32,160 nt of DNA from Verrucomicrobiota bacterium (GTDB lineage: Bacteria > Verrucomicrobiota > Verrucomicrobiia > Opitutales > Opitutaceae): NCBI GenBank assembly GCA_016871775.1, contig VHCI01000027.1:1-32160 (forward strand), written 5' to 3'. Each line of letters opens with the position of its first letter. Position 1 is the first letter of the stretch. Positions 1 through 32,160 of the stretch are shown one piece after another. The translations under genes and the position numbers were made by a program. The notes beneath the pieces were generated by a model. It had not been told where the DNA came from, ran no database searches, and saw only the letters and a list, made by a program, of their open reading frames with translations.

Positions 1-297
1 TGGGCCTGCCAGAACTTCAAGACGGGCGAGGAGGCCTGGAAGGTGAAGAACCTCGGCAAGGGCGCCGTCGCGTACGCGGACGGGCGTCTGTACTGCCTGG
101 ACGAGAGGGATGGGACGGTCGCCCTGATCGAGGCTTCCACGCAGGGTTGGAAGGAGCACGGGCGCTTCCGGATCGAGCCGCAGACCAAGATCCGCAGCGA
201 GCGGGGCAAGATCTGGACGCACCCCGTGATCAGCAATGGGCGGCTCTACCTGCGGGATCAGGACGTCATCGTCTGCTACGACGTGAAGGCCGGCTAA
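1..297 (+). CDS. PQQ-like beta-propeller repeat protein, C-terminal part
   Basis: The reading frame is open from the first base of the window, so the true start lies upstream and only the last 98 residues are visible. The segment has short propeller-blade repeats of the type G-x-L-Y-C-L-D-x-x-D-G-T followed by G-R-L-Y-L-R-D-Q-D, and ends in Y-D-V-K-A-G. This is typical of the PQQ-binding-like/BamB-like outer propeller blades found in many secreted verrucomicrobial and planctomycete proteins. Whether the full protein is a PQQ dehydrogenase or a non-catalytic propeller cannot be decided from this fragment. A strong terminator follows 28 bases after the stop, so this is the last gene of its transcript. 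The propeller call is fairly safe; the function is unknown. Confidence 0.75.
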   Translation, partial: WACQNFKTGEEAWKVKNLGKGAVAYADGRLYCLDERDGTVALIEASTQGWKEHGRFRIEPQTKIRSERGKIWTHPVISNGRLYLRDQDVIVCYDVKAG

Positions 298-324
298 GCC
301 CGGCGGGAACCGGTCCGGAAAGCG

Positions 325-352
325 AAAAGGCCCCTCGCGGAGGGGCCTTTTT
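325..352 (+). terminator. Rho-independent terminator after the propeller gene
   Basis: An 8-bp perfect stem (GGCCCCTC / GAGGGGCC) with a 3-base loop is preceded by four A and followed by five T. The symmetrical A and T runs would let it act on both strands. It lies just beyond the 3' end of the minus-strand tRNA-Pro, so it may serve both transcripts. Confidence 0.85.
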
Positions 353-359
353 CATTGGA

Positions 360-436
<77 letters not shown>

Positions 437-528
437 ACATCCGGCTCGCCGAAGCGAGGGAGAGGGACGGAGCCGGAGGAGAGCCCGGGGAGCAAGCAGA
501 AAAGCGGTTCTTTCCGGAATTCGCGCAG

Positions 529-558
529 AAAAAAACCCGGTGCTTGCGGCACCGGGTT
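529..558 (-). terminator. Rho-independent terminator of the exbB-tonB operon
   Basis: On the minus strand a 10-bp stem (AACCCGGTGC paired with GCACCGGGTT, 5-base loop) runs into a run of seven T. It begins 15 bases after the stop of the last coiled-coil gene and closes the seven-gene operon that starts at 5444. Confidence 0.85.
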
Positions 559-572
559 CGCACAGGGCGAAA

Positions 573-1115
573 TCACTTCTTCGCCGGCGGCGGGGCGGGG
601 ATCACCGGCGGTCGGGTCAGCGAACTGTCCGCAGCGCGGCGGGAAACCATCTCGGTCATCCGCTGGATCTCGAGCTCAGCGTTCCGGCGGGCGACGCGCG
701 CGAGTTCAACCTTTTTGGCCAGCTCGAAGGCTTCCCGGCTGGTGGCGTCCTTATCCTTGCGCAGCTTGGCGAGTTCGGCCTCGAGGGCGTCCACCTGCTT
801 CTGGGCGGCGGCGCCCTTGGCGGTGTACTCCGCGGTCTGGTCCTTGACCTTCTTGTCGTCGGCAGCCTGCTTGGCCACCTTCTCGGCCTCCTTCTTGCGC
901 TCCTCGGCGTCACGCTCGTCCTGACGCTTCTTGGCGTCCTCGCGGGCCTTGGCCTCGGCGGCCTTCTTCTTGGCCTCGGCGTCGGCGCGCTCCTTCTCGA
1001 TCCGGGCGGCGGTGGCCCGCTCCTTGATCTTCGCCTCCTCAACGTGGGCGCGGAAGACAAAGACGAAGCCCAACAGCATCACCGTCGGGGCGAGGACATA
1101 CATCCACTTTTTCAT
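573..1115 (-). CDS. Membrane-anchored coiled-coil protein B (TonB operon)
   Basis: This 180-residue protein has one N-terminal membrane segment (about residues 5-22). A long Lys/Glu/Ala/Arg-rich stretch follows (about 25-160) with strong heptad-like character, ending in a Pro-rich tail that finishes PPPAKK. No enzyme motif is visible. It is the last gene of the exbB-exbD-exbD-tonB-TPR operon, 18 bases after coiled-coil protein A, and a terminator follows. The layout resembles the rod regions of TolA or TonB: a short inner-membrane anchor with an extended periplasmic helix. A role as a periplasmic spacer or scaffold for the TonB complex is inferred from position and shape. The GC-rich repetitive sequence creates long false reading frames on the other strand. 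Confidence 0.8.
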   Translation of the reverse strand: MKKWMYVLAPTVMLLGFVFVFRAHVEEAKIKERATAARIEKERADAEAKKKAAEAKAREDAKKRQDERDAEERKKEAEKVAKQAADDKKVKDQTAEYTAKGAAAQKQVDALEAELAKLRKDKDATSREAFELAKKVELARVARRNAELEIQRMTEMVSRRAADSSLTRPPVIPAPPPAKK

Positions 1116-1133
1116 CGGGTAAGGGTAGGAAGG

Positions 1134-1691
1134 TTATTTCTTGGCGGCGGCGGCGGCAGCGGCGGCGGCGGCTTTCGCCGCGTCCTCGGCGGCCTTGTCG
1201 GCGGCCTGGATGCGCTCCAGGACCCCCTTGAGGCTGTTGGCGTTGGCCTTGGCCTTCTTGACGTACTCATTGAGGAACTTCTCCTCATCGACGACGATCT
1301 TCCGGGCGGCGACGACCTCGGCGAGTTCCTTCTTCTCGGCCTCGATCTCCTTCTGGAGGCGTCGGGTCTGGGCTTCCAGCTTGTCGGCATCGCGGCCGGC
1401 CTTGTCGCGAGCTTGGCGGGCCTGCTCGCGCTGTTCCTTGGCGATCGCCTCGCGCTCGTCGCGGACTTTCTTCTCGGCCTTGCGCTTTTCCTGGGCCTCG
1501 AGGGCGGCGGCGACGGCTTTTTCGCGGTCCTTCGCCTCCTTCTCGAGTTTGGCTTGGCGGGCCTCACGGGCGGCCTTCACCTTGCCCTGTTCGCGCGCCT
1601 GGTACTGGGCGTGCGCGTTCCAGTAGAGGCCGAAGAAAAAGGCGGCCAGCGCGACCATCGGCACCACGAAATAAATGTAGCTCTTCTTCAT
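1134..1691 (-). CDS. Membrane-anchored coiled-coil protein A (TonB operon)
   Basis: This 185-residue protein starts MKKSYIYFVV and has one membrane segment (about residues 4-24). The rest is a continuous charged helix (about 28-165) rich in K, E, A and R, ending in a poly-Ala stretch of about 13 residues and KK. It shares architecture, size and a MKK start with the next gene (573-1115), so the two are probably paralogues, although coiled-coil composition makes similarity easy to overestimate. It starts 16 bases after the TPR gene and 18 bases before the second coiled-coil gene. Its place in the operon suggests a structural partner for the TonB machinery. I recognise no named family. Confidence 0.8.
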   Translation of the reverse strand: MKKSYIYFVVPMVALAAFFFGLYWNAHAQYQAREQGKVKAAREARQAKLEKEAKDREKAVAAALEAQEKRKAEKKVRDEREAIAKEQREQARQARDKAGRDADKLEAQTRRLQKEIEAEKKELAEVVAARKIVVDEEKFLNEYVKKAKANANSLKGVLERIQAADKAAEDAAKAAAAAAAAAAKK

Positions 1692-1707
1692 TGGGATAGG
1701 GATGGGA

Positions 1708-3138
1708 TCAGCTCTTGGCCTTGGGGGCCTTCTCAGTCTTCTTGGACTCGCGTTCGGCGATGGCCTCTTCGATGACCGATTTCAGGCGGGGGAATTGGGC
1801 ATCCTTCTTGGACTCCTCGAACGAGGAGGCCTTCTCAATCGCGGCCTTGGCCTCATCGATCTCGCCGAGGTCGTAGGCGGTGTAGGCGATCAGGTAGTGG
1901 GCCGAAAACGGCTTGGTACCTTCGAAATTACCCTTCTGGACCGCGAGCTTGGCGTGCTTCAGCGAATCCCGGTTGTTCTCCATCTGGGTGTAGATCTGGG
2001 CGATCTGCATCTCGATCTCCCCCTTGGTCGGGAACAGGCCGGCGGCCTCCTTGAGGACCTTGATCGCCTGCTCGTTCATATTGGCCTCGAGGTAGTAGCG
2101 GCCGAGCACGCGCCAATTGTTCGGCTCGTTCTCGATCTCACCCTTCTTCATCCCCTGGTAAAGGATCTCGGTGCCCCGGCTGAACTGGCCGGCCATCAGG
2201 TAGAGGGAAACGAGGTTCATGCTGTCCTTGGGCGTCTTCATGTGGCCCTTGGCTTGGGCACGCTCGCAGGTGACGATGGCCCGGATGAGATATTCCCGGG
2301 AAAGGTTCGGATCCTCCTTGGACGCCTTCTCCGAGAGCTGCAGGTAAGACGCCATTAGCAACTGCCAGAAATCCTTCTTGTCGGCGTTCTGGGCGAGCAG
2401 CAACTCGATGTACTCAGCGGAACCGCGGAGGTCATTCTGCTGCTGCAGCAGGGTGAGCAGGAGCTGGTAAAAGCCTTCACGGGGGCGGATCGAGTCCATC
2501 AGCCCGCGCTCCACGACCTTCTGCGTCTCGGCGAGCCCGTCGCGGTCGATATTGTTAGGATCCGCTACCGAACGGTAGTAGAGAATCGAGGCATAAGCCA
2601 TCAGCGTCTCCGGCGTCGGCTTCTTCGTCTTGTCGAGGTAGCGTTTGAAGTAGGTGATCGCCTTGGCGAAAGACTGCTGCTGGACCTTGGGGTCCTTGGA
2701 ACTGGAACCTTCCTGACCGTACAGCTGGGCGAGGAGCACCACCGTCTCGAGGGTCTGCTTCTCCGGGAAATATTCGAACCTGTCCGAGAGCTCGATGGCC
2801 TTCTCCCACGGCGCGATCGCCTTGGAGAGCTGGTTAGTCATCGCGAAGATCTTGGCCTTCATGTCGAGGATCAGCGCCTCGTCGTAGCTGTTGGCCTGCA
2901 CGGGGACCGCCTCGAGCACAACAAGCATCCCGTTAAAATCCTGCTTCTCTTGGAGCGGACGCAGCTTCTGGAAGGCTTCGCTGGTCTTCTCCCCGATGCT
3001 CGGGGGGCCCTTCTTTTGGGCGGGCGGGGGCGCGGAAGCAGCGCCGAGAGGGAGCACGAGGCCCGCGAAGGCGGAGCTGAGGAGGAACAGGCGAATCGAG
3101 CGACCGCCGGCCGGCAGGGAGGGGAGCAACAGGGACAC
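1708..3138 (-). CDS. Secreted TPR-repeat protein of the TonB operon
   Basis: The 476-residue product has an N-terminal signal peptide (hydrophobic core about 17-33, cleavage probably near GAASA). Helical repeats of tetratricopeptide type follow: Ala/Leu/Tyr-rich pairs such as LMAYASILYYRS, WRVLGRYYLEANMNEQAIKVL and HYLIAYTAYDLGEIDEAKAAI. The C-terminus is Lys-rich. It begins 6 bases after tonB, so it is almost certainly co-transcribed. Periplasmic TPR proteins are known partners in some multi-component TonB systems, for example the extended TonB2-type clusters of marine Gammaproteobacteria. By analogy it may organise the complex in the periplasm; that role is inference, while the TPR fold and export are well supported. 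Confidence 0.85.
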   Translation of the reverse strand: MSLLLPSLPAGGRSIRLFLLSSAFAGLVLPLGAASAPPPAQKKGPPSIGEKTSEAFQKLRPLQEKQDFNGMLVVLEAVPVQANSYDEALILDMKAKIFAMTNQLSKAIAPWEKAIELSDRFEYFPEKQTLETVVLLAQLYGQEGSSSKDPKVQQQSFAKAITYFKRYLDKTKKPTPETLMAYASILYYRSVADPNNIDRDGLAETQKVVERGLMDSIRPREGFYQLLLTLLQQQNDLRGSAEYIELLLAQNADKKDFWQLLMASYLQLSEKASKEDPNLSREYLIRAIVTCERAQAKGHMKTPKDSMNLVSLYLMAGQFSRGTEILYQGMKKGEIENEPNNWRVLGRYYLEANMNEQAIKVLKEAAGLFPTKGEIEMQIAQIYTQMENNRDSLKHAKLAVQKGNFEGTKPFSAHYLIAYTAYDLGEIDEAKAAIEKASSFEESKKDAQFPRLKSVIEEAIAERESKKTEKAPKAKS

Positions 3139-3144
3139 GGTGAC

Positions 3145-3798
3145 TTATTCCTCGTTGAGGGTGAAGACAATCGGAACCTGCATGTGTGTCGGCACATCGC
3201 GGCCGCCCTTGCGGCCCGGCTTGAATTTCCACTTGCTCACCGCGGCTACCGCGGCCGCCTCGAATTCGCGCTGCGAGGAGCGGAGCGCGTAGGCATTCTG
3301 GACGTCGCCGTTGGTATCGACGATGAAGTCAACGACGACCTCACCGGCAATGCCCGCGCGGCGCATTTCAAAGGGATACTGGGGACGCGCCTGGAACTTC
3401 GGCACCGGCGTCTGATCGAGCATCGAGATGTCGAACACCTTCATCCCGCGGAACATATTCGGATCGCGGACGTCCGGGACGATATTCATGCTGGAAGAGA
3501 TGGTTACGCCCTCCGGCGGAGGCGGCTGGATCTTCTGCACGAACGAATCCGGCTGCACCAGCTGGGGGACGTCCTGCTGCATCGGCGGGGCCAGATCCAG
3601 GGGTTTCACGTCCGGATCATTGTTCTCGATGATTTCCGGTTCCTCCTCGACCTTAGGCATCGCGATAAGCTCCAGCTTGGGCGGCGGCTCCTCGATCTTC
3701 TTAGCCACCTTCTTCTCCGGAATCAGCTTGTCGCCGAAAAGGATCGCGAGGTGAAACGAGGCGGAAAGGAGGACTCCGATGATGATGTCGCGGGTCAT
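3145..3798 (-). CDS. tonB: Energy transducer TonB
   Basis: The 217-residue protein has the classical TonB plan. A single N-terminal membrane anchor (about residues 5-22, IIIGVLLSASFHLAILFG) includes the conserved Ser and His positions. A Pro/Glu/Lys-rich periplasmic spacer covers about 27-110. The C-terminal TonB domain (about 135-215) shows PQYPFEMRRAGIAGEVVVDF, a central TNGDVQ turn and the AAVAAVSKWKFKPG helix-strand motif. It transmits proton-motive energy from ExbB/ExbD to outer-membrane receptors such as the one at 6834-10118. It starts 17 bases after the second exbD gene and 6 bases before the TPR gene. Confidence 0.93.
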   Translation of the reverse strand: MTRDIIIGVLLSASFHLAILFGDKLIPEKKVAKKIEEPPPKLELIAMPKVEEEPEIIENNDPDVKPLDLAPPMQQDVPQLVQPDSFVQKIQPPPPEGVTISSSMNIVPDVRDPNMFRGMKVFDISMLDQTPVPKFQARPQYPFEMRRAGIAGEVVVDFIVDTNGDVQNAYALRSSQREFEAAAVAAVSKWKFKPGRKGGRDVPTHMQVPIVFTLNEE

Positions 3799-3815
3799 GG
3801 CGGCGCTGGTCCGAA

Positions 3816-4265
3816 TTATTTGCCGGTGGGGCTCGAAACCGTCTCGACGGAAACCTGCTCGATGCCGGCCTTGCGCACCTCGTCGAGAGCGAAGACGGCG
3901 GCGCCGAAGCGGGCGCGGGTGTCGCCCCGAATCAGGATCCGGGGATTGTTCTCGCTGCGGCGGTAATCCTGCAGGCGGGGAGCGATCTCGGCGCTGGAAA
4001 TCGGCTCCGCCGTACCTTGACCTTGCTTCCAGTAGTAGGCGCCGTCCTCGGAGACTTGGAGGTAGATCGTCGTATCGTTCGGGTTGGACTGGACGTTCTG
4101 CGGCTGCGCCACCGGCAGGGTGACCGGGAGCGAAACGATCCGACTCAGCGAAAGAGTGAACAGCACGAACGTGGCCAACAAGAAGAAGATGACGTCGATG
4201 AGAGGGATGATCTCAATACGAGCCTTCTTCTTATCGTCACCGGGTTGAGGAGAGGAACCAGCCAT
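3816..4265 (-). CDS. ExbD/TolR-family biopolymer transporter (second copy)
   Basis: The 149-residue protein has a short Lys-rich cytoplasmic N-terminus, a single membrane helix IPLIDVIFFLLATFVLF (about 20-36) with the Asp needed for proton coupling in ExbD/TolR, and a periplasmic domain ending near VSVETVSSP. It directly follows another exbD gene (27-base gap) and precedes tonB. The first 40 residues are almost identical to the upstream copy, including 36 identical bases, while the periplasmic domains have diverged. This points to duplication followed by specialisation, perhaps to form a heteromeric ExbD pair. Confidence 0.92.
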   Translation of the reverse strand: MAGSSPQPGDDKKKARIEIIPLIDVIFFLLATFVLFTLSLSRIVSLPVTLPVAQPQNVQSNPNDTTIYLQVSEDGAYYWKQGQGTAEPISSAEIAPRLQDYRRSENNPRILIRGDTRARFGAAVFALDEVRKAGIEQVSVETVSSPTGK

Positions 4266-4292
4266 GGGGCGGGGAAGGAGAGGGGATCTAAC

Positions 4293-4727
4293 TCAGCGGC
4301 CGGTTTGGCGGACCTTGGTCTCGATGAAGATCTTCTGGAAGCCCGTCTTGCGGGCCTCGTCGAAGACGTACAGGGCGGCATTGAACAAAGCCCCCTCGTC
4401 GCCGTTGATCAGAATCCGACCCTCGGGCTCGGCCGACTTGAACGTACGGAGGCGGTCGATGAACTCGGCGAGGCTGATGTAATCCTTGTTCCAAGCGATC
4501 GTGCCGGCCTCGGTTACGGAGATCGTGACTGTGCCCGCTGGATCTCGAGCCTCCCCCGATTCTGCGGACGGGAGGTTGATGCCTGCCACCCCGTTCGATT
4601 TATTCAGGGAGAGCGTGAAAAGCACGAAGGTCGCCAGCAGGAAGAAGATGACGTCGATGAGAGGGATGATCTCAATGCGCGCCTTTTTCTTCCCGTCCGA
4701 AGTCGTACCACCAGAGGAGCCGGCCAT
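4293..4727 (-). CDS. exbD: ExbD/TolR-family biopolymer transporter (first copy)
   Basis: The 144-residue product starts MAGSSGGTTS and has the Lys-rich stretch KKKARIE before the membrane helix IPLIDVIFFLLATFVLF, with the conserved proton-carrying Asp. The periplasmic domain includes ILINGDEGALFNAALYVFDEARKTG, the usual ExbD region that ends in a short beta strand (IFIETK). It lies 48 bases after exbB. It forms the proton channel with ExbB and works with TonB. The second ExbD gene immediately downstream shares its N-terminus. Confidence 0.93.
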   Translation of the reverse strand: MAGSSGGTTSDGKKKARIEIIPLIDVIFFLLATFVLFTLSLNKSNGVAGINLPSAESGEARDPAGTVTISVTEAGTIAWNKDYISLAEFIDRLRTFKSAEPEGRILINGDEGALFNAALYVFDEARKTGFQKIFIETKVRQTGR

Positions 4728-4775
4728 GGCGAGAGGGGGAGGTTTAAACCGGAGCCTGAAACTCGGGGCGCGGAA

Positions 4776-5444
4776 TCAATGCCGGGCCGAGGAGCCCTCT
4801 GACTTCTTCGTCAGGAGCTCGAGGGAATGGGACACGTCGGAGACTTCGAGTTTGGCCTGGCTGTCCATCGCGTTGAGGTAGTTGTAGGGGAACAGGCCGA
4901 GTACGGCGACGGCAAGACCGGCGGCCGTGGCGATGAGCGCCTCGGCCACACCACCCGTGATCGCGCCGGCGGCGGCGCCGATGTCACCGCCCCCGAGGGC
5001 GCCGAAGGTGCGCATCATCCCCGTCACCGTGCCAAGGAGTCCGAGGAGCGGGGCGGCGGTGATGCAGGTGTCGAGCGTGGCCAGACCCTGCTGGTAGCGA
5101 GAGAGCTGCTGGCCGGCTGCCCGAGTGAAAGCGTTGGTCAGGGACTGTTCCCGGTGCTTGAGGCTTTCTGTGATGATCTGGGCGAGAAAGTCAGAGCTGC
5201 CTTTGCCCATCGCGATTGCGGCATCGGCGTCGCCGCGCTCCACGGCCTCCAACATCTTCTTCACCAGTTCGGGCTTCCGGGAGGACTTCTCTCGGAAGAT
5301 AAAGATGAGGCGCTCCACGGTGACCGTGATCATCACGAAGGACACTAAGATCATCGGCCACATGATCCATTCGCCCTTGATGAACAGTTCCATCGGAGTG
5401 GCGTCGCCGAGGAGAAACGCGAGGGGGAGGCTTTGCATAATCAT
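4776..5444 (-). CDS. exbB: ExbB/MotA/TolQ-family proton channel
   Basis: The 222-residue protein has three membrane segments: about 25-45 (WIMWPMILVSFVMITVTVE), and a pair at about 125-150 and 165-190. The family signature TAAPLLGLLGTVTGMMRTF lies near 128-146 and is followed by the Gly/Ala-rich helix AITGGVAEALIATAAGLAVA. This is the stator-type subunit that forms the proton channel with ExbD. It is the first gene of the minus-strand operon. Two in-frame ATG codons, two codons apart, are possible starts; neither has a clear Shine-Dalgarno sequence. Confidence 0.93.
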   Translation of the reverse strand: MIMQSLPLAFLLGDATPMELFIKGEWIMWPMILVSFVMITVTVERLIFIFREKSSRKPELVKKMLEAVERGDADAAIAMGKGSSDFLAQIITESLKHREQSLTNAFTRAAGQQLSRYQQGLATLDTCITAAPLLGLLGTVTGMMRTFGALGGGDIGAAAGAITGGVAEALIATAAGLAVAVLGLFPYNYLNAMDSQAKLEVSDVSHSLELLTKKSEGSSARH

Positions 5445-5600
5445 GACTGGGAGTTGATAGGACTAGGAATGAAGGGGATGATCGTTCGGGGAAAGCGAGG
5501 GGAAGCGGCGCTTCAGGCGCGGGGTCGGGAGCAAATCCAGCCCAAGAAGCGCTTGGGACGGCGGTTGGAGCGTTCGAAAGCCAGCAGCATGAAAGTCCGG

Positions 5601-5629
5601 ACTAGGGAAAAGGGAAACTTAGGTGTCAA
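5601..5629 (-). promoter_or_regulatory. Candidate sigma70-type promoter for the exbB-tonB operon
   Basis: On the minus strand a perfect TTGACA (complement of 5624-5629) is followed after 17 bases by CCTAGT (complement of 5601-5606), a weak match to TATAAT. It would give a leader of about 150 bases before exbB. The surrounding 60 bases are clearly more AT-rich than the genes. The rest of 5445-5708 shows no supported gene. The poor -10 keeps confidence moderate. Confidence 0.4.
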
Positions 5630-5708
5630 CTTACTTTGTCGGGGACTTCGGTGAAAAGAAAATGGCGCCTTTTCTTCCAACGCTAAGCGCGGCGCGGGAG
5701 GCAAAGCT

Positions 5709-5782
5709 TGGCTGCCCGACTAGGACTCGAACCTAGACAAAACGAGTCAGAGTCGTTTGTGCTACCATTACACCATCGGGCA
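5709..5782 (-). tRNA. tRNA-Gln (CTG)
   Basis: The acceptor stem TGCCCGA/TCGGGCA is perfect. The anticodon stem AACGA/TCGTT encloses the loop CTCTGAC (anticodon CTG), the T-loop is TTCGAGT, and CCA is encoded at the 3' end. It is the third member of a minus-strand tRNA cluster. Confidence 0.95.
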
Positions 5783-5820
5783 GGAAAGCGGAGGGGAAAG
5801 CGCGGCGCGGAACGGGCCAG

Positions 5821-5895
5821 TGGAGCCGGCGATGGGATTCGAACCCGCAACCGCCTGTTTACAAAACAGGTGCTCTACCGTTGAGCTACGCCGGC
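5821..5895 (-). tRNA. tRNA-Thr (TGT)
   Basis: The acceptor GCCGGCG/CGCCGGC is perfect. The anticodon stem CCTGT/ACAGG closes the loop TTTGTAA (anticodon TGT), the T-loop is TTCGAAT, and CCA is encoded. It lies 38 bases upstream of tRNA-Gln on the same strand. Confidence 0.95.
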
Positions 5896-5953
5896 AACCC
5901 CAACCCAGATCCGAGGAAAAGTGGGAAAAAACGCGACCAAAACCGACAGCCCT

Positions 5954-6028
5954 TGGTGGCTCCCCGGGGACTCGAACCCCGAACCTACTGATTAAGAGTC
6001 AGCTGCTCTACCATTGAGCTAGGAAGCC
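5954..6028 (-). tRNA. tRNA-Lys (CTT)
   Basis: The acceptor GGCTTCC pairs with GGGAGCC through one G-T pair. The anticodon loop CTCTTAA gives CTT, the T-loop is TTCGAGT, and CCA is encoded. It is the first gene in the minus-strand Lys-Thr-Gln cluster, probably transcribed as one unit. Confidence 0.95.
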
Positions 6029-6044
6029 GCGCTAGGAAACGATG

Positions 6045-6073
6045 AAAACCTCCCAAGGCGCTCGGGATGTCAA
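6045..6073 (-). promoter_or_regulatory. Candidate promoter for the tRNA-Lys/Thr/Gln cluster
   Basis: A perfect TTGACA (complement of 6068-6073) lies on the minus strand about 40 bases before the 5' end of tRNA-Lys. The spacing would place transcription start about 10 bases upstream of the tRNA. The matching -10 (GGTTTT or GTTTTC) is weak, so the call rests mainly on the -35 and the position. Confidence 0.4.
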
Positions 6074-6833
6074 CTGCGATTTCCGCCCGCGCCGCAGCGG
6101 CTCGGGCCAGCCTCAGCGCGCACCCCGCGGTGCCAGCTTCCAGCGGGGTAAAACGGAGCCGCTGCTCCGCGCGCCGTTCTCCGCGAAATCAGGAACGAAG
6201 CGGACAAACTTCGACCCCGCCCAGTCCACGCCCACCGAGATCCGCAGGATGCCCGCGGCAACCTGGATAACACCGGATTTGTCGCCGTACTCGGCGGCGC
6301 TGCGCGTCTGGCCGAAACGGCTGGTGCCTAGGCTACGGCAGCAGTTGGAAAAAGATTCCGCCGCGCGACCTATAGACATTCGGATATCGTAGTTGTGGAA
6401 GAAGGCCACCCCCGCCCCGCCGCCGCAGCAAGTCGTGAATCGTCGCGTCCCAACCAAGCTGTCGCTCGGCGAGGGGATCCCGGCCCTCTGGGTTCCGCCC
6501 GCCCCGGTCGAAGAAATGGGAGGCCTCCGCGCCGCCACGGCCCTCACGCGTCTCCCCGCCCACCAGCGCGGGGCTGGGGATTCCCCTGACCCCCCGCGTT
6601 CCACGACCACCCCGCAGAAATTGGCCGTGAGAAAGGGAGTCTGCGGGGGGGCGCGGTCATGGTGAGTAACGCGACGGTCTCGTGGCCGCGCTAGGCGCCG
6701 AGCTCGATGAATGAGAATCCATCGGGCTCGGCCAGACCCGCGAACCGCCATCCGCAGGCCAGTTTCACCCTCCTCGGGCACGGCAGGCAGATGAATTCCG
6801 GCGACTGGGGATGACAGGAATTTAAACCTACCG
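6074..6833. other. About 760 bp without a convincing gene
   Basis: This stretch separates the tRNA cluster from the 3' end of the TonB-dependent receptor gene. Several open frames overlap here, but none has a recognisable domain or start context. The most protein-like piece is on the minus strand between about 6150 and 6400, with segments such as AAEYGDKSGVIQVAAGILRI and VGVDWAGSKFVRFVPDFAE. It resembles a beta-rich fragment and could be the remnant of a decayed gene. I see no terminator of standard form after the receptor stop at 6834. Confidence 0.3.
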
Positions 6834-9800
6834 TCAGAAGCGCTTGGAAACCTGGCTGTAGTAGGCGCGGCCGCGCGGGTTGGTGCCGGCCCCGCGCTGG
6901 TAACCCGTGTCCGAGTCGGCGAGCGGCGGGTCCGTGTCGCGCACATTGTTCACGCCGAGGCGCGCGGAGAGGTTGGACCAGAGGGAACCGCGGCGGGAGG
7001 GGAAGGCGTAGTTCACGTAGGCGTTGTGCAGGACGTGGCTGGAGACGAGGTAGCGGTAGCGGCGCACGCCGCCCGAATCGACGTAACTGGAAATGTAATT
7101 CGGGCGGCCGAGAGCGGCATAGACCGACTCCGTGGTGGCGGTGCCGGTATCGACGTACGGGCCGTAGTAGTTGGTAAACCAGCCGGCGCTCCAGCCCTCG
7201 TGGCGCCAGTTGAGGCCGATGTTGCCGCGGAAGCGGGTGCGGCCGTTGCGGTTGATGTTGCCGACTCTCGGAGCGCCCGGTTCCGACTGGGTGTCGAACT
7301 GGAGCAGGTAGGAGGCGTCCCCGCGCACCGTGCCCTGTCCGAGGCGGGTACGGGGCAGGCGGTATTCGAAGCCGAAATCGAGGCCCTCGGCCTCGCGGCC
7401 AGCGAGGTTGACGTAGTCCGTGGTCACCGAGCGGATCCCGCCGACGGGCGCGCGGCGCTCCTGCGGGGGCCGCGTGGCGTTGAAGGCGGCAAAGGCCTCG
7501 ATGTCTGCGGGGGCGACCGGGTCGCGCACGACCTTCGGGTTGCCGACATAGCCCGCGGTGCCGCTACCGAGGTCAACGCGCTCGATCGCCGTGCCGGCGG
7601 CGAGGGCCCGGCGGACGGCGCCGTCCAAGAGTTCCTCATCGAGCAGGAGTTGCGAGGTGCCGCTGACCGAGGAGATCACGTCGCGCTGGCGGATCCGCCA
7701 GTAGTCGACGGTGACGGTGAGGGCCCTGAGGAACGGCGGGGTGAACCCCAGTCCGAGCGAGAGGGAGCGGGCGGTCTCCGGCTGGAGGTTGGCGTTGCCT
7801 TGGCGGAAGACCACTGGGACCGCGTTGGAGTCGCGATTGAGGCCGGTTACCTCGGCACGGTAGACGTCGTTGAAGGTGGAGCCGGAGCGCTGCAGCGGGG
7901 TGACGTTGGACTGAACGAGGTTCGGGGCACGGAAGGAGGCGGCGCTGGTGGAGCGGACGAACAGCCACTGATTGGGCCGGTAGTTGAGCCCGATCTTGGG
8001 TTTCACCGTGTCCCCAAAGTCGGAGAAGCGTTCGGCGCGGCCGGCGACGGAGACCTCGAGGGAGCGGGCGAAGCGGCTGCGGTTCATCTTGCCGATCACC
8101 GGAAACAGGGCCTCGGCGAAGACGGAGGCGTTGGTGCGGGACTTGTAGAGGTTGGGGTTCGGGCTGAGGGCGATGAAGTCGTTCTCGTTGGGCCCGAAGA
8201 AGAGATTGTTGGGATCGGAGGCGTTGCCGTTAAAGGGGGCCTCGGCCGGGTTGAAGGAGGCGTAGGACGGGCGCCAATCCTTGTAGTCCTCCCAGCGGAA
8301 CTCGGCGCCGAGGGCTAGGCCGATCGCGCCGCCCCAGAAGCCGTCGAGCACACGGCCGTTAAGCTTCAGGTCCCAGCTGGCGAGCTGGGTACGACCCTCG
8401 CGGACAAAGTCATCGTAGAGAGAGTTGGTGAGCGCCTCGGGGTTGCGGAAGGGGCGGTCGACGACCAGCAGGTAGGGATTCGCGGTGCTGGCCTGCGGGA
8501 CGAGGCGGAAGGTGTAGCTGAACGGATTGAATGCCTTGGCCGGATCGGAGGTGGTAAGGGCGGCGCGGAGGCGGCTTTCGCGGACGGCGAAGTTCTCCAC
8601 GTCGCGGGTGAAGTTGCGGCCGTACATCAGGCCGGACTCCCATTCCCAGCCGGCCGCAAACTTGCCCCGGAGACCGCCCACAAGCCGGATGGCGGTGGAG
8701 TTGACGGTGATGCGGCGGGGCTGGAAGTCGCGGGGGATGATGCCGACGCCACCGAGGAACTGCAGCGCGGCGGGGGCGCCGGCGAGACGCGGGGAGCCGT
8801 CGGGATGGGGGCGGCCCTGCGGATCGTAGAACCGGCTGCCGAAGGGGTTGAACGGTTGGTCGGCGCTGAGGTAGATGTTGTGGTCGGTGCTGGAGTCGAA
8901 GGCGGAGGGCAGGCGGCCGGTGATCGACTTCGCCCGGTAGGTCAGCACCTCGCCGAAGGCCTCGAGGTCGCGGCCGAGTTGATGGCGCAGCACGGCGGTG
9001 AGGTTGAGGCGGTCCGTGCGCGGGAGGATCGGTTTGAAGTCGTTGGGGTTCTGGTACCAGTTGACCGTGAAGTCGTCGATGTTGTGCGAGGGCAGCGTCT
9101 GCCGGAAGCCGACGTCCCCGTCGGCGAGCGGGATGAGGTAAAACGTCCCATTCGTCGCGGTCGTGGCGCTGGTGGAGCCGGAGGTTGTGATGATCCCGCG
9201 ATTCCCCTCGGGCCGAGCGCCGACGAAGCTGAAGTTGGGGCCCCAGTTACCGCGTACAAAGCCACCGTAGTAGCTCGAATCGGTGCTCAGGCGGTTGTCG
9301 AAGTCGTTGTCCCGGATAACCGTGCCAGTAGCGTCGAGGAGCGGCAGGCCGTCCCACGGCGGCGGAACGTTGCGGACGACACGGAGGTCCTGGTTGCGAG
9401 AGAACTTGCGCTGGTTGAGCCAGAGGAAGTCGCGGTGGTAGTAATCGAGGGTCACCAGCAGATTGCTGCGCCCGCGGTTGAAGTTCCGCCCATCGGTGAT
9501 CTCGACGTTCCAATCATTGCCGCCGCCGCGCTGCGTGACGCTCGCGCGGGCGCGCATTGAGAGGCCGTCAAAGCGGGTGCGGGTGATGGAGTTGACCACC
9601 CCGGCCGCGGCGTCGGTGCCGTAGATGGCGGAAGCGCCGTCGCGGAGCACCTCCACGCGGGAGATGGCGGCCATCGGGAGGTTGTTCACATTGGTGGAGA
9701 GCGAGGGAACGGAGCTCTCGGCCATGCTGATCGGGTGCGGGGGCAGGCGTCGGCCGTTGAGCAGCACCAGAGTGTTGCCCGAACCGAGCCCGCGGAGGTT

Positions 9801-10118
9801 GATCGTCGAATTGTCGCCGCGGGCGTCGGCCCCGAGGGTGTTACCCTCGTCAAGCGTGATGGGGCCACCGATCGAAAAGGTGTCGAAGAGCTCGGCCGCG
9901 GTGGGAACGCCCCGCAAGTCGAGGTCCTCGAGATTCATCACCGTGACCGGAAGGATCTTCTCCTCGTCCAGCCGGCGGATGTTGGAGCCGGTGACGGTGA
10001 ACGCTTCAAGTTGCACGGCCTCGCCCTCCGGGGGGGCGGGCGGGCGGGGCGCCGGGGCGGGTTGGGCCCGGAGCAAGGGCGGAAGGAGCAGCAACAGGAG
10101 CAGGCGGGCGGATCGCAT
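6834..10118 (-). CDS. TonB-dependent outer-membrane receptor
   Basis: The 1094-residue protein has a signal peptide (residues 1-18, Leu-rich, cut near LRA-Q) and a Pro-rich linker. A TonB-box-like segment AVQLEAFTVTG covers about 34-44. The plug domain (about 55-175) contains NLRGLGSGNTLVLLNGRRLP and ISRVEVLRDGASAIYGTDAAAGVVN. A large 22-strand barrel follows, ending in the typical aromatic C-terminal Phe (QVSKRF). The plug GASAIYGTDAAAGVVN motif and barrel segments such as FRAPNLVQSNVTP are standard for this family. It lacks the N-terminal carboxypeptidase-like domain many relatives carry. It is divergent from the GH84 operon with a 124-base shared promoter region, so import of an amino-sugar oligosaccharide is likely but inferred. 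Confidence 0.95.
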   Translation of the reverse strand: MRSARLLLLLLLPPLLRAQPAPAPRPPAPPEGEAVQLEAFTVTGSNIRRLDEEKILPVTVMNLEDLDLRGVPTAAELFDTFSIGGPITLDEGNTLGADARGDNSTINLRGLGSGNTLVLLNGRRLPPHPISMAESSVPSLSTNVNNLPMAAISRVEVLRDGASAIYGTDAAAGVVNSITRTRFDGLSMRARASVTQRGGGNDWNVEITDGRNFNRGRSNLLVTLDYYHRDFLWLNQRKFSRNQDLRVVRNVPPPWDGLPLLDATGTVIRDNDFDNRLSTDSSYYGGFVRGNWGPNFSFVGARPEGNRGIITTSGSTSATTATNGTFYLIPLADGDVGFRQTLPSHNIDDFTVNWYQNPNDFKPILPRTDRLNLTAVLRHQLGRDLEAFGEVLTYRAKSITGRLPSAFDSSTDHNIYLSADQPFNPFGSRFYDPQGRPHPDGSPRLAGAPAALQFLGGVGIIPRDFQPRRITVNSTAIRLVGGLRGKFAAGWEWESGLMYGRNFTRDVENFAVRESRLRAALTTSDPAKAFNPFSYTFRLVPQASTANPYLLVVDRPFRNPEALTNSLYDDFVREGRTQLASWDLKLNGRVLDGFWGGAIGLALGAEFRWEDYKDWRPSYASFNPAEAPFNGNASDPNNLFFGPNENDFIALSPNPNLYKSRTNASVFAEALFPVIGKMNRSRFARSLEVSVAGRAERFSDFGDTVKPKIGLNYRPNQWLFVRSTSAASFRAPNLVQSNVTPLQRSGSTFNDVYRAEVTGLNRDSNAVPVVFRQGNANLQPETARSLSLGLGFTPPFLRALTVTVDYWRIRQRDVISSVSGTSQLLLDEELLDGAVRRALAAGTAIERVDLGSGTAGYVGNPKVVRDPVAPADIEAFAAFNATRPPQERRAPVGGIRSVTTDYVNLAGREAEGLDFGFEYRLPRTRLGQGTVRGDASYLLQFDTQSEPGAPRVGNINRNGRTRFRGNIGLNWRHEGWSAGWFTNYYGPYVDTGTATTESVYAALGRPNYISSYVDSGGVRRYRYLVSSHVLHNAYVNYAFPSRRGSLWSNLSARLGVNNVRDTDPPLADSDTGYQRGAGTNPRGRAYYSQVSKRF

Positions 10119-10242
10119 CGGCTTCAGGACCTACTACATCTGGCGGCAAGCGGCGCGGGGGCAAGCCCGTCTGCCGGAACGAGGGCCGAGCTTGCCAGCC
10201 GCTAGGGCGCGGTGCCTGCTCGGCGCACCAGCCTTACCTCCA
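10119..10242. promoter_or_regulatory. Divergent promoter region with three GGCAAGC motifs
   Basis: This 124-base region must hold the promoters for both the receptor (minus) and the GH84 operon (plus). The heptamer GGCAAGC occurs at 10145-10151 and 10160-10166 in direct orientation, 15 bases start to start, and again inverted at 10190-10196. The arrangement is suitable for a transcription factor; the GntR/LacI-type regulator at 15585 is the obvious candidate. No clear -10/-35 pair is visible. Confidence 0.35.
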
Positions 10243-12369
10243 ATGCGCCCCTCCCTTCCCCGACAGCTCCGCCGCTTCCTGCCCCTCCTGCTCGCCCTGA
10301 CCGCGGGGGCGCGCCCGATCCCCCAGGAATTCCGGCAGGAGACGGCCCTGCACCACGTCGCGGAGCCGGGCCGGCCCTCGGGCGCGGTGGAGGAAGTGAT
10401 CATCGGCCCGGAGGGCGAACCGCTCTGCCGGACCGGGCGCACGTGGAGCGCGCGCCGGAACGGGGCCTGGGAGGTGCTGGCGGCGCCTCCCGCCCGCGCG
10501 ACCCCGCCGGACCTGCCGCCGCAAGGGGAGCCCTTGCAGCTGGCGCGAGGACCTGATGGCACGTGGTGGGCGGGGACCCGCGCGGGCCTGTGGCGGCGGA
10601 CCCCGGCCGGTTGGGAGGAGGAACTGGTGCTGGACGGGGCGGGCCGGCGCTGGGCGGTCGGCGAAGTGCGAGCGGTGGCGGTCGACTCCGCTGGACAAAC
10701 CTGGTTCGGGGTCGCCGCCGGCGTGGGCGTACGGACGCCGGGCGGCTGGCGGTTCCTCGAGGGCAAGGATGGTCTGCCGTGGAACGGCTTCACCGGCGCG
10801 GCGGCCGGACCGGGCGGCGAGGTGTGGTTCGGGACGGACCGGGGCGCGATCCGCTGGGACGGGCGCGAGTTCCACTATCGCCAGGGGCCGCGATGGCTCC
10901 CGGAGGACCGCATCGGGGCCTTGGCGGTGGGACCGGACGGCACAGCCTGGTTCGCGACCGCGGCGGGCGTGGGCGGCATCGCGCGGCGGCCGCTGACGCT
11001 CGCGGCCAAGGCGGAGTTTTACGAGGGGGAGATCGACCGGCACATCCGACGGACCCCATTCGGTTTCGTGGCGGAGGCGACCCTGCGGATTCCGGGCGAC
11101 CGCGCGAGCGCGGGGCGGCACGACTCCGACAACGATGGGCTGTGGACGGCGATGTATGGTGCGGCCGAATGCTTCGCCTATGCAGCCACCGGGGATCCGC
11201 GGGCCAAGGCGCGCGCGGACGCCGCGTTCGCAGCGCTCCGATTCCTGCAGACCGTCACCCAAGGCGGGCCGGTGGCCCCGCCGCCGGGCTTCGTGGCGCG
11301 CACGGTCTTACCGGGCGACGGCCCGGACCCGAATGCCGGGCAGGCGGAGCGTGACCGCGCAATGCAGGGCCGGGACGCGCTCTGGAAACGCCTTGAGCCC
11401 CGCTGGCCGCGCAGCGCCGACGGCCGCTGGTACTGGAAGGCGGACACCAGCAGCGACGAGTTGGACGGGCATTATTTCTTTTACCCGCTCTACCACGACC
11501 TCGTGGCGCGGACTCCGCAAGAAAAGGCAGCGGTGCAGGAGGTGATCCGCGCCCTCACCGACCACCTGCTCGCGCACGGCTTCACCCTGCGGGACCACGA
11601 CGGGCGCCCGACCCGCTGGGGAATGTACGCTCCGGAGCGGCTGAACGCGGACCCGCACTGGGTCGTCGAGCGCGGGCTGAACTCCCTCAGCCTGCTCGCC
11701 TATCTGAGTGCCGCGGCACACGTGACTGGGGATGGCCGCTACACCGCGGTGGCGGCGGAGTTGGCCGCGCGGCACGGCTACGCGCAGAACCTATTCCACC
11801 CCAAGTTCCAGACGGGCCCGGGCTCAGGCAACCAGTCGGACGACGAGATGGCCTTCATGTGTTTCTACACCCTGCTGAACACGACCCGCGACGCGGCCCT
11901 GCGGGAGAGGGCGCTGACCGCATGGTGCGTGTACTGGGGTCTCGAGGCCGCGGAGCGGAATCCGTTTTTCGCCTTCGCCTACGCCGCGCACGCTGAAGGC
12001 CGGACCCTGCGCAACCTGTGGGGCGAGTTCCCGATCTCCCCCGCGGCAGGGTGGCTGGAGGACGCCGCCGCGACCCTGCGTGGATTCCCGCTGGATCGCC
12101 TCAACTGGCCGCTCCGCAACGCGCACCGCCTAGACGTCGTGCCGCTCCCTGCGGTGCAGGCGAGGGACCCGCACGAGCCGGGGAACGAGGGCCGGGGCCA
12201 CGGGCGCGACGGGCGGGTTCTGCCGGTGGAAAACCGGCACTTCAACCACTGGAACACGGACCCGTGGCAGCTCGATTACGGCGGCCGCGGGGATGTCCTC
12301 GGTGCGGGCACGGTGTTCCTGCTCCCCTACTACTTGGGCCTGCACCACGGGTACGTCGCGAAGCCATGA
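10243..12369 (+). CDS. Secreted protein: sensor-type beta-propeller repeats plus alpha-toroid domain
   Basis: The 708-residue product has a signal peptide (about 1-23). At least four propeller repeats of the two-component-regulator type follow, with G-P-D-G-T-W-W-A-G-T (103), D-S-A-G-Q-T-W-F-G (148), G-P-G-G-E-V-W-F-G-T (189) and G-P-D-G-T-A-W-F-A-T (230). The rest (about 255-700) is helix-rich, with conserved-looking acidic motifs HDSDNDGLW (293-301), DTSSDELDGHYFF (401-413) and GNQSDDEMAF (529-538), and a His/Trp/Asp-rich tail around residues 665-680. This resembles an alpha/alpha-toroid carbohydrate-active fold, but I cannot name a family. I chose the ATG at 10243 because the signal peptide begins there; the frame is open further upstream but that part is antisense to the receptor. 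It overlaps the EIIC gene by 4 bases. Confidence 0.85.
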   Translation: MRPSLPRQLRRFLPLLLALTAGARPIPQEFRQETALHHVAEPGRPSGAVEEVIIGPEGEPLCRTGRTWSARRNGAWEVLAAPPARATPPDLPPQGEPLQLARGPDGTWWAGTRAGLWRRTPAGWEEELVLDGAGRRWAVGEVRAVAVDSAGQTWFGVAAGVGVRTPGGWRFLEGKDGLPWNGFTGAAAGPGGEVWFGTDRGAIRWDGREFHYRQGPRWLPEDRIGALAVGPDGTAWFATAAGVGGIARRPLTLAAKAEFYEGEIDRHIRRTPFGFVAEATLRIPGDRASAGRHDSDNDGLWTAMYGAAECFAYAATGDPRAKARADAAFAALRFLQTVTQGGPVAPPPGFVARTVLPGDGPDPNAGQAERDRAMQGRDALWKRLEPRWPRSADGRWYWKADTSSDELDGHYFFYPLYHDLVARTPQEKAAVQEVIRALTDHLLAHGFTLRDHDGRPTRWGMYAPERLNADPHWVVERGLNSLSLLAYLSAAAHVTGDGRYTAVAAELAARHGYAQNLFHPKFQTGPGSGNQSDDEMAFMCFYTLLNTTRDAALRERALTAWCVYWGLEAAERNPFFAFAYAAHAEGRTLRNLWGEFPISPAAGWLEDAAATLRGFPLDRLNWPLRNAHRLDVVPLPAVQARDPHEPGNEGRGHGRDGRVLPVENRHFNHWNTDPWQLDYGGRGDVLGAGTVFLLPYYLGLHHGYVAKP

Positions 12370-13616
12370 ACCCGCCCCTGCCCCACGCCGGCGACCGCTG
12401 GCTGCGCGGCCTGCAGGCCGTGGGGGACAACCCGGCGCTGGCGGCGATTCGCGCGGGGATGGTGGCCCTCGTCCCGTTGACCATCCTCGGCGGCCTTTTC
12501 TTGGTCCTCACGCACCTGCCGTGGCCGGGCGGCGCGGCCCTGCCCGCGGCGTGGAAGCCCGCCCTTGAGGTCCCCGTCACCGCAACCTTCGGCCTGCTCG
12601 CGGTGTTCGCCTGCTTCGCGATCGCGCACGACTTCGCGGGCCGGCTGGGGCTCGACGCGGCCGGCTCGGCGCTCCTCGCCACGCTCTGCTTCCTGCTGCT
12701 GCAGGTGAAGCCGGGCGCGCCCGGCCTGGACCCGGCCGCGCTCGGTTCGGCGGGACTCTTCACGGCGATCCTGGTGGCACTGGTGGCGGTGCGGGTGAAG
12801 GCGTGGTTCGTCGCGCGCGGCCTTGTGATCCGGCTCCCCGGGGAGGTGCCCCCGGTGGTGGCGGAATCCTTTTTGTCGCTCGTCCCGCTGGTCGCACTGG
12901 CGGGCGGCTTCTGGGCGCTGCGTTTCCTGCTGGGGCTGGACCTCAACGCGGCCGTGCAGGCGGCCTTCGCGCCGCTCGTCTTCGCCCTCGACACCCTGCC
13001 CGGCATCCTCGTCTACGCGCTCCTGGTGACGCTGCTCTGGTCCGTGGGGGTCAACGGCGACAACACCCTCGACGCGGTGGTCGCGCCCGTGTTCCTGCAG
13101 TTACTCGCCGCGAACGTGGCCGCGCTGGCGGAGGGTCGGCCCCCGCCGCACGTCACCGCCAACGGCTTCTTCTCAACGTTCGTCAACGTGGGCGGCACCG
13201 GGGCGACGCTGGGCCTCGCGCTGGTGCTCTGGCGGTCGCGGGACCCGGGGCTGCGCCAGGTGGCGCGGCTCTCGCTGCCCACGCAGGTCTTCCAGATCAA
13301 CGAGCCGATCTTCTTCGGCGTGCCGATCGTGCTGAACCCGCTCCTGATGGTCCCGTACATCCTCAACGCGCTGCTCCTCACGGCGGGCACCTACGCGCTG
13401 ATGGCGGCGGACCTGGTGTCACGGCCCGTCCTCAACATCCCGTGGACGACCCCGCCGGTGATCGGCCACTACCTGATCACGGGCGGCGACTGGCGGGCCG
13501 CGGTGTGGGGCGTCGTCTCGCTCGCGCTGGCGACGCTGGTGTACCTGCCCTTCGCCCGCGCGCTGGAACGGAGCCGCCGCGCGGCCGCGCCCGCCCCGGA
13601 AGATTCCCGCCGATGA
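12366..13616 (+). CDS. Solitary PTS-type EIIC sugar permease (lactose/cellobiose family)
   Basis: The 416-residue membrane protein has about ten hydrophobic segments. It carries EIIC hallmarks: VPPVVAESFLSLVPL (161-175) and the substrate-binding loop FQINEPIFFGVPIVLNP (309-325) with Glu313. In characterised diacetylchitobiose/cellobiose EIIC proteins a GIHG motif carries a His near the sugar; here the matching stretch SVGVNGDN has Asn230 instead. No EIIA, EIIB, HPr or EI gene is present in the window. It may be a PTS subunit completed elsewhere or a permease that no longer depends on phosphorylation. It overlaps both the preceding and the following gene by ATGA, so transport and GH84 hydrolysis are tightly coupled in expression. 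Confidence 0.88.
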   Translation: MNPPLPHAGDRWLRGLQAVGDNPALAAIRAGMVALVPLTILGGLFLVLTHLPWPGGAALPAAWKPALEVPVTATFGLLAVFACFAIAHDFAGRLGLDAAGSALLATLCFLLLQVKPGAPGLDPAALGSAGLFTAILVALVAVRVKAWFVARGLVIRLPGEVPPVVAESFLSLVPLVALAGGFWALRFLLGLDLNAAVQAAFAPLVFALDTLPGILVYALLVTLLWSVGVNGDNTLDAVVAPVFLQLLAANVAALAEGRPPPHVTANGFFSTFVNVGGTGATLGLALVLWRSRDPGLRQVARLSLPTQVFQINEPIFFGVPIVLNPLLMVPYILNALLLTAGTYALMAADLVSRPVLNIPWTTPPVIGHYLITGGDWRAAVWGVVSLALATLVYLPFARALERSRRAAAPAPEDSRR

Positions 13617-14965
13617 GCCGCGCGCCGTTCCTCGCCGGGGTGGTCGAGGGCTTCTACGGGCGCCCGTGGACGCCCGCCCAGCGTCACGCGCTCGTGGGGC
13701 GGCTCGGCGCCCTTGGCCTCAACACCTACTTGTACGCGCCGAAGGACGACCTGCGCCACCGGGCGCGCTGGCGCGAGGCTTACCCGGCGGCGGAGGCGGA
13801 GGCCCTGCGGGACCTGATCGTGGCATGCGGTCGGGCGGGGGTGGAGTTCATTTACGCGCTCGCGCCGGGACTGGACCCGGCCTTCGCCCGGCCGGACGGG
13901 CTGGCGGCGCTTGAGGCAAAGGCGGGGCAGCTCGCCGGTTTGGGGGCGCGGCACTTCGCGGTGCTGTTCGATGACATCATCCCCGCCCCCGCCTCGGGCC
14001 AACTCGGCGCGACGGAGCACGACGCGGCGCCGCAGGTCGCCTACGCCCACCACCTGCGGCGGTGGCAGCGCCGGCGGGATCCCGCCGCGCGGCTCCTCTT
14101 CTGCCCGACGCCCTACTGCGGGCGGATGGCCGGCGAGGTCACCGCCTCGGGCTACCTGCGCCACCTCGGCGCGCACCTTGATCTCACCGTGGACGTGATG
14201 TGGACCGGGCCGGAGATCATCTCGGAGACCATCACCCCGGCGGATCTCGTCGGGCTCACCTCGGTGCTGCGGCGCCGGCCCCTGATCTGGGACAACCTGT
14301 TCGCGAACGACTACGACCTGCGGCGTCTGTACCTCGGCCCCTACGCGGGCCGGCCTGCGACGCTGCGGGGAGCCACCAGCGGCGTGCTGCTCAACCCGAA
14401 CTGCGAGTTTGCCGCCCACCGTCCCGCGCTGGAGACGTTCGCCGCGTGGGTCGCCGGTGACGATTACGACCCGGGGCGGGCGCACGCCGCGGCGCGGGAG
14501 GTCTGGCACGCGGACTGGCGCTGCCTCGAAGCGGGCGGCGGTTCCACTCTCCTGCCCCCCGATCTGCTCGCGCTGCTTTGCGACTGCCTGCACCTGCCCT
14601 TCGCCCACGGCTCCCGGGCCGAGGCGTGGCGGGCCGACGTCGCGGCCGCCCTGCAGGGAGACGTAGCCGCGATCGCGCGGGCCCGGGGAGGCTGCGTCCG
14701 GCTCGCGAGCCTCTTCGAGCACCTCACGCGCCTCGAGGACCGCCAGTTGCTGCACACCGTCTACCGCCTCGCGTGGGAGTTGAAGGAGGAGGCTGGTCTG
14801 ATCGCGGGCTACCTTGATTGGCGCGCACGGGGGGCGGCCCCGGGGTCCGCATTCCACTCCGCGGAGCACCGGCCGCGCACCTACCGCGGCGGATTGGTGG
14901 CGGACCTGCAACGCCTGCTGCCGATGCGACCGGACGGCAGCTTCACCCCGGCACCCCAGCAATGA
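13613..14965 (+). CDS. GH84 beta-N-acetylglucosaminidase (O-GlcNAcase-like)
   Basis: The 450-residue enzyme shows the GH84 catalytic signatures in order. GVVEGFYGRPWT covers 9-20, YAPKDDLRHR covers 41-50, and the catalytic Asp pair is in LFDD (Asp120, Asp121). FCPTPYC follows at 163-169 (Tyr168, equivalent to human Tyr219), then WDNLFANDY at 226-234 (Asn228 and Asp233, equivalent to human Asn280 and Asp285), and NPNCE at 261-265. GH84 enzymes remove terminal beta-GlcNAc by substrate-assisted catalysis. There is no signal peptide, so it probably acts in the cytoplasm on sugar imported by the adjacent permease. The next gene encodes a GNAT protein of the type that is fused to GH84 in eukaryotic O-GlcNAcase. 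Confidence 0.93.
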   Translation: MSRAPFLAGVVEGFYGRPWTPAQRHALVGRLGALGLNTYLYAPKDDLRHRARWREAYPAAEAEALRDLIVACGRAGVEFIYALAPGLDPAFARPDGLAALEAKAGQLAGLGARHFAVLFDDIIPAPASGQLGATEHDAAPQVAYAHHLRRWQRRRDPAARLLFCPTPYCGRMAGEVTASGYLRHLGAHLDLTVDVMWTGPEIISETITPADLVGLTSVLRRRPLIWDNLFANDYDLRRLYLGPYAGRPATLRGATSGVLLNPNCEFAAHRPALETFAAWVAGDDYDPGRAHAAAREVWHADWRCLEAGGGSTLLPPDLLALLCDCLHLPFAHGSRAEAWRADVAAALQGDVAAIARARGGCVRLASLFEHLTRLEDRQLLHTVYRLAWELKEEAGLIAGYLDWRARGAAPGSAFHSAEHRPRTYRGGLVADLQRLLPMRPDGSFTPAPQQ

Positions 14966-15588
14966 CCCCCCGTAACCTGGACGCTTTCACCCTGCGGCTC
15001 GCGGAGCCCTGCGACCGCGCGGCGTGCTACGCAGTGTGCCTCGGCACCGGGGACAGCGGCCGCGACGCGACGCACCTCCACGCGGATCCGGAGGCACTGG
15101 GCCACGTTTACGTCGGGGCCTACCTGTCCTTCGAGCCGGAGCTGGCGCTCGTCCTCGAGGATGCCGCGGGCGTCTGTGGCTACGCGCTGGCCGCCCTCGA
15201 CACCCGGGCGTTCCAGCGCCGCTACGTTGGGGAGTGGCTTCCGCCGCTGCGGTCGCTCCGGCCCGCGCCGTCCGGTCCCGCGGAGCGGTGGAGCCGCGAC
15301 GAGCAGCTCTGGAACCTTTACCATCATCCGGAGCTGTTCATCCCGGAACCTTACGCGGACCACCCGTCACACCTGCACATCGACCTGCTCGCGCGGGCGC
15401 AGGGGCGCGGCCTCGGGCGGGAGATGATGGCTGAAGTGCTCGCGCGGCTGACGGAACGGGGATCGCCGGGCGTGCACCTCGCGATGGCGGCCGACAATCA
15501 CCGGGCAGCGAGGTTCTACGCCCGGCTGGGTTTCCGCGAGCTGGCCCGGGGAGCCGATGCGGTTTACCTGGGCCGAAGCCTGCAATGA
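14962..15588 (+). CDS. GNAT acetyltransferase related to the pseudo-HAT domain of O-GlcNAcase
   Basis: The 208-residue protein has a GNAT fold. The N-terminal part contains AVCLGTGDSGRDATHLH (24-40), a pattern shared by the HAT-like domain of O-GlcNAcase and its bacterial homologues. An acetyl-CoA loop RAQGRGLG is at 145-152, and N-H-R-A-A-R-F-Y-A-R-L-G-F at 179-191 closes the fold. Unlike the human pseudo-HAT domain, the acetyl-CoA loop looks intact, so it may be a true acetyltransferase. The acceptor is unknown; an amino sugar such as glucosamine is a reasonable guess. It overlaps the GH84 gene by 4 bases and the regulator gene by 4 bases. Confidence 0.9.
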   Translation: MTPRNLDAFTLRLAEPCDRAACYAVCLGTGDSGRDATHLHADPEALGHVYVGAYLSFEPELALVLEDAAGVCGYALAALDTRAFQRRYVGEWLPPLRSLRPAPSGPAERWSRDEQLWNLYHHPELFIPEPYADHPSHLHIDLLARAQGRGLGREMMAEVLARLTERGSPGVHLAMAADNHRAARFYARLGFRELARGADAVYLGRSLQ

Positions 15589-16712
15589 GGGCGCCCCTGC
15601 TCCAGCCCGCCACGGAGGTTTCCACCCTCCCGCGACGCCAGCTTTTATCGGTCCAGACCGCGGGGGTGATCGAGGCGGGTATCCGGTCAGGCCGCTGGAC
15701 GCGCGAGTTGCCAGGGCAACACGAACTGTGCCGGCAGTTGGTCGTCAGCCGTAAGACCATCCGCGTGGCCCTGCAGGCCCTCCATCACCGCGGACTGGTC
15801 ACCCTCCGGCAGGGGCTTCCCACCGCGGTGCCTCCCGCGCGAGGCCGCGCGACGGCCGCCCGGGGAGTGCGTCGGGTGCTGCTGCTGTTGCCGGAGCCCC
15901 TATGGCGGCTCCGCCCTTCGGTCGGCCGCTGGGTGAGCGAACTCCGGCCCCGCCTGCTGGAAGCGGGCCTCGGGCTGGAGCTGGTGGAGGGTGGCCGGGC
16001 CTACGGCGCCCGCCCGGAATCGGCCCTGACGCACCTCGCCCACACGCATCCGCGGTCCGCGTGGGTGGCGTTTGCGGGCACCCTGGCCCTGCAACGCTGG
16101 CTGCACGCGAGCAGCCATCCCGCGGTCATTGTGGGATCTGTCTTTCCCGGGCTGGAACTAGCCTCCATCGAGTATGACCACGCGGCCATCGCGCGGCACG
16201 CCGCCGCGCGCCTGCGGGCACTCGGCCACGAGCGCACGGCGATTCTGCTGCGCCGCACCGGATCCGCCGCCGACGCCACCACCTGCGCCGCCTTCGCCGC
16301 CGGCCTCGGGGAAGGCGCCCCCGCGCCCGTCCTGCTCGCGCACGAGGCCGGGATGCCCAACATCGCCCGCCGGGTCGCGCGCCTGATCGCCCTGCGCCCG
16401 CGCCCGACGGCGCTGTTCGTGACCAAGACCCTCGCGGTCCCGGCCGCATACACCCTGCTTTCGTCGGCCGGCCTCGCCGTACCCCGTGACCTCGCCCTGG
16501 TCTGCCGGGAGGACGACCCTTTCCTCGACTACCTAGCCCCCTCGGTGGCCCGCTATGGCACCGATCCCGCGGCCATCGCACGAAAGCTCGCGGTGCTGCT
16601 GGGGCGGATCGCCGCCGGGGAGTCGCTCAGGATCACCCACGATCTCCTCCAGCCCCGCTTCATCCCGGGAGGCTCGCTGGCGCCCCCATCCGGGCGTGGG
16701 GGCGGCGCCTGA
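15585..16712 (+). CDS. GntR-type HTH / LacI-type sensor transcription regulator
   Basis: The 375-residue protein has an N-terminal winged helix-turn-helix of the GntR type (about 18-85): VIEAGIRSGRW, then ELPGQHELCRQLVVSRKTIRV and ALQALHHRGLVTLRQG. A LacI-like periplasmic-binding-protein domain follows (about 93-360) with segments HAAARLRALGHERTAIL and PTALFVTKTLAVPAAYTLLSSAGLAVPRDLALVC. Such regulators bind a sugar effector. Its ATGA overlap with the GNAT gene places it in the GH84 operon, so it probably controls this operon and the divergent receptor. Candidate binding sites are the GGCAAGC motifs at 10145-10196 and the palindrome at 16744-16760. Confidence 0.9.
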   Translation: MRAPLLQPATEVSTLPRRQLLSVQTAGVIEAGIRSGRWTRELPGQHELCRQLVVSRKTIRVALQALHHRGLVTLRQGLPTAVPPARGRATAARGVRRVLLLLPEPLWRLRPSVGRWVSELRPRLLEAGLGLELVEGGRAYGARPESALTHLAHTHPRSAWVAFAGTLALQRWLHASSHPAVIVGSVFPGLELASIEYDHAAIARHAAARLRALGHERTAILLRRTGSAADATTCAAFAAGLGEGAPAPVLLAHEAGMPNIARRVARLIALRPRPTALFVTKTLAVPAAYTLLSSAGLAVPRDLALVCREDDPFLDYLAPSVARYGTDPAAIARKLAVLLGRIAAGESLRITHDLLQPRFIPGGSLAPPSGRGGGA

Positions 16713-16743
16713 GCTGCGAGCCGCCGCGCACCGGACGGCCACT

Positions 16744-16760
16744 TGTCTCCCGGGGAGACA
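16744..16760. promoter_or_regulatory. 17-base palindrome TGTCTCC-cgg-GGAGACA
   Basis: A perfect 7-3-7 inverted repeat lies in the 101-base gap between the regulator gene and the next gene block. No T-run follows, so a classical terminator is unlikely. Size and symmetry fit an operator for a LacI/GntR-type dimer. It lies 54 bases upstream of the next start codon, a good place for repression of the second block. Confidence 0.4.
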
Positions 16761-16813
16761 GGAATTCCGGGCCTGCCCAGGGCGGCCAGGCCAGCCTCTG
16801 TCACCGCACCCCC

Positions 16814-17275
16814 ATGAGAAATCCCCGTCCCCTGCTCACGCGCGCGCTGCTCGTCCTCGCGTGCCTCGTGGTGCCGGCCCGCCTCGCCGCGCAAGCCACC
16901 GGCACCGTCACCGGCCAGATCGTGAACGAGGCCACCGGCAAGACCCTTGGCAGCGCCACCGTCGCCCTCGCCGGCACGGCGGACGCGACCGTCACCGATC
17001 GGGAGGGCAGCTTCGTGCTGTTGCGCGTCCCCGCCGGTGAGCGTTCGCTCCTCGTCAGCTATCCCGGCCTAACGCCGAAGACCGTGCGGGTGAACGTGGC
17101 TGCTGGCGAGAACCCGGTGCCGACCATCACTCTTTCCTACGAAGTCTACCGCCTCGATTCATTCGTGGTCGCCGCCGATCGCCACAGCCTCCGCCTGGAC
17201 CCGTTGTACCCGGCGCTGGAGGTTTACCTTTCCGAACTCGCCGGCGACCGCCCGCCGCGCCAGAACCCCCGATAA
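16814..17275 (+). CDS. Orphan carboxypeptidase-like regulatory domain with TonB-box-like end
   Basis: The 153-residue protein has a signal peptide (about 1-27, ending RLAAQA). A carboxypeptidase D regulatory-like beta-sandwich follows (about 28-105), with GTVTGQIVNEATGKTLGSAT and the DREGSFVLLRVPAGERSLLV turn. It ends with YRLDSFVVAADR, which resembles the TonB-box segment (V-x-L-D-x-F-x-V) that joins this domain to the plug of verrucomicrobial receptors. Only about 40 more residues follow, so plug and barrel are absent. It is either a truncated receptor remnant or a free-standing decoy/signalling domain. The short gap (32 bases) to the next gene suggests co-transcription. Confidence 0.75.
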   Translation: MRNPRPLLTRALLVLACLVVPARLAAQATGTVTGQIVNEATGKTLGSATVALAGTADATVTDREGSFVLLRVPAGERSLLVSYPGLTPKTVRVNVAAGENPVPTITLSYEVYRLDSFVVAADRHSLRLDPLYPALEVYLSELAGDRPPRQNPR

Positions 17276-17307
17276 GCCCCGCCCCGCGCCCCCGTTTCCC
17301 CGCGCCC

Positions 17308-18207
17308 ATGGTTTCCCCTTCCTCCCCCCAACCCCCGGTCGGACTCATCGGCCTCGGCCTGCTGGGCAGCGCCCTGGCCGAGCGCCTGCTCGGCGGCGGC
17401 CTGCCCGTGCTGGGGCACGACCTCGATCCCGCGCGTCACAATGCGCTGGTGCGGGTCGGGGGCGAAGTCGCGCGCGATGCCGCGGACGTCTTCGCGCGGT
17501 GCCGCCGCGTGCTGCTGAGCCTGCCGACACACGTAGAGGTGAAGGCGGTGCTGGCCGCCGCCGGCACCGCGGCGCGGCCGGGCCACGTGATCCTCGACAC
17601 GACCACCGGTGACCCGGAGGCCACAGCCGCGCTCGCAGCCGAACTCGCCGCGCGCGGCGTATCGTACTTGGACGCCACCGTGTCCGGCAGCAGTTCCCAG
17701 CTGCGGGAGGGCGCGGCGGTGCTGATGGTGGGCGGCGAGACGGAGGCGTTCGCGGCCTGCGGGGACCTGCTCGCGCCGCTGGGCCACGCGACCTTCCATT
17801 GCGGCGGCGCAGGGGCCGGTGCCCGGATGAAGCTGGTCACCAATGTCGTGCTCGGGCTGAACCGGGCGGCGCTGGCCGAGGGTCTCGCGCTCGCGCAGGG
17901 ACTGGGCCTCGACGCCCGCCAAGCCTTGGCGGTGATGCAGGGCGGCCCCGCCTACTCCCGGATTATGGACCGCAAGGGCGAACGGATGCTGTCCGGCAAC
18001 TTCGTGCCCGAGGCCCGCCTGTCCCAACACCTTAAGGACGTGCGGCTGATTCTGGAACAGGGTGACGCCGCCGGCCTGCCGATGACGCTCAGCCACGCCC
18101 ACCGCGCGATCCTCGAGGAGGCCGAGGCGGCGGGGCTGGGGGCCTTGGACAACAGCGCTATCATCCGCGTTCTCACCGCGCGCGCGGGGGCCACTGGAAC
18201 CCAATGA
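17308..18207 (+). CDS. 3-hydroxyisobutyrate dehydrogenase-like NAD(P)-dependent oxidoreductase
   Basis: The 299-residue enzyme has an N-terminal Rossmann motif GLIGLGLLGSALAERLL (12-28). The family segment LDATVSGSSSQLREG covers 121-135. The catalytic Lys175 lies in GAGARMKLVTN, and Asn179 follows. An all-helical C-terminal domain completes the beta-hydroxyacid dehydrogenase plan. Members oxidise beta-hydroxyacids such as 3-hydroxyisobutyrate, tartronate semialdehyde or sugar acids, with NAD or NADP. Its operon with an MFS transporter, a sulfatase and a Gfo/Idh/MocA oxidoreductase favours a sugar-acid substrate, which is inference. It overlaps the MFS gene by 4 bases. Confidence 0.88.
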   Translation: MVSPSSPQPPVGLIGLGLLGSALAERLLGGGLPVLGHDLDPARHNALVRVGGEVARDAADVFARCRRVLLSLPTHVEVKAVLAAAGTAARPGHVILDTTTGDPEATAALAAELAARGVSYLDATVSGSSSQLREGAAVLMVGGETEAFAACGDLLAPLGHATFHCGGAGAGARMKLVTNVVLGLNRAALAEGLALAQGLGLDARQALAVMQGGPAYSRIMDRKGERMLSGNFVPEARLSQHLKDVRLILEQGDAAGLPMTLSHAHRAILEEAEAAGLGALDNSAIIRVLTARAGATGTQ

Positions 18208-19457
18208 CCACCACGGCCCTTACCCCCCGCGCCCGCTACGCGGTGCTCGCCGCCGCCTTTGGCGCCCTGCTGTTCGACGGCCTCGAGCTCGGCCTGATGC
18301 CGCTGGTCTCGCTCTCGGTTACCAAATCCCTCGTCGGCGCTGCCTACACGCCCACGCTCGGTGGCGACTGGTTCGCCCGGTACACGGCGGCCCTGATGGG
18401 CGGAGCGGCGATCGGGGGCATTTTGCTCGGGGCGCTCGGTGACCGCATCGGGCGCACGCGCGCGATGGGCATCAGCATCCTGTTCTATTCGGTGTTCGCC
18501 GGGGTGGGAGCCTGGGTCACGACCCAGGAGCAGATGCTCGCCCTGCGTTTCTTCGTCGGCCTCGGCGTGGGCGGCGTCTGGCCCAACGCGGTCGCCCTGG
18601 TGGCCGAGTCCTGGCCCGACAAATCGCGGCCCGTCGTGGCGGGCCTGATGGGCGCCGCGATCAACTCGGGGATTTTGCTGCTGTCGCAGGTCGCGCAGTT
18701 CCATCCGGTGACCCCGGACTCGTGGCGATGGTTGTTTTACCTCGCCGGCGCTCCGGCCGTGCTGGGCGTCGCGGTGATGCTGTTTCTCCCGGAGTCGCCG
18801 ACCTGGCTGGCTTCCCGCGCCAAGGCCGGGGAACCGAAACCGCAGGCACCCTTGCGCGAGCTCTTCCGCCCGCCCCTTTTGCGGATCACGCTGGTTGGCA
18901 TCTTGCTCGGCTCGATCCCGCTCGTCGGGGCGTGGGCCGCGAGCAAATGGATGATCCCGTGGGCGGACGAGATCGGCCGGGCCGTCGAGTCAAACTACAA
19001 GGCGATGACGCAAGGCTGGTGGGCGAAGGGCGCGATCCTCGGGAGCCTGATCGGCGCCCAGATCGCCGCCCTGCTCGGCCGCCGCGTGTCCTATTTCCTG
19101 ATCAGCGTGGGCGCTTTCGCGCTGACGTGGGCGATGTTCCAGCTGACCGCGCCGCTGCAGCCGAGCTTCCTGCCGATCGTCTTCGCGCAGGGTCTGGTCG
19201 CGACGCTCTTCTTCGGCTGGCTGCCCCTGTACCTGCCCGAACTTTTCCCGACCGCCGTGCGCGCGACGGGCAGCGGGATCTCCTACAATGTCGGCCGCTT
19301 CGCCACCGCCATCGGGGTGCTCGCCGCGGGCGCCCTCTTCACCGCCCTCGGCGGCAGTTACGCCCGGGTCGGCGCGGCCGCCTCCTTCATTTACGCGGCG
19401 GGCATCCTCGTCATCTGGCTCGCCCCCGAGACCAAGCGCCAATCCCTCGCGAAATGA
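18204..19457 (+). CDS. MFS transporter (sugar/organic-acid type)
   Basis: The 417-residue protein has about twelve membrane segments in two halves. The MFS motif GALGDRIGRTRAMG lies between helices 2 and 3 (about 77-90). A second conserved loop, PESPTWLASRAKAG, is at about 197-210, and PELFPTAVRATGSGISYNVGR lies near 348-368. The last motif is typical of the sugar porter and aromatic-acid/H+ symporter subfamilies. It probably imports the substrate of the operon. It overlaps the dehydrogenase gene and the PmoA-like gene, each by ATGA. Confidence 0.92.
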   Translation: MTTTALTPRARYAVLAAAFGALLFDGLELGLMPLVSLSVTKSLVGAAYTPTLGGDWFARYTAALMGGAAIGGILLGALGDRIGRTRAMGISILFYSVFAGVGAWVTTQEQMLALRFFVGLGVGGVWPNAVALVAESWPDKSRPVVAGLMGAAINSGILLLSQVAQFHPVTPDSWRWLFYLAGAPAVLGVAVMLFLPESPTWLASRAKAGEPKPQAPLRELFRPPLLRITLVGILLGSIPLVGAWAASKWMIPWADEIGRAVESNYKAMTQGWWAKGAILGSLIGAQIAALLGRRVSYFLISVGAFALTWAMFQLTAPLQPSFLPIVFAQGLVATLFFGWLPLYLPELFPTAVRATGSGISYNVGRFATAIGVLAAGALFTALGGSYARVGAAASFIYAAGILVIWLAPETKRQSLAK

Positions 19458-20434
19458 AAGCCCTCCTCCGCCTGCCCGCTCTCCTCGCCGCGCTAGCCAC
19501 CACCGCCCCCGCCGGCGAGCCTGTCACCTTCACGCGCTTCGCCGACCGGGTCCGGATCGAGATCGGTGGACGGCACTTTTCCGACTACCTGCACGCCGGT
19601 TGGCCGAAACCCTGTCTCTACCCGATTCTCGACGCCGACGGCACCGCCTACACCCGTGACTTTCCCTTCAAGAAGAACCCGGCTGAGGTGCCCGATCACG
19701 ACTGGCACCGCGGGGTCTGGTTCGCGCACGGGGCCGTCAACGGCCACGACCTCTGGCGGGAACTGCCCGACCGGAAGACCGGCCGCGTGCGCTTGGAGCG
19801 GATCGTGGAGACGCGTGACGGCCCGGACGGGCGGCTGCGTGTCCGCAGCGTCTGGGAGACGGCGGACGGGAAGCCGCTGCTGACCGACGAGACCACCCTG
19901 CGCATCGCGCGGGAGGGCGCGGTGACCCGCCTCGACTACGAGGTGCGCCTGTTCGCGACCCACGGGCCGGTGACCCTGGGTGACACCGAGGAGGGCACGA
20001 TGGCGGTGCGGGTGAACGAGGCCCTGCGCGTGACCCACGGCAAGGGGGCCACCAAGCGCCCTGGCACGGGCCGGCTGGTGAACGCGAACGGGGACGCCGG
20101 CATTCCGGCGTGGGGCAAGCGCGCGGCGTGGGCCTCGTACAGCGGGGGCCTGTCCGACGGAAGGGTGATCGGCGTGGCGCTGCTGGAACACCCAGGCAAC
20201 TTCCGGCATCCGACCTGGTGGCACGCGCGCGACTACGGCCTGCTCTCGGCGAACCCGTTCGGCCGCCACGATTTCGAAAAGCTGAAGGACCAGTCGAAGG
20301 CCGGCGATCACGTGATCCCCGCGGGCGGCGAGCTGGCGCTGCGTTACCGCCTGATCTTCCACCGCGGGGACGAGAAGGCGGCGCGCATCCGCGAGGAGTT
20401 CGAGGCGTACGCCTCCGCCGCCGTTTCACGATGA
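19454..20434 (+). CDS. PmoA family protein (DUF6807)
   Basis: The 326-residue product has a short signal peptide (about 1-20). The family pattern includes KPCLYPILDADGTAYTRDFP (52-71), DHDWHRGVWFAHGAVNGHDLW (82-102), the GVALLEHPGNFRHPTWWHAR block (around 241-260) and the C-terminal YRLIFHRGD. These match the PmoA-like family, common in Verrucomicrobiota and Planctomycetota glycan-use loci. The name is misleading: no link to methane oxidation is implied. The His/Trp/Asp-rich core suggests an enzymatic or metal-binding role, but the function is unknown. ATGA overlaps join it to both neighbours. Confidence 0.85.
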   Translation: MKALLRLPALLAALATTAPAGEPVTFTRFADRVRIEIGGRHFSDYLHAGWPKPCLYPILDADGTAYTRDFPFKKNPAEVPDHDWHRGVWFAHGAVNGHDLWRELPDRKTGRVRLERIVETRDGPDGRLRVRSVWETADGKPLLTDETTLRIAREGAVTRLDYEVRLFATHGPVTLGDTEEGTMAVRVNEALRVTHGKGATKRPGTGRLVNANGDAGIPAWGKRAAWASYSGGLSDGRVIGVALLEHPGNFRHPTWWHARDYGLLSANPFGRHDFEKLKDQSKAGDHVIPAGGELALRYRLIFHRGDEKAARIREEFEAYASAAVSR

Positions 20435-21813
20435 GCAGAATCCTGCTGCTGCAACTGCTGCTGGCCGCGACGGCGTTCGCCGCCGGCCCGGCTCCGCGCC
20501 CCAACTTTGTCTTCATTATGGCCGATGACCTCGGCTACGGGGACATCGGGCCTTTCGGCCAGCAACGCATCCGCACCCCGAACCTCGATCGCCTCGCCGC
20601 GGAGGGCACCTGCTTCACCCACTACTACGCCGGCGGTTCCGTCTGCTCCCCCACCCGCAGCGTGCTGATGACCGGCCAGCACACGGGCCACACCCGCATC
20701 CGCGGCAACCACGGCCGGGCCGGCCTCGCGCGCGTCCCGCTGCTCGCGTCCGACGTGACCGTCGCGGAGGTCGTGAAGTCGGCCGGCTACGCCACCGCGA
20801 TCGCCGGAAAGTGGGGGCTCGGCGAACCCGGCACGGAGGGGATCCCCAACCGGCAGGGTTTCGACCGCTGGTTCGGCTACCTCAACAACGACCTCGCCGA
20901 ATTTTACTACCCGGAGAAAATCTGGCGCAACGAGGAGGAGATCACGCTGCCCGGCAACCTGGGCGGCCAGCGCGGACAGTACTCCAACGATCTGATGACG
21001 GAGGAGGCGATCGCGTTCATCGACGACCACCGCGACCGGCCGTTTTTCCTCTATCTCGCCTACACCAGCCCGCACTCGCTGCTCGAGGTCCCGGAAGACT
21101 CGCTCGCCGAGTACCGCGGCAGGTTTCCCGAGCCGGCGGCCGACGGGACCGGCGGGAAAAACCAGGTGCCGGAGCCGCGGGCCACGTTCGCCGCGATGGT
21201 GACGCGGCTCGACCGCGAGGTGGGCCGGGTGCTGGAACGCCTCCAAAGGCACGGTCTGGAGCGGAACACCGTGGTGTTTTTCTGCTCGGACAACGGCGCC
21301 CCGGCGCGGGCGGGAATCGCGGATTTCTTCGGGAGCGCCGGTGGCCTCCGCGGGAACAAGGGCTCGCTTTTCGAGGGTGGGATCCGCGCGCCGATGATCG
21401 TGCGCTGGCCGGGGCAGGTTCCCGCTGGGCAGCGCAGCGATTACCCTTGGGGCGGCTGGGATGTGCTGCCGACGGCGGCCGCCCTCGCTGGCGTGGCGCC
21501 GCCGCCCGGCGTCGACGGCATCAGCGTCGTGCCGGCATTGCGCGGCGAGGTGAGGGAACGCACCGGTCCCTTTTACTGGGAGCACCACCAGAAGACCTTC
21601 TCGCAGGCCGTGCGCGAGGGACGCCTCAAGGCCGTGCGCGAGAACCCGTCGGCGCCCATCCTCGTCTTCGATCTTGCCGCCGATCCCGCCGAGACGCGCG
21701 ACTTCGCGGCCTCGCAGCCGGCGTTCGTCGCCCGCGCCCGGGACCTTTTCCGCTCCGCCCGCACCGAAAGCGCACACTGGCCCGTCCCCGACGGGAAAAC
21801 CAAATCCCGATGA
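20431..21813 (+). CDS. Secreted type I sulfatase (formylglycine-dependent)
   Basis: The 460-residue enzyme has a signal peptide (about 1-18). The metal-binding pair Asp32-Asp33 lies in FIMADDLGYGDIG. The sulfatase signature CSPTR (72-76) provides the Cys converted to formylglycine. GKWGLGEP contains Lys127, SPHS contains His215, and FFCSDNGAP (284-291) contains the second metal-binding Asp287-Asn288. This is a complete S1-family active site. It should remove sulfate esters from a carbohydrate in the periplasm. An anaerobic or copper-dependent maturase must be encoded elsewhere. It overlaps neighbours on both sides by 4 bases. Confidence 0.93.
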   Translation: MSRILLLQLLLAATAFAAGPAPRPNFVFIMADDLGYGDIGPFGQQRIRTPNLDRLAAEGTCFTHYYAGGSVCSPTRSVLMTGQHTGHTRIRGNHGRAGLARVPLLASDVTVAEVVKSAGYATAIAGKWGLGEPGTEGIPNRQGFDRWFGYLNNDLAEFYYPEKIWRNEEEITLPGNLGGQRGQYSNDLMTEEAIAFIDDHRDRPFFLYLAYTSPHSLLEVPEDSLAEYRGRFPEPAADGTGGKNQVPEPRATFAAMVTRLDREVGRVLERLQRHGLERNTVVFFCSDNGAPARAGIADFFGSAGGLRGNKGSLFEGGIRAPMIVRWPGQVPAGQRSDYPWGGWDVLPTAAALAGVAPPPGVDGISVVPALRGEVRERTGPFYWEHHQKTFSQAVREGRLKAVRENPSAPILVFDLAADPAETRDFAASQPAFVARARDLFRSARTESAHWPVPDGKTKSR

Positions 21814-23258
21814 ATACCCTCACCCGACGTCACTTTGTCCGCGCGGCCGCCGGCGCCGCCCTCGCCTTCCCCGCCCTGCGCCTCGGCGCCGCGGGTTCCA
21901 ACCAGGACATCCGCGTCGCGGTGATCGGGCTCGGCGGCAAGGGTCGCGGCCACACCCGGATGCTGCTCAAGTTCCCCGGCGCGCGGCTTACCGCGCTGTG
22001 CGACGTCGATCCCCAGCGCCTCGCGGAACAGGTCGCGGCGGCCAAGGAGGCCGGCGTCACCGTTGCCGCCGCCACCGATCCGCGGCGCATCCTTGAGCGG
22101 GCGGACGTCGATGCGGTGGTCATCGCCACCCCGAACCACTGGCACGCCGTGCTGACCGCCTGGGCCTGCCGCGCGGGCAAGGATGTGTACGTCGAGAAAC
22201 CCGTTTCACACAGCCTCGGCGAGGGCCCGCGGATGCTCGCCGCGGCGGCGCGCCACGGGCGCATCGTGCAGTCGGGCACGCAGTACCGTTCCGACGAGGG
22301 CATCCGGGCGGCGACGGCGTGGATCCGCGAGGGGCACATCGGCCGGCCCCGTTCCGCGCACGTCGCCTGGTACGAGTACCGCCCCGGGATCGGCCGCGCG
22401 GCCCCCCACCTGCCCGCGGGCCTCGACTACGACCTTTACTGCGGTCCCGCGCCCGCGGACCCGCTCACCCGCCCGAAGCTGCATTACGACTGGCACTGGT
22501 TCTGGTCGACCGGCGACGGCGACCTCGGCAACAGCGGTGTGCACCCGATCGACGCCTGCCGCTATATGGCGGGACTCACCGGACTCCCCCGACGCGTCCG
22601 CGGCCTCGGGGGCCGATTCGGGGTCGACGACGCGGCGGAGACGCCCAACACCCAGCTCACGCTCGTCGACTACCCGGGCCTCCCGATGCTGGTAGAGAAC
22701 CGGAACCTGCCGGCCAAAGCAGGCCAGCGGGCGATGGACGCGTTCCGCGGCATCCGCGAGGGCTTCGCGCTCGACTGCGAAGGCGGCGCCTTCGTGGGCC
22801 TGAAGGGCGGCGGCGCCATCTACGATCGCGAGGGCAAACGCCTCCGCCAATTTCCCGGCGAGGGTGGCGGCCGGCATATGGCGAACTTCCTCGACGCGGT
22901 TCGCACCCGGCGCGGCGCGGACCTGAACGCGCCGCTCGCGGAAGGCCACGCCTCCTCCGCGGTCTGCCACCTCGGCAACCTTTCGTGGCGGCTCGGACGC
23001 GAGGACTCCCTGGCGGCCTGCCGCGAGGCGGTCCGCGCGCACGCCGGCGCCGCGGAGGTTGTGGACCAGTTGGCGGGGCACCTGAAGGCGAACCAGCTCG
23101 ACCTCGGGCAGGCGCGTTTCCGCGTCGGCCCCTGGCTGGAGGTGGCGCCGGACACCGGGGTGCTCACATCCGTCGAGGGCGCCAGCGTCGCCGAACTCGC
23201 GGCGGCCCGCCGTCTCGCCGAGGGCAGCTGGCGCGCCCCCTACGGATTCGAGGCCTGA
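21810..23258 (+). CDS. Tat-exported Gfo/Idh/MocA-family oxidoreductase
   Basis: The 482-residue protein begins with a twin-arginine signal (TRRHFVRAAAGAALAFPAL, about 5-23). A Rossmann dinucleotide motif VIGLGGKGRG (38-47), the family tripeptide EKP (129-131) and a C-terminal substrate domain with WHWFWSTGDGDLGNSGVH follow. It is larger than cytoplasmic members and typical of the exported clade common in Verrucomicrobiota and Planctomycetota. Such proteins carry a tightly bound NAD(H) and act on glycosides or sugar acids in the periplasm. It ends the sulfatase operon. A role in processing the desulfated sugar is inferred. Confidence 0.92.
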   Translation: MNTLTRRHFVRAAAGAALAFPALRLGAAGSNQDIRVAVIGLGGKGRGHTRMLLKFPGARLTALCDVDPQRLAEQVAAAKEAGVTVAAATDPRRILERADVDAVVIATPNHWHAVLTAWACRAGKDVYVEKPVSHSLGEGPRMLAAAARHGRIVQSGTQYRSDEGIRAATAWIREGHIGRPRSAHVAWYEYRPGIGRAAPHLPAGLDYDLYCGPAPADPLTRPKLHYDWHWFWSTGDGDLGNSGVHPIDACRYMAGLTGLPRRVRGLGGRFGVDDAAETPNTQLTLVDYPGLPMLVENRNLPAKAGQRAMDAFRGIREGFALDCEGGAFVGLKGGGAIYDREGKRLRQFPGEGGGRHMANFLDAVRTRRGADLNAPLAEGHASSAVCHLGNLSWRLGREDSLAACREAVRAHAGAAEVVDQLAGHLKANQLDLGQARFRVGPWLEVAPDTGVLTSVEGASVAELAAARRLAEGSWRAPYGFEA

Positions 23259-23588
23259 TCGCTCCGGCGGGCCGCCCGTCCGCCCCACGGCCACCGCCGC
23301 GGCGAGGAAGACAAGGAACTCCCCTAGGACTGCCGCCAATGCAACGGCCCGAGCGCGCTTCCCAGCCCGGGCAGCGCCAGGCCTAGCGCGGCCAACACCG
23401 TCCCCCAGCCCGGATACAACCCGTGGAGCGGCCCGGTCAGCCAGCCGGCGGCTACGCCCGCTCTCCGGAAGGTACCGCATGCCGGATACGGACTCGTCCG
23501 CGGAGCGGGGAAGGGGCGCGACCGAGGGAGGAAACCGTCTCCAGGCGCCGGCGCAAGCCAAACGCGGCGCGCAGCACCGCAGGGAAAC
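23259..23588. other. 330-bp gap with a possible C-terminal gene remnant
   Basis: No complete gene is supported here. On the minus strand, one frame reading towards the stop at 23324-23326 gives a hydrophobic, membrane-like tail (AAGWLTGPLHGLYPGWGTVL and then ALGLALPGLGSALGPLHW). That frame has no start codon before it runs into the tRNA-Ala. It may be the end of a decayed membrane-protein gene. I see no clear terminator for the sulfatase operon. Confidence 0.3.
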
Positions 23589-23664
23589 TGGTGGACCAGA
23601 TCGGGATCAAACCGACGACCTCATCGTTGCGAACGATGCGCTCTATCAACTGAGCTACTGGCCC
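23589..23664 (-). tRNA. tRNA-Ala (CGC)
   Basis: The acceptor GGGCCAG/CTGGTCC has one G-T pair. The anticodon stem CATCG/CGATG closes the loop TTCGCAA (anticodon CGC), and CCA is encoded. Position 19 in the D-loop is A instead of G and position 56 in the T-loop is T instead of C (TTTGATC). The two changes restore a base pair between the loops, so the tRNA is probably functional. Confidence 0.9.
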
Positions 23665-23725
23665 GCGTGAAGGAAAAGGTTCGGAGAAAACAGTCCGGCA
23701 AGTAAACACCATTTTTCGCCCGCGC

Positions 23726-23851
23726 TCACCGGCCGAGCACGTGGCGCACGAGGAGCAGCCCGAGCGGCAGCAGCACCAGCAAGACCGTGGCCAGCAACAG
23801 CCACGACCGCGCCCGCTCCGCCGCCTGCCGTTCCTCCTCTGTGGGCTCCAT
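23726..23851 (-). CDS. Small single-pass membrane protein (41 residues)
   Basis: An ATG-started frame encodes 41 residues: an acidic/polar N-terminus (MEPTEEERQAAERARS), one strongly hydrophobic helix (about 17-35, Leu/Val-rich) and a short basic end RHVLGR. The helix length and the positive C-terminal flank fit a real small membrane protein. The ribosome-binding site is weak and no family is recognised. It lies between tRNA-Ala and the oppositely oriented EVE-domain gene. Confidence 0.45.
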   Translation of the reverse strand: MEPTEEERQAAERARSWLLLATVLLVLLPLGLLLVRHVLGR

Positions 23852-23949
23852 CGAGGGACAACGCAACCGGCCCCCAACCGACCCTCAAGGCGGAAACGCG
23901 CCGGAGGGTTTCGCTGGCGTCGCCCGTCTCTCCGTGGCACGCGGTAGGG

Positions 23950-24378
23950 ATGCCTACCCGTACCGCCCCGCCCCAGCACTGGCTGGTGAAGTCCGAGCCC
24001 GAGACCTACTCCTGGGCCGACTTCCAGCGCGAACGCGCCACCGCGTGGACCGGCGTGCGCAACTATTCCGCCCGGCTGAACCTGCTCGCGATGCGCGAGG
24101 GCGACCGTGTGCTCTTCTACGAGAGCGTCTCCACCAAGGCGGTGGTCGGCACCGCCCGTGTGGTGCGGACCGCCTTCCCCGATTCCACCGCCCCCGGCGA
24201 GAACTGGGTCGCGGTGCAACTCGAGGCCGGAGAACCTCTCACGGCCCCGGTCACGCTCGCTCGGGTCAAGGCTGAGCCCGCCCTGAAGGCAATGGCCCTG
24301 CTCCGGCTCTCGCGACTGTCGGTCCAGCCCCTCACCGCTGCGGAGTACGCTCGTGTCGTGCGGCTCGGCGCTGGCTGA
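23950..24378 (+). CDS. EVE-domain protein
   Basis: The 142-residue protein consists of one EVE domain. The opening HWLVKSEPETYSWADF (10-25), the WTGVRNYSARLNLLAMREGDRVLFYES block (33-59) and the later ENWVAVQLEA segment are characteristic. EVE domains have a PUA-like fold and are thought to bind modified nucleotides or RNA/DNA bases. The protein is of full family length. It lies 32 bases upstream of the prephenate dehydrogenase gene and may share its transcript, although the functions appear unrelated. Confidence 0.93.
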   Translation: MPTRTAPPQHWLVKSEPETYSWADFQRERATAWTGVRNYSARLNLLAMREGDRVLFYESVSTKAVVGTARVVRTAFPDSTAPGENWVAVQLEAGEPLTAPVTLARVKAEPALKAMALLRLSRLSVQPLTAAEYARVVRLGAG

Positions 24379-24410
24379 ACGGGGCCTCGCCGCTCGACAC
24401 CGGACACCAT

Positions 24411-25289
24411 TTGGGCGTGACTGCCCCCGTGACTGCCTTCGCCCAGCTCACCCTGCTCGCCCCTGGACTTCTCGGCGGCTCCGTGGCCCGCGCCGCCCGC
24501 GACGCCGGGCTCGCCCGGCGCATCGTGCTCTGGGCCCGCCGCCCGGAAACCCGCGCCGCGCTGCGCGGCCAAACTTGGTGCGACGCCGCGCCCGACACGC
24601 TGGAAGAGGCGGCCACAGGGGCCAGCCTCGTGGTGATCGCCAGCCCGGTAGACCAGATCGCGACCCTCGCCGCACGGGTCCGTCCGGCGCTGCCCGCCGG
24701 GGCACTTGTCACGGACGTCGGAAGCGTTAAGGCGGAGGTTTGCCGCGCCGCCGCGGACGCGCTCGGGGACCGGGCGGTGTTCGTCGGCGCGCACCCCATG
24801 GCCGGTTCGGAAAAGACCGGCTGGGAGCATTCGCGGGCCGACCTGTTCCAAGGCCGCGCCTGCTTCATCACGCCGCGGCCGGAGACGCCCCCTGCGGCCG
24901 TCGAAACGGTCGCGGCCTTCTGGCGCGCGCTCGGTTGCCGGGTATCTGCGGTTTCGCCGGCCATGCACGACCGGATCGTCGCCCACATCAGTCACCTACC
25001 ACAGCTCGCGGCCTCGGCCCTCTGTGCTACCCTTGCCGGACGCGATCCCGGCTGGCGCGAGTTCGCGGGTGGGGGCCTGCGGGACACCACCCGCATCGCC
25101 GGCAGCGATCCGGGACTCTGGCGCACCATCCTCGCGCAAAACCGCGCCGAGGTGCTCGCGGCCCTCGACCTCTACCTCAGGGAACTGCAGGGCGCCCGCG
25201 CCGCGCTGGCCGGAGATGATCTCACGGCGGTGACCGAGCTGCTCGAACGCGGCCGCGCGTACCGCGCCGGCGTCGCCCCGGCCCCCTGA
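24411..25289 (+). CDS. tyrA: Prephenate dehydrogenase family protein
   Basis: The 292-residue enzyme of tyrosine synthesis converts prephenate to 4-hydroxyphenylpyruvate with NAD(P). It has the N-terminal nucleotide-binding loop LLAPGLLGGSVARAA (about 14-28), VTDVGSVKAEVC (99-110) and GAHPMAGSEKTGWEHSRADLF (127-147), with the family His and Ser. HISHLPQLAASAL follows near 192-204 and GGGLRDTTRIAGSDPGLWRTI near 219-239. The first Gly of the usual GxGxxG loop is Ala here. The start is uncertain: TTG at 24411, or GTG at 24417 or 24429. It is followed after 4 bases by the polyprenyl synthase gene. Confidence 0.9.
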   Translation: MGVTAPVTAFAQLTLLAPGLLGGSVARAARDAGLARRIVLWARRPETRAALRGQTWCDAAPDTLEEAATGASLVVIASPVDQIATLAARVRPALPAGALVTDVGSVKAEVCRAAADALGDRAVFVGAHPMAGSEKTGWEHSRADLFQGRACFITPRPETPPAAVETVAAFWRALGCRVSAVSPAMHDRIVAHISHLPQLAASALCATLAGRDPGWREFAGGGLRDTTRIAGSDPGLWRTILAQNRAEVLAALDLYLRELQGARAALAGDDLTAVTELLERGRAYRAGVAPAP

Positions 25290-25293
25290 ACCG

Positions 25294-26178
25294 ATGGATC
25301 CCGCCCCGTTGCTCGCCCGGCGAGTCGCCCTCTTTGAGGCGGCCCTTGATCGCCTGACACCGCTGGCGGACACCCGCCCCGCCCGCCTCCACCAAGCGAT
25401 GCGCTACAGCCTCGAGGCGGGCGGCAAGCGCCTCCGCCCCGTGCTTTGCCTCGCCGCCGCGGAACTCTGCGGGGCTTCGCCCGAAGACGCGCTGCCCGCC
25501 GCCGTGGCCCTCGAATGCGTCCACACCTACTCCCTGATCCACGACGACCTGCCGTGCCTGGACAACGATGACCTTCGCCGCGGCCGCCCCGCTCTCCACC
25601 GGGCCTTTGATGAGGCGACCGCCCTGCTCGCCGGCGACGCCCTGCTCACCCACGCCTTCGTGCTGCTGAGCACCGTCCACGCTGGCTGCCCCGCCCTCGC
25701 CCACGCCCTGATCCGGGAACTGGCGGACGCCGCCGGCAGTCGCCGCCTGATCGGCGGGCAAATGGAGGACGTGCTCGCCGAGAAAAGGCCGGACGTCTCC
25801 GCCGCGGATCTGGAGTTCATCCATCGCAACAAGACCGCGGCGATGCTGGAGGCCTCCCTGGTAATGGGCGGACTTGTCGCCGGCGCCCCGGAAGGAACCC
25901 TGGCGGCGCTCCGCCGCGCCGGCAACCACCTCGGGCTCTGCTTCCAGATTGTGGACGACATCCTCGATGCCACCGCGAACCCAGCCACGCTGGGGAAGAC
26001 GCCCGGCAAGGACGCCCGCGCCGGCAAGGTGACCTATGTCAGATTGCACGGGCTGGAAACCGCGCGGCGGCTGGCGTCCGAACAGACCGAGGCCGCGCTT
26101 CGCGAGCTGGCGGCCGTCCCCGGGGAATCGGCCTTCCTGCGTGCGCTGGTCGCCAGCCTTGCCCGCCGCGATCGTTAG
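25294..26178 (+). CDS. ispA: Polyprenyl (farnesyl/geranyl) diphosphate synthase
   Basis: The 294-residue enzyme condenses isopentenyl diphosphate with allylic diphosphates. It shows GGKRLRP (43-49), the first Asp-rich motif DDLPCLD (84-90) followed by NDDLRRGRP, GGQMED (154-159) and the second Asp-rich motif DDILD (221-225). HTYS just before the first motif is typical of bacterial farnesyl diphosphate synthases of this length. Product chain length cannot be fixed from sequence alone. Its last codons overlap the end of the convergent citramalate synthase gene by 4 bases. Confidence 0.92.
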   Translation: MDPAPLLARRVALFEAALDRLTPLADTRPARLHQAMRYSLEAGGKRLRPVLCLAAAELCGASPEDALPAAVALECVHTYSLIHDDLPCLDNDDLRRGRPALHRAFDEATALLAGDALLTHAFVLLSTVHAGCPALAHALIRELADAAGSRRLIGGQMEDVLAEKRPDVSAADLEFIHRNKTAAMLEASLVMGGLVAGAPEGTLAALRRAGNHLGLCFQIVDDILDATANPATLGKTPGKDARAGKVTYVRLHGLETARRLASEQTEAALRELAAVPGESAFLRALVASLARRDR

Positions 26179-27752
26179 GACTTGCCGGCGGCGGCCGTCG
26201 AGAGCTTGAACTCCACCGACTCGCGCAAGGCTTCCCAGCTGGCGTCGATGATGTTGTCGCTCACCCCGACCGTGCCCCAGATGCGCGCGCCGTCGCCGCT
26301 CTCGATCAGCACGCGCGTGCGGGCCCCGGCGCCGCGGGTCCCCTCGAGGATCCGGACCTTGTAATCGCGCAGGACGACGTCGCGCAGGACCGGGTAGGTG
26401 CCCTCCAGGGCGAGGCGGAGCGCCCGGTCCAAGGCGCCGACGGGACCGGCGTCCTCAGCCACGGTATGGACCGTGCGGTCGTCGACCTTAAGCTTCACGG
26501 TGGCCTCGGCCACAAGCTCGCCCCGGTGCTGCTCGATGATCACGCGGTAGCCCTCGACCTCGAAGAACGAGCGCTGGGAGCCAAGGTGCCGCTCGACGAG
26601 GAGCCGGAAGGAGGCGTCCGCCGCCTCATACTCGTAGCCGCGGAACTCGCGGGCCTTGAGCTCGTCGATCATCCCCTTCATCTCAGGCCGCCGTTCATCC
26701 AGCTCGATGCCGAGCTCGCGGGCCTTGAGCGTGAGGCTGGTCCGACCCGCCATATCGGAGACAAGGACCCTCGTGCGGTTCCCGATCAGCGCCGGATCGA
26801 TGTGCTCGTAGCTGCGGGCCACCTTGCCGGCGGCGTTGGCGTGAAGGCCTCCCTTGTGGGCGAAGGCGGAGAGGCCGACAAACGGAGCCTTCGGGTCCGG
26901 CCGCAGGTTCGCGAGGTCATCAAAGAAAAGCGAGAGGTCGCGCAACTGGCCCAGTTGGGGCCGGCAATGCGCCCTGCGATCCAGCTTCAGGAACAGATTC
27001 GGCAGGATCGTAGTGAGGTTCGCGTTCCCGACGCGCTCCCCGTAGCCGTTGATCGTACCCTGCACGAGGGAGGCGCCGGCGGCCACCCCCGCGAGGGAGA
27101 GCGCCACCCCGAGCCCGCAGTCGTTGTGGCAGTGCACGCCGACCCGCTCCGCCCCGAACTCGCGCACGACCCGCGCGACAATCTCGCGGAACTCCTCCAC
27201 CATCGTGCCACCGTTGGTGTCGCAAAGGGTGAGGTTGCTTGCGCCGCCGCGGATCGCCGCCGCCAGGGTCCGCAGGGCGTAGTCGGGATCCGCCTTGTAC
27301 CCGTCGAAGAAATGCTCCGCGTCGTGGATCACCTCGCGGCCGGCCGCGACCAAGTGCCGGGCAGAATCCTCAATCATCGCGAGGTTTTCCTCGAGGGTCG
27401 TGCGCAGGATCTCGGTGACGTGCAGGTTCCACGTCTTGCCCACGATCGTCAGGACGGGCATCCCGCTGTCCAACAGCGTCCTCAATTGAGCGTCGTCGCC
27501 CGGGCGGACGCCCGCCCGGCGGGTCGAGCCGAAGGCGGCGAGCCGCGCGTGGCGCAGGCGCAGGTGCTTGGCCTCCTGGAAGAAGGTGATGTCCCGCGGG
27601 TTGGAGCCCGGGAAGCCGCCCTCGATGTAGTCGACGCCGAACTGGTCCAGCTTCTCGGCGATGAGCAGCTTGTCCGCGACCGAGAAGCTAATCCCCTCCC
27701 CCTGCGTGCCGTCGCGGAGGGTCGTGTCGTAGATTTTTAGGGGGAAGCTCAT
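26175..27752 (-). CDS. cimA: (R)-citramalate synthase
   Basis: The 525-residue protein belongs to the isopropylmalate/citramalate synthase family. DTTLRDGTQGEGISFS covers 9-24, FGVDYIEGGFPGSNPRD covers 38-54, the metal-binding HCHND is at 207-211, and NGYGERVGNANL follows near 236-247. FVGLSAFAHKGGLHANA is at about 285-302, and a LeuA-type regulatory domain occupies about 380-520. The GEGISFSVADKL and YIEGGFPGSNPRD segments match the citramalate synthase branch, which makes isoleucine from pyruvate and acetyl-CoA. I chose the ATG at 27752, which overlaps the stop of the upstream DUF2851 gene by 4 bases. Confidence 0.9.
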   Translation of the reverse strand: MSFPLKIYDTTLRDGTQGEGISFSVADKLLIAEKLDQFGVDYIEGGFPGSNPRDITFFQEAKHLRLRHARLAAFGSTRRAGVRPGDDAQLRTLLDSGMPVLTIVGKTWNLHVTEILRTTLEENLAMIEDSARHLVAAGREVIHDAEHFFDGYKADPDYALRTLAAAIRGGASNLTLCDTNGGTMVEEFREIVARVVREFGAERVGVHCHNDCGLGVALSLAGVAAGASLVQGTINGYGERVGNANLTTILPNLFLKLDRRAHCRPQLGQLRDLSLFFDDLANLRPDPKAPFVGLSAFAHKGGLHANAAGKVARSYEHIDPALIGNRTRVLVSDMAGRTSLTLKARELGIELDERRPEMKGMIDELKAREFRGYEYEAADASFRLLVERHLGSQRSFFEVEGYRVIIEQHRGELVAEATVKLKVDDRTVHTVAEDAGPVGALDRALRLALEGTYPVLRDVVLRDYKVRILEGTRGAGARTRVLIESGDGARIWGTVGVSDNIIDASWEALRESVEFKLSTAAAGKS

Positions 27753-29032
27753 GGCAACTCGCCATCCTTGGGCGCCGCTCCGGGACTGGCAAGGGAGCAT
27801 TTGGCCGTCTCACGCTCAAGCAGCCAGCCGAGCAGGCCCTGCGCCAGGCCGTGGCATTGCGGCTGCACGCGGCCGTCCGCGACGCCCAGCCGGCGGAGGG
27901 CCAGCCGGACCCCGGCGGGCGTGTCGCCGAGGAACCAGTGAAACCACCACGCTCGGAGCCCCGCGCCACCCTCCGCGGCCGCGAGCGGCAGCAGCGCGTC
28001 CGTGATCAGGTTGTCGAACCGCCCGCCCGCCGGACCCGGAATGCCCAGCCCGGTCGCCAGCTCCGCCCGGACCCGGCGCAGCGCGAGCCGGCGGCGCTCC
28101 ATCCCGGTTTCCCCCGCCTCCTCGGCGGGCGGCCTCCGTTCCGCCCAAATTCGGAACCAGCCGGGCCAGTCCGGACCGTTCCGCTGCCACGCGGCATACG
28201 TGCGCAACCGGAGTGACGGCTGGTTGGCGGGGCGCACCCCCTGCACCCGCCAGGCACCCTCCTCCGACTCCCACGCTACCGACGGGTCCACCCGGCCCTG
28301 CACCCAGTCTTCGCGCGGGAAGGCGGCGGCGACGCGCAGCATTGGCGCCCGGTTCGCGCCGTACCCGAGCACCTCGAGGGCGGCGTGATGGCAGGCTGCG
28401 TCCCAGCCCAGCCGCCGGAGGCACAGGCCGGCAAAACGCACCTTCTGGGCCCAGCGCCGCGCCGCCTGCGCCGCGAGTTCCCGCCGCAGTTCCGCCAGCG
28501 GTAGCGGGGCGAGGGCCTCCACGAGGCCGAGCCACATGTCGCCAGCGAGCGTCTCGACCGCGTCGTCGGCGGCAAACTCCTCCAGTCCGCGATGGAGGAG
28601 CGGTAGGAGAGCCGCGACGGGGATTTCCACCCCTGCCAAGCCCCGGGTGACCAGCCCTGCGGCCGGTGGGAACAGCACGACGTGGAGGAGCACGCCCGCG
28701 TAGGCGGGATCGCGGGCGTGGCCGTGCGCGTCCCAATCCCGCGTGTCGAGGTGGACCTCGATGTCGCCGGTGACGGGTGGATCCGCGCCGAAGGCGATGC
28801 GGGCACCCAAGAAGTCGGGGCCGGCAAGGTGGTTCCAGCGCCCCGGGTCGAGGACGCGGACCGGTCGTCCCGCGGCGGTGGCGAGCGCGGCGCGCTCGAA
28901 GTCCCCGCGCCACCAGATCTTCTGCAGGAGGCGTTCCGGGAAAAGGAAGCCCCCGTAGAGGCCCTGATATTCGGCGAGCGAAGCGATGGCGTGCACGGGG
29001 TGGGAGGCTGGCGTCGGCAGGGGCGGTAGCAC
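27749..29032 (-). CDS. DUF2851 family protein
   Basis: The 427-residue protein has the N-terminal pattern FPERLLQKIWWRGDF, then LDPGRWNHLAGPDFLGARI and TGDIEVHLDTRDWDAHGHARD and YAGVLLHVVLF. This is characteristic of DUF2851, a conserved family of unknown function in Bacteroidota and Verrucomicrobiota. The invariant N, GPDF, E-H and D-W-x-x-H residues look like a metal or catalytic site, perhaps nuclease-like, but this is a guess. It probably starts at GTG 29032 (a second GTG at 28996 is possible). It shares a transcript with the citramalate synthase gene through an ATGA overlap. Confidence 0.85.
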   Translation of the reverse strand: MLPPLPTPASHPVHAIASLAEYQGLYGGFLFPERLLQKIWWRGDFERAALATAAGRPVRVLDPGRWNHLAGPDFLGARIAFGADPPVTGDIEVHLDTRDWDAHGHARDPAYAGVLLHVVLFPPAAGLVTRGLAGVEIPVAALLPLLHRGLEEFAADDAVETLAGDMWLGLVEALAPLPLAELRRELAAQAARRWAQKVRFAGLCLRRLGWDAACHHAALEVLGYGANRAPMLRVAAAFPREDWVQGRVDPSVAWESEEGAWRVQGVRPANQPSLRLRTYAAWQRNGPDWPGWFRIWAERRPPAEEAGETGMERRRLALRRVRAELATGLGIPGPAGGRFDNLITDALLPLAAAEGGAGLRAWWFHWFLGDTPAGVRLALRRLGVADGRVQPQCHGLAQGLLGWLLERETAKCSLASPGAAPKDGELP

Positions 29033-29120
29033 GCCGTGCGAGGCCCCGAAACGCGGGTGGATGCGGCCGGAGAAAGCTGGACCCGTGAAGGCGGATGCGT
29101 GAGCATCCTACGGTCTGACC

Positions 29121-29210
29121 GGAGAGGTGGCAGAGTGGTCTATTGCGGAAGTCTTGAAAACTTCTGTGGGCGAAAGCTCACCGGGGGTTCGAATCCCTCC
29201 CTCTCCGCCA
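29121..29210 (+). tRNA. tRNA-Ser (TGA)
   Basis: A class II tRNA of 90 bases with acceptor GGAGAGG/CCTCTCC, anticodon stem GAAGT/ACTTC and loop CTTGAAA (anticodon TGA). It has the long variable arm expected for Ser, T-loop TTCGAAT and encoded CCA. It marks the border between the housekeeping block and a gene-poor accessory stretch. Confidence 0.95.
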
Positions 29211-29529
29211 GTTTACTCTTATTCCGAACCGAGCGACCGTCGGATTAAAATGCGCAAGTCGCTGTGGGCCGCCGCGGAACAAAAGTGCGACTTTAACGCT
29301 CCAGGAATTAGTTCCGGTTTTGGTCCCCGGCCATCGCGAAAAATCGTCCGGGAATGGTCACTGTTTTGGCGACCGTTAAAATTCTGCGCGTGAAATTCGG
29401 AAGCGCTATTATTCCTGCCGCACTCGGTGACAGGCATCCAACTCCAGACGCTCAGGAAGGTAATGTAGCACGACCCTCGCCAGTTCTCGCTGTTCCTCCT
29501 GGATACCATGCGGACCTTCGCTTGACGCG
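29211..29529. other. Gene-poor stretch after tRNA-Ser
   Basis: About 320 bases with clearly lower GC than the rest of the window and no recognisable gene. Its position directly after a tRNA 3' end, followed by a toxin gene and an insertion sequence, is typical of an integration site. I found no second copy of the tRNA 3' end and no integrase in the window. Confidence 0.35.
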
Positions 29530-29730
29530 GTGCTTGTTCGGATGATCCTCGCCTCCATGCAACCGACCCCGCCCGCTCCCGCAAAGGCTGTAGCCCGCAA
29601 GGCACGAATGTATCCAAAGCATGGGGTCGCGAGAAGAGGCCCCTCGTTTGGTGCTGCGGTCAAGAAATACGCTGGCATCGTGCAATCTGGTATCGGCAAT
29701 CTTTCCGTGCGTGAAGGATTCAGCCGTTAA
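29530..29730 (+). CDS. Possible antitoxin, short or decayed
   Basis: A 66-residue frame ends 20 bases inside the PIN toxin gene. Its last 22 residues (KKYAGIVQSGIGNLSVREGF plus two more) resemble the C-terminal tail of antitoxins paired with PIN toxins, which often end in S-x-x-G-x-x-L-S-x-x-x-x-F. The N-terminal part shows no ribbon-helix-helix or AbrB motif, so the DNA-binding half may be lost or frameshifted. ATG 29557 is an alternative start. Confidence 0.3.
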   Translation: MLVRMILASMQPTPPAPAKAVARKARMYPKHGVARRGPSFGAAVKKYAGIVQSGIGNLSVREGFSR

Positions 29731-30136
29731 CTATCTGGTGGATGCGGGGCCACTGATCGGCTTTCTCGATCGCGACGACCAGTGGCACGACTGGAGCGTT
29801 CAGACTCTGGCCGTTATTGACGACCCCCTTGCCACCACTGAAACCGCCGCTGCGGAGGCTTGCCATCGATTGAGACATTTGCGTCCTGCGCTGGCGGTGA
29901 TACCGCAACTTATCGATGAGGGCCGATTGGTTCTCTTACCCGTGCTCGCGACCCAGCCGCGACGCATCGGCGAACTTCTGTCGAAGTATCCGCGAATGGA
30001 CTTGGGCGATGCCACTCTCGTCGCCCTGTCTGAGATCTACCCGCGAGCGCGCCTGATCACTTTGGACGATGATTTTCGGCACTATCGGCGGTTGCGCCAC
30101 CAGGCGGTTCCGCTCGTGATGCCGGACAGCAAGTAA
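29711..30136 (+). CDS. PIN-domain ribonuclease toxin (VapC-like)
   Basis: The 141-residue protein has the PIN-domain acidic residues in order: Asp11 in YLVDAGPLI, Glu44 or Glu49 in TTETAAAEACHRLR, Asp97 and Asp100 in MDLGDATLVAL, and Asp119-Asp120 in LITLDDDFRHYR. PIN toxins cleave RNA, often tRNA, and are held in check by an antitoxin encoded just upstream. I chose the GTG at 29711 because the domain begins there; the frame is open further upstream. The preceding frame (29530-29730) overlaps it by 20 bases and may be the antitoxin. Confidence 0.82.
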   Translation: MKDSAVNYLVDAGPLIGFLDRDDQWHDWSVQTLAVIDDPLATTETAAAEACHRLRHLRPALAVIPQLIDEGRLVLLPVLATQPRRIGELLSKYPRMDLGDATLVALSEIYPRARLITLDDDFRHYRRLRHQAVPLVMPDSK

Positions 30137-30728
30137 CTGGCGCGAATCTGCAACATGGGTGGCGCCGACCCTTGGCGAAGCCGGCCGCTCCGGTTTTGGG
30201 GCCTCCGCGGCCGGCACTTCGCACGCTGGTTCAGTTGGTCTTTCTCTGGTGGCAGGGTCCATGGGCCGCGTCTTTCGGGACGCAGCATAGCAGTCGGTGT
30301 CGAAGCCCTCAACGCCGATTCCGCCCCATGCCGTGCGGACAACACGCAGACGTGCCGAATTTGCCGTTCGCTTGAAGCTGCGCTCCCGCTCCCGTCAAAC
30401 CCGGCACGACTGCTCACTGGCCAGTTTCACCCTGACTGCGCAAACGGAATCGCAGACTCCGTTCAGCCAAGCTGAACGACGACTGCTTTCCTGCGCCCAA
30501 GCAGGCACGTGCCATCAATGCCATGCCATCCCCCCAGCAACAGCCCGAACCCTCCTCCAACTCAATGCAGCCGCCCCCCCAATGAACCCGACCTCGACCT
30601 TATCCTCCAAGACAGCTGCCAGCCTATCCACGCCGCCCTATCCGTGACCGCCAAAACCCCACGAAATCCGCTTCATCCTTGAAGCCCTCAACGTACCCAT
30701 CGCGAAGGAAAGTCGCGCGAATTGGGCT
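30137..30728. other. Gene-poor stretch with one strong stem-loop
   Basis: No supported gene lies between the PIN toxin and the insertion sequence. A 9-bp inverted repeat GCCGGCCGC/GCGGCCGGC (30180-30188 and 30207-30215) with an 18-base loop is flanked by CGAAG and CTTCG segments that extend the stem across a small bulge. Codon-like order is absent in the rest, and short frames found here have no known domain. Confidence 0.35.
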
Positions 30729-30751
30729 TGCCTCGAAAAAGTGGACAGTGA
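30729..30751 (+). repeat. IS terminal inverted repeat, orfB side
   Basis: The 23 bases start TGCCTCGAAAAAGTGGACAG and match the reverse complement of 32071-32093 at 18 positions. They lie just after the orfB stop codon. Confidence 0.75.
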
Positions 30752-30752
30752 T

Positions 30753-31700
30753 TCAGGCCGCTTTGCTGTCCTTCTTGGTTGGTTGTTTTTCGAAAGCCAC
30801 AGGTGAAAGGTAGCCGAGCGAGCTGTGGCGCCTCGAGCGGTTGTAAAAGCCTTCGATATAGTCGAAGACGATGAGTTCGGCGGCACGACGACTGATGAGC
30901 ACACCGGCGTCAAGGCCGGTCTCGGTCTTGAGGGTACTCCAGAACGATTCCATCGCCGCATTGTCGTAGCAGTTTCCCTTTCGGCTCATGCTGCAGACCA
31001 TGCCCGCCTCTGTGAGCGCCTGACGGTAGTCTTCACAGGCGTATTGGACCCCGCGGTCGGAGTGGTGCAGCAGTCCCGGTGGCGGCTGACGGTGACGCCT
31101 GGCCCGTGCCAATGCCGCCAACGCCAAACTCGCATGGAGTGTGGGCCCGCAAGCCCAGCCAACGACCAATCGGCTCCACACGTCGAGGATGGCCGCCAAG
31201 TACAACCAGCCTTCGCCGGTTTCGATGCAGGTCAGGTCGGTCATCCAGGACTGGTTCGGCCCGGTCGGCTTGGCCTGTTGCGCGAGCAGGTTTGGCGCCG
31301 GAGGATGCGGATGCCGGCTGTCGGTGGTCCGAGGGCGGCGCCGGTGCTTTTTGCGACCGCGCAGTCCCTTCTCTTTCATCAGCCGGGCACAACGCCGCTT
31401 GCTGATCTTCACTCCCTGGTCGTTCAGGTCAGCGACAATACGCGGAGCGCCGTAGTTCTGACGGCTGCCCGCGTGCGACTGCGCAATCTGCTCGGCCAAA
31501 GTGGCATCCTCCTGTCGACGCTTCGTCGGTCGTTGCCCCAGCCAACGATAGTAGCCGCTGCGCGACACCTGCAAAATCTCGCAGAGTACAGCCACGGGTT
31601 GCACGCCCATCAGCGCCTTGACCTGGGCATACCGCTCCCGGGCGTTTCGGAGAGGATGCCCAACGATTTTTTTAGGACGATCTCCCGTTCCTGCATGCAC
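30753..31700 (-). CDS. IS3-family transposase orfB (DDE integrase)
   Basis: The 315-residue frame carries a helix-turn-helix region (HTH_21-like) and an rve integrase core with the DDE triad. Asp155 is in WMTDLTCIE, Asp215 is in LHHSDRGVQY and Glu251 is in NAAMESFWSTLK, with 35 residues between the second Asp and the Glu, as expected for IS3. The C-terminal YNRSRRHSSLGYLSPVAFE is typical. It is normally made as a fusion with orfA by -1 frameshifting at 31667-31673; its own ATG is at 31700. The frame is intact. Confidence 0.93.
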   Translation of the reverse strand: MHAGTGDRPKKIVGHPLRNARERYAQVKALMGVQPVAVLCEILQVSRSGYYRWLGQRPTKRRQEDATLAEQIAQSHAGSRQNYGAPRIVADLNDQGVKISKRRCARLMKEKGLRGRKKHRRRPRTTDSRHPHPPAPNLLAQQAKPTGPNQSWMTDLTCIETGEGWLYLAAILDVWSRLVVGWACGPTLHASLALAALARARRHRQPPPGLLHHSDRGVQYACEDYRQALTEAGMVCSMSRKGNCYDNAAMESFWSTLKTETGLDAGVLISRRAAELIVFDYIEGFYNRSRRHSSLGYLSPVAFEKQPTKKDSKAA

Positions 31701-31954
31701 ACCATCTCGGCACGCAAGCGCTCAATCTCCCGGGTCGCTTCGTCCAGATTCTGTGGCGCGCCGGTGCTCGCCCCAGGCCGCGGCGCATATTTGCGCCGCC
31801 AATCGTAGAGCATCGATTCGTTCACCCCGAGTTCATCCGCCACCTGCCGCACCGAGCGCGCACCCTGCAACGTCAAGTCGACGGCGTGCCGCTTGAAGTG
31901 CTCCTCGTACTGCCGGCGCGGCTTGTAGCCGCCTTAGTTCTTCGCTTCTTTCAT
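31610..31954 (-). pseudogene. IS3-family transposase orfA, nonsense codon near the start
   Basis: The frame encodes the helix-turn-helix part of the transposase (SVRQVADELGVNESMLYDWR) followed by a leucine-zipper-like segment (LDEATREIERLRAEMVCMQE). The natural start is probably ATG at 31952-31954 (MKEAKN), but codon 7 is TAA (31934-31936). The remaining frame from there to 31610 is open, and the first downstream start is TTG at 31876, just before the helix-turn-helix. The protein would lose about 26 residues if made from that start. A single base change (for example TAC to TAA) explains it. Confidence 0.75.
31667..31673 (-). promoter_or_regulatory. Programmed -1 frameshift site of the IS3 element
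   Basis: On the minus strand the orfA frame reads CTA AAA AAA TCG. The run of seven A forms the slippery heptamer A-AAA-AAA in the right phase, and a one-base backward slip joins orfA to orfB. Confidence 0.8.
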
Positions 31955-31982
31955 GGTGTTCCTTCCGCGGCCCTCATCCCAT

Positions 31983-32069
31983 CCGAGTTATTCACAAATC
32001 TCGCTACCGCCCACCGCCGCCCTTTTGGGCTCAGGGCGGTGGGCTTCGCGAGATTCATGAATAACTCGG
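31983..32069. repeat. Long imperfect inverted repeat upstream of orfA
   Basis: The left arm (31983-32018) and right arm (32035-32069) are reverse complements over about 35 bases with only a few mismatches. Both begin CCGAGTTATTCA when read inward. A nested GCCC-TTTT-GGGC hairpin lies between them. It lies within the IS, between the right terminal repeat and the orfA start, and would fold in the leader of the transposase mRNA. Confidence 0.85.
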
Positions 32070-32070
32070 T

Positions 32071-32093
32071 TCTCTGTCCACCAAATCGAGGCA
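32071..32093 (-). repeat. IS terminal inverted repeat, orfA side
   Basis: Read on the minus strand it starts TGCCTCGATTTGGTGGACAG and pairs with 30729-30751. The remaining 67 bases to the window end show no feature. Confidence 0.75.
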
Positions 32094-32160
32094 GTCTCAA
32101 ATCCTCATTCCAACCCCCTTCACGGCTCACTGCCATCCGGCTTACCAAGTCAGGATGATT

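Follow-up and report, generated by a model that had tools for sequence, protein, structure and literature searches.

The DNA analysed here (the window) is a stretch of 32,160 nucleotides on contig VHCI01000027.1 of a Verrucomicrobiota bacterium of the family Opitutaceae. Positions 573-5444 of its minus strand hold a single tight operon in the order ExbB-ExbD-ExbD-TonB-TPR-CC1-CC2, closed by a terminator-like hairpin (Table 1). A preliminary description of this DNA had listed an ExbB, two ExbD, a TonB, a TPR protein, two anchored rods of similar size and a terminator, and we recovered all seven frames within the positions given there, along with a hairpin 3' of CC2. The intergenic gaps, read from ExbB to CC2, are 48, 27, 17, 6, 16 and 18 nt. 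As the terminator scan returned 9 terminator-like sites against 6.5 in shuffles, the weight of the CC2 hairpin rests on its position and length. No sigma-70-like promoter was found on the minus strand between positions 1 and 6500.

Table 1. Genes and terminal hairpin of the operon, in the order of transcription; positions are those of the window.
Feature	Position	Strand	Description
ExbB/TolQ-like proton-channel subunit	4776..5444	-	222 aa; PF01618 91.7 bits, cut-off 22.9
ExbD copy 1	4293..4727	-	144 aa; PF02472 85.2 bits; P-L-I-D-V transmembrane Asp motif
ExbD copy 2	3816..4265	-	149 aa; PF02472 81.0 bits
TonB	3145..3798	-	217 aa; PF03544 (TonB_C) 73.4 bits; TM helix with S-x3-H, spacer, C-terminal domain
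TPR protein	1708..3138	-	476 aa; GTG start; N-terminal hydrophobic stretch; several TPR families above cut-off
CC1 membrane-anchored helical rod	1134..1691	-	185 aa
CC2 membrane-anchored helical rod	573..1115	-	180 aa; proline-rich tail
Terminator-like hairpin 3' of CC2	533..559	-	11 pairs, 7 G-C, then T-run

The first four products are the components of a TonB-ExbB-ExbD energy-transducing system. The window ExbB matches seven solved TolQ/ExbB sequences, and in a tree whose rows exclude the window's own ExbB, 33 ExbB from operons with CC1 and CC2 (CC-type) all fall to the same side of a branch (88/93). The motif P[LM][IM]D[VCM] is found in 63 of the 67 rows labelled ExbD1. The membrane S-x3-H of TonB, present in the window sequence, is shared by 59 of 70 family rows, and the best solved relative of the window TonB is the TonB2 domain 2k9k (6.4e-08, against 1.2e-05 for other TonB entries). 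For the TPR protein, no match was retrieved among solved structures.

CC1 and CC2 are each predicted by AlphaFold2 to form one unbroken helix, covering residues 3-184 of CC1 (182 residues, mean pLDDT 91.8) and residues 4-163 of CC2 (160 residues, mean pLDDT 89.6). Rod length is nearly fixed: between the anchors at 25 and 160, 86 of 90 CC1 rows have 136 residues, and between those at 25 and 155, 88 of 92 CC2 rows have 131. At 25-45% identity, indels per 100 residues number 0.07 in CC1 and 0.12 in CC2 compared with 4.39 in the TonB spacer and 1.17 in the TPR protein; these gap counts come from MAFFT global alignments for the rods and auto alignments for the controls, and the anchor-to-anchor lengths are less sensitive to this setting. 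Near-constant length is not specific to the rods, as the ExbD1 and ExbB regions compared, which have no pairs in the 25-45% band, vary by just 1-3 residues in most rows. The membrane-near half of the rods has many i,i+4 opposite-charge pairs and few hydrophobic residues. Distal CC1 (residues 96-165) has a hydrophobic period of 3.48. In the distal half of CC2, which includes a conserved stretch at about residues 134-156, no period stands out (196 of 300 shuffles scored as high). The N-terminal tails are mostly 4-6 residues long, and the N-side is the more positive one in 80 of 90 CC1 rows and 76 of 83 CC2 rows, a bias towards an N-in/C-out orientation.

Neither rod reaches the cut-off of any Pfam or NCBIfam family, and the CC2 profile has no match among solved structures. 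A match of CC2 to Vfa1 (PF08432, 6.9e-05) lies under the family cut-off and reads as low-complexity. When CC1 and CC2 were compared as possible full-length paralogues, a probability of 99.1% was obtained, mostly from the membrane segment; it stayed at about 98% with the rod columns shuffled, was 39.5% for the rod alone and fell to 0.1-0.2% with all columns shuffled. The anchor is thus the only region clearly common to the two proteins.

The preliminary description had proposed checking the gene order in relatives. With the TPR protein as bait in 57 relatives, 30 gave a match and 33 operon loci, the window included, were read. All seven genes are complete and in order in 28 of these, each with two ExbD copies, and the remaining five (L031, L040, L041, L050 and L061) are interrupted by contig ends. 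CC1 is present in 31 of the 33 loci, the contig stopping at the TPR gene in both misses (L031 and L040), and CC2 is complete in 30, plus one interrupted by a contig end (L041). A CC2 scan of 84,980 species genomes gave 97 relatives and 80 retained CC2 loci, 17 of which repeat loci from the other genome set. Whole operons, again with two ExbD copies, are found at 66 of the 80 and at least TPR-CC1-CC2 at 11 more, such that TPR-CC1 lies directly upstream of CC2 in 77; the other three start with CC2 at a contig edge. No CC2 was found in other company among the 80 loci (those three not being judgeable). The rods are thus conserved together with the operon, and the loss from it in close relatives that would have counted against the initial proposal was not observed.

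The CC2 loci fall nearly all within one GTDB family, Opitutaceae. The order sample lists 15 genomes of this family, all with CC2, and the phylum sample lists 25, of which 24 have it. Two genomes carry multiple whole operons (two in G030 and four in G031), each with CC1 and CC2. CC2 is missing from 11 of 17 picked genomes of the family, a set mostly chosen because the TPR protein or CC2 had been missed; of these 11, two (G271 and G033) carry the alternative operon type described below, two (G012 and G016) are interrupted by contig ends, and the rest have neither type.

This alternative is the Ttp type. The Vibrio TonB2 system is described as TtpB2-TtpC2-ExbB2-ExbD2-TonB2-TtpD2, in which TtpD2 is a TPR protein of 425 aa (PMC6957404), and the other families of the window's order mostly have operons of the same type, TtpB(DUF3450)-TtpC-ExbB-ExbD-TonB-TPR. 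The window operon resembles the Vibrio system, as outlined in that source, in having ExbB-ExbD-TonB followed by a TPR protein, in having extra proteins in the operon, and in a TonB that best matches a TonB2 domain. It differs in lacking TtpB (DUF3450) and TtpC, in having two rods after the TPR gene, and in having two ExbD, although some Ttp-type operons of the order also have two. The accessory genes also differ in position, TtpB and TtpC standing first in their operon and CC1 and CC2 last. In both types the TPR gene lies directly 3' of TonB, the position occupied by TtpD. We attempted to establish orthology of the TPR proteins between the two types, for which a probability of 98.6% was obtained; as an unrelated TPR protein (L063) scored 98.9% against the Ttp-type set, this value is unusable for orthology. 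A fragment of the TPR family, covering residues 55-174, is present at one further locus (L064).

The two accessory pairs were not found together. TtpB is absent from all 119 CC-type loci as far as each extends, as is any TtpC-matching frame above 330 aa, the sequence available before ExbB being at least 3 kb in 34 loci, 1-3 kb in 61 and less in 7, with no ExbB in 17. Within window positions 1-12500, no TtpB was detected (the best match in the window's genome, at 3.7e-4, is below the cut-off), nor any TtpC above 330 aa, the 222-aa ExbB being the sole match. Neither CC1 nor CC2 is encoded at any of 17 Ttp-type loci, all of which extend 2.7 kb or more beyond the TPR gene. Both pairs thus occur together at none of these 17, and at none of the 34 CC-type loci that reach 3 kb or more ahead of ExbB, and four genomes (G143, G191, G055 and G399) carry both operon types at separate places. 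As no homology of CC1 or CC2 to TtpB or TtpC was found (profile comparisons gave probabilities of 0.5-6.5%), any "replacement" would be one of position and company and not of descent.

The preliminary description knew of no TonB system with two such proteins, and a full-text literature search found no description of such a two-rod system. TonB operons that also encode a TPR protein and additional helical proteins are already described in Vibrio (PMC6957404), and many genomes of the window's own order carry that type; what is unusual here is that the accessory proteins have been exchanged, and not that the operon is extended. Operons of vWA-TolQ-TolR-TPR have been reported in the PVC group, with a vWA protein and not TonB as the transducer, and the available portion of that report mentions no rods (PMC12204202).

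The rods had also been proposed to be TolA-like spacers bridging the periplasm. The predicted single helices, the composition and the N-in/C-out charge bias are consistent with periplasmic spacers, and the rods share with TolA an N-terminal membrane anchor with a similar spacing of conserved residues and, with E. coli TolA, a long Ala-rich helix. The rods are nevertheless not TolA: there are two proteins instead of one, their length is nearly fixed, and no C-terminal domain was matched in Pfam or NCBIfam, the predicted helix reaching residue 163 of 180 in CC2 and 184 of 185 in CC1. The spacer of the window TonB is itself about 115 residues long, from which we infer that a longer TonB alone would not require the rods.

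A Y-x3-P-x6-F-x3-Y pattern is present in both membrane helices. It is spaced like S-x3-H-x6-L-x3-S (SHLS), the motif through which TonB and TolA dock on ExbB/TolQ, with Tyr and Pro where SHLS has Ser and His, and Phe and mostly Tyr or Phe at the other two positions. Relative to the Pro, which is missing from 9 of 92 CC2 rows, Tyr is found at -4 in 96% of CC1 and 94% of CC2, Phe at +7 in 98% and 95%, and position +11 is aromatic in 92% and 95%. In a ranking of 560 triples of positions anchored on the Pro only, the triple -4, +7, +11 ranks second for CC1, for which an equally good alternative triple exists, and first for CC2. The match to SHLS may be coincidence, as -4, 0, +7 and +11 also form one common helix face. 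In-register covariation between CC1 and CC2 is enriched 3.08-fold, compared with no more than 1.49 at any other offset (20-letter alphabet, top 100) and 1.00 (sd 0.37) in a row-shuffled null; the signal is partly clade-level, with neighbour swapping retaining 2.19 (sd 0.38), and drops to 1.17-1.32 with a reduced alphabet and the strongest patch masked.

We favour, with a probability of about 0.5, a TonB2-like extended motor in which CC1 and CC2 are paired, periplasm-spanning struts docked on ExbB in the stead of TtpB and TtpC. The membrane helix of each rod would dock on the outer face of the ExbB pentamer, as those of TonB and TolA do, beside TonB; the two rods would run parallel, side by side and in register across some 20 nm or more of periplasm; and their conserved distal ends, together with the TPR protein, would hold the motor and the outer membrane or its receptors a fixed distance apart, preventing the loss of force transmitted by TonB. 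TolQ pentamers have been observed with two or three TolA (PMC12905483). We offer more tentatively the idea that one ExbB pentamer holds TonB, CC1 and CC2 at once on equivalent outer sites, the rods forming a parallel heteromeric strut whose length is fixed genetically and which serves to measure out the periplasm like a molecular ruler. This would be another answer to the problem that TtpB and TtpC solve elsewhere.

It is somewhat unlikely that CC1 and CC2 act as a pair of scaffold or assembly proteins in the inner membrane which recruits the TPR protein and stabilises ExbB-ExbD-TonB without reaching the outer membrane, their length being set by coiled-coil register with a partner and not by the width of the periplasm. 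The constant linkage to the TPR gene would fit such a role, as would the resemblance of the conserved distal stretches to binding sites, the charge-paired, hydrophobic-poor half near the membrane and the 3.48 period of distal CC1. However, at 0.15 nm per residue and counting the membrane part, helices of 160 and 182 residues would come to about 24 and 27 nm, which is long for a purely local role.

The SHLS-like spacing and the N-in bias would also fit rods that are themselves driven by ExbB-ExbD and pass force or motion outward like TonB and TolA, the effector end being the proline-rich tail of CC2 or the TPR protein. We think this improbable, as the Ser and His by which SHLS contacts ExbB (PMC12215075) are here Tyr and Pro, and no folded C-terminal domain was found. 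Cytoplasmic rods (N-out) binding the cytoplasmic face of ExbB would be in keeping with the short N-terminal tails and with the 10 of 90 CC1 and 7 of 83 CC2 rows whose charge difference does not favour N-in, but the N-in bias of the great majority of rows makes this very unlikely. We give hardly any credence to CC1 and CC2 being operon passengers without a role in TonB function, given that CC2 was not found in other company at the 77 of 80 loci that can be judged, that both rods accompany every operon copy of G030 and G031, and that they are nearly indel-free.

In the window's genome, this operon supplies the sole strong TonB_C match (1.3e-20), with one weak match (4.3e-7) on another contig. 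There are 111 TonB-receptor Plug matches, a number that may be inflated by second-strain pieces in the bin. A CC2 piece on contig C76, considered as a possible second operon copy, sits in a stretch 92.8% identical to window positions 1-773 and was therefore read as belonging to a second strain, pieces of which the bin seems to contain. With one strong TonB and so many receptor matches, this system probably energises most of the TonB-receptor uptake in this genome. One lineage appears to have rebuilt the apparatus that powers nutrient uptake through the outer membrane: a single family of environmental bacteria has kept the motor, TonB and the TPR protein and has two simple rods where its relatives have TtpB and TtpC. 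Two unrelated accessory pairs within one order, with a few genomes carrying both operons, constitute a natural experiment, and the simplicity of the rods means that length, register and membrane stripe could each be altered separately. The system thereby bears on the way in which TonB motors deal with periplasmic width and on the role of the extra proteins in TonB2-type systems.

The genes for ExbB, two ExbD proteins, TonB and a TPR protein in the window, all five Pfam-confirmed, are followed by CC1 and CC2, which encode two membrane-anchored helical rods and retrieved no match over cut-off in Pfam or NCBIfam. We call this gene order the CC-type operon. The flanking tRNA genes, tRNA-Pro(CGG) on one side and tRNA-Gln/Thr/Lys on the other, have the same placement in several genera of the window's family (f1, which record titles suggest is Opitutaceae, in the order Opitutales). 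The window's genome (G000) contains 111 Plug-domain matches versus a single strong TonB_C match. Additionally, because the last 771 bases of another stretch of this assembly (L125, G000:C76:9000-16196) are 92.8% identical to window positions 1-773, including the end of CC2, the bin seems to include pieces of a second strain.

Features of the CC-type operon and its surroundings in the window
Feature	Position	Strand	Remarks
ExbB-ExbD-ExbD-TonB-TPR-CC1-CC2	573-5444	minus	intergenic gaps in order 48, 27, 17, 6, 16, 18 nt
Terminator-like hairpin	559-533	minus	after CC2
tRNA-Pro(CGG)	360-436		downstream of operon
tRNA-Gln/Thr/Lys	5709-6028		upstream of operon
TonB-dependent receptor	6834-10118		upstream of operon, past three tRNA genes

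The TPR protein, sought in 57 relatives, was matched in 30, including 28 of the 37 f1 genomes, and 34 stretches plus the window gave 35 loci. The operon is present, whole or in part, in 33 of these. Of the two set aside, L063 carries an unrelated TPR protein and L064 (G023:C29) an orphan TPR gene piece (residues 55-174) with no other operon gene labelled nearby. CC1 follows TPR in 31/33 operon loci, the two exceptions (L031 and L040) being contig ends, and CC2 is complete in 30/33 and cut by a contig end in one more (L041). The seven-gene order reported in the preliminary description is complete in 28/33, contig ends cutting the remaining five, and no whole CC-type operon without rods was seen among the loci read. 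Whole operons occur in two copies in G030 and four in G031, each copy with both rods. After one of the four, on G031 contig 1, there is also an isolated fragment of CC2 carrying a stop (2481179-2481505). In L053 (G028, 7944-9608), three rods rather than two follow TPR, and the start of the TonB read at this locus lacks S-x3-H in the membrane helix.

Nine f1 genomes had no TPR match, and CC2 was found in none of them. One of these (G033) has a Ttp-type operon, in which genes for TtpB (a DUF3450 protein) and TtpC precede ExbB, and in another (G016) a contig end falls inside TPR (L127). The other seven (G008, G011, G019, G021, G026, G034 and G036) lack CC2, and also DUF3450 over cut-off: TonB_C matches are only weak in G008, G019, G021, G026 and G034, the sole strong one in G011 is unaccompanied by ExbB or ExbD within L126, the stretch read, and strong ones are present in G036, which is 67% complete.

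A CC2 profile matched 25/288 genomes of a phylum sample (24 of the 25 f1 genomes listed, plus G055 of family f20) and 18/177 of an order sample (every one of the 15 f1 genomes listed, together with G055 and, from family f21, G399, and weakly G375, where the 425-aa frame matched has no operon partners). A single conserved CC2 peptide pattern, which distant CC2 forms would escape, was run against genome_contigs (84,980 species); its 142 matches led to 97 relatives and finally 80 loci, 17 of them repeats of loci from the other relative-genome set. The seven-gene order was read in 63/80; three further loci (L184, L214 and L254) have the same genes with one frame split, doubled or over-extended, and contig ends cut 14, leaving TPR-CC1-CC2 visible in 11 and CC2 alone in three. 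In none of the 80 did CC2 keep other gene company. Record titles name Verrucomicrobia or groups within, save for L211 and L214, where the same rods and operon genes stand under Acidobacteria or Acidobacteriaceae titles; these bins are perhaps mis-titled.

Outside f1, Ttp-type operons were read at L128, L129, L133-L136 and L158-L161, which belong to other families of the order; inside f1, G271 and G033 have them. Their gene order is a DUF3450 protein of ~250-290 aa, a TtpC-like ExbB of ~460-480 aa, ExbB, ExbD in one or two copies, TonB and TPR; PF11932 was Pfam-confirmed in 5/5 DUF3450 proteins scanned, and the L128 gene came from the DUF3450 search, being absent from the frame list. L168 (G271) and L170 (G033) show TtpB, TtpC, two ExbD and TPR with no ExbB (short ExbB) or TonB labelled, and the short ExbB is likewise unlabelled in L156 and L157. 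L131 and L132 have lone TonB_C genes without a Ttp-type operon, and L130 has ExbB-ExbD-TonB only. The layout matches the Vibrio TonB2 operon as described in the relevant passages of PMC6957404, according to which TonB2-dependent uptake requires TtpB2 and TtpD2. PMC13274419, on a sister family, tabulates TonB, two TolQ/ExbB, TolR/ExbD and TonB-plug genes in one run, which would fit the Ttp-type layout.

DUF3450 exceeded the cut-off in 87/177 order genomes, and among the 15 f1 genomes only in G143 and G191. These two, as well as G055 and G399, carry both operon types at separate places. Neither TtpB nor a TtpC-length ExbB was found in any of 119 CC-type loci as far as these reach before ExbB (at least 3 kb in 34, 1-3 kb in 61, less in 7, no ExbB in 17), and neither rod in any of 17 Ttp-type loci, each read for at least 2.7 kb after TPR. 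In an ExbB tree with nine rows under 100 residues and long branches flagged, a branch (88/93; seen in 84% of bootstrap trees) has all 33 CC-type rows on the same side, and the G055 and G399 copies fall inside this group. The tRNA-Lys-Thr-Gln neighbours are present at 13/19 CC-type loci scanned and missing at the other six, which include both f20/f21 copies. Tree and neighbours together fit vertical descent of the CC-type operon within f1 and transfer to G055 and G399.

AlphaFold2 (23-row alignments) predicts each rod as one unbroken helix, residues 3-184 in CC1 (mean pLDDT 91.8, pTM 0.44) and 4-163 in CC2 (89.6, 0.40), lone-helix confidences that are barely informative on partners. Both are rich in Ala/Glu/Lys/Arg, with i,i+4 opposite-charge pairs at residues 26-110 occurring 1.7-2.2x as often as in shuffled sequence. 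A hydrophobic period of 3.48 residues marks the distal half of CC1 (0/300 shuffles) and is not shown by that of CC2 (196/300). The length between fixed residues is 136 residues in 86/90 CC1 rows and 131 in 88/92 CC2 rows. At 25-45% pairwise identity, indels per 100 residues number 0.07 in CC1 and 0.12 in CC2, whereas the same operons have 4.39 in their TonB spacer and 1.17 in their TPR protein; the folded domains ExbD1 and ExbB vary little in length too. This near-constancy is the most telling feature of the rods; low-complexity helices free of any length constraint would be expected to vary more.

Aligned on the membrane Pro alone, and excluding rows without it (one CC1, nine CC2), the anchors have Tyr at -4 (CC1 96%, CC2 94%), Phe at +7 (98%, 95%) and an aromatic residue at +11 (92%, 95%). 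Among 560 triples the set -4/+7/+11 ranks second in CC1 and first in CC2, and the four stripe residues lie within 60 degrees of one helix face. The spacing equals that of the Ser-x3-His-x6-Leu-x3-Ser motif which, in the passages on it in PMC12215075, is common to TonB and TolA, its Ser and His touching ExbB or TolQ; PMC12905483 reports TolQ pentamers with one to three TolA. We infer that CC1 and CC2 may dock alongside TonB on the ring of ExbB, a lead and no proof, since such a stripe is also common in helices generally. A charge bias toward N-in (CC1 80/90, CC2 76/83) favours rods lying in the periplasm. Across 88 paired loci, CC1-CC2 covariation near zero offset was 3.08-fold (top 100 pairs, 20-letter alphabet), with values of at most 1.49 at other offsets and a row-shuffled null of 1.00 (sd 0.37), and remained 2.20 with the strongest patch masked. 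Two results count against pairing: neighbour swapping retained 2.19 (sd 0.38), and the signal seen with a six-class alphabet was gone once that patch was masked. Taken together, the covariation weakly suggests that the rods are parallel, in-register neighbours.

Among the titles and abstracts listed by full-text searches, at most 20 papers to a listing and with subscription papers and preprints mostly outside the scope, none describes such an operon or a two-rod TonB system. The CC-type operon belongs to the TonB-ExbBD systems and falls outside the Ttp type because TtpB and TtpC are missing; CC1 and CC2, possible TolA-like spacers according to the preliminary description, are not TolA. The operon is a real, family-wide variant of the extended TonB motor, in which the rods most likely, at a probability of about one half, would serve as paired, ExbB-docked struts that span the periplasm and substitute for TtpB and TtpC.
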